This document shows, one piece after another, positions 1-64,000 of a DNA stretch of 64,000 nucleotides. The notes beneath the pieces were generated by a model that saw only the letters and a list, made by a program, of their open reading frames with translations, was not told the origin of the DNA and made no database searches. Source of the stretch: Olsenella profusa DSM 13989 (lineage in GTDB: Bacteria; Actinomycetota; Coriobacteriia; Coriobacteriales; Atopobiaceae). Made by a program: the position numbers and the translations under genes. Each line of letters starts with the position of its first letter. Positions within the stretch are counted from its first letter, which is position 1. The DNA is taken from NCBI RefSeq assembly GCF_030811115.1, contig NZ_JAUSQK010000001.1, forward strand, positions 930,001-994,000, read 5' to 3'.

Positions 1-3000
1 GGAAGCAGAAGCAGGACGCCGCGAACTCCGCCATCGAAAAGCTCGACTCCGACCACAGCCAGGCCGCGAGCTCCGACGAGGGATGCTCTGACGAGCAGGA
101 GGCCTCCTACAAGTCGGACAGGGCCGAGCAGGAGCAGGCCGCCAGCGAGGCGGGCGCGATGCTCTCGCGCATCTACCAGTACTGCGAGCAGACGAACGGC
201 ATCTATGGGGACGTCGACCTCTCCGACCTCATCGACACGGCCCAGAAAGCCATGGGAGCGATCTCGGCCGCAGGCTGGAACTCCGAGACCAACAGCTGGG
301 GCGAGCTCGATGACAGTACGTTTGCCGACCTTGACAAGAAGACGGCCAAGGTTGCCGAGACCATCGCCAACAGCGCGTCCGATGGGCAGCAGGGCAGCGA
401 CGAGAACACGGAGTATGGCGGCGACCCCGTGAGCCTTGTCAACGGGAACTTCACGTGGGCGAGAGGGTACTTCCTCTACGGTGGCAGGCCCGCGCTTACG
501 CTCACCTACAACTCCCTTAGACGCGAGGCAGGCGCGCTGGGGCCCGGCTGGCGCCACAGCCTGGAGGCGTCACTCGAGGATGGGCCGGACGGCATCACCG
601 TCACCTGGGGGGATGGCTCGACCGAGAGGTTCGTCGCCATCTCCGAGGGGGTCTGGTCCGAGTCGCGCGGCCGGGACGAGTACATGTCCCGCTTCGGCAA
701 GGGGTGGAGGCTCGAGGACCGTCGTGGGGAGCAGTGGTACTTCGACGAGCATGGTGGGCTCGGTTCCATCGTCGACGCGTTCGGGAGGGCGACGACGCTC
801 GAGCGAGATCCTGAGGGGAGGGTCCGTCGGGCCATCGTGCGCGAGCTGACCCTGTCGTTCTCGTATGGTGACGAAGGCAGGCTCGAGTCCGTCTCCGATG
901 ACACGGGACGCTCCGTCTCCCTCTCCTACGACGCGGGCGGCATGCTTGCGGGCATCGTGGACGAGACCGGAGCAGCGATCGCCTTCTCCAACGAGGGGGA
1001 TCTGCTGGCGGAGCTCCGCGACGAGGAGGGACGCCTCATCTGCTCGAACGCCTATGACCAGGACGGGCGGGTGCTCTCCCAGCTGCTGCCGGGGGGCGAG
1101 GTCTCCTACCGCTGGGACGGGGACACCGTCGAGGTCACCGAGCGCGACGGCTCGGTGACGCTCCATCGCAGCGACTCCGCGGGACGCAGTACGCTCAGCG
1201 TCAACGAGCTCGGCCTCGCAAGGGCGCGCTCCTACGACGCGCGCGACTACCTGACGGGGCTGAGGGCGCCCAGCGGGGCGTCCTGGTCGTGGTCGCGCGA
1301 CCGCTCCGGCAGGGCGACCTCCCTGCGCGACCCCACCGGCCGCGAGGCCCGTACGATGTGGGACGACGGCATGCTTCCGAGGAGCGTCGAGGTGGACGGG
1401 AACGTGACCCTCCGCTCCACGTCCGATGAACGGGGACTGCCCGTGCAGGTCTCCGATGGCTCGGGATCGACGATGGGGCTGCGGTGGGACGCCATGCGCA
1501 GGCTCGTGCGCGTCACGTTCGCCGACGGCTCGTCGCAGTCGTGGGACTACGCCGGCTCCTCGAGGCTGCCCGCGCGCTTCGTGGACGAAGGGGGGCACGT
1601 CACCCGATACGAGTGGGATGCCTGGGGCAACCTGGCGTCCGTGACGAGACCCAATGGTTCGACGGAGCGCTGGCGGTGGGACGCCCGCTGCCGTCTCATG
1701 GCGCACGAACCTCTGGGCGGGGGGACCGAGACGTGGGAGCGCGACGCCTCCGGCAGGGCGGTCGCGCACACGGACGCCCTCGGGCAGAGGACGTGCGCGC
1801 GACGCGACGCCGCGGGCAGGGTCAGTTCCGAGACGGAACCGGACGGCTCCGAGGTGCGGTGGGAGTACGGCCCCCGCGGGGAGCTCCTCTCCCTCACCTG
1901 GCCGGACGGGGGTAAGACGAGCTTCGGCTACGACGCGGCGATGCGCCTCGCCGCCCTCACGCTGCCAAGTGGCGAGAGGACGGGGCTGAGCCTCGATGCT
2001 GACGACAACATCGTCGGCATCGAGGGGCCTGCCGGCACGAACGCCTACACATGGGACGCGGCGGGACGACTCACCTCGGCCCAGGGGCCCCGCGATGGGG
2101 AGGAGCGCTCGTATGACGCGCAGGGCAGGCTCTCCGAGAGGAGGTTCGCGGACGGCTCGAGCGTCCGGTACGAGTACGACGCGGCAGGGCGCCAGGCGCG
2201 CCTCATCGTGAATGATGACTACACTATCGACTTTGCGTACGACGGGCGCGGCAGGCTCGTCTCCCGGGAGGACTCGCTCGGGCGCGGGTACCGCTGGCGG
2301 CTGGACGCGGCGGGCAACAGGGTGTCCGAGGACGGCATCGACGGCGAGCTGCGCTTCTCCTATGGGACGGACGGCACGTTCTCGGCCGTCACGGACGCGG
2401 CGGGCAACAGGACGGCGAGCGTCCTGGACCCCGCGGGCGAGGCCGCCGAGGTGCTGAGGCCCGGCAATGCGGGCCCCGCCAGGTACGTGCGCGACTCCCT
2501 CGGGCGCATCACGTCGATCGAGGACCCCACGGGGCGCGTGTCCCGCTTCGAGTACGACGCGGCGGGCAACGTCTGTCGCAGGGACGACGGCGGCGTCGTG
2601 CACGAGTGGGCGTACGACGCCATGGGGCGCGCGGTGGCCGACCGTGGCCCCGCCGGGGAGCACCGCTACGCCTACGATGGGGCGGGCAACCTCGTGGAGG
2701 CCGCCGACGGGAGCGGCACCTCGCGCATCGAGGTCGATGCCGCCGGGCGGCCCACGGCCGTGAGGCACCCGGACGGTGTGCACCTCGGGTGGGCGTACGA
2801 TGAGCGCGGCAACAGGGCCTTGCTCGACGTGGATGGCACGGAGATTCGCTACCACCACGACGGCCTCGGTCGCCTCGCGCGCGTGGAGGCCGGCGGCGGC
2901 TGGGTGGAGCTCGACTACGACGAGCGCGGCAACCTGTCGCGCCGCCGCTGGTCGGACGGCTCGTCGCAGTCCATCGCGCTCGACCCGGCGGGCCGCCTGG

Positions 3001-4562
3001 CGTCGATGGAGCTGGTGGATGCCGCCGGGCACCGCGACTCCCTGTCGTACGAGTGGGACGGCCGCGACGACCTGGTGGCGCTCGTCGCCGAGCGTTGGGG
3101 TGCCCCCGGGCAGTCCGGCCGCTTCGAGCTCTCCTACGACGCCGCAGGTCGTCTCACGTCCGTCTCGCGCGACGGCGAGGAGCTGGAGCGCTACGCCTAC
3201 GACGGCCGCGGCAACAGGGTCTCCTCGCCCGGCGCCTCGTATGTCTACGACGCCGCCGACAGGCTCGTGGAGCTGCGCGGCGAGGGCGGGACGACGTGCT
3301 ACGCCTACGACGGGGCGGGCTGCCTCGCGTCCGTCGAGGGGCCGGCCGGCGCGTCCCTGCTCTCGCTGGATGATGCGGGCGCGCCGCTCTCGACGGAGTG
3401 GGCCGGCGGCGGCCGCCGCCGGCACCTGCGCGACCCGCTCGGCCGCCCGCGCGGCGTCGAAGGGCTCTCGGCGGACCTGCACGACCCGTCGGTGCCCCTC
3501 CACTCGCTCGTGCGCAGGCGCACGGGGGCGGGGGAGCGCGTCTACCTGCAGACGCCGGCCGGCTGCGTCGGCGCCGTCGACCCCGCCGGCGGCGCCCTCG
3601 AGCCGGTCATGTGCGACCTGCTCGGCCAGGCGCTGCGCGTCTGCCGCGGCGGGGAGTTCGGCGCCGCGCTGGGCTCGATGCCCTTCGGCGTGCCGTTGGC
3701 GTCCGACCCGCTCGTGCCCTTCGGCGCGTTCGGCTACGTGGCCGACCCGGCCACGGGCCTGCTCGCCTCGCCCACGCGCCTCTACGACCCCGGCCTCGGG
3801 CGCTTCCTGTCGCCCGACCCCGTGGGAGGAGCGCCCGACAGGCCCCACACGCTCAACCGCTACGCCTACTCCGCGTCCAACCCCACGCGCTACTTTGACC
3901 CAACGGGAGGGTTCATAAACCTGGCGGCTGGTGCTGCCTTTGCTGTAGGTGGAGCCTTGGTGAACGGAGCAATCGAGCTTGGTAGAGAAACGCTGATCGA
4001 GCATAAGTCCCCGGACTGGGGGAAGGTGGGAGGAAAGGCGCTGGAGGGAGTTGCCATTGGTGGTGTCGCCGGCCTCACCTGCGGGGCGTCCCTCGGCGTG
4101 AGTGTCGCCGCAAACTTTGGGGCAGGGGTCTTGACCGATGTTGCTGACCAGGCCTTGGTCGAGGGCACCGCGCAGGGGCGCTCACCTTACGAGATTACTG
4201 CACATGCCTTAATAGCAGGTGGTACGAATGCCCTTTCTAACGGGCCGGCTCTTCCTGTTGACAAGTGGCTCTCGGCTCCTGTGAGTGAGACGTTGACTAA
4301 CAAGATTGTAGGCGAGGAAGTCTTCAAGGATATCGACAAGGATCTTGTGATGAGCGCGACGACACGGGGGCAGTGGCGCGACCTCCTTGGCTATGGCACC
4401 CTAGAAGAGGCCCTCTCATTCATCTCGTCTGGGGGGATGTCATTAGCGGCAGACCAGACTGGCATGACGTCCAAACTTGCCAATGGGCTAGCCGTCCTCT
4501 CCAATTGGCTTGAGCGCTATTCGAGGTACGCAGTAGTGGCGTGCGCCCAAGGGGGTCGGTAG
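1..4562 (+). CDS. RHS/YD-repeat polymorphic toxin, 5' end outside window
   Basis: The frame is open from base 3 to the stop at 4560-4562 (1519 residues seen), so the ATG at 159 is internal and the true start lies left of the window. The order is: an acidic, coiled-coil-like helical segment to about base 410, resembling the middle of the LXG-type protein at 61278; a DUF6531-like entry (YGGDPVSLVNGNF) near 415; dozens of YD repeats (YDAAGR, YDGRGN types); the closing core (GRFLSPDPVGG near 3800, YFDPTGG near 3893); then a tail of about 220 residues. RHS shells are known to encapsulate a C-terminal toxin. This tail is lower in GC, has Gly/Ala-rich helices and ends ACAQGGR; I do not recognise its activity. 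The stop lies one base before the GTG of the putative immunity gene at 4564. The last 70 residues recur at 46560. Confidence 0.93.
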   Translation, partial: KQKQDAANSAIEKLDSDHSQAASSDEGCSDEQEASYKSDRAEQEQAASEAGAMLSRIYQYCEQTNGIYGDVDLSDLIDTAQKAMGAISAAGWNSETNSWGELDDSTFADLDKKTAKVAETIANSASDGQQGSDENTEYGGDPVSLVNGNFTWARGYFLYGGRPALTLTYNSLRREAGALGPGWRHSLEASLEDGPDGITVTWGDGSTERFVAISEGVWSESRGRDEYMSRFGKGWRLEDRRGEQWYFDEHGGLGSIVDAFGRATTLERDPEGRVRRAIVRELTLSFSYGDEGRLESVSDDTGRSVSLSYDAGGMLAGIVDETGAAIAFSNEGDLLAELRDEEGRLICSNAYDQDGRVLSQLLPGGEVSYRWDGDTVEVTERDGSVTLHRSDSAGRSTLSVNELGLARARSYDARDYLTGLRAPSGASWSWSRDRSGRATSLRDPTGREARTMWDDGMLPRSVEVDGNVTLRSTSDERGLPVQVSDGSGSTMGLRWDAMRRLVRVTFADGSSQSWDYAGSSRLPARFVDEGGHVTRYEWDAWGNLASVTRPNGSTERWRWDARCRLMAHEPLGGGTETWERDASGRAVAHTDALGQRTCARRDAAGRVSSETEPDGSEVRWEYGPRGELLSLTWPDGGKTSFGYDAAMRLAALTLPSGERTGLSLDADDNIVGIEGPAGTNAYTWDAAGRLTSAQGPRDGEERSYDAQGRLSERRFADGSSVRYEYDAAGRQARLIVNDDYTIDFAYDGRGRLVSREDSLGRGYRWRLDAAGNRVSEDGIDGELRFSYGTDGTFSAVTDAAGNRTASVLDPAGEAAEVLRPGNAGPARYVRDSLGRITSIEDPTGRVSRFEYDAAGNVCRRDDGGVVHEWAYDAMGRAVADRGPAGEHRYAYDGAGNLVEAADGSGTSRIEVDAAGRPTAVRHPDGVHLGWAYDERGNRALLDVDGTEIRYHHDGLGRLARVEAGGGWVELDYDERGNLSRRRWSDGSSQSIALDPAGRLASMELVDAAGHRDSLSYEWDGRDDLVALVAERWGAPGQSGRFELSYDAAGRLTSVSRDGEELERYAYDGRGNRVSSPGASYVYDAADRLVELRGEGGTTCYAYDGAGCLASVEGPAGASLLSLDDAGAPLSTEWAGGGRRRHLRDPLGRPRGVEGLSADLHDPSVPLHSLVRRRTGAGERVYLQTPAGCVGAVDPAGGALEPVMCDLLGQALRVCRGGEFGAALGSMPFGVPLASDPLVPFGAFGYVADPATGLLASPTRLYDPGLGRFLSPDPVGGAPDRPHTLNRYAYSASNPTRYFDPTGGFINLAAGAAFAVGGALVNGAIELGRETLIEHKSPDWGKVGGKALEGVAIGGVAGLTCGASLGVSVAANFGAGVLTDVADQALVEGTAQGRSPYEITAHALIAGGTNALSNGPALPVDKWLSAPVSETLTNKIVGEEVFKDIDKDLVMSATTRGQWRDLLGYGTLEEALSFISSGGMSLAADQTGMTSKLANGLAVLSNWLERYSRYAVVACAQGGR

Positions 4563-5330
4563 CGTGGACTACCCAATCCTCTCGCGCGTCGTTGGAGCGC
4601 TGGTTACCGTTGCGCTAATGGTTCTGCTCTTTCGTCGCATGGGGAAGCAGTCCCAGGAGAGGCGCGCCGCTTTGCCGGTGGAGGGTGCCGTTTCCTGCGG
4701 CCTTCCTCCTGCGCTCTGGAGGTTCTTCCTCGTGGCCGCCCTCATCCTGCTTGCCCTCGTCGGCATGCTCGGCTTCATCGGGCCCGCGCTCACAGGTGGT
4801 GACCCCCTTGACCAGCTGCCCGCCAAGCTCGGCTTCCTCGCGGCGGCCGCCCTCTCCGCCCTCGCGAGCGCGCACTACCGCACGTGGCGCCTCACGGCCG
4901 ACGGGGAGGGCCTGCACCTCAGGCGCCTGCTGCTGCCGAGCCTCGACGTCCCCTGGGGAAGGCTCGACTCGTTCGCGTTCTCGAACGACGGCCAGGGGGC
5001 CTACATCGTCTCTGACGGGAGAAAACGTGCCTCGTTCCCCGTGGTGTACCTGGCGTATGGAGATGGCTCGGCTCGACTTGGCGAGGTGGTGCGCTCTCAT
5101 GGGGTCCCTACGGAATTGGAGCGCGACCTGCCGGAGGGGGTGCCGGGCCCGCACGGGCTCGAGCGTCGGCAGTCCTTCGACGACCGGATGAGGGCGCTTC
5201 CCGTGTGGGAGCAGCTCCTCCTCGCGCTGGCGTTCATCCTCGTGTTCTCTGTTGTATTCTTTCTGATCGTCGTGCTGCTCATGGGGTAGGCGCTATCGGC
5301 GAGGACATCTCCGTGGTCTCCGGGACGGAG
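4352..5330 (+). repeat. Segmental duplication, partner at 46560-47537
   Basis: From GAGCGCGACGACACGGGGGC in the RHS tail through the whole immunity gene and about 40 bases beyond, the sequence matches 46560-47537 with only scattered differences. It duplicates a toxin tip together with its cognate membrane gene. Confidence 0.9.
4564..5289 (+). CDS. Membrane protein with PH-like domain, probable immunity to the upstream RHS tail
   Basis: 241 residues from a GTG one base after the RHS stop, so very likely translated by coupling. Hydrophobic segments lie at about 8-23, 52-75, 88-104 and 216-240. Between the last two is a soluble region opening YRTWRL and LLLPSLDVPW, which looks like a bacterial PH/YcxB-like fold. 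It is the reference member of a family found at 42580, 45476, 46772, 47815, 48816, 49609, 50815, 51695, 52409 and 54997, where intact RHS tails or their last residues precede most copies. A position directly after each toxin tail is typical of immunity genes, and a membrane location would suit a pore-forming or membrane-acting tip. Function is inferred from context only. The copy at 46772 is nearly identical. Confidence 0.85.
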   Translation: MDYPILSRVVGALVTVALMVLLFRRMGKQSQERRAALPVEGAVSCGLPPALWRFFLVAALILLALVGMLGFIGPALTGGDPLDQLPAKLGFLAAAALSALASAHYRTWRLTADGEGLHLRRLLLPSLDVPWGRLDSFAFSNDGQGAYIVSDGRKRASFPVVYLAYGDGSARLGEVVRSHGVPTELERDLPEGVPGPHGLERRQSFDDRMRALPVWEQLLLALAFILVFSVVFFLIVVLLMG

Positions 5331-5418
5331 CGAGGATGGGCGCCCTGGGGCGGCTCCGGGGGTTGCCGAGTGGCAAAGGCGAGGCGGCTCGCCTCATGAC
5401 CAAGGAAGGACGGACGAC

Positions 5419-5778
5419 ATGGCATGCAGATGCTCTGACATCGGGAACGTCAACGCGGACCTTAACACGCTCGCGCGGGCCGAGGGGAGGCTCGCCGGGC
5501 TCGACACCGCCGCCTCGGGCATAGAGGGGGCGACGAGGAGCCTCGCGAGCGCGGTCGGCACGGCCGTGGAGGTCTCCGTGGCGAGCGTCACGAGCGACCT
5601 CTACTCCAAGGGCGTGCGCGACGCGCGGAGCAAGATCGCGTCCGACATCCGCGCCAAGCGGGCGGACCTGCAGTCCACGCTCAAGGCGTACCAGGAGGAG
5701 GACAGGGCCTACCACGCCGAGCAGGACAGGAAGGAAGCGGAGGAGCGGCAGAGGGAGCAGGAAGCGAGCAGCAAGTAG
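5419..5778 (+). CDS. Small helical, charged-tail protein of a type VII-type effector module
   Basis: 119 residues, with a clear GGAAGG ribosome site 9 bases before the ATG. The first 70 residues are Ala/Ser/Gly-rich amphipathic helix; the end is a long Glu/Arg/Gln coiled coil (EEDRAYHAEQ, KEAEERQREQ). There is no signal peptide. It starts a run of three genes with the WXG100-like gene at 5821 and the RHS toxin at 6211. Firmicute LXG loci carry comparable small helical partner proteins (DUF5082/DUF5344 types) beside the toxin, so I infer a targeting or chaperone partner; the family itself is not recognised. A 7-bp-stem hairpin (5377-5394, AGGCGAG/CTCGCCT) precedes the gene and could separate it from the upstream immunity gene. 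Confidence 0.8.
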   Translation: MACRCSDIGNVNADLNTLARAEGRLAGLDTAASGIEGATRSLASAVGTAVEVSVASVTSDLYSKGVRDARSKIASDIRAKRADLQSTLKAYQEEDRAYHAEQDRKEAEERQREQEASSK

Positions 5779-5820
5779 CTTGTCCTGCATCCCGGCAGTC
5801 GGGGAAGCGGAGGATCGGAT

Positions 5821-6120
5821 ATGGCGGGAAAGACGATAGTGGTCGACCACGGGGCCCTGAGCGCGGCCTCGCACAAGCTGGGCACGCTGGCGGATGGCAT
5901 GGACGGCCAGGCCACGTCCCTGAGCGACGCCTCGAGCGCGCTGCTCGGCGCGTGGGAGGGGGACGGCCGCGGCGTCTTCTCGGCCGCCTCGGGAACCCTC
6001 GTGAGGTTCACGCAGGCGGCCGCGCGGATCCTCAGGGCGGAGTCGGGGTCGATCGCAAAGTCGAACGAGACGTACAAAGAGGCGGACGACAAGGCGGCAA
6101 GCTCCATGGAGTCCGAGTAG
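5821..6120 (+). CDS. WXG100-family (ESAT-6-like) small protein
   Basis: 99 residues, the usual length for the family, with GGAAGCGGAGG upstream of the ATG. The two predicted helices are separated by a turn carrying W45-E46-G47, the WXG signature. The N-terminal half pairs small residues in an amphipathic helix and the second half is charged. Members form helical hairpin dimers exported by type VII secretion, or serve as the targeting part of larger effectors. It sits 42 bases after the coiled-coil gene and about 90 bases before the RHS toxin at 6211, whose own N-terminus has the same fold signature, so a heterodimer that brings the toxin to the exporter is plausible. The partner relationship is inference. 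Confidence 0.85.
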   Translation: MAGKTIVVDHGALSAASHKLGTLADGMDGQATSLSDASSALLGAWEGDGRGVFSAASGTLVRFTQAAARILRAESGSIAKSNETYKEADDKAASSMESE

Positions 6121-6210
6121 CCGCGCAGCTCGGGCGGAGGCGAGAGGCCCACGCCGGCGGAGCAGGAACCAGCCCAGGGAACGGTCACCACGAAGCGCAA
6201 GGAGACGTGC

Positions 6211-9200
6211 ATGAGCATCAAGCTGACCATAGGCGAGTGCGAGAGCGCCGCGAGCAAGTACCACAGCGTCGCCCGGGAGGTCGGCAACCAGAAGGCCGGC
6301 CTCACCAGCACGAGCGGTAGCGTCAAGGACGCGTGGAGGGGTGGCGCCGCGGAGGAGTGGGCACACCGCATCGACATCGTCGCCAACCAGGTCGAGCAGG
6401 GCGTGGCCGACGATATCTCCTCGGTGGGGGACCTGCTCGACGACGTCGCGCAGGACGCCAGGACGCTGCGCGGCAAGGCCGAGGCGCTCCCCGCCTCCCT
6501 GGGTGGCTCGGGGGACTCCGGCGGCGCCAGGCTCGTGCTCGACGACGGTGCCGCCGGCGGCGTGAGGGGCGACGTGACGGCCCTTGGGGAGGCGCTGGAC
6601 AGGGTGGAGCCAGCGATCGCGGACATACGCGGCATCCTCTCTCAGCTCAGGACCTGCTCCCTCGGCGTGGACGACGCCGCGGAGGCCGCGGTCAAGGACG
6701 CCAAGGGAAAGCTCGAGACGTTCTCGGGGGACTGGGACGCCTACCTCAGCGGCGTGTCTTCCCTCGTGGACAAGATCACCTCGGGCATGGCCAAGCTCGA
6801 CCCGAACGAGCCGGCGATGAGGGAGAACGCCACGGCCAAGGCCGTCGCGAACTACGCCAAGTCCGCGGGGGCGGCAGCGGCCCTGCGCGGCCTCGCCACT
6901 AACAGCTGCGCCTACGGCGGCGACCCCGTCAACATGGTCACGGGCAACTTCATCTACCCGGAGCTCGACCTCAGGTTGGGTGGGACGCCGGGCGCCTCGG
7001 TGGAGAGGATGTACAACTCGGACTCCCCCGAGGTGGGCCTCTTCGGCCTCGGCTGGTCGAGCACGCTCGACGAGCGCCTGGCGTTCGACGGCGCCCTCGT
7101 CACCCACCTGCGCCCTGACGGCAGGCGGCGCGCCTTCGCGCCCGCCGGTGACGGCGACGTGTGGAAGACGGTCGACGAGGCGGAGGAGACCATCACGCGG
7201 GAGGGCGACTCCTACGTCCTCGAGCGCCCGGACGGCACGAGCCGGGCCTTCGACGGGGACGGCAGGCTCGTCGAGGTGCGCGACCCCTTGGGCGTCACCG
7301 CCGTCGTGCGTCGCGACGGGGCCGGGCTCCCCGTCCGCCTCGAGACCGGTGGCGGCGGCAGGCACGTCGACGTCACCTACGCCGGGACGCGCGTCGCGCT
7401 CGTCCGCGACCACGCCGGTCGCGAGGTGAGCTATGCCTACGAGGGCGACCTCCTGGCGTCCGTCACCAAGCCGGATGGTGCCACCTGGGGCTATGCCTAC
7501 GACGGGAAGGGCCGCCTGTGCGGCGTCGTCGACCCGGCGGGCAGGTGGAGGCTCAGGCAGTCCTACGACGCCCACGGCCGCGTCTCGCGCCAGCGGATGG
7601 CGGGGGAGGGCGAGGACGTCTTCTCGTACGCCACCGGCAGCACGGCGCACGAGTCGGCACGCTCCGGGCGCGAGGCGTTCGTCCAGGACGAGCAGGGCAG
7701 GACCACGGAGGTCAGGAGGGGTACCGTCTCCGAGCGCTACACCTACACGGAGCGGAACCTCTGGGAGGGCCGCCTGGACGGCGCGGGCGCCCGCACGCGC
7801 TGGGGCTACGACGCCGCGGGCGACGTGAGCAGGATGGAGCTCCCGAGCGGGGCCGGCGTGGACATCGAGAGGGACGGCCGCAGGGTCAGCGGGGTGACGG
7901 TCGCCGGAAGGCGCTTCCTCTCGGTCTCATACGAGGACGGGCTCCCCACCTCGGTGACGGACGGGGAGGGCAACGCGTTTGCGGTCTCCTGGGACGAGGA
8001 TGGGGGCGGCCTCTCCGTGGTCGACCCGGATGGCACCCGGACGTCCATCGCCCTCAACGCCTCGCGCGAGCCCGTGTCGCTCCAGGTGCCCGGCGAGGGG
8101 GAGACGAGGGTCGAGCGCGACCCCCTCGGGAGGCCCACCCGCGTCGTCACGCCGTCCGGGACGGTCCGCTATGGCTGGGACGCGGAGGGCAGGCTCACGT
8201 CCGAGCAGGCCGAGGGCGAGGACCCGCGGACCTATGCCTACGACGCCCGGGGCGACCTCGCCCGTGTGACCGAGGGGGAGCATCGGCTGAGCGTCGAGCG
8301 GGACGAGGCCGGGCGCGTCGTCAGGGCGGAGCTCGACGACGGGCAGTGGATGAGCGCCGCCTACGACGAGGCGGGGCGCATGACGTCCTGCGAGGACTCC
8401 CACGGCCGCACGCTGGCGTGCGAGTACGACGAGGCGGGGCGCCTGCGCCGCGCCACCGACGCGGCGGGCTCCTGGGTCGAATGGTCCTACGACAAGGCGG
8501 GCAGGCCGGTGCGCTCGCGTGCTTCCTCTGGTGCGGAGTCGACGGTCGCGTACGGCTTCGATGGCCGCGTGAGGTCCGTCTCTGACAATCGTACGGGCGG
8601 ATTTAGCATTGCCCGCGACGCGCTCGGGAGGGCCATCGCCTCCTTCGACGGGGAGGGCCTCCTGTTCGAGGCCAGGCGCGATACCCGAGGTGCCATTACC
8701 TCCACCAAGAACGCCGTGGGAGAGACGGCGCACTTCGAGCGGGACTGGGCGGGCAGGATCGTGCGCGTGGCGGCCGACGGCGTGAGCGCCTCCGTCTCGC
8801 GTGACGCCGCGGGGCGCACGAGCGCCGTCTCCGTCTCGGAGGGAGGGGGAGGGCCCGCCCTCCTCGAGGAGCGCCGCACGTACACCAAGGGTGGCCGGCT
8901 GAGCCGCATCGAGGGGCCCCTCGGGACGGAGTCCTTCACGTGGGCACGGGACGGGAGCCTGCGCTCGCACGAGGACGCCCTGGGCACCACCACGTCGCAG
9001 GTGGGCACGGACGGCCGGAGCATGCGCGTCACCAGGCCGGACGGAAGCGTCTGGGAGGGCTCGCTCTCCCACGACATGCGACGCGCCACGGTGAGCGACG
9101 GCGGCGCGTCGGTGGCGGTCAGCTTCGACGGGCTGGGGCACCCCGTCCGTGCCGACATGGGCGACGGCACGGCCGTCGACTACGAGTACGACGGGGCGGG

Positions 9201-10941
9201 GAGGCTGCTCTCGGTGGCCCACTCGCGGGCACCCAAGGTCACCTACGCCTACGACAGGGCCGACAGGGTCTCGGGTATCACGCAGGGCGATATGGGCGTC
9301 CGCTATGCCTACGACGACGCCGGGAGGATCGCGCGCAGGGAGTTCTCGGATGGCACGAGCGTCTCCTACGCCTATGACGGGCGGGGCAACCTGGCCTCGC
9401 TCGTGGCGAGGGACGCCGACGGGTACGATGCCCTGTCCGAGGGCTACTCCTACGACCGCCTCGGCAGGAGGGTGGCGCGGACGGTCACCCGCGACGGCGC
9501 GACGAGCGAGTTCGCCTACTCGTACGCCTACTCGTACGACGGGGCGGGCAGGCTCCTTTCCGTGTCGGAGGACGGCAGGGAGCGGGACGCCTGGGACTAC
9601 GACGCCCTGGGCAACGTGCTCCGCGCGAGCACGCCGCGCGGTACCACCACCTACGCCTACGACGCGGCCGGCAGGATGGCGAGCTCCGAGGGGCCGGAGG
9701 GCACCAGGCGCTACGAGTGGGACGCGCGCTCGCGCCTCTCGCGCGTGACCGACGGCGAGGGCGCCCCCGTCCTCGAGCTCTCGTGGGACGCGGCCGACAG
9801 GCTCGTCTCCTCCACGAACGAGCGAGGCACCACCACCTACGGCTACGACGCGCTCGGCAACCGCGTCTGCCAGGAGGGGCCCGACGGCAGCTTCGGCTGG
9901 GCGATAGACCCCCTCCGCGCGACGCGCAACACCCTGGGCTGGGGACGCGAGGGCGACCTGCGGCCCGCCCTCGCGGACGGGGCGATGCCCCTGTGGTCGA
10001 GCGGCACCTGCCTCGTGAGCGACGCCAACGGCACGCCGCTGGCGACCACGTCGGACCTCGCCACGACGCTCCTGGAGGACCCCTTCGGGCAGGGCGGCTG
10101 GGACGGCCTCGCATTCGGCTATGCGGGGTACACGCCCGACCCGGCGACGGGGCTGCTCCACGCGCGCCTGCGCGACTACGACCCCTCCGCCCGGAGGTTC
10201 TGCTCGCCCGACCCGAGGCGGGGCTACATGGCCTCCCCCCGCACCCTCAACCGCTGGGCGTGCTGCTTCGGCGACCCCGTGAACCTCGTGGACGTCGACG
10301 GCGGCTGGCCGGACGTGGGCAAGTGGTTCAGCGACCGGGCGCACGACGCGCAGGAGTTCTGGGACAAGCAGGTTTATGGCATCGATCGGACGCTCAAGAA
10401 AGAGGAAGTGGATATTGACGGCGTCAAGGTCGGTGGGGAGACCTATCGGCACACAGGGGGCGGAATAATTGTAGTGCAGCGGAATGCAGACAATGAGACC
10501 ACTGGAGTGAACCTGAACCTCCCATCAATCTCTATACCAGGTACAAAGATCAAGGTCTCGACGAGTGCGTCATTGCGCTGGGGGGAGAAGTGGGGAATTT
10601 CAGATTCCGTTAACTATACAAATGGTGATGGCCCCACGTCTTCATATGGATGGGAAGTTTCCCACTCCGGCGTAGGGGTAAAGCACTCGGTTTCCTCCAA
10701 GCTTCCGAATATCATTGGCACGACGATTGGGACGAGGGCTAGCGTTGGCAAGGGTTTCAGCTGGCCGCAGATCGGCTACGCGGCCGCTCTGGTCGGCATG
10801 ACGGTCCTGGTCATCGTGGCGGTTGCCGACAATGCAGTGGGCGTCGAGGGGGTCGACGAGGCTCCTGCGGCAGCCGGTTGGGCCTACGTCCTACGGCAGC
10901 TCCTGTCGGCGCCGGCCTTCGCTGCCGCATGCGCGGGGTAG
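6211..10941 (+). CDS. WXG-headed RHS/YD-repeat polymorphic toxin
   Basis: 1576 residues, ATG preceded by AAGGAGACGTGC. Residues 1-100 are a helical hairpin with W42-R43-G44 (AWRGGAAEEW), WXG100-like; 100-230 is more helix. The RHS part opens with YGGDPVNMVTGNF at about 235 and runs as YD repeats to the closing core (GYTPDPATGLLHARLRDYDP at about 1303, NRWACCFGDPVNLVDVDGG-like ending near 1365). The 210-residue tail begins GWPDVGKWFSDR, turns beta-rich and distinctly AT-richer (10370-10760), then has a hydrophobic stretch near 1522-1545 and ends AFAAACAG. The tip activity is not recognised. Fusion of a WXG head to an RHS shell indicates type VII-style export. No PH-like membrane immunity gene follows; the next gene is a lipoprotein, so the immunity partner is unclear. 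Confidence 0.92.
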   Translation: MSIKLTIGECESAASKYHSVAREVGNQKAGLTSTSGSVKDAWRGGAAEEWAHRIDIVANQVEQGVADDISSVGDLLDDVAQDARTLRGKAEALPASLGGSGDSGGARLVLDDGAAGGVRGDVTALGEALDRVEPAIADIRGILSQLRTCSLGVDDAAEAAVKDAKGKLETFSGDWDAYLSGVSSLVDKITSGMAKLDPNEPAMRENATAKAVANYAKSAGAAAALRGLATNSCAYGGDPVNMVTGNFIYPELDLRLGGTPGASVERMYNSDSPEVGLFGLGWSSTLDERLAFDGALVTHLRPDGRRRAFAPAGDGDVWKTVDEAEETITREGDSYVLERPDGTSRAFDGDGRLVEVRDPLGVTAVVRRDGAGLPVRLETGGGGRHVDVTYAGTRVALVRDHAGREVSYAYEGDLLASVTKPDGATWGYAYDGKGRLCGVVDPAGRWRLRQSYDAHGRVSRQRMAGEGEDVFSYATGSTAHESARSGREAFVQDEQGRTTEVRRGTVSERYTYTERNLWEGRLDGAGARTRWGYDAAGDVSRMELPSGAGVDIERDGRRVSGVTVAGRRFLSVSYEDGLPTSVTDGEGNAFAVSWDEDGGGLSVVDPDGTRTSIALNASREPVSLQVPGEGETRVERDPLGRPTRVVTPSGTVRYGWDAEGRLTSEQAEGEDPRTYAYDARGDLARVTEGEHRLSVERDEAGRVVRAELDDGQWMSAAYDEAGRMTSCEDSHGRTLACEYDEAGRLRRATDAAGSWVEWSYDKAGRPVRSRASSGAESTVAYGFDGRVRSVSDNRTGGFSIARDALGRAIASFDGEGLLFEARRDTRGAITSTKNAVGETAHFERDWAGRIVRVAADGVSASVSRDAAGRTSAVSVSEGGGGPALLEERRTYTKGGRLSRIEGPLGTESFTWARDGSLRSHEDALGTTTSQVGTDGRSMRVTRPDGSVWEGSLSHDMRRATVSDGGASVAVSFDGLGHPVRADMGDGTAVDYEYDGAGRLLSVAHSRAPKVTYAYDRADRVSGITQGDMGVRYAYDDAGRIARREFSDGTSVSYAYDGRGNLASLVARDADGYDALSEGYSYDRLGRRVARTVTRDGATSEFAYSYAYSYDGAGRLLSVSEDGRERDAWDYDALGNVLRASTPRGTTTYAYDAAGRMASSEGPEGTRRYEWDARSRLSRVTDGEGAPVLELSWDAADRLVSSTNERGTTTYGYDALGNRVCQEGPDGSFGWAIDPLRATRNTLGWGREGDLRPALADGAMPLWSSGTCLVSDANGTPLATTSDLATTLLEDPFGQGGWDGLAFGYAGYTPDPATGLLHARLRDYDPSARRFCSPDPRRGYMASPRTLNRWACCFGDPVNLVDVDGGWPDVGKWFSDRAHDAQEFWDKQVYGIDRTLKKEEVDIDGVKVGGETYRHTGGGIIVVQRNADNETTGVNLNLPSISIPGTKIKVSTSASLRWGEKWGISDSVNYTNGDGPTSSYGWEVSHSGVGVKHSVSSKLPNIIGTTIGTRASVGKGFSWPQIGYAAALVGMTVLVIVAVADNAVGVEGVDEAPAAAGWAYVLRQLLSAPAFAAACAG

Positions 10942-11028
10942 GCTGTGCCCTGCCATCGTGTTGGAATGCCGGACGGCCTCAGGACGTATCCTCTGTGTCG
11001 TGTGCGCCGTGCCTGAGAGGAGGATCCC

Positions 11029-11814
11029 ATGAGGGGACGTATGCAGATGAGTGGCAGAGAGAGGCAGGGGTCCGCGACGGTCACGCGGCGCCGGCTGCGC
11101 AAGGCCCTCGTCGCCGCGGCCGTGGTCGCCGCCGCCGTCCCCGCCCTGGTGGTGGGCGGCTGCGCGTACTCGTGCGCCTTCGTCCCGTCCTCCCCGGCCG
11201 ACCTGCCCCAGTCCGTGGGGGAGAGGTCCGAGGCGGCGGCCGGGGCGGCCGCGGCCGCGCCGGACGGCGCGGGGTGGCGCGACACGATAGGCGAGGCGGC
11301 CTCCGCCGACGCGGGGGGTGGCAAGGCCGTCGAGGTGGTCGAGGACTTCCCCGACGCGGGCGAGGCGCTCGTGGTCCAGCCCTCGGGGTCGCCCGGCTGC
11401 CCGGCCGTCCGCATGGTCACGTACGCCCGCGAGGGCGGGCGCTACGCCGCCACCGGCCTCTGGGGCGCGAGCGTGGCGAGGCCCGGCGAGAGGTCGACCC
11501 CATTTGACCCCCTGTACGGCTACACCACGGCCGAGGTCGTCGCCGACGCCCTTGCGGCCTGCCTCACGTCGGGCCGCCCCGTCGCGTTCGGCGTGTCCGT
11601 CGACCCGGCCGTGCGCGAGCTCACCGTCGGGGGCGCCGCCCCCACGTGGGTGCGGGAGGTGCCCTGCGACGGGGGGGCCTGCTACGTCTGGTGCTACGAG
11701 GGCGTGGACGTGCGGTCCCTGTTCTCCGCCGCCGGCGTGGACCCCTCCGACTTCACCCTCCGGCAGGTGATAGACGGCCTGGGCGTGCGCGTGGGCGGCG
11801 AGGCGCCGTACTAG
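11029..11814 (+). CDS. Lipoprotein of unknown function (copy 1)
   Basis: 261 residues; GAGAGGAGG precedes the ATG by about 8 bases. A basic start (RRRLRK) leads into a hydrophobic stretch ending ALVVGGC, with Cys45 as the probable lipidation site. The mature part is Ala/Gly/Asp-rich with several cysteines (CAYSC, SPGCP, CDGGACYVWCYEG), which suggests disulphide-stabilised surface protein. I do not recognise the family. It follows the RHS toxin at 6211 by 87 bases, so an accessory or immunity role at the cell surface is possible but unproven. A nearly identical gene of the same length lies at 57740, next to unrelated neighbours, so it moves or is copied as a unit. Confidence 0.82.
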   Translation: MRGRMQMSGRERQGSATVTRRRLRKALVAAAVVAAAVPALVVGGCAYSCAFVPSSPADLPQSVGERSEAAAGAAAAAPDGAGWRDTIGEAASADAGGGKAVEVVEDFPDAGEALVVQPSGSPGCPAVRMVTYAREGGRYAATGLWGASVARPGERSTPFDPLYGYTTAEVVADALAACLTSGRPVAFGVSVDPAVRELTVGGAAPTWVREVPCDGGACYVWCYEGVDVRSLFSAAGVDPSDFTLRQVIDGLGVRVGGEAPY

Positions 11815-11820
11815 GGGCGG
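11074..11820 (+). repeat. Segmental duplication, partner at 57780-58530
   Basis: About 745 bases are almost identical at 57780-58530, 46 kb away. The only clear internal difference I saw is near the 3' end (GTGATAGACGG versus GTCGTGGACGG). The N-terminal dozen codons differ, so the duplicated block starts inside the signal peptide region. Confidence 0.88.
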
Positions 11821-11976
11821 CCCCGGGGCGCGTGCGGTGGCGGGCGGGGTGCGCATCTGATTGCACCCGAGGGGGCGAGGGCGGCGCGGAAGGCCACCGG
11901 GTGTACACTTCGCGCGGCACCCCCGGGCTATACCGGGGCGGCCAGCTCGGCCGCCCTCGCGACGTGGGAGGCGTGT

Positions 11977-12001
11977 CGCCGGTGGCGCTAGACTGGTGAC
12001 G
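11977..12001 (+). promoter_or_regulatory. Recurrent promoter-like module (TAGACT -10), site 1
   Basis: CGCCGGTGGCGCTAGACTGG followed by TGACG; TAGACT at 11989-11994 fits a -10 box. The same module recurs at 22999, 43651, 50457 and 55700 and, as a variant, at 28589. Here it ends 52 bases before the ATG at 12046. Confidence 0.6.
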
Positions 12002-12045
12002 TGATGGTGGGATGGGCCTGCCGATTACGGCAGGGGAGGGGCCAT

Positions 12046-13410
12046 ATGCGCGCACTGACGAGGAGGAGGCTCCTGGGGGCGGCGGCGCTGGCCGGCGCGG
12101 CGGCGCTCGCCGGCTGCGGGCTGCCCGGGGGCGCCGCCCGGCGCCCCTGGGAGGGGGAGCCCGAGTCCACGGAGGGGCTCTGGGGCTTCGTGGACGCCTC
12201 GGGAGAGTGGGCCCTGCCCCCGCGCTGGCACGAGGCGCGCGGGTTCGAGGGCGGCCTCGCGACGGTCCAGTACGGCGACGAGGGCTCCGCCACCAGGGAC
12301 GACCCGCCCCTGGTGGGACTCATCACGGAGGACGGGGAGATGGCGTTCGACCCCATCGTCGGCGACTTCGGCTGCGAGCTCTCCCAGGGCGCCTTCGCGG
12401 TCGACACGAACTGGGAGAGGGGCACGCTGGAGCTCGCCTTCTACGGGACGGACGGGCACAGGGTGGCCCCCGCGGAGGGGGGCTTCAATAACGCGGGCCC
12501 CTTCCGCCCGGCCGACGCCCTGTTCGGGGAGCCCTACGCCCTCGCCCGCCTGTCGGCCGGCGGCTGGGGCGCGCTCTCGCTGGACGGCTCGTGGCTCATG
12601 GACCCGAGGTTCGGGGGTGAGGTCATGGACCGGTTCTACGACGCGCCGAACGAGGCGGGCCTCCTGGTCGCCTCCGCCTCCAGCGGCCCCGGGTCCTGGG
12701 GCGTCGCCGACGCGTCCGGCTCGTGGGTCGTGGGGCCCCGCTACGACGACATGACGACCTTCAGGCCGGGCCTCGGCGGGCGGTTCGCTGGCTTCGAGGA
12801 GGGCGGGCTCTGGGGCCTGCTCGCGCAGGACTGCTCGGTGGTGGTCCCGGCGGCCTACGAGGGCACGGTGGTCCTCGGGGGCGTGGTCCGCCTCGCCGAC
12901 GCCGACCTCTACCTCGCCGAGGAACCCGGCACCGGCCTGTGGGGCACACTCCGGGGCGACCTCTCCGGCTGGGAGGCGGGTCCGAGGTGGTCGTGGCTCG
13001 TCCCCCCCTCCGCGCCCTCCCCCATCCCCTCCGCCGGCCCCCTGTTCGCCCGGGACGGCGGCACGGGCCTCTGGGGGGCCGCGTCGCCGGGGGACGGCTC
13101 GTGGCTGGTGGCGCCCCGGTGGGGCGACTCGCCCAAGGCCCTCGCCGGCCTCGGCCCCGGCCTGGTCGCCGCCTCCGACCCCGAGGGCGGCCTGTGGGGC
13201 GTGGCCGACGCCGCGACGGGGGAGTGGGCGGCCGAGCCCGCCTTCGGCGCGCTGTGGGACCTCGGCCCGGGCCTCGCCGCTGCCCAGGGGCCGGGCGGCG
13301 GCCCCTGGGGCCTCGTGGACGCCTCCGGCTCGTGGGCCGTGGGGCCCGCGTTCGGGGAGCTCCGCTCCCCGGGCGACGACGGGCTCGTGCCCGCGCGCAG
13401 CGCGGGCTGA
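12046..13410 (+). CDS. Tat-type lipoprotein with WG repeats
   Basis: 454 residues from the ATG at 12046, chosen because CAGGGGAGGG lies just upstream and the peptide then begins MRALTRRRLLGAAALAG, a twin-arginine lipoprotein signal with Cys24 (ALAGCG). A longer in-frame start at 12001 would bury this signal. The mature protein is a chain of WG (beta-hairpin) repeats: LWGFVDASGEW, SWGVADASGSW, LWGLLAQD, LWGTLRGD, LWGAASPGDGSW, LWGVADAATGEW, PWGLVDASGSW. WG proteins fold as repeat beta structures, often at the cell surface; the ligand is unknown. It heads a group with the RCC1-like and membrane genes at 13695 and 14858, an arrangement repeated at 29817-32745. Confidence 0.9.
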   Translation: MRALTRRRLLGAAALAGAAALAGCGLPGGAARRPWEGEPESTEGLWGFVDASGEWALPPRWHEARGFEGGLATVQYGDEGSATRDDPPLVGLITEDGEMAFDPIVGDFGCELSQGAFAVDTNWERGTLELAFYGTDGHRVAPAEGGFNNAGPFRPADALFGEPYALARLSAGGWGALSLDGSWLMDPRFGGEVMDRFYDAPNEAGLLVASASSGPGSWGVADASGSWVVGPRYDDMTTFRPGLGGRFAGFEEGGLWGLLAQDCSVVVPAAYEGTVVLGGVVRLADADLYLAEEPGTGLWGTLRGDLSGWEAGPRWSWLVPPSAPSPIPSAGPLFARDGGTGLWGAASPGDGSWLVAPRWGDSPKALAGLGPGLVAASDPEGGLWGVADAATGEWAAEPAFGALWDLGPGLAAAQGPGGGPWGLVDASGSWAVGPAFGELRSPGDDGLVPARSAG

Positions 13411-13453
13411 GCGGCGCCTTGGCGCTCGTGACGTCGCCGTGCGTGTTGCGAGA

Positions 13454-13630
13454 ATGGACGACCGTAGGGATCAAAGGGGCCCCACGGAGATCAGCGAGGG
13501 GGACGCGGAGCAGATGGTGGCCTACGTGAAGCGGTACGGGACGAACGTCGGGAACGGCCCGGACGTGCCGGAGCGCCTGAGGGAGGAGCTGGAGGCGTAC
13601 CTGAGGATAGAGCATGACGCAAGGCCCTAG
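13454..13630 (+). CDS. Small hydrophilic protein, uncertain
   Basis: An ORF of 58 residues from the ATG at 13454 (a GTG at 13439 is in frame). The product is charged and probably helical (EQMVAYVKRYG, LREELEAYLR). The ribosome site is weak. It lies between the WG lipoprotein and the RCC1-like gene and has ordinary amino-acid composition, unlike the Arg/Pro-rich shadow frames of this GC-rich DNA, which is why I keep it. No family recognised. Confidence 0.4.
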   Translation: MDDRRDQRGPTEISEGDAEQMVAYVKRYGTNVGNGPDVPERLREELEAYLRIEHDARP

Positions 13631-13694
13631 CGGGGGCGGGGCCGATGTCGCCCTGTCCCTCGGGCACGTCTTCCTCGAGGGGGTTTCTTGTCAT

Positions 13695-14861
13695 ATGTTG
13701 CCTAGAAGGTCCATGGGCCGCCGCGCCTTCGTCGGCGCCTGCGCAGCCGGCGCCGGGGCGCTCGCCCTCGAGGCGTGGCTCACGGCGCCCGGCGGCGCCT
13801 CGTCCCCGTCGGTCGCCGCCGCGCGCGTCCGCGTGGCCCCCTACCGGGGGAGGCTCTCCGCATGGGGCGACAGCGTCGCCGCCGTCGCGGACGGCGGCAC
13901 GGTCCTCGCCGCGGGCAACGAGTGGGCCGGGCAGGCGTGCGGGTGGGGCCCCGCGCGCTCGGTGACGTTCGGCGGCAACGACGAGGTCCCCCACCCCGCG
14001 GTGGTCATGGCGGACGGCACGGTCCGCTGCCCGGGCAGGGACGAGGAGGTTGCCGGCTGGTCGGGCGTGGGCGCGGTGTTCCCCTCCGTCGACACGCGCG
14101 CGAGGGGCCTGGTGGCCGTGGACGCCGCGGGGAGGGTCCTCCTTCCCCCCTCCCCGTCGTCCGGGGAGCGTGGCGGCCTCTACGACTTCGACGTCTCCTC
14201 CTGGCCCCCGTGCGAGCGGGCGTACTCGTGCGGCGTCTTCGCCGTCGGCCTCACGGGGGAAGGGCGCGTGGTCGCCTCCGTGGACGACCACTACCTCTCG
14301 GGAGGGCCCTCCGACACCCCGGCGGGCAGGAGGCTCGTCGACGCCGTCTCCTCCTGGGAGGGCGTGGACGACCTGGTCGCGATGGGCTTCACGCCCGACC
14401 GGGCATCGGTCGTCGCCGTCTCCGGCGGGAGGCTGCGGGCCTTCCCGGACCCGCCGTCCGGGGAGCTGGGCGCCCCGGTGGTCGCCCTGGGGACCGACGA
14501 GCGCTGGCACGAGCCGGCCCCGTGGGCGCTGCTGGGGGACGGGTCCGTCCTCGCCAGGGACGGGGCGCTCCCCGCGGGGCTGTGGGGCGACTCCGCCGCC
14601 GGCGCCCTCGGGCTCTCCCCCGGGCTCGGCCCTGCCGCCCTGTGCCGGGGCGTCGTGGACTTCGACGGCGTGCGCTCGGACGGCACGTGGGCGGCCCTGC
14701 GCTCGGACGGCTCCGTGTGGCTCTCGGGGGAGCGCCTGTGGGGCTGGGACGGCGCGGTGGCCGTGGCCGCGGGCTCGGGGTTCTGCTCAGCCCTCTACGG
14801 GGACGGCACCGTGCGCACGAGCCCGGGCGGCCCGGACACGTCGGGATGGGGGCTGTGGTGA
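13695..14861 (+). CDS. Secreted RCC1-like repeat protein (copy A)
   Basis: 388 residues from ATG 13695 (GAGGGGG about 12 bases upstream); ATG 13713 is an alternative. The start MGRRAFVGACAAGAGALALE after a short basic lead looks like a Tat-type signal. The body has about seven repeats with the RCC1-like pattern of a short glycine-rich blade ending in DGTVR or DGSV (VVMADGTVRCPG, LRSDGSVWLSG, LYGDGTVRTSPGG) and a W-G-W motif (LWGWDGAVAVAAG). RCC1-type blades form beta propellers that bind proteins; no enzyme motif is seen. A homologue at 30925 is frameshifted. The stop overlaps the GTG of the membrane gene at 14858 by four bases, so the two are coupled. Role is probably cell-surface recognition, by inference. 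Confidence 0.78.
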   Translation: MLPRRSMGRRAFVGACAAGAGALALEAWLTAPGGASSPSVAAARVRVAPYRGRLSAWGDSVAAVADGGTVLAAGNEWAGQACGWGPARSVTFGGNDEVPHPAVVMADGTVRCPGRDEEVAGWSGVGAVFPSVDTRARGLVAVDAAGRVLLPPSPSSGERGGLYDFDVSSWPPCERAYSCGVFAVGLTGEGRVVASVDDHYLSGGPSDTPAGRRLVDAVSSWEGVDDLVAMGFTPDRASVVAVSGGRLRAFPDPPSGELGAPVVALGTDERWHEPAPWALLGDGSVLARDGALPAGLWGDSAAGALGLSPGLGPAALCRGVVDFDGVRSDGTWAALRSDGSVWLSGERLWGWDGAVAVAAGSGFCSALYGDGTVRTSPGGPDTSGWGLW

Positions 14862-15514
14862 GCGCGTCGGGTAGGAGGCGGGCCGGCGCCCGCCTCGCGG
14901 CGTGGGCGGCGTCCCTGGGCTGGCGCCATCTCGCGGCGGGCTGCCTGCTGTGGGCGGCGTGGTCGGAGCTCTACCTGTGGCTCGGCCTGCCCACGCGCGA
15001 GCCGGCCGCCGCGGCGCTCCTGTGGGCGGCGACGACCCTCCTGCTCGCCCGCGGGGCGGCGGCGCGCGCGGGGGCGGAGCCGCGGGCGCACGGCCGCCTC
15101 CTCGCCGTGGCGGCGTCCCTGGCCTGCGGGGCCGCAGTGGTCGCGGCCTCCCATGCGCTCCTCGCCGCGGCGCCGCGCTGGCTCGAGCCCTCCTACGGCG
15201 TGACGCCCTGGCGGGACGGCGCCGCCTGCCTGGCGCTCGCCGCCGCCGGGCAGGCGATGGCGCTCCGGGTGGGGTGGCGCGCGCGGGTGCGTGCGAGGGG
15301 CCTGCTCCTCTCCCTGCTCGCCTGCCTCGTGGCGCCCGGTCCCTTCCTGTGGTGGGCCGTGCCCCTCTGCGGGCTCGTCCCCCCGGCCTGCTCCCCCTCG
15401 GCCGCCTCGTCGCTCGCGTTCGCCATGGTGTGGGCCGTCTCGCAGCCCATCCGCCTGCACGCGGGCCCACCGGGGCCCAGGAGGGACCCGGAGGAGCGGT
15501 GGGGGCCGTTCTAG
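14858..15514 (+). CDS. Multi-span membrane protein (copy A)
   Basis: 218 residues from GTG 14858, whose GTGA overlaps the previous stop; the equivalent gene at 32143 uses the same overlap, which supports this start over the ATG at 14846. About six hydrophobic segments (starting WRHLAAGCLLWAAWSELYLW) are separated by short Arg-rich loops; the C-terminus is Pro/Arg-rich and cytoplasmic-looking. No conserved enzymatic motif seen. It is always paired with the RCC1-like protein and may anchor or transport it; the function is not known. Confidence 0.78.
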   Translation: MSASGRRRAGARLAAWAASLGWRHLAAGCLLWAAWSELYLWLGLPTREPAAAALLWAATTLLLARGAAARAGAEPRAHGRLLAVAASLACGAAVVAASHALLAAAPRWLEPSYGVTPWRDGAACLALAAAGQAMALRVGWRARVRARGLLLSLLACLVAPGPFLWWAVPLCGLVPPACSPSAASSLAFAMVWAVSQPIRLHAGPPGPRRDPEERWGPF

Positions 15515-15639
15515 GCCAGCGCCCGGTCATGGGCCCCGGGCCCTGCGAGAGGGCTGGGGTCGATGGCCTTCGGCGTGTGCCGCTGGCGTCCGGTCCGCCC
15601 TCGTCCTGCGGCGCGTCGCATTCGCTAATGTGGGAGGCG

Positions 15640-15954
15640 TCAGGGCTCCTGGCAGGTCCATGGCGCTCTCCTCTGTGGGGGCTCGGTGCGGCGGGCTTCT
15701 TCCAGGATGTCATAGGGTGGGCTGGGGCCCGCTGGGAGCGGGCCGACGCCTCCAGGAGCCTGGCGGCCCCCTTCGGCGTGGACTCGCGCGGCATGCCCGC
15801 GGTGCTGGACCCCCACGAGGCCTTCGACGGCCCCCACGGGCTGGTGGCCGGCACCACCGGCTCGGGCAAGAGCGAGCTGCTCGTGAGCTGGATCCTCTCC
15901 ACCTGCGTGGCCTTCCCGCCCGAGCAGGCCTCCTTCGTGCTGGTGGACTACAAG
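15640..15954 (+). pseudogene. essC: EssC-type type VII secretion ATPase, internal fragment
   Basis: About 80 residues match the second FtsK/SpoIIIE domain of EssC/YukB ATPases: AAPFGVDSRGMPAVLDPHE, then GPHGLVAGTTGSGKSE (Walker A) and FVLVDYK, the beginning of the DYKGG motif. EssC is the cytoplasmic-membrane motor of T7SSb. Upstream, clear similarity fades near 15700; downstream it stops abruptly after the AAG codon at 15952-15954, where the IS3 remnant begins. Nothing of the forkhead-associated N-terminus, the third ATPase domain, EsaA, EssA or EssB is in the window, so this is a relic and the working exporter must be elsewhere in the genome. Confidence 0.88.
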
Positions 15955-17110
15955 TGTGTTTTGTCAAGCCAGGCTTTCGGCCTGGGACTGCGGTGGGAAT
16001 CCTGGACCGTTTTGGTCTGGGCCGCCAGGCCCAGATCCCTCCGATACTGCATCGGGCTCCTGTAGCCCGGATCGCTCCTCAGCCTGACGTCGCGGTGCCA
16101 TCTCAGGTACGCGTCGAGCATCTCCGCGAGCTCCCCCGGCGTGGCCCCGTTCCAGCCCCCTCCGTAGAGGGGCTCTATCTTGAGCCCCCCGAAGAGCCCT
16201 CCGCCCTTGCGTTGTCCGGGCCGCACCCCTCCCCCGGCATCGACCTCACGATGCCGTAGTCGTTGCGGGCCTCGATCCACCCCGGCCAGCGGTAGTGGCA
16301 CCCGCGGTCGGCGTGCCCCTTGGGACGCCCGCCCCCCTTGAGCTGGGCGCATGCGCCCAGAAGCGACGTGTTCGCCATCCCGGCGTCCGGCGAGGCGGAC
16401 ATCGCCCAGCTCATCAGCATGCCGCCGAAGCAGTCGATTATCGGCGAGGGGTACGCCTTTCCGGCAGGGATGCGGAGCTCCGTGACGTCGGCGATCCAGG
16501 GCCCGTTCGGCCTCCCGGCCCTGAGGTGGCGCCTGCCGCGCCCGTCGCGCAGTAGGTTGTCCGGGGCCTCGGATGCCTCCCCCTGGTAGGAGCTGTGGCC
16601 GGCGCTCCCTCCTCGCCGCGCCCCGCGCTTTCCGGGCGCTCCAAGGCGGCTGACGCGTACCCATGGCCGCTCTTCGCCATCCCCATCGGCGCCAGCAGCC
16701 CAACGAGCCTCCATTTCGGCCGCAGCGACGAGACTATCGCCGCCCCCCCGCGTTCGTCAGCCGGTTCGGGTCGGTGCCCGGGTCTCTTCCTATGATCCCG
16801 GGCGTCGCCTGGCGCGCCTCGACCTCGATCTGCAGCTTCCTGAACTGCGCCTTCGGGCCGGATTCCATCTCCCCCGGCCCTTCGATATCGTCCGGCGGCC
16901 CGTCGTGGGGCTCGCTCGCGGGAGCCCCCCTCTCTTCGGGGCCCCCGCATTGTGGCCCAAGGCCCCGCGCCTCCACGCGTAGGGGGCGACGCGGGGCGCG
17001 CCGTGCCCGTCGGCGACCTCTGCGGCGCCGCGGGTCCGCGCCTCGAGCTCCGCCACGGCCCGCGCCTTCGTCTCCATCGGCGGCACGCTCTTCTCGGGGT
17101 TGGGGCCACG
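15955..17110 (-). mobile_element. IS3-family element, decayed, joining EssC fragment to an LXG gene
   Basis: Read on the minus strand from about 17110: an orfA-like part (METKARAVAELEARTRGAAE, WRRGALGHNAG), then DPGTDPNRLTN and SLRPKWRLVGLLAPMGMAKS, then orfB with the rve/DDE core: WIADVTELRIPAGKAY, HADRGCHYRWPGW, DNARAEG. After that the frame shifts to FGGLKIEPLY and GYRSPMQYRRDLGL, ending KAWLDKTHL at the left. At least three frame changes make it inactive. The left boundary is TGTGTTTTGTCAAGCC right after the EssC DYK codons. I found no matching inverted end on the right, so the orfA-proximal terminus has been lost. Confidence 0.88.
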
Positions 17111-18863
17111 GTGCCTCCGCTGGCCCGTGGCGAGCGTGTCGTCGCGGCTCGGCGAGCAGCTCGGCAGGCTGTCCGAGGCCGCCACCGCGCTCTCCAACCT
17201 CGGGGACTTCGAGGGGGCGACCGCCGACAGCGTCAAGTCCTACTGGGGCGAGGCGCACGTCAGCGCCATCGCCGCCATCTGCCAGGCCGCGGACGACCTG
17301 GCGACGAGGTACGCCTCGTACATGGAGGGCTACGACGGCGACTCCATAGACGGGGCGCGCGACGCCAGGCTCTGCCAGGACACGATCGAGGCGTCGGCCG
17401 GCGACATGGAGGGCACCGACCCGGACGTGCGGGAGAACGCCGTGGGGGTGGCGCAGGCCATCTCGGACGTCGCGGACATCATCTCGCTCACGGTGCCCTC
17501 CACCGACGCGCTGGTTGACGCCCTCTCCGCCGCGGCGAAGGGCGCGCGCGGCCTCTCGGAGACGGTCGCCCAGTTCGAGTCGGACCACGCGCGGGACGCC
17601 CTCGGCGCCGACGACATGATCGGGGCCGCCTCCGGGCTCGTGTCCGACCTCCGGGCCAGCTACGGTGCCGGCGGGGTCAGCTACTCGAGCGCGAGGCTCG
17701 CCGGCAGCCAGGCGTTCGCGGACGCCGCCAGGGCATACGACGCGTCCCAGGACTACACGTCGGCCAACGCCCAGGCGACGGACGACGCCTACCGGCGCCT
17801 CTCGGAGCGCCAGCGGCAGCGCCACGAGGAGGCCGTGCGGGCGGCGGCCGCGGAGGCGCGGAGGAAGAGGGCCGAGATCGACCGCAACAACGGCCTCAGC
17901 CTCGCGCTGCTCGGGGCGGCCGCGGTGGTCGCCACCGTCGCCACGGGCGGGGTCGCGGCCTTCGCGGTCGCCGGCGCGGCGTGCGTGGCGTTCGGCGCCT
18001 CGGACATGGCCGAGGGCATGGAGGAGGAGAGGCTCGCGGCGGAGGGCGACCCTTGGGGCACGGCGGCCAACCCCCTGCGCGACCTGTTCGGCGACAGGTA
18101 CCGCGACGTCTACGACGCCCTGAAGGGCGCGAGCGCGCTCGTCGCCGGGGTGGGCCTCCTCGCCGCCGGAGGGGGCCTCACCGCCGGCGGCGTCGCCTCC
18201 ATGCTCGGCGGCCAGGCGGTGGTGGGCGGCGCCGTCGTCCCGGCGGTCCGGCAGGGATTCGGCGGCGGCCTCGACGGCGAGGTGGCCGTCTCCAGGATGA
18301 ACCTCGCCCTGTCCGCCCTCGCCCTGCTCGGCACCGCCGTCGGCGTCGCCCGCGGCGTAGAGGTCAAGGGCGGGGCTGGGAGCGCCGAGGGGAGTCTGCC
18401 CGAAGGCTTCGATCAGGTCGATGTGGAGGTCAAGATTATGGATCTTCCAGAAGGGACCTGGAATAAGGAGGTGCACTCTGCACTTGAGCGCGGGAATATT
18501 GTTGACAGGGCGAAGGGGAACAACACGGGGCACAACTTCCCGGTGATCGACTACTTCGACAAGGATACTGGCAACGTGGTTAGTTTCAAGAGCCTTGACA
18601 CGGGAGCGAAGTCATACCAGGGATACGGCGGCCTGTACTCGAAGCTCAAGGCATACATAGACAAGGTCGCGTTGTATGATGGTGACAACAAACATGTATT
18701 GCCGGATGGTGGACAGATTACTCCCGACATGGTGAAGGGTCGTGAACTGGATGTCGTCCTGCCGGACAGGCCGCTGAGCCAGGACCAGGTCCGCGCCCTG
18801 AACGACGCGAAGCTCTATGCCGACGAGCATGACGTGAGGCTCACCCTGACGGTCGGGAGGTAG
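17100..18863 (+). CDS. LXG-type toxin with nuclease-like C-terminus, N-terminus truncated by IS3
   Basis: 587 residues if started at 17100 (GTG 17127 or 17136 also possible). Residues 15-200 are the helical LXG/WXG-like export domain and align with 23514-24734 (DFEGATADSVKSYWGEAHV, DDLATRYASYM), but about 15 N-terminal residues are missing because the IS3 remnant ends here. Hydrophobic stretches follow at about 265-300 and 345-380. Residues 445-587 form an AT-richer tip like the EC869-type CdiA-CT DNase: NFPVIDYF (Asp484), VVSFKSLDTGAKSY (Lys497), ending ELDVVLPDRPLSQDQ and LYADEHDVRLTLTV. That family has a restriction-enzyme-like, metal-dependent fold; the assignment is from memory of the motif. 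The CdiI-like gene at 18873 follows 9 bases later. Export may be impaired by the lost head. Confidence 0.82.
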   Translation: MGPRCLRWPVASVSSRLGEQLGRLSEAATALSNLGDFEGATADSVKSYWGEAHVSAIAAICQAADDLATRYASYMEGYDGDSIDGARDARLCQDTIEASAGDMEGTDPDVRENAVGVAQAISDVADIISLTVPSTDALVDALSAAAKGARGLSETVAQFESDHARDALGADDMIGAASGLVSDLRASYGAGGVSYSSARLAGSQAFADAARAYDASQDYTSANAQATDDAYRRLSERQRQRHEEAVRAAAAEARRKRAEIDRNNGLSLALLGAAAVVATVATGGVAAFAVAGAACVAFGASDMAEGMEEERLAAEGDPWGTAANPLRDLFGDRYRDVYDALKGASALVAGVGLLAAGGGLTAGGVASMLGGQAVVGGAVVPAVRQGFGGGLDGEVAVSRMNLALSALALLGTAVGVARGVEVKGGAGSAEGSLPEGFDQVDVEVKIMDLPEGTWNKEVHSALERGNIVDRAKGNNTGHNFPVIDYFDKDTGNVVSFKSLDTGAKSYQGYGGLYSKLKAYIDKVALYDGDNKHVLPDGGQITPDMVKGRELDVVLPDRPLSQDQVRALNDAKLYADEHDVRLTLTVGR

Positions 18864-18872
18864 GAGGAGACG

Positions 18873-19793
18873 ATGGGGACGCTCTACACGCACCTTTACT
18901 ACAGCGAGAAGAGGGGCTACGTGGTCGAGCCCTGCGGGACGTTGGCGAGCTGGGGGGCTCCCGCGCCGCTGGAGCCCCCGCACACCTTCAGGCTGCCGCC
19001 CGGCGCGGGGGCGGGGGAGCTGGGCGCGGCGCTCGACCGCGCGCACGCCAGCTCGTTGGCGAACCGGCAGATGGCCAGGGGGGAGTTCGGGCTGGGGAAG
19101 CTCGTGAGGTTCGCGGGCGTGCGCAGCGAGCGGCAGCTCGCCCGGGAGTACCGTGGCCTGACCGTGTCCTACGGCGACGACGAGGTTGTGGTCTACGAGG
19201 TGCTCACGGACGCCGACGGCTACTCCCCCTGGCCGACCAAGGAGACGGCGCGGTTCGTGGCGCTGCCCGCGGGCGCTCCGGGCGGGGATGTGGCCGCGGC
19301 CGCGCTCTCCCTGCTGGGGCGGGCCGCCCCAGCCCCTCCCGCCGCCCGCCGCGTCGAGGCGCTCGGCGGCGGCGCCGTCGAGTACGACGAGCCCGCCGAC
19401 TGCCTGGAGTTCCTGGGCGACGGCCACACGGACGCCTACGAGGTGTGGGGCGCCCCCCCGGGCCCCGGCTCCGGCTCGCGGGCCGGCATCATGGTGGACT
19501 CCGGCTACGACCGGGAGGGCAGCGGCTTCGACACCGTTGACGCCGGGAGCGTGCGCGCCGCCTGGGAGGGCTGGTTCGGCGGCCTGGCGTCCTTCTCGCA
19601 CGGCGAGGGGCCGGACGGGCGCATCGCCTCGGCGTCGGCCTCGTGCGCGGACGGCACGCTCGTGGAGGCCCGCTTCCTGCCGGGCGCCGACGGGCGGCCG
19701 GTCGAGGCCATCGCCGTGGTGGAACCCGACGCCCCCGTCGACGTGCGCGAGGCGCTGCTGTCCGTCGTGCGCTCCGCCAGGGTGGCGCCGTGA
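18873..19793 (+). CDS. CdiI-like immunity protein fused to a second unknown domain
   Basis: 306 residues; AGGAGGAGACG lies just before the ATG. Residues 1-150 resemble immunity proteins of the EC869-type CDI nuclease family in layout: a beta-strand start (LYTHLYYSEKRGYVVEP), then LVRFAGVRSERQLAREYRG, YEVLTDADGYSPWPTKE and a closing helix after VALPAGAPGGDV. Residues 160-306 are a separate, Gly/Asp-rich alpha/beta domain (DCLEFLGDGHTDAYEVWG, FGGLASFSHGEGPDGRI) that I do not recognise; it may be a second immunity domain. It lies 9 bases after the toxin at 17100 and overlaps the next gene by four bases. Cognate protection from that toxin is the natural reading but is inferred. Confidence 0.75.
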   Translation: MGTLYTHLYYSEKRGYVVEPCGTLASWGAPAPLEPPHTFRLPPGAGAGELGAALDRAHASSLANRQMARGEFGLGKLVRFAGVRSERQLAREYRGLTVSYGDDEVVVYEVLTDADGYSPWPTKETARFVALPAGAPGGDVAAAALSLLGRAAPAPPAARRVEALGGGAVEYDEPADCLEFLGDGHTDAYEVWGAPPGPGSGSRAGIMVDSGYDREGSGFDTVDAGSVRAAWEGWFGGLASFSHGEGPDGRIASASASCADGTLVEARFLPGADGRPVEAIAVVEPDAPVDVREALLSVVRSARVAP

Positions 19794-20146
19794 CGGGCGC
19801 CCCGGCCGCGCGCGTGGGCGGCCCCCTGGTGAGCCGCTTCGAGCCGGGCGGCGGGGTGGCCGTGCGCGTGACCAGCAGGGACACGCGCCTGCGCTCCTAC
19901 CGCCCGGGGCCGCGCTTCGAGGGCATGCTGCGGCGCGACGCGGACGCGCTCGCGTCCTTCCGCGGCACCGCCCGCCCTGGTGGTGATGGGTTCGCGGTGC
20001 CCGCGCCGTCGGTCAGGGCGCGCAGGCTCGAGGTCGTCGTGCCCCCCGCCGGCCTCACGGACGGCGAGGTGGCTGCCATCAACTCCGCCACGCGCTACGC
20101 GGCCTCGCTCGGCGTGAGGCTCGTCCTCGTGGTGGGCTATGACTGA
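19790..20146 (+). CDS. Free-standing, catalytically degenerate copy of the LXG toxin tip
   Basis: 118 residues from GTG 19790, overlapping the immunity stop (GTGA). It aligns along its length with the tip at 17100-18863: GPLVSRF with NFPVIDYF, VAVRVTSRDTRLRSY with NVVSFKSLDTGAKSY, FEGMLRRDADALASF with LYSKLKAYIDKVALY, and RRLEVVVPPAGLTDGEVAAI with RELDVVLPDRPLSQDQVRAL. The two residues expected in the metal/catalytic site are replaced: Asp by Ser15 and Lys by Thr28. There is no LXG, signal or RHS part. It could be toxin debris, but the intact frame and coupled start suggest it is expressed, perhaps as a decoy that binds immunity protein or target. See findings. Confidence 0.75.
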   Translation: MTGAPAARVGGPLVSRFEPGGGVAVRVTSRDTRLRSYRPGPRFEGMLRRDADALASFRGTARPGGDGFAVPAPSVRARRLEVVVPPAGLTDGEVAAINSATRYAASLGVRLVLVVGYD

Positions 20147-20489
20147 GCGTGCCCGGGCCTTCGCCTCGACCCCTTGTGAGGCCGTGGCGAAGGCCTTCCG
20201 AGTCGCCGCCGGGATGGTCGACCCGTTCGCGGCGGCGCATGCGCTGCTGGACTCCTGTGGCCGCGACGAGGGGCGCTTCTGCGGCCACCTGCTCGAGGGG
20301 CTCCCCGACGGTTTCTCCCGCAGCATCATCCTCGCCTCGGCGGGCAGGCTTGGGGAGGCCCGTCGCTCTGCGGCAAAGCAGTCGGCCCGGTGGAGGCCGA
20401 AGAATCCGTGGGACGAGGACAACTGCGCCCGAGTAGTGGCGTGGATCGACAGGCACGAGGGGAAGGCGGCGCGCGATGGCGCTCTCTGA
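20139..20489 (+). CDS. Small soluble protein, possible immunity or accessory
   Basis: 116 residues; the ATG at 20139 overlaps the previous stop by eight bases, so it belongs to the same coupled run. It is mostly helical, with a HALLDSCGRDEGRF-type segment, a basic patch (AKQSARWRPKN) and a final helix (CARVVAWIDRHEG). No signal, no membrane segment. The end overlaps the DUF6572 gene at 20476. I do not recognise the family; position among immunity genes is the only hint. Confidence 0.6.
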   Translation: MTERARAFASTPCEAVAKAFRVAAGMVDPFAAAHALLDSCGRDEGRFCGHLLEGLPDGFSRSIILASAGRLGEARRSAAKQSARWRPKNPWDEDNCARVVAWIDRHEGKAARDGAL

Positions 20490-20811
20490 CGCGAACGTGG
20501 TGGACGGGCTCGCCGTGGACGGCGACGGCACGCTCGTCATGCTCATCTCCGACGGCATGGGCTGGGGGGACGAGGGGGAGCACCTCAGGCTGCTGGGGGA
20601 GAAGATCAGCGGCTACGCCGTCCTCGTGTCGTCCGGCCGGTGGCGCGGGGCGGTCGGGGCCGACGCGGCCCGCGTGACGTCCTTCCGCATAGAGCTCAGG
20701 ATGGAGGAGCCGTTCGGGCCGAGGTGCGACGAGCTGCTCGACTCCGCCGCGCGCCAGATCGGCGCGCTCGAGCCCCCGGTCTCCCTCTCGGTCTCGGCCC
20801 CGGGGCTGTAG
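20476..20811 (+). CDS. DUF6572-type protein
   Basis: 111 residues. The start MALSDANVVDGLAVD, then LVMLISDGMGWGDEGEHLRL and LGEKISGYAVLVSSGR, matches the usual layout of DUF6572 proteins (short N-V-D lead, two strands, D/W/GD acidic turn, long helix, then strands ending in a hydrophobic tail). Members often sit beside polymorphic toxins and are treated as accessory or immunity proteins, though the role is not established. The ATG overlaps the gene at 20139 by 14 bases. The gene ends just before a decayed segment at 20818. Confidence 0.72.
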   Translation: MALSDANVVDGLAVDGDGTLVMLISDGMGWGDEGEHLRLLGEKISGYAVLVSSGRWRGAVGADAARVTSFRIELRMEEPFGPRCDELLDSAARQIGALEPPVSLSVSAPGL

Positions 20812-20817
20812 CCGTTT

Positions 20818-21032
20818 TTAGGGACAGGCTTGAGGACGCCGTGGGCGAGGCGAAGGCCAGGGAGATCCGGGAGGCCGGCTACCAGCGCGAGCTCTACCGC
20901 GTGAAGCCCAACAGCAAGGGCGGCTACGCGACCGGGTCCCAGCGGATCGCGTCCAAGGTCACGGAGACCCAGCCAGTTGAGGAATCGAGCGCGAGCATAA
21001 CGCGCGGGCAGGCAAACCGGGGGACGGTATAG
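20818..21032 (+). pseudogene. Remnant coding segment, possibly a toxin tip
   Basis: A 71-codon run without its own start (RDRLEDAVGEAKAREIREAG, then YQRELYRVKPNSKGGY and ATGSQRIASKVTETQP) ends at 21032, 18 bases before the PoNi-type gene. Composition is that of a real protein, not of a shadow frame. The opening GEAKAREIREAGY is reminiscent of the start of PoNe DNase domains, which would match the following PoNi gene, but the match is weak and I do not claim it. Confidence 0.4.
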
Positions 21033-21050
21033 AGAGGACGGGGACGGGCG

Positions 21051-21746
21051 ATGGTCAGGGACTGGAACAGGGACGAGGCGTACTTCGACCACTTCATCGA
21101 GGGCAGGGAGGGGCTCGCGCGGGAGGTGGAGGGCAAGCTCGAGCGCGGCGAGGTCCGCGAGGACCGCGTCGCGTCGGTGAGCGGAGGGCTCGTGAAGAAC
21201 CTCCTCGAGCTGGCGCTCGCCAGCTACTCGCGGGGCGACCCCATGCCCGAGGTGGCCCGCCGCGGCCGCCTCGCGCTCGACGAGTTCTCGCGCTGGGGGC
21301 TCGCCCTCAGCCTCGCCGACCTCTGGCTGGTCTCCCTGGCCGCCCTCGTCCACGACGGGCCGGCCGAGATGGCCCGCCTGAGGGGCGCCCTCCGGGACCG
21401 GGACGCGCACGACTGGGCGTTCGACCTCCTGCTGGGCGACGACCCCGCCTCCATAGCCGGCGAGCCCGAGAGGCACTACCACCGCCTTCGCGCCGTCTTC
21501 GACGCCCCGGAGGCCGAGCGGCCCGCCGAGATGGCCAGGCGCCTCTCGCGCTGGTACAGCTCCAAGAGGAGCTACTACTGGTGGGGCTTCCACAGGAAGG
21601 TGGACCGCTGCCTCTACTTCGGCTACTGGGCGCTGGAGTACGCCGCGCTGGCACGGCGCCTGCGCGTCGACGACTCGGCGCTCGAGGGGAGGAGGTACTA
21701 CCCCTACGAGCTGGCGCACTGGCTGGACGGCGGAGGGGGGGAGTAG
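21051..21746 (+). CDS. PoNi-type (DUF1910/DUF1911) immunity protein
   Basis: 231 residues; AGAGAGGACGGGGACGGGCG precedes the ATG. The start RDEAYFDHFIEGREGLARE and the end CLYFGYWALEYAALARRL, VDDSALEGRRYYPYELAHWL are the two hallmark regions of the DUF1910/DUF1911 pair found in immunity proteins that neutralise PoNe DNase toxins of type VI and VII effectors. The body is all helical. No intact PoNe toxin is in the window, so the protein is an orphan here; the remnant at 20818 might be what is left of its toxin. An orphan PoNi could protect against incoming toxins from neighbours. Confidence 0.85.
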   Translation: MVRDWNRDEAYFDHFIEGREGLAREVEGKLERGEVREDRVASVSGGLVKNLLELALASYSRGDPMPEVARRGRLALDEFSRWGLALSLADLWLVSLAALVHDGPAEMARLRGALRDRDAHDWAFDLLLGDDPASIAGEPERHYHRLRAVFDAPEAERPAEMARRLSRWYSSKRSYYWWGFHRKVDRCLYFGYWALEYAALARRLRVDDSALEGRRYYPYELAHWLDGGGGE

Positions 21747-21748
21747 CC

Positions 21749-22498
21749 ATGGGCATGGACGTGACGTACCACCCCATCGACACGGGGTGGGCCGAGGCGG
21801 CCTTCCTCGCGCCGCTGGCCGCCGCGGGGCCGGCGCGGGCCAGGGCCGCGCGGGCGGCCGCCCGCAGGGCGGGCCTCGGGAGGGGCGCGACGGACCTCTA
21901 CCTGCGCGTGCTCTCCGCTGCGGCCTCCCGGGGCGACCCGTCGGAGCCCTTCGAGGCGCGCCTGGGGCCCGCCCTCTGCGCGGCCCAGAGCTGCTTCGGC
22001 CCCTACTGGTACGCGAGGGGCTCCTCGCTCACGGGCCTCCTCGCCCGCCCCGGCGCCCCCGCCGGCCTGGCGGCGGACCTCGGCGGCGAGCCGGCGCTGC
22101 GCCACCTGCCCCCCAACCCCAGGGACGGCCGCATCACGCAGAGCTACCGCTCCGGCGCGTGGCTGCCCGCCGCGTCCGTCGCCCGCCTGCTCGCGGCGCT
22201 CGACGGCGACCCCGCCGCCGCGGCCGCGTTCGCGGCGGAGTTCCCCGGCGGCCTGGCCGACGTCGCGCGGGCCGCCCTGGCGTGGGCGCGCGACCGCGGG
22301 TGCGGCGTCATGGAGGCCGCGGACCTCGTCGTGCCCGACCCCGTGGACCCCCGGCGCACGGAGGCGGCCTGCTGGCTCGCCAACCTGGACCTCGCGGGCG
22401 TGAGGCTCTACGCCGCGGAGGCGGAGCGCCAGCTGCGCGAGGCGGGCGCCCCCTACGACGCGATGCGCGCCGGGGCGCCCCGCTGGGAGGACCTGTAG
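21749..22498 (+). CDS. Soluble protein of unknown function in immunity cluster
   Basis: 249 residues from ATG 21749; GGAGGGGGGGAG lies just before it and the previous stop is two bases upstream (ATG 21755 is an alternative). It begins MGMDVTYHPID, followed by many Ala/Arg-rich helices (ARAAARRAGLG, VARLLAALDGDPAAAAAF) and ends with a helix RLYAAEAERQLREAGAPYD-like and PRWEDL. No membrane segment or enzyme motif recognised. Context among immunity genes suggests another immunity or accessory protein. Confidence 0.65.
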   Translation: MGMDVTYHPIDTGWAEAAFLAPLAAAGPARARAARAAARRAGLGRGATDLYLRVLSAAASRGDPSEPFEARLGPALCAAQSCFGPYWYARGSSLTGLLARPGAPAGLAADLGGEPALRHLPPNPRDGRITQSYRSGAWLPAASVARLLAALDGDPAAAAAFAAEFPGGLADVARAALAWARDRGCGVMEAADLVVPDPVDPRRTEAACWLANLDLAGVRLYAAEAERQLREAGAPYDAMRAGAPRWEDL

Positions 22499-22511
22499 GG
22501 CCACCCGGGGG

Positions 22512-22955
22512 ATGGCCGCGATGGCGAGAGGGGGCCGGGGGGCGCCCCTCCCGTCGGGCGGGCTGCCGGGCGTCGGCCCGGGCTGCGGGGCGATCCGGCG
22601 CGGCGGCGTGGCGTTCGTCATCATCGGCGCCGCGCTCCTGGGCGTCGTGGCCCACACGCTGCCGGAGGCGGCCCACGACCCGACGCTCGACGCCCCCCGG
22701 GTCGGCCTCATCGTCTCCTGCGTGGTCATCGGGGCCAGCCTCGCCGCGGGCGGCGCCCTCATGTTCCTGGTGCCGTCGCGCCCGGCGATGGCGCGCGCCG
22801 CCCACCGCGCGACCCTGGCGATGGGGGCCGTCGCCGTCGCGCTCCTGGTCGCCGCCGCCGTGGCCACGCGCTCCCACTACCCGCTCTTCGTGCTCCTCGT
22901 GCAGGTGCCGGCCACGGTCGGCATGGCCCTCAGGGAGCTCAGGAGGCTCATGTAG
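22512..22955 (+). CDS. Four-helix membrane protein
   Basis: 147 residues with four hydrophobic stretches (GVAFVIIGAALLGVV, GLIVSCVVIGASLAAGG, LAMGAVAVALLVAAAV, LFVLLVQVPATVGMAL). It resembles the gene at 23055 in length and topology, with equivalent inter-helix text (RPAMARAAHRATL versus RPGLARAADRALV), so the two are paralogues. Possibly immunity proteins against membrane-acting tips; not recognised otherwise. Confidence 0.65.
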   Translation: MAAMARGGRGAPLPSGGLPGVGPGCGAIRRGGVAFVIIGAALLGVVAHTLPEAAHDPTLDAPRVGLIVSCVVIGASLAAGGALMFLVPSRPAMARAAHRATLAMGAVAVALLVAAAVATRSHYPLFVLLVQVPATVGMALRELRRLM

Positions 22956-22982
22956 GCGCGTCGGGCGCCTCTTTGCCCCTCC

Positions 22983-23010
22983 CCTCCGCCGGCGGCGCTA
23001 GACTGGCGGT
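22983..23010 (+). promoter_or_regulatory. Recurrent promoter-like module, site 2
   Basis: CTCCGCCGGCGGCGCTAGAC with TAGACT at 22999-23004, 51 bases before the ATG at 23055; the downstream half (TGGCGGTGG) differs from site 1. Confidence 0.5.
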
Positions 23011-23054
23011 GGCGCCAGGGGGATGGCCCCCGGCGGAGGGAGGGGGTGCTTCCC

Positions 23055-23480
23055 ATGCGGCACGGGGATGGGTGGGGCGACGGCCCCGGCGGGTGGAGGG
23101 CGAGGAGGAGCCTCACCCTCGCGGGGGTAACGTTCGCCATCCCGGGGCTGGTCTTCGCCGGGATGGGGGTGTACATAGGGTGCCTGACGCTCGCGGGCCG
23201 GGCGGCGGGCGACCCGGCGTCGGAGGCGGGCATATGCGCCACCCTCCTCGCGTTCGGCGCGCCGCTCGCGGCGAGCGGCGCCCTGCTGCTGGCGCTCCCG
23301 CGCCGCCCCGGGCTCGCCCGGGCGGCGGACCGGGCGCTCGTCGCCCTCGCCGCCGCCACCGCCGCGGCGTGCGTCGTGGTCACCGCGGCGACCGGCAGGC
23401 CCATGGTCATCGCGGCCGTGGGCGGGCTCGGCGCGGCGGGCTTCTTCCGGAGTATCGTCAGGCAGTGCGGGATGCGGTAG
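23055..23480 (+). CDS. Four-helix membrane protein, paralogue of 22512
   Basis: 141 residues from ATG 23055, preferred over the in-frame GTG at 23046 because GGAGGGAGGGGG then sits at proper spacing. Four hydrophobic segments, the first after a charged lead (WRARRSLTLAGVTFAIPGLV). The promoter-like module 51 bases upstream suggests it starts its own transcript together with the LXG toxin at 23514, 33 bases downstream. Function unknown; a T7SS-associated accessory is one possibility. Confidence 0.68.
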   Translation: MRHGDGWGDGPGGWRARRSLTLAGVTFAIPGLVFAGMGVYIGCLTLAGRAAGDPASEAGICATLLAFGAPLAASGALLLALPRRPGLARAADRALVALAAATAAACVVVTAATGRPMVIAAVGGLGAAGFFRSIVRQCGMR

Positions 23481-23513
23481 CGGCCCGCGCGCGGGGGGAG
23501 GAGCGTACTGCCC

Positions 23514-24734
23514 ATGGGGTACGACATCAGGATCCAGGACGTGGCGTCCCTCGCCGAGTGGGCGAGCGGCGCGTCGTCGTCCGTCGGCAGGCAGCTCGAG
23601 GCGGTGGGCGTCGCGGCGGGGGGCGTCGCCGCGCTCGACGACTTCCGCGGGCAGGCCGCCTCGAACGCCAGGGCGTACTGGGGCGACGCCGTCGCGCCGG
23701 TGGCCAAGGCCCTCGGCGTGGCGTTCCAGGACCTCGCGACGCGCTGCGCGCTCTACGCGGAGCCCTACACGGGCGGCGAGATCGACTCCAGCCTGGACGC
23801 CCACCTCGAGCAGGGGTCCATACAGGACGCCGCGCGGCAGCTCGGGGACATGCGCTCCGACCTCTCCCGGGACGCCTCCGACCTCTCGTCCACGCTGGAG
23901 CCCGCCCTCGGCATGCTGGGGTGCGACGCCCCCGACGGGGGCCCGGCGGACGGGGCGCTCTCCGACGCGGCCACGGTGGCCGACGACCTCGACAAGCGCG
24001 TCTCCGAGCACGAGTCGTGGCACTCCGGGGACTGCGGGCGGGACTTCGAGGCGGCGCTCTCCGGCCTGCGGGGCTCCCTCTCGAGGCTCGGCTCCTACGC
24101 GGGCGGCGCCTCCTACGCCCCGGGCGACTTCCCCCAGAGCCCCCAGGGGCAGGACCTCGCCCGGTCCGCGGCCGCCTCGGGCGCCTACGTGGGCGAGCAC
24201 AGGGCCGCCGCCCAGGCCGCCATGCGGAGGACGGCCCAGAGGGAGCAGGAGGCCGCGGAGGAGCGCAGAAAGGAAGAGGAAGCGAGTATCATCGAATACT
24301 TTAAGAGTGTTCTCTCAAATACCAACGGATTATTTACGGGATGTAACTATGGTCTGTCCTTCCTCGGCGGCCTGAATGATGGTTTGGGAGATGCTGGCAA
24401 CGCAGCAACTCTAGAGTTGCTTGCCCAGCGTGCAAAGTATGGTGGCGACATCATGGCGTTTGCGGCGGGCATGGTGGATGCGGTTACGGCACGTGATAAT
24501 TACTACGCGACACACCCCGAGCTACCCGAGGATGTCAGGGAGAGTAACTCGCTTGCCGAGTTTGACATCAATGCGGTTGATGCGGTGCTTTACGACAAGT
24601 TTCCGTTCATGACCTCGGATGTGGCCAAAGAGGGCTATAACGTTGTGCTCGATACAGATTTCAACGGGGATGGGAATACTCTTAGAGATGACATTTATTA
24701 CGGCCGCAACTGGCTGTACCAGAGGGGGCTGTGA
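23514..24734 (+). CDS. LXG-type toxin, tip not recognised
   Basis: 406 residues; GGGGGGAGGAG stands about 10 bases before the ATG. Residues 1-240 form an intact LXG domain: YDIRIQDVASLAEWASG, then DDFRGQAASNARAYWGDAV, FQDLATRCALYAEPY and a long coiled coil ending in QREQEAAEERRKEEEAS. From 24290 GC falls sharply and the sequence becomes the toxin tip of about 145 residues (IIEYFKSVLSNTNGLF, GGDIMAFAAGMVDAVTARDN, DTDFNGDGNTLRDDIYYGR, NWLYQRGL). No known catalytic motif found. The membrane gene at 24736 follows after one base, the expected immunity position. Confidence 0.85.
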   Translation: MGYDIRIQDVASLAEWASGASSSVGRQLEAVGVAAGGVAALDDFRGQAASNARAYWGDAVAPVAKALGVAFQDLATRCALYAEPYTGGEIDSSLDAHLEQGSIQDAARQLGDMRSDLSRDASDLSSTLEPALGMLGCDAPDGGPADGALSDAATVADDLDKRVSEHESWHSGDCGRDFEAALSGLRGSLSRLGSYAGGASYAPGDFPQSPQGQDLARSAAASGAYVGEHRAAAQAAMRRTAQREQEAAEERRKEEEASIIEYFKSVLSNTNGLFTGCNYGLSFLGGLNDGLGDAGNAATLELLAQRAKYGGDIMAFAAGMVDAVTARDNYYATHPELPEDVRESNSLAEFDINAVDAVLYDKFPFMTSDVAKEGYNVVLDTDFNGDGNTLRDDIYYGRNWLYQRGL

Positions 24735-24735
24735 C

Positions 24736-25575
24736 ATGGGGGAGGGGGCCGTCTGGTCCGAGTCCTTCGACTACGACGAGGCGACGTTCTACCGCTACTT
24801 CGCCGTGCACATGGGGCCGCATGAGGCCTCCCTGGCGTCTGACCTGCTCGGGCAGGCGGTCGTCTACCTCCTTCTCACAGCGGTGCTCTACGTCGGCCCC
24901 ATCGTGGGGCTTGCGGCGGGCAGGAGCATCCAGGCGGTCATGGGTGACATGGTGGGGGCCTTGGGGGTCCCGCTGCTCCTTTTCTTCGTCGTCGTCCTGG
25001 TGGACGGGGTCGCCTGCCTGGTGCTCGGCGTCCGGGCGCTCAGGGGCTGCCGCCCGGACCCCTCATCGCCCGACTGGCGCGAGCGCGCCCGGCTCTCTCT
25101 CGCGTGGGTGGCCGCCGGGCGGGGCGGCTCGCCCTACGACCCGGCCATCGAGAAGGTGTTCGACTTCCGCTACAGGCTCCTCTTGGTGCGCGGGTTCGGT
25201 GACGACTGGTACGACGATTACCGCTTCCTCCGAGGCCTGCCCTCTGGCGACGGTGGCCGGGAGCGCCCCCGGCCCGTCCCCCTCTCGGCGGCCGTGTGCG
25301 CCGACGGCGTCCGGCGGGGCCCGTCGGGGGAGCTCGTGCCCTGGTCGGAGGTCCACGACCTGCTGGAGGACGGGGACCCCGGCGGCGTGGCCGTCCTGCG
25401 CAGCGAGCGGCTGGGGGAGACCCTGCTCCTGAAGGGCGGCTTCGGCGCCCCGTGGGGGGAGGTCAGGGCCTACATCGAGGGCGCCATCAGGCGCAGCCGC
25501 CCCAGGCGGAGGATCGGAGGCGCCATCCGCAGGGCCGGCGAGGTCCTGTCCGGCAAGAGGTCGATAGGGGAGTGA
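24736..25575 (+). CDS. Membrane protein, probable immunity to the LXG toxin
   Basis: 279 residues from ATG 24736 (AGAGGGGG 8 bases upstream, previous stop one base before); longer in-frame starts lie inside the toxin gene. It opens with a cytoplasmic helix (SESFDYDEATFYRYFAVHMG), then two strong membrane segments (VVYLLLTAVLYVGPIVGLAAG and ALGVPLLLFFVVVLVDGVA-like), and a long soluble part that ends in a YcxB/PH-like module (RRGPSGELVPWSEVHDLLED, VRAYIEGAIRRS). The same WSEV feature with downstream strands is seen in 25881. Location suggests protection against the tip at 24290-24734. Confidence 0.75.
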   Translation: MGEGAVWSESFDYDEATFYRYFAVHMGPHEASLASDLLGQAVVYLLLTAVLYVGPIVGLAAGRSIQAVMGDMVGALGVPLLLFFVVVLVDGVACLVLGVRALRGCRPDPSSPDWRERARLSLAWVAAGRGGSPYDPAIEKVFDFRYRLLLVRGFGDDWYDDYRFLRGLPSGDGGRERPRPVPLSAAVCADGVRRGPSGELVPWSEVHDLLEDGDPGGVAVLRSERLGETLLLKGGFGAPWGEVRAYIEGAIRRSRPRRRIGGAIRRAGEVLSGKRSIGE

Positions 25576-25581
25576 TTCACA

Positions 25582-25890
25582 ATGAGTATGGTAAGGATCG
25601 GCTGGCTTCCGCTGGGCCCCATTGTGATGCTCAGGGGTGAGCGGCTCCCGCGGATGGTGGTGGCCAGGATGGTCGGGGACGCACGGGAGGGCGTCCCCCA
25701 TGAGTACGCGGGCTGCCTCTACCCGCTGGGTGACGTGGACGACGAGCACCGCCGGTGCTTCGACGGGGACGACGTGGAGTCGGTCGCCTTCCTGGGCTAC
25801 AAGGGCGCCGCGGAGGTTGACTTCGAGAGGCGCATGGACGCCGCCATGGCCGACCGCAAGGGGAGAGGGCCGGAAGAGGGGTGCCGCTAA
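25582..25890 (+). CDS. DUF4176 family protein
   Basis: 102 residues. The sequence LPLGPIVMLRGERLPRMVVA, then HEYAGCLYPLGDVDDEH and FDGDDVESVAFLGYKG reproduces the DUF4176 pattern (PIGSIVxLKG, DYxGCxYPEG, F-dxIxxVxFxGY). DUF4176 proteins are small soluble partners very often encoded in LXG/T7SSb toxin loci; their exact task is not established. It follows the immunity candidate by 6 bases and overlaps the next gene by ten. Confidence 0.87.
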   Translation: MSMVRIGWLPLGPIVMLRGERLPRMVVARMVGDAREGVPHEYAGCLYPLGDVDDEHRRCFDGDDVESVAFLGYKGAAEVDFERRMDAAMADRKGRGPEEGCR

Positions 25891-26852
25891 TCGAACACGG
25901 CGCACCTGGCGCAGCGCGCCCCGTCTTCGACCTGCCCGTCGACCCCGGCAGGGACCCGCGGCGGGCGGCGGCCAGGGTCACGGCCGCGGAGCTCACCTAC
26001 CCGGCCGGCGAGCTGGCGCTCGCCCTGCTGTCGCTCGTCCTGCTCGAGGCCGCCCTCGCGCCGATGGCGGCGGGCGGCGCGGGCGCGTCCCCGCTCGAGG
26101 TCGCCGCCGTGGCGCTGGTCCTGTGGGCGACGGCGCACGCCGCCTGCATGCTGCTCCTCGGCGAGCGCCTCGTCGCCTGGCGGCGGGGCGTCCTGCGCCG
26201 CGTGACCGGGGGCCGCGGGACCGGGGGCCCGCTGGTCCCCATGCGCCTCTACGAGGACCGCCTCGAGTGGGGGAGGGGCCGGTCGGCGCCCTACTCGGAG
26301 GTGTCCCGCGCCCTTGTCTGCGGGGACGTCCTGCTCGTGTGGGTCGGCCCCGGGCGGGCGCTGGTGCCGTCCGCGACCGCGGCCGCCGACGCCTCCTCCC
26401 TCGGCCCCGGCGGGCGGGAGGCCCTCGCGCGCTTCCTCGAGGGGGCGGTCAGCCTCGCCAGGAGGGGACCCGGCGGCGGCAGGAGGATCGGCACCCCCTC
26501 CGGGCGCCTCGTCCGCCGCCTGTGGTCCTGGACGCTCCGTGCGCTCGCCGTCGTGCTGGCCGCCCTCGGGGTGGTGATGGCCCGGCAGGCCGCCGTGGGC
26601 CGCGGCGACGCGGCGCAGGAGGCCCTCCTCGCCGCCTCCCTCGTGGCGGTGGGCGCCGCCATGGCGGCCATGCTGCGCGGGAGGTCGCTCTTCCACCTGC
26701 GCACGCGCATGCCCCGGTCGCGGCTCAGGGTCGGCCGCATGCGCGCCGCGGGCCTGCTCTGCGACCTGTGGGCCCGCATGGGGGAGGCGGGGCGCCCTGC
26801 GGATGGGGGGACGGGCGGAACGGGTGGGGGGCGCGATGGTGGTGAGCCTTGA
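25881..26852 (+). CDS. YcxB-like membrane protein
   Basis: 323 residues from GTG 25881, overlapping DUF4176. Two hydrophobic segments near 45-60 and 70-95, a soluble YcxB-like stretch (RLYEDRLEWGRGRSAPYSEV, VCGDVLLVWVGPGRALVP), then two more membrane segments near 215-235 and 245-265, and a Gly/Arg-rich tail. YcxB-like proteins are PH-fold membrane proteins frequently placed as immunity proteins. It closes the run begun at 23514. Confidence 0.72.
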   Translation: MPLIEHGAPGAARPVFDLPVDPGRDPRRAAARVTAAELTYPAGELALALLSLVLLEAALAPMAAGGAGASPLEVAAVALVLWATAHAACMLLLGERLVAWRRGVLRRVTGGRGTGGPLVPMRLYEDRLEWGRGRSAPYSEVSRALVCGDVLLVWVGPGRALVPSATAAADASSLGPGGREALARFLEGAVSLARRGPGGGRRIGTPSGRLVRRLWSWTLRALAVVLAALGVVMARQAAVGRGDAAQEALLAASLVAVGAAMAAMLRGRSLFHLRTRMPRSRLRVGRMRAAGLLCDLWARMGEAGRPADGGTGGTGGGRDGGEP

Positions 26853-26968
26853 TAGGGGGACGCCTCCCCTCGGCTCGGTGGTGGCGTTGGGGAGAGGCAG
26901 CGTGCCCCTGATGACCCATGGGAGGCTGCGGAGGCGCGGCAAGGTCACCAACCGGCAGCACGTCGAGT

Positions 26969-27054
26969 CTGTCGTCCCCGCGCCCGCCGACCGGTACGCT
27001 ATCATCTCCATTGTAGATGGGGGGTCCTGTCGTCCCCGCGCCCACCGACCGGTA
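26969..27054 (+). repeat. 28-bp direct repeat with promoter-like centre
   Basis: CTGTCGTCCCCGCGCCCGCC plus GACCGGTA at 26969-26996 recurs at 27027-27054 with one change. Between them are TATCAT (27000-27005), a possible -10 box, and a small palindrome CATCTCCATTGTAGATG. The next gene starts at 27075; the pair may be a tandem operator or a duplicated promoter region. The rest of 26853-27074 shows nothing else. Confidence 0.6.
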
Positions 27055-27074
27055 GCCGCAGGGGAGGGCATGCC

Positions 27075-28463
27075 ATGGACACGCAGGCAACGACACGCCG
27101 CGCCCCCCTCGGGGGCCGCCCCCTCACCCGCCGGGGCCTCCTGCTCGGCTCGGCCGCGGCCGCGCTCGCCCTGGCGGGCTGCGGCGGGGGGCCGGACCCG
27201 GACAGGCCCTGGGAGGCGGAGCCAAGGGACACCGCCGGGCTCTGGGGCTACGTGGACGCCTCGGGCGGGTGGGCCATCGCACCGCGCTGGGGGCGCGCGG
27301 GCGGGTTCCAGGACGGCGCCGCCCTCGTCGCCTGGGTGGGCGACGATCTCCTGGACAGGTACGTGGGCGTCACTGACGCGTCGGGGCGGCTGGCGTTCGA
27401 GCCCCTGCGCGCCCACGACGTCGGCGGGGAGGGCGGGGGGATGTTCTTCAGCTGCGGGCTGGTGTCCGTGGCGCACAGCAGCTGGCGCTACATGGACCGG
27501 CACGGCTCCTTCCTCGGCGACGGCGACGGCCGCGGCGACGGGAGGTTCTACTACGCGGGGCCCTTCAACCCCCCGGACGCCTTCATGGGCCGTCCCTACG
27601 CCCTGGCGTCCGCCGACGGGGACCGCTGGGGCGTCCTCGGGGCGGACGGCGGGTGGCTGCTGCGGCCGGCGTACGAGGGCCGCCGCCTGCAAGGGGCCGG
27701 GGCCGACGCCCGCGCGGCGCTGCTGCCCGCCGGCAGCGGCCCCTCGATGGACTCCGGCGACGTCCTGTGGGGCTACATCGCCCCGGACGGCTCCTGGGCC
27801 GTCGAGCCCGCCCTCGCCGCCGCCCGGCCCTTCGTCGGGCTGCTCGCCCCCGCGCGCGACGCGTCGGGCGGCCTGTGGGGCGCGCTGGCGCCGGACGGCT
27901 CCTGGGCGGTGGCCCCCGCGTACGCCGCCGCGCACGCCCATGGGCCGGACGCGGGGACGCTGCTGGCCCAGGACCCCTCCTCGGGCCTCTGGGGCCTCGC
28001 GGGCGCCGGCGGCTGGGCGGCCGCCCCCTCGTGGTCGGAGGCCAGGCGCCTCGCCGGGGGCGGGCTCCTGGCCCGGGACGCGTCGGGCGGCCTGTGGGGC
28101 GTCGCCGCCGACGACGGGTCGTGGGCCGTCTCGCCCCGATGGCAGGACGTCGGGGGCCGCTCGGAGGGCGAGTACGCCGGCACCGCGGCCGAGGAGGAGG
28201 GCGGGCGCACCCCCGCGCGGGACCCCTCCTCGGGCCTCTGGGGCCTCGCGGACGCCGCCACGGGCGAGTGGGCGCTCGCGCCGACGTTCCGGTCGGCCCC
28301 CTGGTTCGTGGGCCCGGACAGCCTGGGCGCCCAGGAGGGCGGCCCCGACTCGCCCTGCGGCGTCGCGGACGCCTCCACGGGGGAGTGGTCCGTCACGCCG
28401 GGGTTCCGGTCCATCGGGCGCTTCGCGGACAACGGCCTCGCCCCGGCGCAGAGCGACGGGTAG
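27075..28463 (+). CDS. Tat-type lipoprotein with WG repeats
   Basis: 462 residues, AGGGGAGGGC just before the ATG. The lead LTRRGLLLGSAAAALALAGC is a twin-arginine lipoprotein signal (Cys36). At least eight WG units follow: LWGYVDASGGW, LWGYIAPDGSW, LWGALAPDGSW, LWGLAGAGGW, LWGVAADDGSW, LWGLADAATGEW and others, each closed by an AP- or SP-rich strand. It is the first of three consecutive WG genes (28642, 29817) with the same repeat grammar as 12046 and 38364. The number and spacing of blades differ, as expected for a surface recognition family under diversifying selection; that last point is inference. Confidence 0.9.
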   Translation: MDTQATTRRAPLGGRPLTRRGLLLGSAAAALALAGCGGGPDPDRPWEAEPRDTAGLWGYVDASGGWAIAPRWGRAGGFQDGAALVAWVGDDLLDRYVGVTDASGRLAFEPLRAHDVGGEGGGMFFSCGLVSVAHSSWRYMDRHGSFLGDGDGRGDGRFYYAGPFNPPDAFMGRPYALASADGDRWGVLGADGGWLLRPAYEGRRLQGAGADARAALLPAGSGPSMDSGDVLWGYIAPDGSWAVEPALAAARPFVGLLAPARDASGGLWGALAPDGSWAVAPAYAAAHAHGPDAGTLLAQDPSSGLWGLAGAGGWAAAPSWSEARRLAGGGLLARDASGGLWGVAADDGSWAVSPRWQDVGGRSEGEYAGTAAEEEGGRTPARDPSSGLWGLADAATGEWALAPTFRSAPWFVGPDSLGAQEGGPDSPCGVADASTGEWSVTPGFRSIGRFADNGLAPAQSDG

Positions 28464-28576
28464 CCCGCGGGCGGCGGGCGCCCGCCGCCGGCCCGGGCGG
28501 GGCGTCGGCGGCCAGGGGCCCGGCCCCCGTCCGCGCCGGGCTCGCGCGCCGCCAGGGGGTGCCGGCCGACGCCCCC

Positions 28577-28600
28577 TGGCGGTGCCGCTATGATGAGGGG
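28577..28600 (+). promoter_or_regulatory. Promoter-like module variant (TATGAT)
   Basis: GGCGGTGCCGCTATGATGAG, with TATGAT at 28589-28594, 48 bases before the ATG at 28642. Same framework as the TAGACT modules (GGCGGTGsCGCTA) but with a stronger -10. Confidence 0.55.
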
Positions 28601-28641
28601 GAGGCGCCCGGGCACCTCGTTCGGCGATTGGGAGATGCAGG

Positions 28642-29820
28642 ATGAGGATGGGGACGGGAAGACCAACAAGCAGGAATGCGATGGACAGGCGGACTAGCTC
28701 CGGCCGGCGGGCCGGCTTCTGTGCCGGGGACCTCTGGGGGGTGACGGGAGTGGCACGGGACACGTTGTGGCGGGGGGCGATGGGCGGGTCCCCCGTGGCC
28801 GCCGGTGCGGCGGGCCCCTCCGCCTGCTCGCGGGACGAGGGGGCCGACCCGGGCGCCCTGCCGAAGGGCTACTGGGGCCTCGTCGACTCCTCCGGGGGGT
28901 GGGCGCTCGGCCCCCGGTTCGGGGACCTCTCCTCCCCGCGCGGCGGGCTCTGCCTCGCCTCGCGCACGTTCGTCGGCAGGCCGGTGGGCCTCGAGGCCTA
29001 CGGCGTCGCCGAGGCCGCGTCGGGCGCGTGGGTGGTGCCGCCGAGGTGGCAGGACGTCCGCACCGCCGGCCTCGCGGGCGACGCGTTCGCCGCCAGGGAC
29101 GCCCGCTCGGGGCTCTGGGGCGTCGCCGGCTGGGACGGGGGGTGGCTGGCCGAGCCGTTCCTGCCCGACGGGCCGAACGAGGGGGACGGCCTGCCCATCC
29201 GCCCGTTCGACACCGCCTCCGGCCTGGCCGGCGCCCACGACGCGGCGACGGGCCTCTGGGGCCTCATCGACGCGTCGGGCGCATGGGTCGTGGGGCCGCG
29301 CTTCGCCCACGCCTCCACGGGGGGCTCCTCCGGCCTGGCCGCCGCCCACGACGCCGGGAGCGGCCTCTGGGGCCTCGTGGACGCGTCGGGCTCCTGGGTC
29401 GCGCCCCCGGCGTTCTCCCAGCTCGAGCCCCCCGGCGCCTCCGGCCTGGCCGCCGCGCAGGACCCCTCGACGGGCGCGTGGGGCTACGCGGGCCCCTCCG
29501 GCGGCTGGGCGATGGCCCCCTCCTTCCACCTGGTGGAGGCCAGCCCCGCCTCGGGGCTGGTCGCCGTGCAGCGGGACGGCGACAGCCGGTGGGGGGGCTG
29601 GGGGTTCGTCCGCCCCGACGGCTCCTGGGCGGTCGAGCCGCGCTTCACCGACGCGCGCGGCTTCGACGCCGAGGGGACGCGCGGCGTCGCGAGCGAGGGG
29701 GGCGGCTACGGGCTCGTCGACCCGTCGGGGGAGTGGGTCTCGGAAGCGAGGCTCTTCTCCGTCCGCCCGTGCGGGGACGGCGGCCTCGCGGCGGCGCGGA
29801 CCGACCCGGAGTTGCCATGA
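28642..29820 (+). CDS. WG-repeat protein with eroded signal sequence
   Basis: 392 residues; GGGAG stands 7 bases before the ATG. Unlike its neighbours it has no clean Tat-lipobox: the region RDTLWRGAMGGSPVAAGAAG followed by PSACSRDEG keeps the shape of one (Cys about 62), so the signal seems mutated or the start is further in (GTG 28741 or 28750). Repeats include YWGLVDSSGGW, LWGVAGWDGGW, LWGLIDASGAW, LWGLVDASGSW, AWGYAGPSGGW, GWGFVRPDGSW. The stop overlaps the ATG at 29817 (ATGA), so it is coupled with the next WG gene. Confidence 0.83.
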   Translation: MRMGTGRPTSRNAMDRRTSSGRRAGFCAGDLWGVTGVARDTLWRGAMGGSPVAAGAAGPSACSRDEGADPGALPKGYWGLVDSSGGWALGPRFGDLSSPRGGLCLASRTFVGRPVGLEAYGVAEAASGAWVVPPRWQDVRTAGLAGDAFAARDARSGLWGVAGWDGGWLAEPFLPDGPNEGDGLPIRPFDTASGLAGAHDAATGLWGLIDASGAWVVGPRFAHASTGGSSGLAAAHDAGSGLWGLVDASGSWVAPPAFSQLEPPGASGLAAAQDPSTGAWGYAGPSGGWAMAPSFHLVEASPASGLVAVQRDGDSRWGGWGFVRPDGSWAVEPRFTDARGFDAEGTRGVASEGGGYGLVDPSGEWVSEARLFSVRPCGDGGLAAARTDPELP

Positions 29821-30899
29821 CGGGGGGCCCACGCGGGCGTCGCCGCCTGACCCGCAGGGCGGCGCTCGGCGCCGCGGCGGGCGTCGCCGCGGCCGCCCTG
29901 CCCGCGCTCGCGGGGTGCCCCGCCCTCCCCGGCGCCATGCCCGAGGGCTCCGTCCCCGGGCGCTGGGGGCTCGTGGACTCCTCGGGCTCGTGGGCGGTCG
30001 CCCCGATGTTCCGCGGGCTCGGCTCGCCCTGGGGCGGGCGCTGCTTCGTGAGCGTCTCGCTGGGTGGTTATTATCACGTCGCCTCCACGGACGCGATGGC
30101 CGACGAGGGGGACGCCTACGTGGTCTGGCACACCTGGGGGCAGATCCCCGCCGGCGCGCGGCCGTCCGACGTGGCCTTCGCCGCGGGGTCCGGCCTCGCC
30201 TGGGGCATCGTCTCCCCCGACGGCACGTGGGCCACCGACGAGAGGGCCTTCAGGGCCCCCTCCCCCTTCGAGTCGCCCGTGGGCCCCTTCGACTCGTCCT
30301 CCGGCCTGGCCGCCGCCCGCGACGCCGCCACGGGCCTCTGGGGCCTCGTGGACGCCTCCGGCTCCTGGGCCGTGGCGCCCGGCCTCTCCCGCGCCCTGTC
30401 CGGGGGCTCCTCCGGCCTGGCCGCCGCCCGCGACGCCGCGAGCGGGCTCTGGGGCCTCGTCGCGGCCGACGGGTCCTGGTCGGCCGCCCCGGCGTTCCTC
30501 GCGCTCGACCCCCCGGCGGCCTCCGGCCTGGCCGGCGCCCTCGACCCCGCCACGCGCCTCTGGGGCCTCGTGGACGCCTCCGGCTCCTGGGCCGTGCCCC
30601 CGTCCTTCGCCGCCCTCGGCAGGGAGCCCGCCTCCCCGCTCTGCCCGGCCCTCGACCCCGCCACGGGGCTCTGGGGCCACGTCGCTGCCGACGGCTCCTG
30701 GGCCGTCGCCCCCGCCTTCCCGGAGGTCACGGGCTTCGACCCCTCGGGCTCGCGCGCCCTCGCCGCCGACGGCGACGCCGGCCTCGGCGTCATCGACGCG
30801 TCCGGCTCGTGGGTCTCCGCCGCCCGCTTCCCGGACGCGTGCCCCTTCGGCGACGGCGGCCTCGCCGCCGCGAGGTGGGACGGTGGCGGCCGTGCGTGA
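29817..30899 (+). CDS. Tat-type lipoprotein with WG repeats
   Basis: 360 residues from ATG 29817, which overlaps the previous stop. The lead RRRLTRRAALGAAAGVAAAA then LPALAGC gives a Tat lipoprotein signal (Cys34). Repeats: RWGLVDSSGSW, AWGIVSPDGTW, LWGLVDASGSW (three times nearly verbatim), LWGLVAADGSW, LWGHVAADGSW. The close repetition of DNA coding LWGLVDASGSW is a substrate for slippage or recombination. It ends 25 bases before the second RCC1-like gene, so the order WG lipoprotein, RCC1-like, membrane protein is the same as at 12046-15514. Confidence 0.9.
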   Translation: MTGGPRGRRRLTRRAALGAAAGVAAAALPALAGCPALPGAMPEGSVPGRWGLVDSSGSWAVAPMFRGLGSPWGGRCFVSVSLGGYYHVASTDAMADEGDAYVVWHTWGQIPAGARPSDVAFAAGSGLAWGIVSPDGTWATDERAFRAPSPFESPVGPFDSSSGLAAARDAATGLWGLVDASGSWAVAPGLSRALSGGSSGLAAARDAASGLWGLVAADGSWSAAPAFLALDPPAASGLAGALDPATRLWGLVDASGSWAVPPSFAALGREPASPLCPALDPATGLWGHVAADGSWAVAPAFPEVTGFDPSGSRALAADGDAGLGVIDASGSWVSAARFPDACPFGDGGLAAARWDGGGRA

Positions 30900-30924
30900 G
30901 GCGGGGGCGAGGGGGGCCTTTGGG

Positions 30925-32146
30925 ATGAGAGGCGGCGACATCCTGCTCAGGAGGCGCGTCCCGCGCCGCGCGTTCCTCACAGCGGCGGGGGCGGCCGCGG
31001 CGGCGGTCGCGCTGGCGCCGTGGGGGCCGGCCCTCGCCGGCGCCGGGCTCGGCGCCGCGCGCTGGCGCATGGCGGGCTTCCGCGGCAGGCTCCTCGCCGG
31101 GCGCGACCTCGTCGTCGGCCTCGCCGAGGGCGGGGAGCTCCTCTGCGCCGGCGACCCGGGGGTGTGCGCCGCGGCGTCGGGGTGGGGCCCGGTCTCGTCC
31201 CCGGTGCTCGCCTGGGTCGACGAGGGGGCCGGCCCCCCGCGCTCCCACGTGGCGGCCGTCCTGCGGGACGGCACCGTGGGGTGCACCTACGGGGAGTGGG
31301 CCGCCGCCGTCTCCGGCTGGTCGGGCGTGGCCTCCCTGTTCTGCGACGGCTTCCTCTCGGCCGTCGGCGCCGACGGCAGGCCGCTCCTGCAGGACCCGGC
31401 CACCTTCTACGACGTCCCCTACGACCTGTCGGCCTGGCCCGCCTGCGCGAAGGTGGTCGACGGGGGCCGCGGCTTCGTCGCCGGCCTCACGGGGGGCGGC
31501 GGGGTGGTCGCCGCGGCGCCGCGCGCGCACGGCGGGGAGGGCTCCGCGGCGGGCCTCGGGAGGTTCTCGGGCGGGGGCGGCCCGCGGGCGGTCGACATCG
31601 CATGCGGGCGGGACCCGGGCGGCACGTGGCTCCTCGTGCTGTGCGCCGACGGGACGCTCTGGTACAACCCGTTCGACCGGACGTTCGGCTTCGGGGGGCC
31701 CATCCTCAGGGCGTCAGGCGTCGTCGCGGAGCCCGGCGCGGGCCTGGGGCGGGCGGGCGCCGACGAGGCCGCCTGGGAGTTCGGCTGGCAGTGGGGGGGT
31801 CCCCAGCGACGCCTCCGCGCACGCGTACTGGGCGCTGCTCGAGGACGGCCGCGTGCACAGGGACCGGATAATGAGCAGGAGCGGCGCGCTCGATCTGGGC
31901 TCCGCCGAGCCCGGCGGCGCAATCGCCTGCCGCGGGGCGGCCTCCTTCGACGGCGTGCTCTCGGACGGGTCGTGGGCGGCGGTGCGCGCCGACGGGTCCG
32001 TGTGGTGGTCGGGCTCGCGCCTGTGGGGCTGGGACGGCGCCGTGGCCGCGGCCGCGGGCGTGGGCTTCTGCGCCGCGCTCCTCGCCGACGGGACCGTGAG
32101 GACCACCCCCGGCGGGCCGGACACGTCCGGCTGGAGGCTCTGGTGA
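30925..32146 (+). pseudogene. Secreted RCC1-like repeat protein (copy B), frameshifted at a G7 tract
   Basis: From ATG 30925 (GAGGGGGG 8 bases upstream) the frame gives a basic lead, the Tat-like PRRAFLTAAGAAAAAVALAP and RCC1-like blades parallel to copy A at 13695 (VAAVLRDGTVGCTYGEWAA, VSGWSGVASLF). At the run GTGGGGGGGTCCCC (G7 at 31793-31799) the frame breaks; one G fewer would continue directly into PSDASAHAYWALLEDGRVHR and the normal ending SRLWGWDGAVAAAAGVGF and PDTSGWRLW at 32146. So a single extra G separates this from an intact gene of about 406 residues. It may be a sequencing error or a phase-variable tract. The end overlaps the GTG at 32143. Confidence 0.85.
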
Positions 32147-32745
32147 GCCCGCGGCGCGCCGCGGGCGCGCCGGGGCGGGCGGGCTGGCCCTCCCTCGCGG
32201 GGGGCTGCCTCCTGTGGGCGGCCTGGTCGGAGGCCGCCGTCGGCGCCGGGCTGCCCACCCGCACCGGGGCGGGGTCGGCGGTGCTCCTCGCCGTGACCGC
32301 GCTCGCCCTCGCGCGCGAGGCCGCGCTGCGCGACGGCGCCGCCCCCCGGCGGCGGGGCGGCGCCCTGGCCGCCCTGGCGTCCCTGGCGGCCGGCGCGCTC
32401 GTCTCCCTCGCGGGAGGGGCCGCGCTGCCGGCGGCCGAGTCGGCGCAGGTGGTGCCCTGGTGGGACGCCGCGGTGCTCGCCTCGCTCGCCGCGTGCGCCG
32501 CCGCCGTCGCGGCGGCCGGGTGGCGCGCGAGGCCGCGCGTCGGTCACCTCGCCCTGTCCCTGGCCCTCGCCGTCCCGGCCGGCGGCCTGTGCGAGGCGCT
32601 GCTCCGGGCGGTGCGGCAGGCCCTCCCCGGCGACCTCGCCGCCACGGCGGGCATGGCCGCCACCTTCGCGGCCCTGTGGCTGGTCGTGCGGCCCATGCGC
32701 GTGCTGCCCCTTGGGGGCGAGGGGGAGCGCCGGGGCTCGTCCTAG
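32143..32745 (+). CDS. Multi-span membrane protein (copy B)
   Basis: 200 residues from GTG 32143 (GTGA overlap with the RCC1-like stop). Starts SPRRAAGAPGRAGWPSLAGG then CLLWAAWSEAAVGAGLPTRT, matching copy A at 14858 (CLLWAAWSELYLWLGLPTRE). About six hydrophobic segments; Arg-rich loops; short polar tail. Function unknown; conserved pairing with the RCC1-like gene is the main clue. Confidence 0.78.
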   Translation: MSPRRAAGAPGRAGWPSLAGGCLLWAAWSEAAVGAGLPTRTGAGSAVLLAVTALALAREAALRDGAAPRRRGGALAALASLAAGALVSLAGGAALPAAESAQVVPWWDAAVLASLAACAAAVAAAGWRARPRVGHLALSLALAVPAGGLCEALLRAVRQALPGDLAATAGMAATFAALWLVVRPMRVLPLGGEGERRGSS

Positions 32746-32789
32746 GCCAGCGCCCGGCGGCCGCCCGCGGGCGGGGCCCGTGCGGGCCC

Positions 32790-33041
32790 GTGTGGGAGCC
32801 GGTTTATCCGTGTGGGTGCCTTTCTCCCAGGACGGCCTCTCGCGACCTGCGGCTTCGTGGGCCGGCGCCGGGAGAAAGGCACCCACAGCCAGCGAAAGGC
32901 GCCCACACGGGTGGGGAAAGGCTCCCACACGGGGCGGCAGGTGCCCACGACACCCGACGGGCGCCCCTGAAGTGCGCGCTCGACGCGCCCGCAGAATCCT
33001 TCCTGGGCAAACGCGGGCCGGACCGCACCGAACGCGCACTT
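32790..33041. repeat. Composite palindromic repeat, copy 1
   Basis: Module 1 (32790-32930) is a set of nested inverted repeats: outer GTGTGGGAGCC/GGCTCCCACAC, inner GTGTGGGTGCCTTTCTCCC/GGGAGAAAGGCACCCACA, around a core CGCGACCTGCGGCTTCGTGG. Module 2 (32970-33041) runs from AAGTGCGCGCTCGACGCG to GAACGCGCACTT, also ending in an inverted pair. Module 1 recurs at 59559, and the end of module 1 plus module 2 recur at 38128. The 330 bases between the membrane gene and the IS110 fragment contain only this. Confidence 0.75.
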
Positions 33042-33076
33042 CGGCACGCGCCCGCGAGGGCTGCTGCCGCAACCTG

Positions 33077-33274
33077 ATGCGCGCGAAGCACCTGCTCTCG
33101 AAATTCCCGCTCGGGAAGGGGGTCGTCTATCCGGGGAGGAGCGCATGGACGAAGGCCCACAGGGAGTGGCTCGGGAGGCTCGAGTTCGCGGACCACTCCG
33201 GGAGGCTCGTCTTCGAGGGGTGCCTCGAGGGCGTGAGGTCGCTCGAGCTCAGGCGCGGCGGGCGGGACAAATAA
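33077..33274 (+). pseudogene. IS110-family transposase, C-terminal fragment
   Basis: About 65 codons (ATG 33077): MRAKHLLSKFPLGKGVVYPG, then AWTKAHREWLGRLEF and a final helix, which is the highly conserved ...FLLRHGxVYPGxxxWTxAHRxWL block of IS110/IS1111 transposases. Only the block near the serine domain is left; the DEDD N-terminus is absent. It marks past insertion beside the composite repeat. Confidence 0.75.
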
Positions 33275-33379
33275 AGTTCATGCGCTTACGAGCGGGATGA
33301 CGGTTGCGTGTGAGGTATGCTTCCAACCCTGTTTGCCTGCGATTGCCGCGTTGACGGCGAAATGACGGAGCTGGCAAGG

Positions 33380-33488
33380 CGTTGATTGCCTCGGGCGCTG
33401 ACCCCCCGTGTATACTTCAAGGAGATGGGCCCGGGATGACCGCTGATTCAAGTCACCGGGCCTAAATTCGTATCTACGGGAGGTCCGC
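33380..33488 (+). promoter_or_regulatory. Leader of the Abi-like gene with promoter and hairpin
   Basis: TATACT (33411-33416) is a good -10 box, with TTGCCT (33386-33391) as a loose -35. Downstream, GGCCCGGGATGAC (33428) can pair with GTCACCGGGCC (33452-33462), leaving a small bulge. GGGAGG (33478-33483) then precedes a CTG at 33489. The 213 bases from 33275 contain no other gene. Confidence 0.5.
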
Positions 33489-34343
33489 CTGGCAGACGAG
33501 GCTGCACAGAGCATTTCGGCTGAAACCGAACAGGCGGCACCCGCACCCGATGAAAGCATCGCATCGGCTGACTGCACTACCGTTCCTCCCTCCGAGCTCG
33601 ATGCCAGCGCTGATGGCGACAGCGCCGAGGCGCAAGGCTCCGACACATTGGATTGGCCCGAGCGTTGGCTGTCCGCCAAACGTCTCGCGCCATACCTCGC
33701 CGCCTGTGGGGACGACATCGAGACGGCGCTTGACTTGCACGAGTGGGACCTGCGGTTGGGCCAGGTGCTCTTGGGCGACGTTGCGCATTTCGAGGTCGCG
33801 CTGCGCAACGCCTACGCTCGTGTGCTCCGAAATGACGTGGGCGACGGGTGGCTTTTCGACGCCACGTCCCCGGTGCGAAGGCCCATCGTGCGCAACAGCA
33901 AGGCCAAGAAACCGAGGGACGTAAACCTCGTCAATCGCCGCGCGATTGACGACGCCATCGGAAGGGCACACGACGGGACGAGCCCCGACCAAGTGATCAC
34001 GGGCCTCACATTAGGTTTCTGGGTTCATCTGACGGACAGGAGCCGCGAGCGCGACCTGTGGATTCCCCACCTGTACAAGGCCTGGCCCGCCGGTGTCGAC
34101 CGCAGCGCGCTCAACAACGCCCTCCTGGCCATCAACAAGGTCCGCAACCGCGTGGCGCACAGCGAGAGGCTCTTCGACCCGAAGCGACCGGAGCTCTCGC
34201 CCCTTTCGGCGGATGCGGATGCCGTGCGGCTGCTGCGGCAGCTGTACCCCGAGGCTGCCGAACGGCTCTATGGCAGCGGTGGGGAGACGCCCGTCGAGCT
34301 TTTCGTCAGCGAGTACCCGGCTCCTGCCGCCGTGTCGCTGTGA
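33489..34343 (+). CDS. Abi-like (Abi_2) abortive infection protein
   Basis: The recognised domain runs from 33648: LSAKRLAPYLAACGDDIETA, LHEWDLRLGQVLLGDVAHFE, VALRNAYARVL, GFWVHLTDRSRERDLWIPHL and NKVRNRVAHSERLF, which carries the R-N-x-x-A-H signature of Abi_2/HEPN-like proteins. These act as phage-exclusion RNases or toxins. Start is uncertain: a TTG lies at 33648, but the frame is open back to 33447 and an acidic, coding-like extension (MADEAAQSISAETEQ if read from CTG) begins at 33489 with GGGAGG 5 bases before it, so I take that start. Base composition is lower in GC than the surrounding toxin genes, which suggests separate acquisition. Confidence 0.83.
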   Translation: MADEAAQSISAETEQAAPAPDESIASADCTTVPPSELDASADGDSAEAQGSDTLDWPERWLSAKRLAPYLAACGDDIETALDLHEWDLRLGQVLLGDVAHFEVALRNAYARVLRNDVGDGWLFDATSPVRRPIVRNSKAKKPRDVNLVNRRAIDDAIGRAHDGTSPDQVITGLTLGFWVHLTDRSRERDLWIPHLYKAWPAGVDRSALNNALLAINKVRNRVAHSERLFDPKRPELSPLSADADAVRLLRQLYPEAAERLYGSGGETPVELFVSEYPAPAAVSL

Positions 34344-34400
34344 TTGTCCCGCCACGCTTTCGCGCGACAATCCAGCCGACCAGCGCCCATATCCCCATTC

Positions 34401-34760
34401 CACCAATCCGGCGCCGACATCCTGGCCGACGGTGGCTGCACCTTCCACGACCTCAGGCACAGCTTCGCCACCATGATGATTGCGGGCGGCTGCGACGTGA
34501 GGACCGTGGCGAGCTACCTGGGGCACGCGAGCGTGTCCATGACCCTGGACATCTACGCCGACGTTGACCCCGAGGCGAAGCGTGCGGCTGTGGACAAGGT
34601 GGCGGACTCGTTCGACGTGGGCCTCGACTCGCTCTATGACCTCCCGAAATACGTTGCAGCGCCGAGCGCAGGTGCGGGCGCACTCACATTCTCGGTGGAC
34701 CAGCTCAAGGCGATGCTCGCGGCAGCAGAGGAGAGGGGGGCTGTGCATGGTACCGGGGTT
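34401..34760 (+). pseudogene. Tyrosine recombinase, C-terminal fragment
   Basis: Frame-open segment with TFHDLRHSFATMMIAGG, VRTVASYLGHASVSMTLDIY and a closing helix: box II of the tyrosine recombinases with H-L-R-H, the second histidine (GHAS) and the catalytic Tyr of LDIY. The catalytic-domain start and the N-terminal arm-binding domain are missing. A relic of an integrated element in the scrap zone. Confidence 0.85.
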
Positions 34761-34799
34761 GCCGCCCGCTGTCCGCGTCGCAAGCATCTGGCTGGCAGC

Positions 34800-35611
34800 G
34801 GTCGCAACGGCAACCTACCTCTGGAGCCTACCCGAAGATGTCGACCTCATACTCGACTGGCGGCTCATAGGCTACAGTATCGACGAGCCCTGGGAGGAGC
34901 GCAGCAACACCAAACAGGACAGGTTCAAGCTCGACACCATCGAGCGCACGAACCGCTACCTCGCCGAAACGTTCGCGCCGTCGCTCAGGGCGTCCATCTC
35001 CGAAGAGCTCGGCATCGACGCCGACGTCCGCCCTGCAGAAGAGGAGGAGACGGGTGGTATTCGCGTACCCGCGGATGTTCGCCTCCTCGGCGACGCTCGA
35101 CGCGATAAGGCTCGAGATCGGGCCGCTCGCGTTATGGACCCCGTCGACGATGGCGGAGGTGATGCCGTACGTCGCCGAACGGCATCCCGAGGTGTTCGAC
35201 GCGCCGTCTACCTCGGTGAGGACCGCGATACCCGAGCGCACGCTCTGGGAGAAGGCGACCATCCTCCACCAGGAAGCCAACCGCCCCGAGGCGAAGGCGA
35301 TGCCGCGGCGCTACTCGCGCCACTACTACGACATGTACCGGCTCGGCCGTTCCGACATCGCGGACAGGGCTATCGCCCGCCCGGAGCTGCTCGCCAAGGT
35401 CGTCGCGTTCAAGGAGAAGTTCTACCGGACGCCCTGGTCCAGGCTTGCCGATGCGAGACCCGGCACGATCAAGCTGGTGCCTCCGGGCTACCGGGTACCG
35501 GAACTTCAACGCGACTACAGCTCCATGCGGTCCATGATCTTCGGCGAAGTCCCGCCATTCGAAGACGTGCTCGCCTTCATGGGGCAATTGGAGGACAAGA
35601 TCAACGGCTGA
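34800..35611 (+). pseudogene. AbiEii-type nucleotidyltransferase toxin, truncated and frameshifted
   Basis: In one frame LPEDVDLILDWRLIGYSIDE is the D-x-D nucleotidyltransferase signature of the AbiEii/AbiGii (DUF1814) toxin family, followed by a helical part to about 35050; the rest continues in another frame (VFAYPRMFASSATLDAIRLE, RTLWEKATILHQEANRPEAK, YSRHYYDMYRLG) to 35611. The expected N-terminal 40-50 residues with the KGGTSL motif are absent. One frameshift at about 35050 and the missing head make it inactive. No AbiEi-type antitoxin gene is adjacent. Confidence 0.83.
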
Positions 35612-35660
35612 CGGGCTTGCGCCCTCATGGTGAAATGGCCCACGCCCCAAAGGGCTGTGG

Positions 35661-36040
35661 CTAACTACCGATAGCGTACACGACCGTGCGCGAGTTCCAG
35701 GTCTCGTAGGAGCAAGTGGAGAAAGCGTAAAGGTGCTCGACTTCTACTGGCTCCTCGTGAACCACCTCGCTCTCGCCGAAGCATCCCTTGGCGTACTCGG
35801 TGAAGGCCGCATCATCCTCGAATTCGGTCCGCAGCTGCTCGTAGCTCGCGTCGACCACGTTGGCGGCGACGGCTTCGAGCTCGTGCCGTTGGTTGTCGGA
35901 GCGCGTGTAGAGGTGAATCGTGCGATGGCCCTCCGCGTAATCGGTATCGCTGAAGCTGGCGAAGTCGGCGAACACGCTGCCGTCGTCCATGTGGTGTCCG
36001 TAGACGACCGTGAATGGTCCGTCCAGGGCGCAGTCGCGGG
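35661..36040 (-). pseudogene. Class B sortase, C-terminal half
   Basis: On the minus strand the frame runs from about 36040: PFTVVYGHHMDDGSVFADF, then IHLYTRSDNQRHELEAVAAN, and FSTCSYETWNSRTVVYA near the end. The three catalytic residues of sortases are all present (His of YGHH, Cys of STC, Arg of NSR), but the membrane anchor and first half of the barrel (N-P-D-x-x-G-W-I region) are missing, and the ATG at 35990 would exclude the His. A relic of a surface-protein or pilus locus. Confidence 0.83.
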
Positions 36041-36073
36041 TTATGGGCTTAGACTCATAACGGTGGACGTGAG

Positions 36074-36121
36074 CGCGCTTGGTAAAATTGCATCAACGGT
36101 TCGAGGAGAAAGACTACGGCC
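36074..36121 (+). promoter_or_regulatory. Promoter and ribosome site of the ORF6N gene
   Basis: TAAAAT at about 36082-36087 is a good -10 box in GC-rich DNA, and GAGGAGA follows before the ATG at 36122. Confidence 0.5.
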
Positions 36122-37054
36122 ATGCCCGACAAGGAACCCACCAGGAATGAATCGGCGATTGCCCTCTCAAGCGATGCGCAGATCAGGGACATGATCTACA
36201 CCGTGCGGGGCCAGCAGGTCATGCTCGACAGTGACCTAGCCGAGCTGTATGGCGCTGAGACGAAGGTGCTCAACCAGGCCGTGAGCAGAAACTCTAAACG
36301 CTTTCCCGACCGATTCTGCTTCCGAGTCACGCGAGAAGAAGCTGAAAGTCTAAGGTCACAAATTGTGACCTTACGCCCTGAACTGGGCAAACAGGACACA
36401 TGGTGGCGCTACATGCCGCGCGTCTTCACCGAGCAGGGCGTGTCGATGCTCTCCGCCGTGCTGCGCAGCGACACGGCCATCGATGTGAGCGTGCGCATCA
36501 TGGATGCCTTCGTCGAGATGCGCCACTTCATTGCAGACAACGCCCACATGTTCGAGCAAATCAGGAGCATCGACCATAGGCTGGACGGTCTCGAGCGCTC
36601 GACCGACGAGCGCTTCGAGCGCGTCTTCGACTACATGGAGACCCACGAGGCATCGAGCCAGAAGGTCTTCTTCGAGGGTCAGGTCTACGACGCGTTCGAG
36701 CTGCTGGTCTCGCTCGTGCAGAGGGCAAAGCGCGAGATCGTCCTGATCGACGGCTACGTGGACACGGGGACGCTCAACATCCTCGCCAAGAAGGGGCCTA
36801 GCGTCACTGTCACCGTGTGGACGCATCCCAAGGCCAGCCTCACCAAACGCGACGTCGAGACCTTCAACGCACAATACCCGACGCTTGAAGTGCGCCATAC
36901 AGCCTCATTCCACGACCGCTTCCTCATCCTGGACGGCACCGAGGGCTACCTGGTGGGAGCGTCCCTGAAGGATGCCGGTAAGAAGAGCTTTGCCCTTGCC
37001 AGACTTGAGGATTCCTCCGTCATCAGCTCGATTGTCGCCGCGCTTGGCGAGTAG
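36122..37054 (+). CDS. ORF6N-domain DNA-binding protein with phospholipase-D-like C-terminus
   Basis: 310 residues. Residues 20-105 are an ORF6N domain (YTVRGQQVMLDSDLAELYGA, NSKRFPDRFCFRVTREEAES, YMPRVFTEQGVSMLSAVLRS), a DNA-binding module of phage and mobile-element regulators. A coiled linker (140-180) leads to an alpha/beta part (EIVLIDGYVDTGTLNILAKK, ASFHDRFLILDGTEGYLVGA) with an H-x-R-F-L-I-x-D element like a single PLD half-site without the usual Lys. It is intact and lies alone in the scrap zone. A perfect palindrome inside its own coding sequence and a similar one just downstream suggest autoregulation or programmed recombination; see findings. Confidence 0.87.
   Translation: MPDKEPTRNESAIALSSDAQIRDMIYTVRGQQVMLDSDLAELYGAETKVLNQAVSRNSKRFPDRFCFRVTREEAESLRSQIVTLRPELGKQDTWWRYMPRVFTEQGVSMLSAVLRSDTAIDVSVRIMDAFVEMRHFIADNAHMFEQIRSIDHRLDGLERSTDERFERVFDYMETHEASSQKVFFEGQVYDAFELLVSLVQRAKREIVLIDGYVDTGTLNILAKKGPSVTVTVWTHPKASLTKRDVETFNAQYPTLEVRHTASFHDRFLILDGTEGYLVGASLKDAGKKSFALARLEDSSVISSIVAALGE
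36351..36373. promoter_or_regulatory. Perfect palindrome inside the ORF6N gene
   Basis: TAAGGTCACAA, one central A, then TTGTGACCTTA: 11-bp perfect arms. It encodes the turn RSQIVTL of the ORF6N domain, and its core TCACAAAyTGTGACC recurs at 37082-37096. Confidence 0.65.
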
Positions 37055-37074
37055 GTGAATAGAACGTTCAGCAG

Positions 37075-37103
37075 CTTTGAGATCACAAACTGTGACCTCA
37101 AAG
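37075..37103. promoter_or_regulatory. Related palindrome 20 bases after the ORF6N stop
   Basis: CTTTGAGATCACA, AAC, TGTGACCTCAAAG: 13-bp arms with one G-T mismatch and the same core as 36351-36373. It could be an operator or, as RNA, a hairpin terminator, though no U run follows. Confidence 0.6.
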
Positions 37104-37267
37104 TGCTTGGACACCGAAGTTGAGCCTGCGCTCGCTAAAGGCCGCACGGGGGGCGAGGCCCGCCATGCAGGAATGGCGCCACGGGACCGCCCGCCATCCT
37201 CGAGACCCTGTGACAGACTTACTGCATCCTTTTCTGCGTTATCCTTGGCAATCAACCTCTTTCGAAC

Positions 37268-38128
37268 ATGGATGCCAAGAACACTGATAACACAGCTGGC
37301 GCCAGCGGGGCCATCTGCCCAGGCGGGAAGGGATGGCAGCCTGGAGAGGCGCAGTACGGGTACGAGCTTGCCCACGATCTTTTCATCGACGTCGTCGATG
37401 ACGGCATCCGCTTGGAGGCGGGGGTGACCTGGCCCACGGACACGGTGACGGGCAAGCGCAGTTCTGGGACGTTCCCCGTATTGGTGGAGTTCACGCCCTA
37501 CCAGCGGCAGGGCTACGAGGGCCTGCGGCACACGTATCTCGTGGAGCACGGCTACATCGTGGCGCAGGTGCATCCGCGCGGGTCGGGCAAGTCGACTGGC
37601 GTGCTGGAGCAGTTCACGAGCCGCGACGGGCTTGATGGTGTGAAGGTCGTCGAGTGGGCGGCAAAGCTCGACGGCAGCAACGGCAAGGTGGGCTTCTTCG
37701 GCTCGTCCTACCCCGGCGCATTGGCGCTGGCCACGGCCGCGAGGGTGGGCAAGGGCTCTGCGCTGAAAGCCGTGCTCGCCGCTAGCATCGGCACTGGCGC
37801 TCAGTACCGGCAGGCGTGGACGAACAACGGCCTGCCCATAATTCTCACGCCCGGCTCCATGCATACCTTCGAGATGGCGCTCAAGCCCATCCAGTACGGC
37901 CTCAGGCCCGGACACCGCCTGCGCCTCGTGCTCTCCGCGCAGGGCCTCGGCCCCACAACCGAGGGGCGCATGCCCGCCGAGGGCGGCATGGGCTTCCTCA
38001 TCGCCGACCCCGCCGAGCTGACAGCGCCGCAAGAGGCGACCGTGCACGGCGGCGTGTATACCATCGGCTCGGCGGCCCTCGGCATCCCCAGCTGCCCCTC
38101 GAGGGCGCTGCCCACGGCGAAGTCCGCC
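37268..38128 (+). pseudogene. CocE/X-Pro dipeptidyl-peptidase-like hydrolase with internal deletion
   Basis: The first 185 residues are a normal S15-type start: VTWPTDTVTGKRSSGTFPVL, RGSGKSTGVLEQFTSRDGLD, and the nucleophile elbow VGFFGSSYPG. Near 37830 the text jumps (AWTNNGLP then IILTPGSMHTFEMALKPIQY) to the C-terminal jelly-roll (GLRPGHRLRLVLSAQGLGP). About 280 residues are left where the family has 550 or more, and the lost part holds the catalytic Asp and His. The 3' end runs into the composite repeat at 38128. TATCCT near 37243 could be its old -10 box. Confidence 0.82.
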
Positions 38129-38247
38129 CACACGGGTGGGGAAAGGTACCCACACGCAGCGATGAGTGCCCCGAAGTGCGCGCTCGACGCGTTCCGAAGA
38201 ATCTTTCCTGGGCAAACGCGGGCCGGATCGCATCGAACGCGCACTTT
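38128..38247. repeat. Composite palindromic repeat, copy 3 (partial)
   Basis: CACACGGGTGGGGAAAGG (end of module 1) followed by module 2, AAGTGCGCGCTCGACGCG (38174) to GAACGCGCACTTT (38247), with the internal stretch TTCCTGGGCAAACGCGGGCC shared with 33000. It abuts the truncated hydrolase gene. Confidence 0.75.
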
Positions 38248-38363
38248 GGCGCGGCCGTCGTCGTGGCCCCCGTCGCGGGGCCTGCGTCTAGAATGTGCAT
38301 GGGGCGGCAGGTCGCGTGCGAGGGGCCGTGGCGGCCGCAGAGACGAGGGATGGGGGGCTTCCG

Positions 38364-39777
38364 ATGGGTCATGTCCTGACGAGGAGGGGGCTCCTGGGGG
38401 CGGCGCTGGCCGGCGCGGCAGCGCTCCCGGCGTGCTCCGGCGCCGGGGAGGCGCCCGGCGGCTACGGCGTCGGCGAGGTCGCGCCCGCCGCCGACCGGGG
38501 CAGCTAGCTGGCCCGGGCTCACGGGCATCGCCGACGCGTCCGGGGAGTGGGTCGTGACCCCGCGCTGGGCGGGGGACCCCTCCTCGGGCGGCCCCGTCGT
38601 CTCCGCCGCGGGCGACACCGCCGCCGTGCGCGCCGTGGACGGGCGCGGCCGGCCGACGGACTACGGCTACGTCGGCTGCGACGGCTCCTGGGCGGTGGCC
38701 CCCTCCCTCAACGAGGCCCGCGGGTTCTCGGTGTGCGGCCTGGCCGCGGCGCAGGCGGAGGAGGACGACAGCGGCTGCGGGAACGACTGGGGCTACCTCG
38801 CCCCGGACGGCTCCTGGGCGCTCGGCCCCGGATTCTCCATGAGCACCGGGGACTTCGGCGCGGACGGCACCGCCCTCGCCGAGTCGAGCGAGGACCCCCA
38901 GACGGAGTCCGTGCGCTGGATCGGCGCGGACGGCTCCGACGCGGACCCGTCCCTGCCGTGGGCGGTGGAGCGGTGGCCGTCCGCGGCGTCGGACGGCCTC
39001 TGGGGCCTCAGGGACCAGGGCGGCTCCTGGGTGCTCGAGCCCTCCCTCGCCCGCCTGCGCCCCCTCCTCGCCGAGCGGGCCTACCTCGCCCGGGACCCGT
39101 CCTCGGGCCTCTGGGGCGTCCTCGCCCCGGACGGCTCCTGGCTGGTCGCCCCGTCCTTCCAGGATGCGTGGTGCCAGGGGGGCTCCCTCCTCGCCCGGGA
39201 CCCGTCCTCGGGCCTCTGGGGCGTCCTCGCCCCGGAGGGCTCCTGGCTGGTCGCCCCGTCCTTCCAGGATGCGTGGTGCCAGGGGGGCTCCCTCCTCGCC
39301 CGGGACCCGTCCTCGGGCCTCTGGGGCGTCCTCGCCCCGGAGGGCTCCTGGCTGGTCGCCCCGTCCTTCCAGGATGCGTGGTGCCAGGGGGGCTCCCTCC
39401 TCGCCCGGGACCCGTCCTCGGGCCTCTGGGGCGTGGCCTCCCTCGGCGACGGCTCCTGGGAGGTGGCCCCCGCATGGGGGAAGGTCAGCTCCGGGTACTA
39501 CAACGCCCGTCCCCACCTGGGCGACGGGTTCTGCGCCCAGGACCCCTCCTCGGGCCTGTGGGGCGTGGCCTCCCCGGACGGCTCCTGGGAGGTGGGGCCG
39601 TCCTTCCGCGCGGTCTGCGACTACGCGGGAGGCAGGGTGGTCGCGGGCGCCACGAAGGACGGGCCGTGGGGCATCGCCTCCCCCGACGGCACCTGGCTCA
39701 CGGAGCCCGCCTACTCCTTCGCCCTCTGGATGCCCGCCGCCGACGTCTTCCTGGCGACGGTGCCGGAGGAGGGGTAG
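38364..39777 (+). pseudogene. Tat-type lipoprotein with WG repeats, frameshifted after the signal peptide
   Basis: From ATG 38364, GHVLTRRGLLGAALAGAAAL then PACSGAGEAPG is a complete Tat-lipoprotein signal (Cys23). That frame stops at 38505; the WG domain continues in another frame from about 38490 (AASWPGLTGIADASGEWVV, then YGYVGCDGSW, LWGLRDQGGSW, and LWGVLAPEGSW units) to 39777. One base change in the C/G-rich junction would restore a protein of about 470 residues. A start at GTG 38554 would give only a cytosolic repeat domain. Residues encoded by 39088-39402 are a nearly perfect triplicate; see the repeat entry. Confidence 0.82.
39088..39440 (+). repeat. 105-bp in-frame tandem repeat, three units plus a partial
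   Basis: Units begin at 39088, 39193 and 39298 (each gcccgggacccgtcctcggg...), with a partial fourth at 39403. Each encodes 35 residues, ARDPSSGLWGVLAPEGSWLV followed by APSFQDAWCQGGSLL. The first unit differs by GAC for GAG; units two and three look identical. Confidence 0.93.
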
Positions 39778-39843
39778 GGGGGCCGGGGCGGCCGTGGCTG
39801 GGGCGTGCAGGGGAGATGACCCACGGATGGGAGGGTGTGACGG

Positions 39844-40152
39844 ATGACGGACAAGATGGTGACGGTAGGCACGGACGACGGCCTGAACGCGGGCGCGTCG
39901 TCCAGCGTCTCCGGCGCCGCACGTGCGGTGCTCGGAACCAGGGGCGCGCTCTCGGACGCGATCTCTGGGGTGCGGGGGAGCTGCGAGGGGGTGGCCGCGC
40001 GGGCCTGCCTGGGCTTCGCCAGCTCGGCGTATGCCGAGCTGGACAGGCCGGGCGGCAGCGCCTCGTCGCTGTCGGGTGCCGTGGCGGGCGCGAACGCCAC
40101 GCTGCACGAGGCGGACGACGCCTCCGCGTCGGGCTGGAGGGGAGTGGACTAG
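39844..40152 (+). CDS. Small helical T7SS-type partner protein
   Basis: 102 residues; GGGAGGGTGTGACGG stands before the ATG. All-helical, rich in Ala/Ser/Gly (GASSSVSGAARAVLGTRGAL, SSAYAELDRPGGSASSLSGA), without signal or membrane segment; length and composition match the small partner proteins of LXG loci (DUF5344-like position). Its stop overlaps the GTG at 40152 by one base. I infer a targeting partner of a toxin gene that has been removed downstream by the IS3 copy. Confidence 0.68.
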   Translation: MTDKMVTVGTDDGLNAGASSSVSGAARAVLGTRGALSDAISGVRGSCEGVAARACLGFASSAYAELDRPGGSASSLSGAVAGANATLHEADDASASGWRGVD

Positions 40153-40628
40153 TGGCCTACTACTACGAGGGGCTCGCCTCATGCGAGAGCGACATGAGGA
40201 TCCTCAGCACCTTGCTGGATGACTGTGCCCATGCGGAGGGCATGGCGGATGACCTGGGCGGCGATCTGACGAGCCTGGCGTCGGCGACGAACGGCGCGAT
40301 CCTCTTGGGCGGCCCCGACAGCCTGACCTCGGCGGCGAGCACGCTCGGCGGAGGGCTGTGCGATGCCGTCCGCGCGATCCGCCAGGCCTGCGAGTCCGCG
40401 CTCTCGGCCGTGAGCTCTGAGCTGTATCGTTTCCTCGGACACGGATCGCCGCCCCCCCGTGCGGGATGCGAGGTCCGAGAGAGACGAGGAGGCAGCATGG
40501 CGAACGCGGGCACCTGCACCGACGAATGCAGGTCGGAGCGCGCCGACCACGTCATGTCGTCCGGCGAGACGGCGACGGGAGCGGCGAGGGGCTGGGGCTC
40601 CACCACGAGACGCCGCAGCGCCGGGTGA
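40152..40628 (+). pseudogene. Second small T7SS-type partner, 3' end replaced by IS3
   Basis: From GTG 40152 the native part reads AYYYEGLASCESDMRILSTL, DDLGGDLTSLASATNGAILL and IRQACESALSAVSS, helical and like DUF5082-type partner proteins. At 40418 the IS3 terminal repeat begins, so the last codons up to 40628 (LYRFLGHGSPPP onward) come from the element. Probably a truncated relic; whatever toxin gene followed is gone. Confidence 0.68.
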
Positions 40629-41738
40629 AGGCGCGGCGCGTCCGGCCCGACGGCAAAGCTCCCGGCAAGCAGGAGCCCGACGGGGTCCGCGAGCTGTGCA
40701 GGCGCGTGCGCGAGCCCGGGCGGGGGAACGGGTCCCTGAGAAAGGCGAGCGCCCTCTTCGCCGCCAGCCAGGCAAGGTGACAAGCGCCGCCCGATGGGGG
40801 CGGGGAGGGCGAATCATCCCGTGACGACGACGGCCCGCGTGCCGGAGGCGTCTCGCTCGGGCTCCTGCAGCTGGCCCGCGGAGGGCGGGCCGGACGGCCC
40901 GTGGGCCGATCTGAGGGAGGCCGCCGGGCGCGTCTGGCTGGAGTCGGGCCGCACCCTCGGCGCCGGATCCGTGCTGGCGCTTCTGCCCGGGGGCTCGCCG
41001 GCGCCACGCCCTGCCGCGTGCGCAAGTGCGTGAGGGGGCCGGGCATACGCGGCATGGCCCCCAGCTCGGAGAAGAGGGCCGCCATTCCCGACGAGGGCGC
41101 CCCGGCCGGGCCGGGCCTGGCCAAGCGCGACCTCACGGGCCCGGTCCCCGCCTGAAAGCTCGTCGGCGGCATCACCTACCCCAGGGCGCGGGAGGGGCGG
41201 CTTCGTCTCGCCGCCGCGGCCGGCCTGTGCACGCGCATGGTCGCCGGCTGGGCGATCTCGGGGCGCATGGCCGCGGGCATCGTCGTCGGGGCGCTCGAGC
41301 GTGCCCGGCGGCGCGGCCGCGCCGCCGGCAGCGCCATACTCCATTCCGACCGCGGCTCGCAGCACGCCTCCGGGCTGTTGGCCCGCCGGGCCGACGAGCA
41401 CGAGGCCAGGCTCTCCGTCGGGCGCACCGGCGGCTGCCGCGACGGCGCGGCGGCGGAGCCCCCTCTCCGGCACGCTCAAGGACGAGATGCACGGCCTGCG
41501 TAGATGGGCCGCCCGAGACGGGGCGCGCGACACGGCCATCGGCTGCATCGAGCGCCTCCACGACCGAAGCCGCCCGCACTCGACGATCGGCTACGGGGTT
41601 CCCGCCGAAGCGGTGGGGGCGCTCTTCGAGCGGACGAGGCAAACATCCGGAAGCGCCGTCTCGGAGCCGGCGTGCATGGGGAGGATGGCCGCCTGGCGAG
41701 GGAGCGGCGTTTTGTGTCCGAAATCTTGGCACAGCTCA
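40418..41738 (+). mobile_element. IS3-family element, 1321 bp, terminal repeats intact, genes decayed
   Basis: Left end TGAGCTGT...CGGACACGGATCGCCGC (40418) and right end, read inward, TGAGCTGT...CGGACACAAAACGCCGC (from 41738) form an imperfect terminal inverted repeat of about 39 bases beginning with TG, as in IS3. No target-site duplication: the left flank is a small T7SS gene (CTC), the right flank an RHS gene (ATG). So the two sides were joined by deletion or recombination at the element. Confidence 0.85.
40497..41690 (+). pseudogene. IS3 transposase (orfA/orfB) with several frameshifts
   Basis: orfA starts at ATG 40497 after AGGAGGCAGC: MANAGTCTDECRSERADHVM, SSGETATGAA, then in another frame LGLHHETPQRRVKARR and REPGRGNGSLRKASALFAAS, the typical leucine-zipper end. 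orfB fragments follow: WADLREAAGRVWLESGRT, VRGPGIRGMAPSSEK, LCTRMVAGWAISGRMAAGIV, ILHSDRGSQHASGLLARRAD, then in another frame LKDEMHGLRR and DRSRPHSTIGYGVPAEAVGA. The SDRGSQ motif and the H-S-T-I-G-Y end define the rve core. At least four frame breaks; inactive. Confidence 0.87.
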
Positions 41739-42030
41739 ATGTGCGACCTGCTGGGCCAGGCGCTGCGCGTCTGCCGCGGGGGCGCGTTCGGCGCGGCGCT
41801 GGGATCGACGCCCTTCGGCGCGCCGCTGGCGTCCGACCCGCTCGTGCCCCTCGGCGCGTTCGGCTACGTGGCCGACCCGGCCACGGGCCTGCTCGCCTCG
41901 CCGACGAGGCTCTACGACCCCGCTCTCGGGCGCTTCCTCTCCCCGGACCCCGTGGGGGGCGCGCCCGACAGGCCCCACACCCTCAACCGCTACGCCTACG
42001 CCGCCTCCAACCCCACGCGCTACTGCGACC
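41739..42030 (+). repeat. RHS core-end duplication, partner at 44619-44910
   Basis: About 290 bases coding the last RHS repeats are almost identical at 44619-44910 and similar at 3610-3900. This is the homology block that would allow tails to be exchanged between RHS genes. Confidence 0.88.
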
Positions 42031-42578
42031 CCACGGGCGGGTTTATAAACCTGCTGGCTGGTGGGGTTGGCGCTGTCGTTAGTGGATTTTTTGGGGCTGG
42101 CATCGAAATGGGCAAGGAGATGTTGATCGAGGGGAAGTCCTTCGACCAGCTGGACGGCAAGAAGATTGCCGCAAAGGGCGTGGAGAACGCTGTCATCGGA
42201 GGGGTCGCCGGCCTCACCTGCGGGGCGTCCCTCGGTGCGAGTATTGCCGCAAACGCTGGGGTGGGGGTCTTGACCGACCTTGCTGACCAGACCTTGGTCG
42301 AGGGAACCGCGCGGTACAACCCTCCAGAGGCGGTGGTCGGGCACGCGCTGGTCTATGGCGCGTGGAACGGCCTCTCCGGGGCGACGCAGTACACGACGAT
42401 TGGCGCGCTGGCCAACCATGTCATCGCGAAGGAGGGGGTCGGGCTTGGCCTGGCGAAGCAGCTCGGGCTGTTCTCCCTGTACCAGCTGAACTCGCAGCCG
42501 CTGATCGGCGGTATGATGATGCTCTGGGAAAGGGTCACGGGCTACAGGACGAGCGCCTGCGCCGGGGAGGAGGTCTGA
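41739..42578 (+). CDS. Orphan RHS C-terminal piece with toxin tail
   Basis: 279 residues from ATG 41739, which directly abuts the IS3 right end. The first 100 residues are the end of an RHS core (LGQALRVCRGGAFGAALGS, FGYVADPATGLLASPTRLYD, GRFLSPDPVGG, RYCDPTGG), nearly identical in DNA to 44619-44905 and close to 3611-3900. The tail of about 180 residues (FINLLAGGVGAVVSGFFGAG, VAGLTCGASLGASIAANAG, LSGATQYTTIGALANHVIAK) is related to the tail at 3900-4562 in its first half and ends RTSACAGEEV. No promoter or ribosome site is evident, so it is probably a silent cassette, expressible only after recombination with a full RHS gene. Immunity gene follows at 42580. Confidence 0.85.
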   Translation: MCDLLGQALRVCRGGAFGAALGSTPFGAPLASDPLVPLGAFGYVADPATGLLASPTRLYDPALGRFLSPDPVGGAPDRPHTLNRYAYAASNPTRYCDPTGGFINLLAGGVGAVVSGFFGAGIEMGKEMLIEGKSFDQLDGKKIAAKGVENAVIGGVAGLTCGASLGASIAANAGVGVLTDLADQTLVEGTARYNPPEAVVGHALVYGAWNGLSGATQYTTIGALANHVIAKEGVGLGLAKQLGLFSLYQLNSQPLIGGMMMLWERVTGYRTSACAGEEV

Positions 42579-42579
42579 C

Positions 42580-43299
42580 GTGGATCTCGGCATGCTCCTG
42601 CGCCTCGTGCCGACACTCGCCGCGGCGGCCGTGGTGTCGCTCCTCGCGCGCCGCGCCGCGCGCGAGCGCGAGGCGGCGGAGGGCCGCCCCGCAGCCCCCG
42701 GCGGCGAGCTCTCCTACGGCCTGCCGCCTGTCTTCTGGAGGGTCATGCTGATCGGCCTGGGGTTCCTCGCCTTCCCGCTGATGATCGAGCTGGGGAGCCT
42801 CGCCGCCGGGAAGCCGCCCTTCAGGCAGTGGGAGGCCGACCTCATCTTTGTCGTCGCGGCCGCCCTCTCCGTCCTCGCGAGCGCGCACTACCGCACGTGG
42901 CGCCTCACGGCCGACGCGGGGGGCCTGCGTCTCAGGCGCCTCGTGCTGCCCAGCCTCGACGTCCCCTGGGAGGAGCTCGACGCGCTCGTCATCTCCAACA
43001 ATGGCCAGACGCTCTACGTGATGGCGGGCGGAAGGAGGCTCGCCGGCTTCTCGATGGTGTGCGTCTCCCACGGCGACGCCCTGTCGGCGCTCTACGGGGC
43101 CGCGCGCTCCCACGGCGCGCTCGTGTCGGCGGAGCGCGACCTGCCCGAGGGGGTGCCGGGCCCCCACGGGGCGCGGCGCCAGACCCTCGACGACCGGGTG
43201 GGGGCGCTCCCCGTGTGGGAGCAGCTCCTCCTCGCGCTGGCGTTCATCGCCGCGTTCTCCCTCGCGATGTACCTGCTGCTCGTGCTGCTCATGGGGTAG
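42580..43299 (+). CDS. Membrane PH-like immunity candidate, paralogue of 4564
   Basis: 239 residues; GTG 42580 lies one base after the RHS tail stop, preceded by GGGGAGGAGG. Same layout as 4564: first anchor (LLRLVPTLAAAAVVSLLARR), two spans near 50-75 and 88-103, the shared YRTWRLTADAGGLRLRRLVL and SLDVPWEELD block, and a last anchor ending YLLLVLLMG. The middle of the soluble part (ALVISNNGQTLYVMAGG) differs from 4564, which is where specificity for its tail may lie. Confidence 0.82.
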   Translation: MDLGMLLRLVPTLAAAAVVSLLARRAAREREAAEGRPAAPGGELSYGLPPVFWRVMLIGLGFLAFPLMIELGSLAAGKPPFRQWEADLIFVVAAALSVLASAHYRTWRLTADAGGLRLRRLVLPSLDVPWEELDALVISNNGQTLYVMAGGRRLAGFSMVCVSHGDALSALYGAARSHGALVSAERDLPEGVPGPHGARRQTLDDRVGALPVWEQLLLALAFIAAFSLAMYLLLVLLMG

Positions 43300-43653
43300 G
43301 GCGCCGTCAACGGCGGGGCCGCCGGCCTCACGGGGGGCTTGGGCCCAGCTACCATGGGGGCAAGTTTCGCTGCTGGTGCGGTTGGGTATGGGTTTGGAGA
43401 ATGGGGGAGGCCACTGCCGACGGGCGCGCCGTCGACCCTGGGGGGCTCCTCGTGGACTCGGCCGAGCAGGGCGTGGCGAGCTCCGTGGCGTACGCCCCCG
43501 GGGGGCTCCATGCGGGAGCGGGCCTCGGAGGTCGCCGGGCCGACGTTCGGCGCCGGGGGGCTGGCGCGGGACGTACCATACGGCATGTCCCAGCTCTGCG
43601 ACGGCGTCGTGAGGGGGGAGGCGGCCGTCCCGGCGCGCCGCCGGTGGCGCTAG
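43300..43653 (+). pseudogene. Scrap of an RHS tail
   Basis: After the immunity stop, GAVNGGAAGLTGGLGPATMG, then ASFAAGAVGYGFGEW matches the Gly/Ala helical stretch of RHS tails (GAVCGALAGATNGLSLAPLL at 45050, AACGGVAGLTCGAGPLLAMG at 50555). The following 240 bases keep bits of a similar kind (VAGPTFGAGGLARDVPYGMS) with no usable start. Nothing else is visible in this 350-base gap apart from the promoter-like module at its end. Confidence 0.6.
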
Positions 43654-43665
43654 ACTGGTGACGGG
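43639..43665 (+). promoter_or_regulatory. Recurrent promoter-like module, site 3
   Basis: CGCCGGTGGCGCTAGACTGG with TAGACT at 43651-43656, 39 bases before the ATG at 43695. Confidence 0.6.
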
Positions 43666-43694
43666 CGATGGCGCTGGCGCGGGGGAGGGGCGAC

Positions 43695-44441
43695 ATGGGG
43701 GAGTTCATGAGGAGGCACCGGCGCGACGCGCTGGTCGCCCTGCTCGTTCTCGCCGTGGCGCTCGGGGCCGGGGCCGCGCTCGACCGGGCCGGCACGGCCG
43801 GGGGCGGCGACGGCGGGCAGGCCCAGGTGCAGGCCCAGCCCGCCGATGAGGGCACCACCGGCGGCGACCCCGGCCGGGACGCCGCGCCCGGCGCGGGGGG
43901 CGAGGAGGCCGCCATCGTCCCGGAGTCGGAGCGCGTCGCACCGGAGGGCACGAGGCGCCTGAGGCTCCCGGGGATGATGACGGGCGGCAGCGTCCCCGAT
44001 GCCCAGAGGTACGCCCGCGACCTCCTCGACGCCTCGCCGAGGGCCTGCGAGGCGGCCTACGCCAACGAGGACGGCACGGTGGACGTCTGGCAGACTCGGG
44101 AGCAGTCGGAGGAGAACGTCCGCAGGGTCTCCGAGGAGCTGGGCTCGACCGAGGAGGAGCTCGCCGGGAAGGGCATCGGCCTGGAGGTGTCGGGCGACCG
44201 CCGCTCAATCACCCTCACGGTCGGCGCCGGCGCGAGCAGGGAGGACCTCGCCTACGGGATCTCCCGCGCGGTTCCCGGGGTGGCGTACCTGCAGGTGGAG
44301 GAGACCGGCGGCGAGGGCTTCGCGCTCTCCGTGGACGTGGCGGACGGGACCACGGGCGAGGTGATGGGGCACTTCGACCAGGACACGTACCAGGGCTGGA
44401 GCATGGGGCCCGCCTGGGTCGGGGGAGGCGGGGCGTCGTGA
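43695..44441 (+). CDS. Signal-anchored exported protein, family 1 of 3
   Basis: 248 residues from ATG 43695 (GGGGGAGGGG 5 bases upstream, promoter-like module before it). MGEFMRRHRRDALVALLVLA followed by VALGAGAALDRAG is a signal anchor. An acidic, Gly/Pro-rich linker follows (QAQVQAQPADEGTTGG), with G6 at 43895-43900. The conserved domain begins IVPESERVAPEGTRRLRLPG and has an Asp/Glu-rich pattern with CEAAYANEDGTVDVWQTREQ and a beta-rich end (EETGGEGFALSVDVADG). Paralogues at 55747 and 63038. Each is followed by a GTGAGC start overlapping its stop. The family is not recognised; an extracellular accessory of the toxin system is one guess. Confidence 0.78.
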   Translation: MGEFMRRHRRDALVALLVLAVALGAGAALDRAGTAGGGDGGQAQVQAQPADEGTTGGDPGRDAAPGAGGEEAAIVPESERVAPEGTRRLRLPGMMTGGSVPDAQRYARDLLDASPRACEAAYANEDGTVDVWQTREQSEENVRRVSEELGSTEEELAGKGIGLEVSGDRRSITLTVGAGASREDLAYGISRAVPGVAYLQVEETGGEGFALSVDVADGTTGEVMGHFDQDTYQGWSMGPAWVGGGGAS

Positions 44442-45473
44442 GCCGGCTGGCCGGCCCGCGCGGCGTGGGGGGCCTCTCGGAGGACCTGCACGACCCGTCG
44501 GCGCCCATCCACTCGCTCGTGCGCAGGCGCACGGCGGCGGGGGGAGCGCGTCTACCTGCAGACGCCGGCGGGCTGCGTCGGCGCCGTCGACCCGGCGACG
44601 GGGGAGCTCGAGCCCGTCATGTGCGACCAGCTGGGCCAGGCGCTGCGCGTCTGCCGCGGCGGGGAGTTCGGCGCCGCGCTGGGATCGACGCCCTTCGGCG
44701 CGCCGCTGGCGTCCGACCCGCTCGTGCCCCTCGGCGCGTTCGGCTACGTGGCCGACCCGGCCACGGGCCTGCTCGCCTCGCCGACGAGGCTCTACGACCC
44801 CGCTCTCGGGCGCTTCCTCTCCCCGGACCCCGTGGGGGGCGCGCCCGACAGGCCCCACACCCTCAACCGCTACGCCTACGCCGCCTCCAACCCCACGCGC
44901 TACTTTGACCCGACGGGAGGGGAGGTGGTACTTGCCGCTATTGGTGCTATTGCTGCAGGGGCGGCGTTTGCCGCCGCCGAGGCGGCCAACGAGGCTATCA
45001 GCGGCCAGCCGCTAGATCCTGCAACGATAGGTGTTGCTGCTGGCAAGGGCGCCGTGTGTGGCGCTTTGGCGGGAGCCACCAACGGGCTTTCCCTTGCACC
45101 ACTCCTACTCGCAAACTTTGGAGTCGGTGCTGGTGCCTCTGCCTTGGGCACAGTCGTAGACGATGGAATTCATGGTCGTAGCACGGACTATGGTGCGCTT
45201 GGTCTCAACGCCCTTAAAGATGGCGCGCTGAACGCGGTAACCATGACTGTGGGTGGCCTGGCCTGGCAGTCTGCCACGAAGGTGGCCGGGGCGGAGGCTG
45301 GCAAGGACCTGCTCGGGAGGAACGTCGCGTTCGCCGCGCAGCAGTTCCACGAGAACCTCGTGAAGGGCGTCGTGACGGACCCGAGGGCCCTCGCGAAGAT
45401 GTACGAGAGCGTCTCCGAGGCGCTCGCCGGCTTCATGGGGGGCGGCTGCGCCCCCGAGGGGGAGGGGGAGTGA
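44438..45473 (+). pseudogene. RHS C-terminal piece, head frameshifted, tail intact
   Basis: GTG 44438 overlaps the previous stop and starts as the small downstream partner does (MSRLAG), then fuses into RHS text: GPRGVGGLSEDLHDPSAPIH, SLVRRRTAAGG. At a G6 tract (44539-44544; G5 in the RHS gene at 3530) the frame is lost; reading resumes as YLQTPAGCVGAVDP and, from ATG 44619, as an open 284-residue ORF to 45473. The core end is followed by an AT-richer tail (VVLAAIGAIAAGAAFAAAEA, LNALKDGALNAVTMTVGGLA, AAQQFHENLVKGVV, ALAKMYESVSEALAGF) ending GCAPEGEGE. The end of this tail is copied at 47650-47812 and echoed at 48690-48813. Immunity gene at 45476. Confidence 0.82.
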
Positions 45474-45475
45474 CG

Positions 45476-46180
45476 ATGGCGTGGGCAGTCGGCGCGTTCC
45501 TGGCGGTCTCGGCCGTGGGCCTCGTCTGGCGCCTCGCGTCCCGCCGCGACCGGGGCGCCGCCGTCGTCGCGCCGGGCGCCCTGGAGTGGCGCATGTCGCG
45601 GGTGTGGCCGGCCTTCGTGGCCGCCTGCGGTGTGGCGTTCCTCGTGCCCGCGGCCTGGGTCCTTAGCCGCGCTCGTCCCGAGGAGGCCTGGGTGCTCTGG
45701 GGGTTCCTCGCCTTCGCCGCGTTCGCCTTCCTCGTGGCCGCCCACATCGCCTCCTGGCGCGTCCTCGTGGACGGCGAGGGCGTCCACGCGAGGAGGTGGC
45801 TCTTCGGCCCGCGCGACGTCGCCTGGGGCGACGTCGACGCCCTGAGCGTCGTCATGGCGCAGCGTATGATGGCGGGCAGCGTGGACTCGGTCGCCGTCAT
45901 GTCCGGCGGCAGGAAGGCCATGAGGATAAGCGGGCTCGTCCTCGGCGGCCCGGCCTCCCAGGGGCGCTTCCTCGACGAGGCCCGCCGCCGCGGCATCCCC
46001 GTGGCGCACCCCTCCGAGCTGCCCGCGGGCCTCACCCCCTGGGGGCCGCTGCACCGGCGCTACGCCGCGCTGCCCGGGTGGAAGCAGAACGTGGTCGCCA
46101 TCGCCATCACCGCCGCCTCGCTCGGCGCGTTCTTCCTCCTGCTGTACGTCATAGGCACCGCCGTCGGGCAGATAAGGTAG
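45476..46180 (+). CDS. Membrane PH-like immunity candidate
   Basis: 234 residues from ATG 45476 (GGAGGGGGAG just before; GTG 45470 also in frame), two bases after the tail stop. Spans near 3-17, 42-62 and 70-88; soluble block opens IASWRVLVDGEGVHARRWLF and GPRDVAWGDVDALSVVMAQR, then VAVMSGGRKAM; last span at 205-228 (VVAIAITAASLGAFFLLLYV), end GQIR. It forms a subfamily with 47815 and 52409 (same RRWLFGPRDVAW text), linked to tails ending in CAPEG/CVPEG. Confidence 0.82.
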   Translation: MAWAVGAFLAVSAVGLVWRLASRRDRGAAVVAPGALEWRMSRVWPAFVAACGVAFLVPAAWVLSRARPEEAWVLWGFLAFAAFAFLVAAHIASWRVLVDGEGVHARRWLFGPRDVAWGDVDALSVVMAQRMMAGSVDSVAVMSGGRKAMRISGLVLGGPASQGRFLDEARRRGIPVAHPSELPAGLTPWGPLHRRYAALPGWKQNVVAIAITAASLGAFFLLLYVIGTAVGQIR

Positions 46181-46340
46181 GGGAGGGGGGCTGACGTGGA
46201 TCTCGGCATGCTGCCGCGCCTCGTGCCGACGCTCACCGCGGCAGCAGGCGCTCGTGGTCGTACCCGCCACGCTCCTGGGGACGGCGGCCATCTTCGGCCT
46301 TATGATGCTGGTGTGCTACCTGGCCGTGGGGCACCTGTAG
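45737..46340 (+). repeat. 604-bp duplication, partner at 48076-48679
   Basis: The second half of the immunity gene and the hybrid scrap behind it are repeated at 48076-48679 (constant offset 2339) with only a few differences. Its first 260 bases also occur at 52667-52926. Confidence 0.9.
46196..46339 (+). pseudogene. Hybrid scrap: head of one immunity gene joined to tail of another
   Basis: GTG 46196 starts MDLGMLPRLVPTLTAAA, the first 17 residues of the 42580 type. The next bases, in another frame, read ALVVVPATLLGTAAIFGLMM then LVCYLAVGHL, the last span of the 48816 type. So about 200 internal residues were removed at a GCGGCAGCAGG junction. An identical scrap is at 48535. Confidence 0.72.
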
Positions 46341-46458
46341 ATGCGGTGGCGAGGACCCTGCCTGTCCCTGCGGCCGGTGGTCCTGTCGGTGGGGTTCTCG
46401 GCCTTGCGAAATAAGCGCGGGCATATATGCGAGGCGTGAGGAGATCAGGAGGGACGGG

Positions 46459-46770
46459 ATGAGGGACTTCATGAGGAGGCGCCTGTGGGACGCGCTCGTC
46501 GTCCTAGCCGCCGTCGCCGTGGCGCTCGGGGTGCGCGCCGCGCTCGCCCCGAGCGGGGCGAGCGCGACGACACGGGGGCAGTGGGGCGACCTCCTTGGCT
46601 ATGACGCCCTAGAGGAGGCCCTCTCGTTCATCTCGTCTGGGGGGATGTCATTGGCGGCGGACCAGGCTGGCATGACGTCCAAGCTTGCCAATGGGCTAGC
46701 CGTCCTCTCCGATTGGCTTGAGCGCTATTCGAGGTACGCAGTAGTGGCGTGCGCCCAAGGGGGTCGGTAG
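46459..46770 (+). CDS. Chimera: signal anchor of the 43695 family fused to an RHS tail tip
   Basis: 103 residues; GGAGGGACGGG stands before the ATG. Residues 1-33 (RDFMRRRLWDALVVLAAVAV, ALGVRAALA) are the signal anchor of the 43695/55747/63038 family. From residue 34 the text is that of the RHS tail at 4352-4562: SATTRGQWGDLLGYDALEEA, SFISSGGMSLAADQAGMTSK, ending ACAQGGR. The frame is intact across the junction and the matching immunity gene follows one base later at 46772. It may express a membrane-anchored toxin tip independent of RHS, or be a chance fusion. Confidence 0.75.
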   Translation: MRDFMRRRLWDALVVLAAVAVALGVRAALAPSGASATTRGQWGDLLGYDALEEALSFISSGGMSLAADQAGMTSKLANGLAVLSDWLERYSRYAVVACAQGGR

Positions 46771-46771
46771 C

Positions 46772-47497
46772 GTGGACTACCCGATCCTCTCGCGCGTCGT
46801 GGGGGCGCTGGTTACCGTTGCGCTAATGGTTCTGCTCTTTCGTCGCATGGGGAAGCAGTCCCAGGAGAGGCGCGCCGCTTTGCCGGTGGAGGGTGCCGTT
46901 TCCTGCGGCCTTCCTCCTGCGCTCTGGAGGTTCTTCCTCGTGGCCGCCCTCATCCTGCTTGCCCTCGTCGGCATGCTCGGCTTCGCCGCGCCCGCGCTCA
47001 CAGGTGGTGACCCCCTTGGCCAGCTGCCCGCCAAGCTCGGCTTCCTCGCGGCGGCCGCCCTCTGCGCGCTCCTTGGCGCGCACTACCGCACGTGGCGGCT
47101 CGTCGCTGACGGCGAGGGCCTGCACCTGAGGCGCCTGCTGCTGCCGAGCCTCGACGTCCCCTGGGGAAGGCTCGACTCGTTCGCGTTCTCGAACGACGGC
47201 CAGGGGGCCTACATCGTCTCTGACGGGAGAAAACGTGCCTCGTTCCCCGTGGTGTGCCTGGCGTATGGAGGTGACTCGGCTCGACTTGGCGAGGTGGTGC
47301 GCTCTCATGGGGTCCCTACGGAGCTGGAGCGCGACCTGCCGGAGGGGGTGCCGGGCCCGCACGGGCTCGAGCGTCGGCAGTCCTTCGACGACCGGATGAG
47401 GGCGCTTCCCGTGTGGGAGCAGCTCCTCCTCGCGCTGGCGTTCATCCTCGTGTTCTCTGCCGTGTTCCTTCTGCTCGTCGTGCTGCTCATGGGGTAG
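46772..47497 (+). CDS. Membrane PH-like immunity candidate, near-identical to 4564
   Basis: 241 residues from GTG 46772, one base after the chimeric tip gene. It differs from 4564-5289 by a few residues only (for example GFAAPAL for GFIGPAL, LCALLGAHYRTWRLVADGE for LSALASAHYRTWRLTADGE). It presumably protects against the same tip. The pairing tip-immunity is thus kept even when the RHS shell is gone. Confidence 0.84.
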   Translation: MDYPILSRVVGALVTVALMVLLFRRMGKQSQERRAALPVEGAVSCGLPPALWRFFLVAALILLALVGMLGFAAPALTGGDPLGQLPAKLGFLAAAALCALLGAHYRTWRLVADGEGLHLRRLLLPSLDVPWGRLDSFAFSNDGQGAYIVSDGRKRASFPVVCLAYGGDSARLGEVVRSHGVPTELERDLPEGVPGPHGLERRQSFDDRMRALPVWEQLLLALAFILVFSAVFLLLVVLLMG

Positions 47498-47605
47498 GGC
47501 GCCGTCGGCGGGGACGTCCCCGTGGCCTCCGGGGTGGGGGGCGGGCATGGAGATGGTGGGGCATAGGCTCTCAGTCCAGGGAAGGTAGGTTGGTACTGTG
47601 CTACC

Positions 47606-47812
47606 TTGGGTGGCGGTCGGGAGCCGGCGGCGGAGGCTGGCGAGGGCCCGCCCGGGAGGGACGTCGCGTTCGCCGCGCAGCAGTTCCATGAGAACCTCGT
47701 GAAGGGCGTTGTGACGGATCCGAGGGCCCTTGCAAAAATGTACGGAAACCTTTCTAGGTCGCTTGCTGGCCTCAGGAAGGGCGGCTGCGTTCCCGAGGGG
47801 CAGGGGGAGTGA
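47606..47812 (+). pseudogene. Scrap of an RHS tail tip
   Basis: About 68 codons end at 47812: after a non-homologous start, GRDVAFAAQQFHENLVKGVV, TDPRALAKMYGNLSRSLAGL, and GCVPEGQGE. This is the last third of the tail at 45300-45473 with a divergent final helix. No ribosome site. The upstream 100 bases (47498-47605) show only echoes of the gap after 5289. Immunity gene follows at 47815. Confidence 0.7.
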
Positions 47813-47814
47813 CG

Positions 47815-48519
47815 ATGCTCTGGGCTGTTGGCGTGCTTCTGGCGTTGTCTGCCGTGGGTTTCGTCTGGCGCATCGCGTCCCGCCATGACCGGGGCGCCGA
47901 GTCGCCCGACCCGGGCGTGCTGGAGTGGCGCATGTCCCGCGTGTGGCCGGCCTTTGTCGTCGCCTGCGGCCTCGTCTTCCTGGGCTTCGCGGTGTGGGCG
48001 GGCCTCGCGTCCCCCGAGTCCGACAGGTGGACGGCTTGGGGGTTCCTCGGCTTCACCGCGTTCGCCTTCCTCGCCGCCGCCCACATCGCCTCCTGGCGCG
48101 TCCTCGTGGACGGCGGGGGCGTCCACGCGAGGAGGTGGCTCTTCGGCCCCCGCGACGTCGCCTGGGGCGACGTCGACGCCCTGAGCGTCGTCATGGCGCA
48201 GCGTATGATGGCGGGCAGCGTGGACTCGGTCGCCGTCATGTCCGGCGGCAGGAAGGCCATGAGGATAAGCGGGCTCGTCCTCGGCGGCCCGGCCTCCCAG
48301 GGGCGCTTCCTCGACGAGGCCCGCCGCCGCGGCATCCCCGTGGCGCACCCCTCCGAGCTGCCCGCGGGCCTCACCCCCTGGGGGCCGCTGCACCGGCGCT
48401 ACGCCGCGCTGCCCGGGTGGAAGCAGAACGTGGTCGCCATCGCCATCACCGCCGCCTCGCTCGGCGCGTTCTTCCTCCTGCTGTACGTCATAGGCACCGC
48501 CGTCGGGCAGATAAGGTAG
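47815..48519 (+). CDS. Membrane PH-like immunity candidate
   Basis: 234 residues from ATG 47815 (GGGGCAGGGGGAG upstream), two bases after the tail scrap. The first 85 residues are a divergent relative of 45476 (LALSAVGFVWRIASRHDRGA, GLASPESDRWTAWGFLGFTA); from residue 88 on it is virtually identical to it. The split between a variable membrane half and a constant soluble half shows gene conversion within the family. Confidence 0.82.
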   Translation: MLWAVGVLLALSAVGFVWRIASRHDRGAESPDPGVLEWRMSRVWPAFVVACGLVFLGFAVWAGLASPESDRWTAWGFLGFTAFAFLAAAHIASWRVLVDGGGVHARRWLFGPRDVAWGDVDALSVVMAQRMMAGSVDSVAVMSGGRKAMRISGLVLGGPASQGRFLDEARRRGIPVAHPSELPAGLTPWGPLHRRYAALPGWKQNVVAIAITAASLGAFFLLLYVIGTAVGQIR

Positions 48520-48534
48520 GGGAGGGGGGCTGAC

Positions 48535-48813
48535 GTGGATCTCGGCATGCTGCCGCGCCTCGTGCCGACGCTCACCGCGGCAGCAGGCGCTCGTGGTCGT
48601 ACCCGCCACGCTCCTGGGGACGGCGGCCATCTTCGGCCTTATGATGCTGGTGTGCTACCTGGCCGTGGGGCACCTGTAGGGGCCCGTGGCGTCGTGAAGG
48701 GGACCGACCCCGTGCTCGACCCGGGGAGGCGGGCCGAGATGTACGGGAAGATCATGGGTGCGGTGGACCGCTTCGCGGGCCGCCAGTGCGCCCAGGAAGG
48801 ACGGGGGGAGTAG
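48535..48813 (+). pseudogene. Hybrid scrap plus RHS tail tip
   Basis: Same MDLGMLPRLVPTLTAAA head and YLAVGHL end as at 46196, then after 48679 a tip fragment in frame with the head: RGVVKGTDPVLDPGRRAEMY, GKIMGAVDRFAGRQ, ending CAQEGRGE. The tip is a variant of VKGVVTDPRALAKMY at 45360. It precedes the immunity gene at 48816 by two bases. Confidence 0.68.
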
Positions 48814-48815
48814 CC

Positions 48816-49532
48816 ATGCGTGCCTTGGTACCAGTCCTGACGGTCGCGGTCCTGGGGGTCCTGGGCCTGATGGCGGCCCGCCCGGGGAGGGGTGCCGGGT
48901 CGCCCGACCCGGACAGGCTCGAGTACCGCATGCCCCGCGTGTGGCCCGCGACGATGGCGGCGTGCGGCGTGATCATACTCGGCTTCGCGGCGCTCTGCGC
49001 CTACGAGATGCATCGGGGCAATCCGACCGCCACCTGGCCCGTCCTGGCGTTCTTCCTCGGCTTCGCGGCGTTCGCCTTCCTGGCCTGCGCCCAGTTCCTC
49101 TCCTGGCGCGTCTCCGTCGACGGGTGGGGCGTGCGCGTGAGGAGGCTCCTCTTCGGCGCGCGCGACGTCGCCTGGGCCGACGTGGACGCCGTCTCGGTGG
49201 GCGCGAACCGCTACGCGCCGCCCGGCGTCCCCGGCGCCGTGGTCCTCATGTCCGGCGGCCGGAGGGCCGCCACCCTGGACGGCATGTACCTCGGCGGCGG
49301 CAGGGCCACCGCGGGGCAGCTCCTCGACGCGGCGCGCCGCCGCGGCATCCCCGTGGCCCCGCCCTCCGAGCTGCCCGCGGGCCTCACCCCCTGGGGGCCG
49401 CTGCACCGGCGCTACGCCGCGCTGCCCAAGTGGGGGCAGAACGTGGCCGCCGTCGCCATCACCGCCGTGGGCCTCGCCCTCTTCTTCGGCCTCTTGATGC
49501 TTGTGTACTACCTGGCCATGGGGCACCTGTAG
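48816..49532 (+). CDS. Membrane PH-like immunity candidate
   Basis: 238 residues from ATG 48816 (GGACGGGGGGAG upstream). Spans near 3-17, 45-65 and 75-97; soluble block FLSWRVSVDGWGVRVRRLLF and GARDVAWADVDAVSVGANRY, VVLMSGGRRAATLDGMYLGG; last span ALFFGLLMLVYYLAMGHL. It forms a pair with 49609 and is related to 50815. It follows a tip ending CAQEGRGE. Confidence 0.82.
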   Translation: MRALVPVLTVAVLGVLGLMAARPGRGAGSPDPDRLEYRMPRVWPATMAACGVIILGFAALCAYEMHRGNPTATWPVLAFFLGFAAFAFLACAQFLSWRVSVDGWGVRVRRLLFGARDVAWADVDAVSVGANRYAPPGVPGAVVLMSGGRRAATLDGMYLGGGRATAGQLLDAARRRGIPVAPPSELPAGLTPWGPLHRRYAALPKWGQNVAAVAITAVGLALFFGLLMLVYYLAMGHL

Positions 49533-49608
49533 GGGATTGCGCGTAGTTAGGGGGGCGGCGTGGCGTTCCCTGTCGGAGTTGGCTGTCAATCAGTGGAGGT
49601 GGGTTTCC

Positions 49609-50292
49609 ATGCGTGCCCTTGTTCCCATCGTCACGGTCGCGGTCCTGGGCGCCTTGGGCCTGGCGGCGGCCCGCCCGGGGAGGGGAGCCGGGTCGCCCGA
49701 CCCGGACAGGCTCGAGTACCGCATGCCCCGCGTGTGGCCCGCGGCGATGGCGGTGGGGGGTGCCGCCTCCCTCGGCCTCGCGGCGTGGATAGCCCCCATG
49801 GACGACCCGAGCGCCCTCCCCGTCGCCGCGTTCTCCCTCGGCTTCGCGGCACTCGCCCTCCTGGCCTGCGCCCAGTTCCTCTCCTGGCGCGTCTCCGTGG
49901 ACGGCTGGGGCGTGCGCGTGAGGAGGCTGCTCCTCGGCGCGCGCGACGTCGCCTGGGCCGACGTGGACGCCGTCTCGGTGGGCGCCAACCGCTACGCGCC
50001 GCCCGGCGTCCCCGGCGCCGTGGTCCTCATGTCCGGCGGCAGGAGGGCCGCCACCATAGACGGCATGTACCTCGGCGGCGGGGCCACCGCGGGGCAGCTC
50101 CTCGACGCGGCGCGCCGCCGCGGCATACCCGTGGCGCCGCCCTCCGAGCTGCCCGCGGGCCTCACGCCCTGGGGGCCCGCCCGCCGCTGGTACGAGCGGC
50201 TGCGCCCGTGGCAGCAGGGGCTCGTGGTCCTCGAGTGCGTCGCGGCGTTCATGGCCGCGCTGTTCGCGGCCCTGCTTGCGTGCTGCTCGTAG
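49609..50292 (+). CDS. Membrane PH-like immunity candidate
   Basis: 227 residues from ATG 49609 (GTGGAGGTGGG 7 bases upstream). First 40 residues and the soluble block are nearly the same as 48816, but residues 45-75 (AMAVGGAASLGLAAWIAPMD) and the C-terminus (QQGLVVLECVAAFMAALFAA, LLACCS) differ. No tail scrap is visible directly upstream; 49533-49608 has only a short GC-rich spacer. Confidence 0.8.
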   Translation: MRALVPIVTVAVLGALGLAAARPGRGAGSPDPDRLEYRMPRVWPAAMAVGGAASLGLAAWIAPMDDPSALPVAAFSLGFAALALLACAQFLSWRVSVDGWGVRVRRLLLGARDVAWADVDAVSVGANRYAPPGVPGAVVLMSGGRRAATIDGMYLGGGATAGQLLDAARRRGIPVAPPSELPAGLTPWGPARRWYERLRPWQQGLVVLECVAAFMAALFAALLACCS

Positions 50293-50329
50293 GGTGGCGC
50301 CCGTGGCCGACCAGGCCCGCGAGATGTCA

Positions 50330-50446
50330 CACTTGGGAACCTCGCGGACGTCAGGGCACACGGCGCTCCTCGTCCTGGCGGCCTGCGCCGCGTTCTCCCT
50401 CGCGGCGTGCCTGCTCCTCGTGCCGCTCATGCGGCGGGGCGCGCCG
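50330..50446 (+). pseudogene. Scrap: last membrane span of an immunity gene
   Basis: GHTALLVLAACAAFSLAACL, then LLVPLM resembles the final anchor ALAFIAAFSLAMYLLLVLLM of 42580. It is cut off from any start and runs into the promoter-like module at 50445. Confidence 0.5.
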
Positions 50447-50471
50447 CCGGTGGCGCTAGACTGGTGACGGG
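50445..50471 (+). promoter_or_regulatory. Recurrent promoter-like module, site 4
   Basis: CGCCGGTGGCGCTAGACTGG with TAGACT at 50457-50462, 57 bases before the ATG at 50519. Confidence 0.55.
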
Positions 50472-50518
50472 GCAAGGGCGCCGGCGAGATCATAAGTGAA
50501 GTAAAGAATGGCGGGGAT

Positions 50519-50812
50519 ATGAACTTGGGGAAGACAGGTGTCGAGGCGGGCGAGGGCGCCGCCTGCGGCGGGGTCGCCGGGCTCACCTGCGGGGCAGGCC
50601 CCCTGCTCGCCATGGGCGCCGACCTCGCGGCCGGGGCGCTTGCGTACGGGACGGGCCAGTTCTGTGGTGCCGTGGTGAGGGATGGGGCAGACAGGCTGGC
50701 CTGGGACTCGGTGAGGCGCATGGACCTCTACAGAGAAGTGGTGGAGGGGACGAGGTACTACGTGGAGCACCCCTGCGAGCTGGCGCCCGTGGCGGCAAAG
50801 GGGGCGGTGTAG
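50519..50812 (+). CDS. Short RHS-tail-like protein
   Basis: 97 residues from ATG 50519 (GGCGGGG weak ribosome site, promoter-like module before). AACGGVAGLTCGAGPLLAMG then ADLAAGALAYGTGQFCGAVV is the Gly/Ala helical part of RHS tails, followed by a charged end (RRMDLYREVVEGTRYYVEHP). It lacks RHS core and the CAPEG end (stops APVAAKGAV). It precedes the truncated immunity gene at 50815 by two bases. Whether it is made is uncertain. Confidence 0.6.
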   Translation: MNLGKTGVEAGEGAACGGVAGLTCGAGPLLAMGADLAAGALAYGTGQFCGAVVRDGADRLAWDSVRRMDLYREVVEGTRYYVEHPCELAPVAAKGAV

Positions 50813-50814
50813 CC

Positions 50815-51354
50815 ATGGCCATCCTCGTCCCGCTCGTCGTGATAGCCGTCTTCGCCCTCCTCGGCATGGCCACCTCGCGCCCCGCCGGGCGCGCACGGGC
50901 CGGGGGCTCGGGAGGGCTCGAATGGCGGGCCTCCCGGGCGCTGCCGGCGATGGCAATCGTGATCGGCGCGGGCTTCGCCCTCCTGGCCATGGTTGCCGTC
51001 CTCAGCGGCAACCCCACGGCCACGCCCCCCGCGCTGGCGTTCTTCCTCGGCTTCGCGGCGTTCGGAATCCTCTTCGGCGTCCAGGTGGGCTCCTGGCGCG
51101 TCCGCGCCGACGACGAGGGCATCCACGTGAGGAGGTGGCTCTTCGGGGCGCGCGACGTGGCCTGGGAGGACATGGACGCCCTGGTAGTCAGGGCGAGCCG
51201 CTACACCCCTGGCGTCCCCGACAAGATAGTAGTCGTGTCGGGCGGCAGGAAGGCCATGTCCATCGAGGGGCTCGCCCTCGGCGGCGGCAGGGCCACCCCC
51301 GGCCAGCTCCTCGATGAGGCCCGCAGGCGCGGGATTCCCGTCGGGGATGCGTAG
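50815..51354 (+). pseudogene. Membrane PH-like immunity gene, C-terminally truncated
   Basis: 179 residues: spans near 3-17 and 42-62, then SWRVRADDEGIHVRRWLFGA and RDVAWEDMDALVVRASRY, ending EARRRGIPVGDA. Full-length relatives continue for 50-60 residues with SELPAGLTPWGP and a last span, so the C-terminal anchor is lost. The sequence after 51354 has other scraps only. Confidence 0.72.
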
Positions 51355-51694
51355 CCGCCACGTCCCGCCTGCGGCTGGCGCGCCAGCCGCGACCACCCCC
51401 CGGTCGGTGCGTGCCGTAGGCGCCACCGTCGGGCAGATTTGATGCCGCGGTAAGGAGGGAGGCTCGTGTGGTGCCTGGTGAAGGCATGGCCGTTGCACCT
51501 CTTGTTGCGGTCACGAGGCTGTTGGCCTGGAGGTCGGTGCCCCGTCCTGGGTGGCGAAGCTCTGCCTCGCGATGCTTCAGATGCATGGCGACATCGTGAG
51601 AGGAGGTGAGCGACGCCGAGCGGTACAATGGCCTGGCGCCTATCCTCGACGCCATCGTGCGCGGGGCGTGCGCGCCGGAAGGGGGCGAGTGGCC
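51355..51694 (+). other. Gap with scraps of immunity and tail genes
   Basis: GGCGCCACCGTCGGGCAGAT (51419) echoes the end of the 45476-type genes (GTAVGQIR). Near 51608 a run DAERYNGLAPILDAIVRGAC then APEGGEW has the look of a tail tip with the C-A-P-E-G end, just before the immunity gene at 51695; TACAAT at 51625 could also be a -10 box. The hairpin GCTGGCGCGCCAGC lies at 51374. No complete gene. Confidence 0.55.
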
Positions 51695-52396
51695 ATGGCA
51701 CAGGTGGTAGCCGCCACGGTGGCCTTGGCGGTGATCTTGCTGCTGGCGGTGTCGTCCTCCCGCGAGCGGAGGGGCGCGTGGTCGCCCGACCCGGATCGCC
51801 TGTCGTACCGCCTGCCCCGCGCGTGGTGGGCCGTGATGTACGCCTGCTCCGCCCTCTTCCTGTTCGCCCTCGTGATGGCGGTGCGCGGCGCCGCGGCCGA
51901 ACACGTGGGCTGGGACTGGGGCGTGGCCGGCTGGCTCGCCTTCTTCGTCCCCTCGGCCCTGCTCGGGGCCCATTGGCAGGCCTGGCGCATGGAGGTCGAC
52001 CCGGGGGGGATCCGCGTGCGGCGGCTGCTGCTGCCCGACCGGGACCTGCCGTGGGGCTCCCTCGACGCCGTCGCGGTCGACGCCAACCCGCGGAGCAGGG
52101 AGTTCGACAACCTCACGTTCGCCTCGCGCGGGAGGAGGCTCCTCCGCATACAGAGGCTCTACCTGGGGGGCCGGGACGCGGCGGAGGGGCAGCTCCTCGA
52201 CGCCCTGGCGCGCCACGGGGTCCTGGTGGCCCCAGCCGGCGAGCTGCCGCCCGAGCTCAGGCCCTGGGGGCGCTTCGGCTGGTGGTGGGACGGGCTCGCC
52301 GGCTGGCAGCGGGATCTCTTCGTCCTCGCCGTGTGCGGCGGGGTCGTGTTCGCCGTCTTCTTCCCGATCTGGGTCCTGACGACCTTTGGCTCGTAG
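51695..52396 (+). CDS. Membrane PH-like immunity candidate, divergent
   Basis: 233 residues from ATG 51695 (GGAAGGGGGCGAG upstream). Spans near 3-18, 44-64, 72-88 and 210-230; soluble block WQAWRMEVDPGGIRVRRLLL and PDRDLPWGSLDAVAVDANPR, close to 54997 (LLPDRDVPWGSLDAVGVAPS). The tip before it ends CAPEGGEW. Confidence 0.8.
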   Translation: MAQVVAATVALAVILLLAVSSSRERRGAWSPDPDRLSYRLPRAWWAVMYACSALFLFALVMAVRGAAAEHVGWDWGVAGWLAFFVPSALLGAHWQAWRMEVDPGGIRVRRLLLPDRDLPWGSLDAVAVDANPRSREFDNLTFASRGRRLLRIQRLYLGGRDAAEGQLLDALARHGVLVAPAGELPPELRPWGRFGWWWDGLAGWQRDLFVLAVCGGVVFAVFFPIWVLTTFGS

Positions 52397-52408
52397 GGGG
52401 CGGGTGAC

Positions 52409-53014
52409 GTGGGCGTGGTGGGCATGCTGCTGGCGGTCTCGGCCGTGGGCCTCGTCTGGCGCCTCGCGTCCCGCCGCGACCGGGGCGCCGCCGCCGTCGC
52501 GGCGGGCGCCCTGGAGTGGCGCATGTCGCGGGCGTGGCCGGCCTTTTTGGTCGCCTGCGGCCTCGTCTTCCTGGGCTTCGCGGTGTGGGCGGGCGTCGCG
52601 TCCCCCGAGTCCGACAGGTGGACGGCTTGGGGGTTCCTCGCCTTCGCCGCGTTCGCCTTCCTCGTGGCCGCCCACATCGCCTCCTGGCGCGTCCTCGTGG
52701 ACGGCGAGGGCGTCCACGCGAGGAGGTGGCTCTTCGGCCCGCGCGACGTCGCCTGGGGCGACGTCGACGCCCTGAGCGTCGTCATGGCGCAGCGTATGAT
52801 GGCGGGCAGCGTGGACTCGGTCGCCGTCATGTCCGGCGGCAGGAAGGCCATGAGGATAAGCGGGCTCGTCCTCGGCGGCCCGGCCTCCCAGGGGCGCTTC
52901 CTCGACGAGGCCCGCCGCCGCGGCATCAATCCCCCAAAGGCTCGGGGCGGTCCCTCGGAGCCTTGGAAAACTGTAATGGGCGGGGCGTGCTTCCGGCGAG
53001 GGTGGGAGGCCTGA
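52409..53014 (+). pseudogene. Membrane PH-like immunity gene, 3' end replaced
   Basis: 201 residues from GTG 52409, 12 bases after the previous stop. Residues 1-172 equal the 45476/47815 subfamily; after DEARRRGI (52926) the text becomes unrelated (NPPKARGGPSEPWKTVMGGA) and ends at 53014, so the last span is missing. The break occurs at the end of the block shared with 45996 and 48335. Confidence 0.75.
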
Positions 53015-53172
53015 TGGGTAGCCTTGTCCGGAGCTGAGGGCCCGTCGGGGGTGACAGCCCCACCGTCGATGCCGCCGCGGTCTCGGTCTCGCACAGGGAG
53101 CAGACGCACGAGTCTGATATCTATGGGTCTGCTACGATAGGCACGACGGGCAGCGAGGGACGAGGGGGCGTC

Positions 53173-54588
53173 GTGTTTGTCGGGCGAGAGGAAGAGCTCA
53201 AGGCCCTCGAGGACGTGTACGGCCGCGCCGGGTTCCAGATGGTTGTCGTGTACGGACGCAGGCGCGTCGGCAAGACGACCCTCCTCGACCGGTTCGCACG
53301 CGGCAAGCGCGCCCTGTACTTCACGGCACAGGAGGAGAGTGGCATCGCCAACCTCAGGCGGTTCTCGAGGCTTGCCTATGAGAGCTTCGGTGTGCCCGCC
53401 ACGGCCGGTGCGTTCTCGAGCTGGTCCGACGCCCTCGAGTACGTGGCGTCCGAGGCGGCCAAGCTGGAGGGGCCATCCCTGCTCGTCCTCGACGAGTTTC
53501 CGTACGCGGCGCAGGCGGACCCCTCCCTGCCCTCTGAGCTGCAGATTGCCATAGACCATTCCTTCAAGGGCACGAACGTGACCATGGTGCTCTGCGGTAG
53601 CAACGAGGGGTTCATGGAGAGCGAGGTGCTGGGGAGCAAGAGCCCCCTGTACGGCCGTAGGGCGGCCCAGATCAGGCTGCGCCCCCTTGACTGCATGGAC
53701 GTCAGGGACATGCTGCCGGGAGTGTCGGCCACGGACGTCGTCCGCTACTACGCGACGTTCGGGGGGACGCCCTACTACGTCGAGCAGGTGGACGTGGCCC
53801 AGAGCTACGACGAGAACGTGGCGAGGCTCCTCTTCAGCACCTCCGGCCTCCTCTACGCCGAGCCCTCGATGCTGCTCCGCCAGGAGCTGCGGGAGCCGGC
53901 CCTGTACAACTCGGTGCTCTCGGCGGTCGCCCGCGGCATGACGACGCCGAAGGGCATTGCCGAACGTGCGGGGGTGGAGCGCGTGTCGGTGGGCAGGTAC
54001 CTGCGGGTGCTCGTCGACCTCGGAATCCTCGAGCGACGCGTGCCCTTCGGCACCAACCCGGACACGACGAGGCGGGCGTCCTACGCCATGGCGGATCCCT
54101 TCTTCTCCTTCTGGTACCGCTTCGTTGGCCCCAGCACCGACGCCGTGGAGCTGGGCGCGGGTGCGGCCGTCGCGCGGGAGGTGGCGTCAAGCCAGTCCCT
54201 GCCGACCTACGAGGGGACGCAGTTCGAGCGCGTGTGCATGGAGTGGCTCGCCCGGCGCAACGCCGCCGGCTCCCTGCCGTTCCTGGCGACGTCGTTCGGG
54301 AGATGGTGGGGGACCGACCCCCAGGCGAGAGAGCAGGCTGACATCGACGTGATAGCGGCCAACAGGTCTCGGCGTGCCCTCATATGCGGCGAATGCAAAT
54401 GGAGGAACTCCTTCGACGAGAGCGGTGCGATACGGACCCTGGAGCACAGGGCCACCCTCGTCGACGGGCCATGGGACGAGTGCCACTACTACCTCTTCAC
54501 CAAGCGCGAGGTGAGCGAGGGGACGAGGGGGAAGGCGCGGGCGAGGGACGACCTTCACGTCGTAACCGCGGAGGGGATGCTCGGCTGA
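53173..54588 (+). CDS. DUF234-type AAA ATPase
   Basis: 471 residues from GTG 53173 (GACGAGGGGGCG upstream; TACGAT at 53136 may be its -10). MFVGREEELKALEDVYG, then VVVYGRRRVGKTTLLDRF (Walker A) and PSLLVLDEFPYAA (Walker B), GSNEGFMES (sensor) and a winged-helix part (GMTTPKGIAERAGVERVSVG). The C-terminus FFSFWYRFVGP and a nuclease-like end (ADIDVIAANRSRRALICGEC then KWRNS) are the DUF234 arrangement. These STAND-like ATPases are common in Actinobacteria, archaea and mobile regions; role unclear, possibly defence. It is a normal-looking, complete gene that interrupts the immunity array. Confidence 0.9.
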   Translation: MFVGREEELKALEDVYGRAGFQMVVVYGRRRVGKTTLLDRFARGKRALYFTAQEESGIANLRRFSRLAYESFGVPATAGAFSSWSDALEYVASEAAKLEGPSLLVLDEFPYAAQADPSLPSELQIAIDHSFKGTNVTMVLCGSNEGFMESEVLGSKSPLYGRRAAQIRLRPLDCMDVRDMLPGVSATDVVRYYATFGGTPYYVEQVDVAQSYDENVARLLFSTSGLLYAEPSMLLRQELREPALYNSVLSAVARGMTTPKGIAERAGVERVSVGRYLRVLVDLGILERRVPFGTNPDTTRRASYAMADPFFSFWYRFVGPSTDAVELGAGAAVAREVASSQSLPTYEGTQFERVCMEWLARRNAAGSLPFLATSFGRWWGTDPQAREQADIDVIAANRSRRALICGECKWRNSFDESGAIRTLEHRATLVDGPWDECHYYLFTKREVSEGTRGKARARDDLHVVTAEGMLG

Positions 54589-54996
54589 CGGGGACGCTCC
54601 GCCGGCGGGACCCACACCCGCCATGGTACCACGGCCGCTCCGTACCTCGCCGGCCTTCCCAATGGGGCCCGGACGGGGATGGTCACCCCCATGCGACCGA
54701 TGCCCACGATTGGCACTGTGGCCGGTGGCGGGGGAGCGTGTCGCATGGGGGTTGCCCCAGGGCATCATGACCCCCGTGACCTCGGGTGCCACGGTACGGA
54801 GGACCGGAAGCTCGTTGCGTTCTTCTTCCCGGCTCCGTGGTTGCGTCGCATTCGCAGTGCTATCCTTCCTGCCGTACACGTTCGTCGGTGGGCGGGTGGC
54901 ACCGCCAGCCTCGCTGAGATGGGGCCGTCGGTGGGTAGGCGCGGCCGCCGGCCCGTCCACGACGGCCGCGCCTAGCGCAGGGAGCGTGAGGGAGCC
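54589..54996 (+). other. 408-base gap with promoter-like elements
   Basis: Contains ATGGTACCACGGCCG with GTACC downstream (54622-54648), shared with 60716-60735. TTGCGT (54841) and TGCTATCCT (54858-54866) could be a promoter with extended -10 for the gene at 54997, at short 14-base spacing. No convincing coding frame. Confidence 0.4.
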
Positions 54997-55680
54997 ATGC
55001 AGTTCGTATCGACAGGGGTGGTGGTCGCCGTCCTGGCCCTCGTGGCGGTGCTGGCCCGTCGTGAGGGGGGCGAGCCCCCAGTGGATCCGGGCAGGCCCTC
55101 CTACAGGATGCCCCGGGCCTATCCGGCCGTGTTCCGCGTCTGTGCGGCGGGCCTCCTCCTCGGTGCGGCCTTCTGCGCCTACACCCTGTACAGGGGCAAC
55201 CCCACGGCGGCCGGCGCCCTGCCCATCATCCTCGGCGCCGCCGCGCTCTGCCTGCTCTTTGCCGCCTACTACTCCCGCTGGCGCCTGGAGGTCGATGCAG
55301 ATGGCGTCCACCTGAGGCGCATGCTGCTCCCCGACCGGGACGTGCCGTGGGGCTCCCTCGACGCCGTGGGCGTCGCCCCGAGCCACACCCTCGACGACTA
55401 CGACGTCATCACCCTCGTGTCGGGCGGCAGGAGGGCGCTCTCCGTCCAGAGGGGCAGCCTCGGCGGAGGGGCCTCCCCGGAGCTGCTGCTCGACGCGGCG
55501 CGCCGCCGGGGCGTGCCCGTCGCCTCGCCCCTGGAGCTGCCGCCGGGCCTCTCCCCCTGGGGCCCGGCCCGACGCTGGTACGAGGGCCTTCCCGGGTGGC
55601 GGCGGGGGCTGGCCACGCTGGCGTCCATCGTCGTGTTCTCCGCTGTGTTCCTTCTGCTCGTCGTGCTGCTCATGGGGTAG
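54997..55680 (+). CDS. Membrane PH-like immunity candidate
   Basis: 227 residues from ATG 54997 (AGGGAGCGTGAGGGAG upstream). Spans near 4-18, 45-62, 68-86 and 205-226; soluble block YYSRWRLEVDADGVHLRRML and LPDRDVPWGSLDAVGV. The last span and stop context (FLLLVVLLMG, then GGTAGGACGCG) match 46772. Not preceded by a tail; it is the last member of the array. Confidence 0.82.
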   Translation: MQFVSTGVVVAVLALVAVLARREGGEPPVDPGRPSYRMPRAYPAVFRVCAAGLLLGAAFCAYTLYRGNPTAAGALPIILGAAALCLLFAAYYSRWRLEVDADGVHLRRMLLPDRDVPWGSLDAVGVAPSHTLDDYDVITLVSGGRRALSVQRGSLGGGASPELLLDAARRRGVPVASPLELPPGLSPWGPARRWYEGLPGWRRGLATLASIVVFSAVFLLLVVLLMG

Positions 55681-55687
55681 GACGCGC

Positions 55688-55714
55688 CGCCGGTGGCGCT
55701 AGACTGGTGACGGG
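55688..55714 (+). promoter_or_regulatory. Recurrent promoter-like module, site 5
   Basis: CGCCGGTGGCGCTAGACTGG with TAGACT at 55700-55705, 42 bases before the ATG at 55747; the following bases GTGACGGGCGATGGCG equal site 3. Confidence 0.6.
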
Positions 55715-55746
55715 CGATGGCGCCGGCGCGGGGGGAGGGGCGTGGC

Positions 55747-56488
55747 ATGGGGGAGTTCATGAGGAGGCACCGGCGGGACGCCCTGGTCGCCCTGGTCGCC
55801 CTCGCCGTGGCGCTCGGGGCCGGGGCCGCGCTCGACCGGGCCGGCACGGCCGGCGACGGCGGACAGGCCCAGGTGCAGGCCCAGCCCGCCGATGAGGGCA
55901 CCACCGGCGGCGACCCCGGTCGGGACGCCGCGCCCGGCGCGGGGGGGCGAGGAGGCCGCCATCGTCCCGGAGTCGGAGCGCGTCGCGCCGGAGGGCACCG
56001 AGCGGGTGGTGTACCCGCGGCTCATCTCCGGGCCCGACGCCCGCGCGGCGGCGCGCTACGCCCGCGGCCTCCTCGACGCCTCCCCGAGGCCCTGCGAGGC
56101 GGCCTACGCCAACGAGGACGGCACGGTGGACGTCTGGCAGACGCGGGAGCAGGCCGAGGACGTCTCGCGCAGGGCGGGGGACGCGCTCGACTCGCTCCGC
56201 GCCGACCTCGCCTCGAAGGGGGTCTCGCTGGAGGTGTCGGGCGACCACCGCTCGGTCACCCTCACGGCGGGCGACGGCGCCACGGCGCAGGACCTCGCGC
56301 TTGGGATCGGGCCGGCCGTGAACGCGGCGTCGACCCTGCAGGTGGAGGAGACCGGCGGCGAGGGCTTCGCGCTCTCCGTGGACGTGGTGGACGGGGCCAC
56401 GGGCGAGGTGATGGGGCACGCGGACCAGGACACGTACCTGGGCTGGAGCGCGGACCTCTCGTGGCTCGGGGGAGGCGGGGCGTCGTGA
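55747..56488 (+). pseudogene. Signal-anchored exported protein, family 2 of 3, frameshifted in a G7 tract
   Basis: ATG 55747 starts MGEFMRRHRRDALVALVALA like 43695. The frame is lost at G7 (55941-55947), which is G6 in the intact relative at 43895; after it the domain continues in another frame: EEAAIVPESERVAPEGTERV, CEAAYANEDGTVDVWQTREQ, EETGGEGFALSVDVVDG, ending WLGGGGAS at 56488. One G fewer restores about 246 residues. Sequencing error or phase variation. Confidence 0.83.
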
Positions 56489-56565
56489 GCCGGTTGGTTC
56501 GGCTCGGCGGCGCGGAGGTCACGGTCCCGATCGGGGCTGGCAGGCCCCTCCCGGAGGTGTTCTGA
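56485..56565 (+). CDS. Short partner of the signal-anchored protein, truncated
   Basis: 26 residues from GTG 56485 (GTGA overlap): SRLVRLGGAEVTVPIGAGRP, LPEVF. The start is equivalent to the gene at 63796 (SGSVALGGAEVAIPDGTTVR PLP) but stops early. The following gene begins at the next base (GTG 56566). Likely a truncated remnant. Confidence 0.5.
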   Translation: MSRLVRLGGAEVTVPIGAGRPLPEVF

Positions 56566-57672
56566 GTGACGAAGGTAAGCATGCTTGTGTCATGCCGCCG
56601 GTGGGGCCGGGTGCCTGGGGCGCTCTTCCTCGCCTACGTGGTCATCCTCATTGCCGTCAGCGCCGTCTGCCCTGGGCTGGACGCGGCCGTCAACCACTCG
56701 CCGCTCGGCTACGTGCTGATATGGGTGCCCTTCGCGCTCTGCGTGGCCGCACTCCTGGTCATGGCGTCCCGCTATGTCTCCCTCGTCGGTTCCGCTGAGA
56801 GGCTGCTCGATGCCTCCTGCGACCCGGCGGCGCTGGCGGTGAGGGGCGACGAGCTCGGCCTGGCCGATCCGGTGCCGCAACGGGGCTGCACCCGGATAGA
56901 GGCAGTCCTCGTGCAGAGGTGGGCCGTGGCCCTGGTGGAGGTCGGTAGGGTCGCCGACGCCGCTGCCGCCCGCAGGAGGCTGGAGGAGTCGCTCGCGAGG
57001 AGGTGCCGCACGGGTAGGTCCCTCTACGGCGCGTCGCTGTGCATGCTTCTTGCCGACGTCTCCGCCAGGCTCGGTGACGGGGAGGCCGCAGCGGCGTACG
57101 CGGAACTGTTCTGCGACGTGCTCGCCCGCTCCGAACTGGGTCGCACCTGGCGCGCTCTCGGGACGGTGGGAACCGTGTCCATCGACACGGCCTTCGCGCT
57201 CTTCGCGCCGGGGCACGCCTCCGGAGGGCCGGGCTTCTCCGAGAGGGACGTCAGGGACCTCGAGGTCCGTGGCACCATGGGACGCAGACTCGCCTCCGAG
57301 GCGAGGCTCGCCCTCGCCCGGGAGGCCTCCCTCACGGGCGACCGGGATGCAGAGCTGCTCCTGCTCGCCGGTGCGTCGATGGCTGCGCCGTCCGTCCGCG
57401 CCGGCGCGCTGGCTGCCAAGGCTCTCCGGCGGCTCTCCTCGGGGGAGGCCCCATCCGGCGCTGGACTATATGCCTCACTCGTGCAGGCCCCTGCGGTCGA
57501 TCCGCATCCCGCCGTCCTCGACGCCGATGCCGCTGTGCTTGCGGGTCGCCCCCGTGGCCTGCGGCACGTGCTCGCGACATTCGGTAAGGCGTTTCTCGTC
57601 GTCATCCCGGCGCTGCTGGTCGGCGCGATCGTCCTCAACGTCCTCGTGGCTCTCGAGGTCATAAGATGGTAG
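56566..57672 (+). CDS. Membrane protein with helical-repeat (TPR-like) cytoplasmic part
   Basis: 368 residues from GTG 56566. Two N-terminal spans (VPGALFLAYVVILIAVSAV, GYVLIWVPFALCVAALLVMA), then about 230 residues of paired helices with TPR-like spacing (VALVEVGRVADAAAARRRLE, YGASLCMLLADVSARLGDGE, AAAAYAELFCDVLARS, RDAELLLLAGASMAAPSVRA), and a final span (AFLVVIPALLVGAIVLNVLV). A paralogue is at 58606 and a distant relative on the minus strand at 59755. The shared motif SAERLLDASCDPAALAVRGD / SAERLLDERCDPASLVRRGD identifies the family, which I do not recognise. Might relay protein-protein contacts at the membrane. Confidence 0.75.
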   Translation: MTKVSMLVSCRRWGRVPGALFLAYVVILIAVSAVCPGLDAAVNHSPLGYVLIWVPFALCVAALLVMASRYVSLVGSAERLLDASCDPAALAVRGDELGLADPVPQRGCTRIEAVLVQRWAVALVEVGRVADAAAARRRLEESLARRCRTGRSLYGASLCMLLADVSARLGDGEAAAAYAELFCDVLARSELGRTWRALGTVGTVSIDTAFALFAPGHASGGPGFSERDVRDLEVRGTMGRRLASEARLALAREASLTGDRDAELLLLAGASMAAPSVRAGALAAKALRRLSSGEAPSGAGLYASLVQAPAVDPHPAVLDADAAVLAGRPRGLRHVLATFGKAFLVVIPALLVGAIVLNVLVALEVIRW

Positions 57673-57739
57673 CCCCATGGGGCGCCCATATCAGGGGCGT
57701 ATTCCCCGCAGCTCATGCACCGAGTTCGAGGAGGGCCCC

Positions 57740-58525
57740 ATGGGCGAGCGTGGGCATGTAGGCGGCGGGACGAGGCAGGGGTCCGCGACGGTCACGCGGC
57801 GCCGGCTGCGCAAGGCCCTCGTCGCCGCGGCCGTGGTCGCCGCCGCCGTCCCCGCCCTGGTGGTGGGCGGCTGCGCGTACTCGTGCGCCTTCGTCCCGTC
57901 CTCCCCGGCCGACCTGCCCCAGTCCGTGGGGGAGAGGTCCGAGGCGGCGGCCGGGGCGGCCGCGGCCGCGCCGGACGGCGCGGGGTGGCGCGACACGATA
58001 GGCGAGGCGGCCTCCGCCGACGCGGGGGGTGGCAAGGCCGTCGAGGTGGTCGAGGACTTCCCCGACGCGGGCGAGGCGCTCGTGGTCCAGCCCTCGGGGT
58101 CGCCCGGCTGCCCGGCCGTCCGCATGGTCACGTACGCCCGCGAGGGCGGGCGCTACGCCGCCACCGGCCTCTGGGGCGCGAGCGTGGCGAGGCCCGGCGA
58201 GAGGTCGACCCCATTTGACCCCCTGTACGGCTACACCACGGCCGAGGTCGTCGCCGACGCCCTTGCGGCCTGCCTCACGTCGGGCCGCCCCGTCGCGTTC
58301 GGCGTGTCCGTCGACCCGGCCGTGCGCGAGCTCACCGTCGGGGGCGCCGCCCCCACGTGGGTGCGGGAGGTGCCCTGCGACGGGGGGGCCTGCTACGTCT
58401 GGTGCTACGAGGGCGTGGACGTGCGGTCCCTGTTCTCCGCCGCCGGCGTGGACCCCTCCGACTTCACCCTCCGGCAGGTCGTGGACGGCCTGGGCGTGCG
58501 CGTGGGCGGCGAGGCGCCGTACTAG
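57740..58525 (+). CDS. Lipoprotein of unknown function (copy 2)
   Basis: 261 residues from ATG 57740 (GAGGAGGGCCCC just upstream); the in-frame ATG at 57677 would add 21 residues without homology. Apart from the first dozen residues it equals the protein at 11029: basic lead, ALVVGGC lipobox, cysteine-containing mature domain. The one region of change is LRQVVDGLGV for LRQVIDGLGV. It sits 67 bases behind the TPR-like membrane gene, so it has been copied into a second context. Confidence 0.82.
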   Translation: MGERGHVGGGTRQGSATVTRRRLRKALVAAAVVAAAVPALVVGGCAYSCAFVPSSPADLPQSVGERSEAAAGAAAAAPDGAGWRDTIGEAASADAGGGKAVEVVEDFPDAGEALVVQPSGSPGCPAVRMVTYAREGGRYAATGLWGASVARPGERSTPFDPLYGYTTAEVVADALAACLTSGRPVAFGVSVDPAVRELTVGGAAPTWVREVPCDGGACYVWCYEGVDVRSLFSAAGVDPSDFTLRQVVDGLGVRVGGEAPY

Positions 58526-58605
58526 GGGCGGGGGCGGGGCGCGTGCGGTGGCGGACGGGGACGCGCCCCCTCGCCGTCGAGCGCGCGTGACGGTCGGGAG
58601 GACCG

Positions 58606-59556
58606 ATGACAAGGACGAGCGAGCTCAGTTGGTACAGGGTCGCCAGGGCCGCCTGCGTCGCCGCGGCAGTCGCCGCCGACGCGGCGATCGTGGCCTCGGC
58701 CCCCTCCGCCGGCGCGGGGCCGAGCCTGGCGGTCCTGGCCGCCACCGCGCTCGCGCTGCTGGCCCCCACCCTGGTCCAGCTGCGCGTCGTCGCCTCCGCG
58801 GAGCGCCTCCTGGACGAGCGGTGCGACCCCGCCTCCCTGGTGCGGCGGGGGGACGCCATGGGGCTGTCCGCCCCCATCCCGCGCAACGGGCTGTACCGCA
58901 CGGAGGCCGTCCTGCTGCACCGCTACGGGATCGCGCTGGCCGACGTGGGCAGGCCGGCTGACGCCGCCGTGGTCCGCAGGCGCATCGAGGACGGCCTCGG
59001 CATGCGCCGGCGCCCCGCCCGCAGCATGGACTGCGCGGTGATGGCCATGCTCCTCGCGGACCTCTGCGCGCGGCTGGGCGACGCCGGGGCGGCCCAGGGG
59101 TACGCCGCGCAGTTCCTCGAGGGCCTCGAGCGCGTGCCCCGGTCCGCCCGAGGCGGCATCGACGGGGGCCTGGGGGCCGTGGGGGGCGTGACCGTGCGCT
59201 CGTCCGCGGCCCTGTTCCTCCCGGCCCACGTCGCCCCCGCCCCGCTCGCCGAGGGGGACGTCGCGGCCCTGGGGGGCTCGGGGGCCGGGCGCCGCCTGGC
59301 CGCCGAGGCGCGCATGGCCCTGGCGAAGGCCGCCGCCGCACGGGGCGAGCGGGATCGGGAGGTGCGGCTGCTCGAGCAGGTCGCGGCCGCGGCCCCCGGG
59401 ATGCGCGTGGGGGAGCTGGCGGCGCGCCGCCTGGGGCGCCCCGCGGACGGCGGGGCGGGCGCGGCGGAGTACGGGTCGCTGCGCCTGGACGCCGCGGTCG
59501 ACGCGCACGCGCCCGTCACGAAGGAGTACGGGGGAGCGCGGTCGGCGCATCCCTAG
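58606..59556 (+). CDS. Membrane protein with TPR-like part, paralogue of 56566
   Basis: 316 residues from ATG 58606 (GGTCGGGAGGACCG upstream). Two N-terminal spans (AARAACVAAAVAADAAIVAS-like and LAVLAATALALLAPTLVQLR), then SAERLLDERCDPASLVRRGD, GLYRTEAVLLHRYGIALADV, MAMLLADLCARLGDAGAAQG and further helix pairs; it lacks the C-terminal span of 56566 and ends polar (KEYGGARSAHP). Function unknown. Confidence 0.74.
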   Translation: MTRTSELSWYRVARAACVAAAVAADAAIVASAPSAGAGPSLAVLAATALALLAPTLVQLRVVASAERLLDERCDPASLVRRGDAMGLSAPIPRNGLYRTEAVLLHRYGIALADVGRPADAAVVRRRIEDGLGMRRRPARSMDCAVMAMLLADLCARLGDAGAAQGYAAQFLEGLERVPRSARGGIDGGLGAVGGVTVRSSAALFLPAHVAPAPLAEGDVAALGGSGAGRRLAAEARMALAKAAAARGERDREVRLLEQVAAAAPGMRVGELAARRLGRPADGGAGAAEYGSLRLDAAVDAHAPVTKEYGGARSAHP

Positions 59557-59558
59557 GC

Positions 59559-59700
59559 GTGTGGGTGCCATTTGCGCCGTGTGGGTGCGATTCTCCCGGC
59601 CCGGCCCCCCGCGACCTGCGGCCCCGTGGGCCGGTCACGGGAGAATGGCACCCACATGTAGCGAATCGCACCCACACGGGTGGGGAACCGCGCCCACGGC
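59559..59700. repeat. Composite palindromic repeat, copy 2
   Basis: Two interleaved inverted pairs: GTGTGGGTGCCATT with AATGGCACCCACA, and GTGTGGGTGCGATTCTCCC with GGGAGAAT / GAATCGCACCCACAC, around the core CGCGACCTGCGGCCCCGTGG also found at 32841. It lies in the convergent gap between 58606 and the minus-strand gene, where it could end transcription from both sides. Confidence 0.75.
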
Positions 59701-59754
59701 GGGATCCCGCGCCGATGGGGCCTCCAGCCTGGCGTGACCGGGCGGCACGCCAGG

Positions 59755-60657
59755 CTATGCCCGTCCCGCCGAGGTTGCGGGCTCCCGGGCCTGGGCGGGG
59801 TGCGCCGCGAGCCAGGCCGCGGCGTCGCGCGCGGCCCGAATGCCCCCTCCCCGGGCCGCCACGGAGGCGAAGCGCTCGCGCGCGAGCGTCAGGTCGCCCT
59901 GGGCCGCGGCGAGGCGGGCGGCTTCGACGTCGGGCGACAGCCTCTGGATCGGCGTGATCGCAGTTTCCCGCATCGTGCCGATCGCCTCGTTGCAGCGCTC
60001 CCAGTCGCCGGCCTCGAGCGCGAGGCCGAAGTCTATGCCCGCAAGCACCAGCGCGCCCGCCTTGGCCATTCTCCTGCTCGTTTGGAGAAGCGCCTCCACC
60101 TGCCCGCGTATGCGGGCGAGCTCCTCGTAGTCACCGCTGTGACGGGTGGCGTTGGCGCGCACGTTGCAGCACAGGACCCTCTGCGCCGTGCGCGGCCTGA
60201 GGTCCCGCTCGGCGTGGTCGACCCATTGGAGGGCGACGTCGTCGCGGCCGAGCTGCTGGGAGCATTGGGCACAGATTATGGCGTAGGTGGCCTGCGCCCA
60301 CTTCCTGCCCTTGCGCCTCTCCATGACGATGGAGATGACGTCGAGCATCTTCTGGGGGTCGAGGTCGGTGTGGAGTATCCCGTAGAACCCGCTGATGTCG
60401 CGGATGAGCAGGAGCGCGAACAAGGCGATGGTAGCCAGGAGGGCCACCACGAAGAAGGCGATGGCCTCGGGGTGCTCGATGTCCGGGCCCGCCCAGGCAC
60501 GGCATGAGAACGCCAGCACGAACACCGCCACCACGTACGCGGCCACGGTGAGCCTGCGCCGGCCCAGGAACCTTCCCGCCGCCTGCCGCGCGGTCAGGCC
60601 GGCGTACCTCGACTCCCCGGAGGGGACCATGAGCCTGGTGAGCCAACCTGAAGCCAT
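59755..60657 (-). CDS. Membrane protein with TPR-like helical repeats
   Basis: 300 residues on the minus strand, start at 60657 with GGGGAGGCGAGG before it; the frame stays open further upstream to 61476 but that part is Arg/Pro-rich non-coding text. Two spans (LTVAAYVVAVFVLAFSCRAW, AIAFFVVALLATIALFALLL) are followed by ISGFYGILHTDLDPQKMLDV and helix pairs typical of TPR (ATYAIICAQCSQQLGRDDVA, GDYEELARIRGQVEALLQTS, AGDWERCNEAIGTMRETAIT). Distantly like 56566 and 58606 in layout. It is the only clearly real, intact minus-strand gene in the window. Function unknown. Confidence 0.78.
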   Translation of the reverse strand: MASGWLTRLMVPSGESRYAGLTARQAAGRFLGRRRLTVAAYVVAVFVLAFSCRAWAGPDIEHPEAIAFFVVALLATIALFALLLIRDISGFYGILHTDLDPQKMLDVISIVMERRKGRKWAQATYAIICAQCSQQLGRDDVALQWVDHAERDLRPRTAQRVLCCNVRANATRHSGDYEELARIRGQVEALLQTSRRMAKAGALVLAGIDFGLALEAGDWERCNEAIGTMRETAITPIQRLSPDVEAARLAAAQGDLTLARERFASVAARGGGIRAARDAAAWLAAHPAQAREPATSAGRA

Positions 60658-61277
60658 GCGGCCTCGCCTCCCCGGGGCCGCCCTGCGGCGGCCTTCGCTC
60701 GTCTCCTCCCGCCCGTATGGTACCACGGCCGTACCGTGGCGCTTCCCCACTGTTCGACCGCGAGCAAACGGTGAAGCCGTCCGACTGTCCAACAAAGATG
60801 TTGCATGGCTGGTCAGTAGATTTTGGGCAGTATCGTTACAGGTGGCGTCCCGCACCAGCCCGAAGGTCCGGAACGATCCGGGAGGCTCGCGATGATGGCG
60901 GACGAAGGCCTGACGAGGGCCATCGAGGGCATGCCCGTGGTCCGTTGCCGAGATGCCGGAGCTCCCGCCATCCTCTAGGCCGCGCTGCGTGACCGACCGG
61001 GGCATGTACCAGGGGCCCTCCAGTTTCGCGCGCCGGCCACGCCCAGTGCCTGCCGCGGCTCGCCGCACGTCCGCCACGTCTGCACGGGACCCTACGAGAC
61101 GAACGACGAGAGGGCGGAGGGATTCCCGGCTCCTCCCGGCGTTCCTGAGCACTACAACGTTCCTGAGCACTACAATGGTGACGGGGCACGCGGTGCCTGC
61201 GGGGCCTGTCTCCCGTGTCGCGCGTGAGCGGCGCCCTGACTCTGAGCGACTGGCGTACCGGAGGGCCAAAGGAGTGC
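60658..61277. other. 620-base divergent intergenic region
   Basis: Contains the minus-strand motif CGGCCGTGGTACCATA (60716-60731), whose TACCAT could be the -10 of the gene at 59755, and an 18-bp perfect tandem repeat (CGTTCCTGAGCACTACAA at 61140-61157 and 61158-61175). The second unit ends in TACAAT (61171-61176), a likely -10 for the gene at 61278. No coding sequence recognised. Confidence 0.5.
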
Positions 61278-62969
61278 ATGACGACGAGGGTGACGATAGA
61301 GGCCACGGCTTCGGCCCTGGAGGGGGAGTCAGAGTCCCTGTCGGGCAAGGTCGATGCCGCGGAGGAGCAGATCTCGAGGATGGCAAACGCCCTGCAGTCG
61401 CCAGAGCTCGCCGGAGAGGGGTACGCGGCGATCCGGAGCGTCGCCCGGGACCTCGCGGTGCCCGCCGCGAAGGCATACTACGTGGCGTTCGACGCCATGA
61501 ACTCTGCGTGTACGGCCGACGCGCAGGCGGTCAGGGGACTCCCCCAGTCATCCAGCGGCGTCTGCGACACGGACGAGTTCCAGAAGAAGATAGAGGCCGT
61601 CCAGAGCGACATAGAGGAAACCCAGAGACGGATCACCCAGAATCGCGCCAACGCGGGCGGCACGTCCACGAACGGATCATCCGGCAGCTCGTCCGGCGGC
61701 ACGAACACGTCCCAGGACACCACGGCAAATGTCAACACGCAGGTTGACGAGGCCCTGCTGGAAAGCGAAAAGACGGAGAAGCAGGGCTACGAGGACGACC
61801 TCAAGAAGGCCCAGGAGTACGACGAGGCCAGCGCCTCCACCTACTCCTCCGCGCAGGACGCCGTCTCCACCATGAAGTTCGCCGCCGACTCGGTGTCGTC
61901 CTACCTCGCCGGCAACGGCTACGGGGACACCTCCTGGGCCGCGGGAGTGGACGACGCCTACTCCACGGTGTTCGAGCGCAGGGTCGAGGAGTGCGCGCAG
62001 AGTATCTACCACGACGGCGGCATCGACAGGGACGCGCTCTCCAAGCTCCTCGGAAGGGACGACCTCACCCCATCCGAGGCGGAGGCCCTCGCACGCGTGT
62101 GGAACGAGCACTCGGACGAGGACGGGGTCGCCGAGGCGTTTGCCGAGGCGGGATCGAAAGATGGGCAGATGACTGGTGCATACGCGGCATTTGTGACCCA
62201 GGAGCTGGCTGATGTCTACAACACCAACATGCAAGGTGCCGATCCGAGTGATCAGGCTTCCGAGGGGCAGAAGAAGCAGACGCTCCAGGCGATGGATGAC
62301 GCCATTAATAAGCTGTTCCCCTCTATAGGTGCCACAGGGGCGTCATACAAGGTCTCTGTTCTTTTACCAAATGGTGTTTTATATACACGAGAGCATTCAG
62401 CTAGCGGGGATGTAGGTGGAGATGGTCCTCTCTCAACAGAGATTAAAAAGGATGCAAGCGGGAGACCTGTGCCAGGATCTCTTACCTTTGACCTGACTGG
62501 TGATGATTCAGCTGGTCCTGTCTTTGTTAACGAAGATGGGCAGGCTTGGACAGGAATTGAGACTAAAGGGTCTGTAGGTGATGGGATAGAAGGCGAATCC
62601 CGAGTGCTCTTTGTGTGGGACCCCGTTCATGGGTATAGCGCTGCTAGGGCAGAAGCAACAGTAAAAAGAGACACTGGCTCTACTTCCGCCTCTGTGACCG
62701 ATAAAGAGACGCTGGAATGGGGGGTCAAGCAGCCCGAGACGGGCGTGCAGCTCGATGGGGTGCTCATGCCGTCCGCCTCGAAGTCCCCAGCGCCGTCCAC
62801 GCACACAAACGCGGTGCAGCTGCCCGATGCGCAGACGGTCGGCGAAGGCGTGGCGGCTGCGGCAGTCACAGCCGTTGTGGCTTACGTGGCATTCAAGGTG
62901 GCGAAGGCTCTGATTGGCTTTGCGGTTGCCGGCCCTCCCGGCGCGGTTGTCGGCGCCGCCTTGCCATAG
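61278..62969 (+). CDS. LXG-like exported effector with C-terminal hydrophobic segment
   Basis: 563 residues from ATG 61278 (AAAGGAG 4 bases upstream); longer starts lack a ribosome site. The first 100 residues form a helical domain (ATASALEGESESLSGKVDAA, SRMANALQSPELAGEGYAAI, PAAKAYYVAFDAMNSACTAD) of the LXG kind, followed by a long coiled coil (ETQRRITQNRANAGG; TEKQGYEDDLKKAQEYDEAS). The middle has an EF-hand-like acidic helix pair (GRDDLTPSEAEALARVWNEH). From about 62280 to 62700 GC is low and the sequence is beta-rich (YKVSVLLPNGVLYTREHSAS). It ends in a hydrophobic stretch (VAAAAVTAVVAYVAFKVAKA) and GAALP. The left end of the RHS gene at 1 resembles its coiled-coil part. Toxic activity not recognised. 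Confidence 0.78.
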   Translation: MTTRVTIEATASALEGESESLSGKVDAAEEQISRMANALQSPELAGEGYAAIRSVARDLAVPAAKAYYVAFDAMNSACTADAQAVRGLPQSSSGVCDTDEFQKKIEAVQSDIEETQRRITQNRANAGGTSTNGSSGSSSGGTNTSQDTTANVNTQVDEALLESEKTEKQGYEDDLKKAQEYDEASASTYSSAQDAVSTMKFAADSVSSYLAGNGYGDTSWAAGVDDAYSTVFERRVEECAQSIYHDGGIDRDALSKLLGRDDLTPSEAEALARVWNEHSDEDGVAEAFAEAGSKDGQMTGAYAAFVTQELADVYNTNMQGADPSDQASEGQKKQTLQAMDDAINKLFPSIGATGASYKVSVLLPNGVLYTREHSASGDVGGDGPLSTEIKKDASGRPVPGSLTFDLTGDDSAGPVFVNEDGQAWTGIETKGSVGDGIEGESRVLFVWDPVHGYSAARAEATVKRDTGSTSASVTDKETLEWGVKQPETGVQLDGVLMPSASKSPAPSTHTNAVQLPDAQTVGEGVAAAAVTAVVAYVAFKVAKALIGFAVAGPPGAVVGAALP

Positions 62970-63037
62970 CTGTTGCCACCTAGGGTTCGGTAGTTCTGTG
63001 TGAGTGGAGTTTCGATAGAGAGTTAGGTGGAAACAGC

Positions 63038-63799
63038 ATGGGAGAGTTCATGAGGAGGCACCGGCGGGGCGCGCTCGTCGCCCTGCTTGCCCTCGCGGTG
63101 GCGGTCGGGGCCAGGGCCGCGCTCGACCGGGCCGGCACGGCCGGGGGCGGCGACGGCGGGCAGGCCCAGGTGCAGTCCCAGCCCGCCGACGGGCAGGGCC
63201 GGGACGCGGACGCCGACGGCGGCGCCGAAGGGGGCGCTGAGTCCGACGAGGAGGACGCGGAGGCGCAGCCCATCGTCCCGGAGTCGGAGCGCGTCGCGCC
63301 GGAGGGCACGAGGCGCCTGAGGCTCCCCGGGATTATGACGGGCGGCAGCGTGCCCGACGCCCAGAGGTACGCCCGCGGCCTCCTCGACGCCTCCCCGAGG
63401 ACCTGCGAGGCGGCCTACGCCAACGAGGACGGCACGGTGGACATCTGGCAGACGCGGGAGCAGGTCGAGGAGGTCGTGCGCAGGGTCCTGGTGGAGCTGG
63501 ACTCGGCCCGGGAGGAGCTCGCCAGCGGGGACATCGACCTGGAGATGTCGGGCGACCACCGCTCGGTCACCTTCACGGTCGGCCCCGGTGCGAGCAGGGA
63601 GGACCTCGCCTACGGGATCTCCCGCGCGGTCCCCGGGGCGACGTACCTGCAGGTGGAGGAGACCGGCGGCGAGGACTTCGCGCTCTCCGTGGACATCGTG
63701 GACGGGACCACGGGCAGGGTGATGGGGCACTTCGACCAGGACACGTACCGGGGCTGGAGCATGGGGCCCACCTGGGTCGGGGAAGGCGAGGCGTCGTGA
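63038..63799 (+). CDS. Signal-anchored exported protein, family 3 of 3
   Basis: 253 residues; AGGTGG 7 bases before the ATG. MGEFMRRHRRGALVALLALA anchor, acidic linker (GRDADADGGAEGGAESDEED), then PIVPESERVAPEGTRRLRLP and the conserved domain with CEAAYANEDGTVDIWQTREQ and EETGGEDFALSVDIVDG, ending WVGEGEAS. The linker region lacks the G6/G7 tract of the other two, so this copy cannot slip there. Stop overlaps GTG 63796. Confidence 0.78.
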   Translation: MGEFMRRHRRGALVALLALAVAVGARAALDRAGTAGGGDGGQAQVQSQPADGQGRDADADGGAEGGAESDEEDAEAQPIVPESERVAPEGTRRLRLPGIMTGGSVPDAQRYARGLLDASPRTCEAAYANEDGTVDIWQTREQVEEVVRRVLVELDSAREELASGDIDLEMSGDHRSVTFTVGPGASREDLAYGISRAVPGATYLQVEETGGEDFALSVDIVDGTTGRVMGHFDQDTYRGWSMGPTWVGEGEAS

Positions 63800-64000
63800 G
63801 CGGGTCGGTCGCGCTCGGTGGCGCGGAGGTTGCGATTCCGGACGGCACGACCGTCCGCCCGCTCCCCGCCGGCGCAGGTGTGGGAGTGGTCATGGAGGGA
63901 GGGGGTTGGTCGGTGATGGCCGTCCTCTCGACTGCGAGTGTGACCCCGCCGGAGCTCCTCGCGCTCATCGAGGCCGCGATCGGCTCGCGGGAGGGCGGGG
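63796..64000 (+). CDS. Partner protein of the signal-anchored family, 3' end outside window
   Basis: GTG 63796 (GTGA overlap) opens a frame that is still open at the window edge (68 codons): SGSVALGGAEVAIPDGTTVR, PLPAGAGVGVVMEGGGWSVM, TPPELLALIEAAIGSREG. Soluble, beta-strand-rich start with a helix. The same start is seen truncated at 56485 and fused into RHS text at 44438, so the pair is a recurrent two-gene unit. Function unknown. Confidence 0.65.
   Translation, partial: MSGSVALGGAEVAIPDGTTVRPLPAGAGVGVVMEGGGWSVMAVLSTASVTPPELLALIEAAIGSREGG

Follow-up and report, generated by a model that had tools for sequence, protein, structure and literature searches.

Why should the gene for a DNA-binding protein carry a perfect palindrome within the codons of its DNA-binding domain? 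The question is raised by a gene of Olsenella profusa DSM 13989 in the 64,000-nucleotide stretch of DNA that we analysed (positions 930,001 to 994,000 of contig NZ_JAUSQK010000001.1, hereafter the window). The gene runs from 36122 to 37054 on the forward strand and encodes a protein of 310 amino acids with an ORF6N domain (residues 24-113), long helices and a C-terminus of PLD fold. The preliminary description of this DNA reported a 23-base perfect palindrome within the coding region, and the sequence bears this out: TAAGGTCACAA-A-TTGTGACCTTA, which we propose to be the operator of an ORF6N dimer, occupies 36351-36373, with arms of 11 bases on either side of a central A at 36362, and overlaps codons 77-84 (LRSQIVTL). 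The same description mentioned a 29-base palindrome behind the stop codon. That was nearly right: a copy with a core of the same class is present at 37075-37103, 20 nt past the stop codon (CTTTGAGATCACA-AAC-TGTGACCTCAAAG), but it is a near-palindrome in which 12 of the 13 arm pairs match around the 3-nt centre AAC, the remaining pair being an A/C mismatch. With up to three mismatches GGTCACAAATTGTGACC has four matches in the window, all on the two palindromes, where shuffled sequences give an expectation of 0.01. Across the 2.6-Mb genome the degenerate form of the palindrome is found at those two places only, while a scan that allows up to three mismatches adds three further places. We therefore rejected the idea of a genome-wide regulon; none is visible, since the genome offers no more than two such sites and a single ORF6N gene.

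The protein matches PF10543 (ORF6N) with 109.6 bits against a curated cut-off of 27.8 (E 9e-32). An XRE-type domain, the type of domain present in the regulator C.Kpn2I that is discussed below, was also sought, and Pfam matches up to E 0.01 consisted of ORF6N alone. AlphaFold models, together with the tracking of bases by residues described below, predict a helix-turn-helix at 36227-36289 on the forward strand, with a first helix at residues 36-43 (36227-36250) and a recognition-like helix at residues 47-56 (36260-36289). We found no sequence relatives of the ORF6N domain in the PDB within the limits of the search and no convincing solved relative of its fold (best Foldseek E-value 0.39); a second structure comparison of the domain model gave Z scores of at most 7.6, with top rows that include Ski/Dachshund, RacA and MerR-type winged helices. 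Residues 178-310 (36653-37051, forward strand) are predicted to adopt the fold of the PLD superfamily, since the structural matches among the 50 rows listed (Z 12.5 to 8.8) are mostly PLD-fold chains, with rmsd 2.7-4.5 over 110-132 residues, and include NucT, Nuc, BfiI and TrmB. The catalytic motif of that superfamily is HxK(x)4D, and the C-terminus has H264-x-R266-(x)4-D271, with Arg in the place of Lys; these three residues are invariant in an alignment of 57 rows. The protein also matches PDC-S05 of PADLOC, a candidate defence family, across residues 11-308 (E 1.3e-120), a family that the accessible parts of two 2026 papers count or place in a tree.

The surroundings of the gene have several features of their own. 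Upstream, at 33648-35611, an Abi_2/AbiD-like gene is found together with an AbiEii gene whose profile match is confined to the later part, and the ORF between the two resembles, judging from a motif, the C-terminal end of a tyrosine integrase; the region gives the impression of a cluster for defence or integration that has become worn. Downstream, at 37268-38557, the match of a Peptidase_S15 gene to its catalytic profile covers the first half, and next comes a match, under the cut-off of that family, to a short internal segment of the profile for the C-terminal domain, as if the gene had been internally deleted. It is followed at about 38550-39800 by a protein with near-identical repeats (LLARDPSSGLWGVLAPEGSWLVAPSFQDAWCQGGS) that resemble the repeats of other large ORFs nearby.

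Is the palindrome a peculiarity of one gene, or do its homologs share it? The preliminary description had left it to other ORF6N genes to show whether the palindrome is kept at the same codons or lost at synonymous sites. We collected such genes from the class to which the window belongs (56 of 396 genomes with a match), from viral contigs and from a large genome collection. From the last we took the best 80 of at least 571 loci, and this part of the sample accordingly leans to close relatives of the alignment. The resulting 221 domain matches represented 206 distinct proteins, and we retained the 181 that scored at least 95 bits. The patterns used to search the viral contigs and the genome collection avoid the codons of the palindrome, and conservation of the dyad was consequently not built into the sampling. 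Each domain was scored for 12 symmetric pairs, at distances d=2 to 13 from an odd centre, within the scanned stretch. At least 10 of the 12 pairs are present in 167 of the 181 distinct domains and at least eight in 179, whereas 10 or more arise in 1% of resamples with synonymous codons. Of the loci from the genome collection, 77 of 79 reach 10 pairs, and these come from 18 of 19 named phyla; one locus is archaeal according to its record.

The dyad is thus kept, and it is conserved against codon choice. When the synonymous codons of each gene were resampled 200 times from its own usage, the pairs at the same place fell from a mean of 11.1 out of 12 in 180 sites to 5.2, the summed z was 47, and 154 of the 180 genes exceeded all 200 of their resamples. 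If instead the best-scoring position within about 240 bases is allowed, 92.8% of genes have at least 10 pairs compared to 2.2% of resamples. What is conserved is symmetry more than sequence. Watson-Crick pairing holds at each distance from d=2 to d=11 in 149-168 of 172 distinct sites, and yet the arms vary widely (TCACA, TCGCA, TGCCA, TTCCA, TCTTCC, TCGAA, TCAAA and others); at d=4, for instance, the pair is A-T in 81 sites, C-G in 45 and G-C in 33. Even the seven C-T clashes at this position are in keeping with Cys codons, in which an A at the third position would create a stop codon.

The in-gene site stands alone at 120 of the 181 loci under set thresholds, many of the loci ending early, and we rejected copies upstream or downstream as the main site for that reason. 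Short ORF6N genes carry the palindrome too (L008 with 179 codons and L061 with 184), which indicates that it belongs to the DNA-binding ORF6N domain. Some genes have more than one copy: in L054 and L083 an extra in-frame palindrome is found next to a decayed first copy, and extra in-gene copies occur in L054, L060 and L068. The ORF6N gene of L068 has four palindromes of differing cores and is flanked by two identical 50-nt palindromes (GGGACGGGGCGTTTGTCACC...) at 1487-1537 and 3615-3665 (0-based, strand as scanned), so that the gene and its flanking palindromes look like a small mobile unit. The palindrome is not a signature of ORF6N only, a notion that we rejected upon finding the 18-base GAGGTCACANNNTGTGACCTC in 23 of 30 viral stretches with no ORF6N match; in nine viral contigs (L218, L219, L222, L224, L225, L228, L229, L239 and L243) this sequence stands before T runs, resembling an intrinsic terminator.

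Does the symmetry act in duplex DNA or in a transcript? Arms of 11-13 pairs that enclose a short loop could fold, and the in-gene copies are transcribed if the gene is, so the palindrome might be conceived of as an mRNA hairpin that controls translation, decay or attenuation. An RNA stem, however, would tolerate G-U pairs, and one would look for these to exceed A-C. Among 1892 pairs at d=3 to 13 the mismatches comprise 25 G-T and 35 A-C, with no strand bias; G-T thus shows no excess over A-C, which speaks for a duplex site and against an mRNA hairpin. In addition, the core tracks a residue of the helix-turn-helix, as detailed below, and 24 of 29 near-perfect dyads found just upstream of the genes fit the half-site profile, a degree of sequence specificity that is more than a mere hairpin would need. 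We accordingly rejected the hairpin, which we regard as highly improbable.

If a protein reads the duplex, which one? In the information analysis of 176 domains with a dyad score of at least 9 (two rows, L028 and L056, have no true in-gene site and were scored as mismatches), residue 52 of the domain was the best predictor of the bases at d4 and d5 among all columns, above the site's own codons, and residue 49 ranked third. Among the columns outside the site codons, those that best track the bases are 52 and 49 for d4/d5 and 48 for d7. In the window these are K48, V49 and Q52, the last encoded at 36275-36277 on the forward strand, and in the models all three share one face of the second helix of the helix-turn-helix. 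The relation between residue 52 and the core amounts to a simple code. Gln goes with TCACA, in both halves of 76 of 88 sites; Glu goes with TCGCA in 19 of 30 sites and with TCGAA in five more; Lys goes with TTCCA in 18 of 23 sites; and Arg goes with TGCCA, in both halves of 14 of 32 sites and mostly in one half of the others. Taken together, d4 and d5 fit this code in the left half of 161 of 173 sites and in both halves of 147. The exceptions include L084 and L212, which have TCCCA, and L123 and L127, in which Lys occurs with TGGAA. In contacts between proteins and DNA, Gln prefers A and Arg or Lys prefers G.

The rule was first spotted by eye in the alignment, and the counts given above come from those very sequences. 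Did residue and core change together, or do they merely share ancestry? On a tree built by a quick method without the site and without residues 48, 49 and 52, for 167 domains with both states, residue 52 changed 42 times, the core 44 times and the two jointly 45 times, whereas unlinked changes would sum to about 86; 161 of the 167 domains match the code. Supported independent pairs number eight each for Gln/A and Glu/G, of which on average 7.9 agree and none is opposite, and for Arg/C 5.9 of 6 agree; Lys/T has three pairs only, too few to judge. As an independent test, the code was fixed beforehand and applied to fresh sequences from other Actinobacteriota, new viral contigs, plasmids and one phage record. 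These contained 32 domains of more than 70 residues, from which L351 and L352 were dropped because they coincide with L069 and L071, which had been sampled before. Of the remaining 30, 29 have a dyad score of at least 9, and in these the code fits the left half in 28 and the right half in 27; the exception in terms of symmetry is L354, with only 8 of 12 pairs. (Before the two were dropped the corresponding values were 30 domains, 29 left halves and 28 right halves.)

Neighboring copies of the gene offer a view of the same switch at close range. Within single loci, adjacent copies have differing codes in L044 (Gln and Arg), L158 (Arg and Glu), L178 (Glu and Lys) and L399 (Gln, Arg and Arg), and a shared code in L052 (Lys and Lys) and L140 (Gln and Gln). 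The copies in L399, from a Parabacteroides record, are three tandem ORF6N genes at 1810-3543 just before leuS.

Could the coupling reflect contacts within the protein rather than contacts with DNA? Residue 52 might pack on residues encoded by the site, the palindrome itself having come from the amino acids or from a template-switch mutation. It is true that the core in the usual reading frame also fixes residues 79 and 82, that the columns of these residues are highly informative, and that for d4 alone one of them, a codon of the site itself, ranks first, above residue 52. Such packing, however, would not explain why synonymous resampling destroys the dyad. In one branch of the family, moreover, the reading frame across the palindrome is shifted, so that the same DNA encodes LVTNCDR instead of RSQIVT: the frame-shifted sites specify VTNCD or VANCD, not SQIVT or SQIAT, and still keep the code in 13 of 15 cases, 4 of 5 in the first set and 9 of 10 in the fresh set (a count that leaves out L028, L048, L056 and L064, genes that have no in-gene site). 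In addition, genes that lack these residues keep a matching site upstream. We rejected packing on account of the frame-shifted sites and give it next to no credence.

The code also bears on the upstream sites, which are non-coding. Near-perfect dyads, sought with no sequence filter, are enriched just upstream of the genes, with 29 in 33 kb compared to 13 in 175 kb and 8 in 143 kb farther away, where some belong to neighboring ORF6N genes. Upstream half-sites fit the code in 53 of 98 cases relative to 34.6 in permutations (p 0.0002), which also means that nearly half of them miss it. Moreover, upstream sites are concentrated where the in-gene site is missing: a near-perfect palindrome is present upstream of 6 of the 7 domains whose in-gene dyad stays below 9, compared to 17 of 175 others (p 1e-5), and with the limit at a dyad of 10 the counts are 7 of 14 and 16 of 168. 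These counts use fixed thresholds, with three loci cut, and supersede an earlier Fisher test for which six genes had been chosen after looking, L083 having been added by hand with a profile score below the limit. The upstream core is as predicted in five of six such genes (Gln with TCACA in L036, L048, L056 and L064, Arg with TGCCA in L035); upstream of L028 one site fits the code and one does not. The coupling of residue to base therefore persists where the site is read in another frame, at some of the upstream non-coding sites and in fresh data.

The downstream copies are another matter. That of the window gene carries the core predicted from its protein, but across the loci only 17 of 40 downstream half-sites fit the code, where 13.7 are expected, and a downstream copy does not resemble the in-gene palindrome of its own locus (similarity z 0.0). 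We rejected them as self-operators since they show no coupling to the specificity of the protein. About half of the upstream half-sites and most of the downstream ones miss the code, so some flanking sites serve something other than a self-operator function.

The preliminary description had suggested autoregulation or, alternatively, site-specific rearrangement. Did the palindrome serve as a site of recombination, transposition or domain shuffling, for the PLD-fold C-terminus or for some other enzyme? Several observations invite the question: extra in-gene copies exist in L054, L060 and L068, the copies behind the stop codon ignore the code, the C-terminus has a PLD fold, and some of the genes adjoin integrases. 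Also, within the gene body 32 of 94 significant breakpoints in identity lie at +60 to +149, behind the palindrome, compared to 10 within 60 nt of it, and the neighboring paralogs L044 and L020 are 63% alike before such a point and 91% alike behind it, although in a scan of this type uneven conservation along the gene would look the same as exchange. When the DNA behind the gene was included, only 2 of 184 significant breakpoints were within 60 nt of the palindrome centre and 8 at +60 to +149, most being at the end of the gene. Neither of the two scans, then, has a peak at the palindrome, and if breaks do occur behind it, the helix and the operator would stay together. Furthermore, the short genes L008 and L061 carry the site too, and coupling to a residue that reads DNA requires binding only. 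We consider a role in recombination improbable. Of the two original suggestions, rearrangement thus found no positive support, while that of an operator for autoregulation is strongly supported by a dyad selected at the DNA level across phyla and by a helix residue that predicts its core.

Is the arrangement confined to ORF6N? In a subfamily of Bro-N antirepressors (PF02498; loci L246-L275 and L358-L392), 36 of 42 distinct domains have 10 or more of the 12 pairs, mostly at one place, compared to 3.3% of resamples, and 27 of 33 have it if nine seeds that were chosen with knowledge of their dyads are left out. Three residues spaced as on one face of a helix track the core, and for the residue X of YWxX, Val goes with TACA in 14 of 14 cases and Asp with CGA in 12 of 12. 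This subfamily is therefore like ORF6N in having an in-gene dyad at a fixed place and a code that links residue to core, and unlike it in the residues and core sequences involved. Of eight other Bro-N matches, which we take to be of the DinD-like type, seven have no dyad and one (L269) has 10 of 12 pairs at another place. None of the four KilA-N genes that were scored has the dyad, and the control comparison skipped seven loci with cut flanks.

What, then, would the palindrome do? We consider it quite probable, reasoning from sequence, that an ORF6N dimer binds an operator in its own coding sequence and represses its own gene. The operator would be written into the codons of the DNA-binding domain, and the dimer would bind the palindrome symmetrically on double-stranded DNA by means of its helix-turn-helix, with residues 48, 49 and 52 of the recognition helix reading the half-site; in the window, Gln52 would read the A-T pair of TCACA. 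The bound protein would most likely hinder RNA polymerase as a roadblock about 240 bp into the gene, giving a negative feedback that could work under any promoter and move with the gene. ORF6N genes are found on plasmid records, beside integrases, in tandem before leuS and in viral contigs, and for genes with such a way of life control that travels inside the gene would pay. The same binding might, in principle, have another purpose: the protein could be held at its own gene as a self-tag or docking site, for example as a PLD-fold effector that stays inactive until a phage factor releases it. The match of the window protein to PDC-S05, its AbiEii and AbiD-like neighbors and the PLD-fold domain with its invariant His264, Arg266 and Asp271 would all suit such a role. 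Nevertheless, L008 and L061 carry the palindrome in genes with no room for the PLD part, and the upstream copies near the start codon resemble ordinary operators, so we regard a docking site as unlikely and repression of the gene by its own product as the better account.

Intragenic self-binding by a regulator is already known. For instance, parS lies inside parB/spo0J and operator O2 inside purR, each being a site of a DNA-binding protein within its own coding sequence, but these are single sites with a fixed consensus and are not known to switch specificity family-wide in the codons. In the restriction-modification C-protein C.Kpn2I, according to the accessible text of the report on it (PMC6237814), the regulator binds within its own coding region and stalls elongating RNA polymerase, the motif occurs in the regions of 71 of 285 homologs, and the authors point out that control of this kind does not depend on the promoter and is suited to horizontal transfer. 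ORF6N is similar in that its predicted site lies within its own coding region and is selected at the DNA level. However, C.Kpn2I is XRE-type by the tree in that paper whereas ORF6N is another family, and its site is at or near the start of the frame whereas that of ORF6N is about 240 nt into the gene. ORF6N differs further in that the site is in the codons of the DNA-binding domain itself, is present in most members across phyla, and co-varies with a specificity residue. In the accessible portions of the open-licence literature we found no embedded operator or recognition code for ORF6N in print, nor, among the matches listed, a deeply conserved operator in the codons of a DNA-binding domain that co-evolves with the recognition helix across many phyla.

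We lean to the conclusion that ORF6N and the Bro-N subfamily are self-addressed regulators, in which an operator in the codons matches the recognition helix encoded by the same gene and the two are inherited and switch together. If so, each copy could regulate itself without crosstalk, and control would be kept under any promoter after transfer. Part of the Pfam motif LRSQ-I/F-VTS would then be a DNA signal and not a protein signal. What is taken for a conserved protein motif can then be an operator embedded in the DNA, a reason for caution in reading motifs, or couplings between residues, as protein structure. The matched pairs of regulator and operator with switched specificity would form a natural series for the study of how DNA recognition evolves and for orthogonal repressors. 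For ORF6N, which is widespread, uncharacterised and a candidate for phage defence, the analysis predicts both the DNA target and the recognition code and proposes a logic of regulation.

What the first reader, a model, noticed from the sequence alone, without database searches (positions are those of the whole stretch)
46459..46770. In-frame fusion of a signal anchor to a toxin tip, with cognate immunity gene attached
The first 33 residues come from the 43695/55747/63038 anchor family and the rest is the tip of the RHS tail at 4352. A ribosome site precedes it, the frame is open and the immunity gene starts one base later. It could be a way to place a toxin tip in the membrane without an RHS shell, or a chance product of recombination at GC-rich repeats.
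Basis: partly seen in the sequence, partly recalled or inferred. Interest (0 to 1): 0.62.

Follow-up and report, generated by a model that had tools for sequence, protein, structure and literature searches.

The report
Toxin-tip remnant fused to anchor start
In one Olsenella strain a DNA deletion has left the last 69 residues of a bacterial warfare toxin joined in frame to the start of a neighbouring membrane-protein gene, in front of an intact antidote gene; it is most likely a recombination scar in a fast-changing antidote island rather than a new kind of weapon.

Summary
ORF 46459-46770 (103 aa) joins about 33 residues of an anchor-protein family (43695/55747/63038) in frame to the last 69 residues of the RHS protein at 159-4562. 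A Shine-Dalgarno sequence lies 6 nt before the ATG, and the intact immunity gene 46772-47497 starts one base after the stop.

The best explanation is a recombination remnant in an RHS toxin/immunity island of an Olsenella profusa-like genome. The neighbouring locus still has the presumed ancestral order (anchor gene, orphan RHS tip, immunity gene), so one deletion from anchor codon ~33 into the tip accounts for everything. Supporting evidence:
- A second truncated tip remnant (47.6 kb) also precedes an immunity gene, without an anchor.
- O. profusa F0195 lacks the 8.3 kb segment holding the fusion. The junction is absent from F0195, Olsenella sp. Marseille-P4559, 150 relatives and the public collections searched.
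- The fused piece lacks about 38 residues of the variable toxin region.
- The junction lies in the window's only perfect 12-bp hairpin.
- The tip differs from its parent by 5 synonymous and 5 nonsynonymous changes, indistinguishable from neutral.

Nothing shows that the ORF is expressed or toxic. A tethered or secreted mini-toxin is not excluded (about 7%).

The parts
46447..46452 (+). Shine-Dalgarno AGGAGG, 6 nt before the ATG, at the start of the anchor-homologous stretch
   Evidence: sequence; anchor homology begins at 46448
46459..46770 (+). Fusion ORF, 103 aa: anchor N-terminus + RHS tip end
46459..46557 (+). Anchor-derived codons 1-33 (charged N-terminus + hydrophobic helix)
   Evidence: DNA homology 46448-46549 to 43684-43785 and 55734-55837; 46459-46549 to 63038-63128; LAP[SA]G shared with the G026 anchor; AF2 helix 2-29, single sequence, low confidence overall
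46539..46566 (.). Perfect 12-bp inverted repeat with 4-nt loop (CGCGCTCGCCCC GAGC GGGGCGAGCGCG) spanning the junction
   Evidence: only one in the 64 kb; 0-1 per 64 kb in first-order Markov simulations; no other copy in the genome within 2 mismatches; folds as a hairpin
46560..46770 (+). RHS tip remnant, last 69 codons of the RHS gene 159-4562 plus stop
   Evidence: 93% aa identity, part of a 974-bp block with 95.2% DNA identity to 4352-5324
46772..47497 (+). Predicted immunity gene (241 aa), intact; paralogue of 4564-5289
   Evidence: 94.6% aa identity; AF2 of an 8-member family alignment: four long helices plus a beta domain, pLDDT 73; PH/FERM-type folds are the best but weak matches, E about 0.1
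159..4562 (+). Full-length RHS gene carrying the parent-type tip (CT residues 148-216 = fusion 35-103)
   Evidence: YD repeats and Rhs_assc_core
4564..5289 (+). Predicted immunity gene of that RHS, paralogue of 46772-47497
43668..44441 (+). Intact anchor-family gene; with the next two genes it preserves the presumed ancestral order
44443..45473 (+). Orphan RHS C-terminal fragment downstream of the anchor gene
   Evidence: RHS core residues 1119-1251 at 92% plus its own tip; DNA 3434-3911 = 44443-44921
45470..46180 (+). Predicted immunity gene of the orphan RHS fragment
47623..47812 (+). Second tip remnant (end of the 44619 tip) without an anchor, directly before immunity gene 47809-48519
   Evidence: DNA 45285-46340 = 47623-48679, 90.6%

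Best explanation
The ORF is a recombination remnant. In an earlier arrangement an anchor-family gene stood upstream of an orphan RHS fragment and its immunity gene, as still seen at 43668-46180. A deletion, probably aided by a short inverted complementarity (CGCGCTC in the anchor, GAGCGCG in the RHS tip), removed DNA from anchor codon ~33 to 69 codons before the RHS stop. By a 1-in-3 chance the frame stayed open. What selection keeps is most likely the immunity gene, protecting against RHS toxins of sister strains. The 103-aa product is probably translated at some level as a membrane-inserted or secreted small peptide without a complete toxin domain, and does little. Shown here: the two parents, the junction, the hairpin, the truncation, the second remnant, and the absence from other genomes. 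Inferred: the deletion as the route, hairpin involvement, immunity function, and lack of toxin activity.
For: Both parents are identified in the same array and strand. The order anchor - orphan RHS - immunity is preserved next door at 43668-46180. In Marseille-P4559 an anchor gene (L066 5262-5933) lies directly upstream of an immunity gene (6040-6753). A second tip remnant ahead of an immunity gene, with no anchor and no convincing start, is at 47623-47812. The segment 43303-51605 is missing in O. profusa F0195, with 95% identical DNA adjoining on both sides (L048 1075|1077), and neither F0195 nor Marseille-P4559 holds the junction or the tip. No real match to the whole fusion in 150 relatives, genome contigs (12), viral contigs (65), phage records (64) or plasmids (66). 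The fusion has only CT residues 148-216. The hairpin is unique and lies on the junction. Tip changes are 5 syn / 5 nonsyn, P 0.11-0.19 under neutrality, and a stop-free frame is expected in about 80% of neutral histories with five substitutions. Literature: orphan rhs-CT/rhsI modules without translation starts (PMC3150448, PMC3967940) and immunity arrays left by displacement of effectors (PMC5361080).
Against: The frame is open and keeps a good Shine-Dalgarno sequence, a charged start and a hydrophobic helix, although the anchor part has diverged 19-22% from the three window anchors. dN/dS of the tip pair is 0.34, no higher than that of the immunity pair (0.43). The undeleted ancestor was not found in any genome. 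If the remnant is just debris, the retention of 69 tip codons is longer than needed to carry the immunity gene's ribosome site.
Confidence: 0.85

Rival explanations
1. A functional membrane-anchored or Sec-exported mini-toxin: the anchor segment delivers the RHS tip to the membrane or cell surface without RHS shell or its usual secretion route, and the adjacent gene protects the producer.
For: Open frame, AGGAGG, charged N-terminus plus hydrophobic helix, a possible A-S-A signal-peptidase motif created at the junction (GASA|TT), immunity gene one base downstream. The immunity family is predicted to be membrane-embedded, which fits a membrane-acting toxin. Tip dN/dS below 1.
Against: About 38 residues of the variable toxin part are missing. 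One strain only. dN/dS is not distinguishable from neutral. No sigma-70-like promoter was found in front. A parallel remnant lacks any anchor. AF2 of the fusion is low confidence.
Confidence: 0.07
2. The ORF is a translated leader: the anchor's ribosome site and start now drive translation into the immunity gene by stop-start coupling, replacing the lost RHS reading frame. Selection maintains the open frame, not the peptide. (Compatible with a recombination origin.)
For: TAG-C-GTG spacing is preserved exactly as at the RHS parent (4562/4564). The frame is intact over 103 codons with a strong Shine-Dalgarno sequence. The next gene is intact.
Against: The immunity gene has its own AAGGGGG about 8 nt before its GTG. 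The second remnant at 47.6 kb has no convincing start, yet its immunity gene is intact. Several immunity genes in the array have no tip upstream.
Confidence: 0.2
3. Instead of a deletion, a copy of the tip-end plus immunity block (4352-5324) was inserted into an anchor gene.
For: The 974-bp block is nearly identical at the two sites and ends 36 bp past the immunity stop.
Against: No 3' part of an anchor gene follows the block. The order anchor - RHS orphan - immunity already exists next door, so a simple deletion suffices.
Confidence: 0.2

Closest known systems
Orphan rhs-CT/rhsI modules (silent cassettes) of Rhs loci (Poole et al. 2011, PMC3150448; Koskiniemi et al. 2014, PMC3967940)
   Same: RHS 3' fragment cut off from its delivery part, directly followed by its immunity gene, in an array downstream of a full-length rhs gene; tips and immunity genes exchange between strains.
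   Different: Here only the last 69 codons remain and they are fused in frame to the start of an unrelated membrane-protein gene; the published Salmonella orphan lacks a translation start and becomes expressed by fusion to the main rhs gene.
Orphan immunity gene arrays formed by successive effector displacement (Kirchberger et al. 2017, PMC5361080)
   Same: Strings of divergent immunity genes with remnants of displaced effectors, varying between close strains.
   Different: RHS proteins in an actinobacterium, not T6SS effectors in Vibrio; the immunity family is a predicted membrane protein with a beta domain.
T7SS immunity gene strings evolving by recombination between tandem paralogues (PMC9484751)
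   Same: Tandem non-identical immunity paralogues; one RHS here (6211-10941) has a weak WXG100-like N-terminus.
   Different: The families differ (EsaG and TsaI there), and no secretion system was examined here.

Membership tests
Orphan rhs-CT/rhsI module | 3' fragment of an rhs gene without the delivery part, homologous to the tip of a full-length RHS | tested here: met
   46560-46770 = last 69 codons of 159-4562
Orphan rhs-CT/rhsI module | Immunity gene immediately downstream | tested here: met
   46772-47497, one base after the stop, 94.6% identical to the gene behind the full RHS
Orphan rhs-CT/rhsI module | Complete toxin domain (whole variable CT) | tested here: not met
   only CT residues 148-216; the variable part starts near residue 110. 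Hence a remnant of such a module, not a full one
Orphan rhs-CT/rhsI module | Toxicity neutralised by the cognate immunity protein | not testable with these tools
   needs expression tests
Orphan immunity array by effector displacement | Several divergent immunity genes in tandem without full effectors, variable between close strains | tested here: met
   11 family members found in the genome, all in the window; the F0195 island differs
Membrane-tethered toxin (mini-effector) | Recurs in independent genomes as a conserved architecture | tested here: not met
Membrane-tethered toxin (mini-effector) | N-terminal signal sequence or anchor with upstream ribosome site | tested here: met
   sequence, homology to anchors, AF2 helix 2-29 in a low-confidence model; export not testable here

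The most novel reading that the evidence does not exclude
The fusion is a live, newly born effector: a membrane-tethered or Sec-exported toxin tip acting without RHS shell or specialised secretion, kept with its immunity gene.
Probability: 0.07. Interest if true: 0.65.

Novelty: new member of a known kind. Interest (0 to 1): 0.27.

Why it matters
It shows at base level how RHS toxin/immunity islands of Coriobacteriia turn over: tips are eroded while immunity genes persist, and the deletions can create expressed-looking chimeric ORFs. If the chimera proved functional, it would be an example of a toxin tip escaping its delivery shell, and of gene birth by deletion.

Tried and rejected
- Relatives of the fusion in 150 genomes: only matches at chance level (best foreign E 6e-4, 32% identity), apart from anchor N-termini such as G026.
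- Known toxin or domain families for the tip: none in Pfam, NCBIfam or PADLOC beyond marginal hits.
- Sigma-70 promoter or terminator near the ORF: none by consensus.
- The hairpin as a dispersed repeat or transposon end: no second copy in the genome within 2 mismatches, and at 3 mismatches only about control level.
- Inverted repeats at the other island breakpoints: none within 40 bp, so the hairpin is specific to this junction.
- AF2 of the fusion: pLDDT 58, not interpretable beyond the N-terminal helix.

Full report
OBSERVATION. The ORF at 46459-46770 is exactly as described: ATG, 103 codons, TAG, then one base, then the GTG of a 241-codon gene. AGGAGG lies 6 nt upstream of the ATG. Self-comparison of the window shows two homologous stretches that meet inside the ORF. 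One is 46448-46549, which matches the beginnings of the genes at 43695, 55747 and 63038 (78-81% DNA identity, no gaps except a 2-nt difference against the 55747 locus). The other is 46560-47533, which matches 4352-5324 (974 bp, 95.2%), that is, the last 69 codons of the RHS gene 159-4562, its immunity gene and 36 bp beyond. Protein comparison in the whole genome agrees: aa 1-36 at 50-56% to the three anchor loci, aa 35-103 at 93% to the RHS tail.

WHERE THE N-TERMINUS COMES FROM. It is not a copy of one of the three anchors in the window. Relatives elsewhere begin MRDLMGRHGPLALAALLAAAVAAGAWLALAPAGTGG (G026, same family) and MRDFVGRR... (Olsenella sp. Marseille-P4559, L066). The fusion starts MRDFMRRR...AALAPSGASA. 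So residues 1-33, including LAPSG, are anchor-derived, and the switch lies at 46550-46559. In Marseille-P4559 the anchor gene sits 107 bp upstream of an immunity gene of the same family, and in G026 it lies about 5 kb from an RHS gene on the same strand. The anchor gene is therefore a regular inhabitant of these islands. No Pfam or NCBIfam family was found for it.

WHAT THE TIP IS. The C-terminal region of the RHS protein is 216 residues. Residues 1-109 are shared (about 55%) with the C-terminal region of the orphan RHS at 41301-42578, and the rest is specific. The fusion holds residues 148-216. It therefore lacks the first third or so of the tip-specific part. No toxin family was recognised, so activity of any part of this tip is an inference from RHS biology (PMC3150448).

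THE ISLAND. The window carries eleven members of one immunity-like family, and the searched genome showed no others. AlphaFold2 on an eight-member alignment predicts four long helices and a beta domain (pLDDT 73). PH and FERM domains are the best structural matches, but they are weak (E about 0.1). Two duplications have the same anatomy: 4352-5324 / 46560-47533, and 45285-46340 / 47623-48679 (90.6%). Each comprises the end of a tip plus the following immunity gene. The second remnant, 47623-47812, has no anchor and no convincing start. The locus 43668-46180 shows the order intact anchor gene, orphan RHS fragment, immunity gene. A single deletion in such an arrangement gives the fusion.

OTHER STRAINS. 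A contig of Olsenella profusa F0195 (L048) matches both sides of the island at about 95-96% identity. In it, the equivalents of window 43303 and 51605 are adjacent (L048 1075 and 1077). The 8.3 kb with the fusion are therefore strain-variable. The rest of the F0195 genome and Marseille-P4559 contain anchor starts but neither the junction nor this tip. F0195's own full-length RHS (same core, 92%) carries a different tip followed by an immunity gene 87% identical to the tip-less immunity gene 54997-55680 of the window. This is the pattern expected if the island stores protection against sister strains, as shown experimentally for Serratia (PMC10539506). No match to the whole fusion was found in 150 relatives beyond chance or anchor starts, in genome contigs, viral contigs, phage records or plasmids. 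Only one genome per species is held in the genome collections, so a rare strain-level polymorphism could be missed.

THE JUNCTION. 46539-46566 reads CGCGCTCGCCCC-GAGC-GGGGCGAGCGCG: perfect 12-bp arms with a 4-nt loop. It is the only such structure (arms of at least 12, loop 3-10) in the 64 kb. Five first-order Markov simulations of the window gave 0, 1, 0, 1, 0. No second copy within 2 mismatches exists in the genome, and at 3 mismatches the count is near the control. Its coincidence with the joint is unlikely to be accidental, though this was noticed after the fact. The left arm is anchor-derived and the end of the right arm (GAGCGCG) is RHS-derived. The inverted complementarity of CGCGCTC and GAGCGCG may have brought the ends together, with later correction of a quasi-palindrome to a perfect one. 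This is inference; other breakpoints of the island have no such structure.

IS THE FRAME SELECTED? The tip pair differs by 10 substitutions, 5 synonymous and 5 not (dN/dS 0.34). The probability of at least 5 synonymous under neutrality is 0.11-0.19, and a stop-free frame after five random substitutions is expected in about 81-83% of cases. The immunity pair has dN/dS 0.43 with 30 changes. The data allow weak constraint but do not show it, and part of any constraint is due to the full-length RHS copy.

MECHANISM. Most likely the fusion is a scar whose neighbour, the immunity gene, is what matters. Its product may be made in small amounts and inserted in or exported through the membrane. A leader role in translating the immunity gene is possible but not required, since that gene has its own AAGGGGG. 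A functional tethered toxin is the least likely of the readings, but is cheap to test.

COMPARISON. The elements fit orphan rhs-CT/rhsI modules (PMC3150448, PMC3967940) and immunity arrays left by effector displacement (PMC5361080). What differs is the in-frame union with an unrelated membrane-anchor start. In Salmonella, recombination fuses an orphan tip to the main rhs gene and thereby arms it (PMC3967940). Here the partner is not an rhs gene and the tip is incomplete.

Noticed in passing
window 4562, 10941, 42578, 45473; L063 (F0195 RHS end near 2860, minus strand); L080 (G026): Otherwise different RHS tips all end in a short Cys-Ala motif just before the stop: VVACAQGGR, AAACAG, TSACAGEEV, GGGCAPEGEGE, RGGCA. 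No explanation; the residues after it coincide with the next gene's ribosome site in several cases.
   Followed up: partly
window 54997-55680 and L063 2146-2838 (minus strand): A tip-less immunity gene in the window is 87% identical to the immunity gene behind the full-length RHS of O. profusa F0195, whose tip differs: a natural test case for orphan immunity between strains.
   Followed up: partly
window 46539-46566: The only perfect 12-bp hairpin of the window lies exactly on the fusion junction.
   Followed up: partly
window 6211-10941: Second full-length RHS with a weak WXG100-like N-terminus (NCBIfam WXG100_ESAT6 E 2.7e-4, below its cut-off), suggesting type VII-type export.
   Followed up: no
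window 11017-11849 and 57728-58560: Two copies of a lipoprotein-like gene 97% identical over 833 bp, 47 kb apart.
   Followed up: no
window 46180-46340, 48519-48679, 42564-42629: Repeated fragments of immunity-gene starts follow immunity genes (e.g. 46300-46340 identical to 48639-48679), further recombination scars.
   Followed up: no
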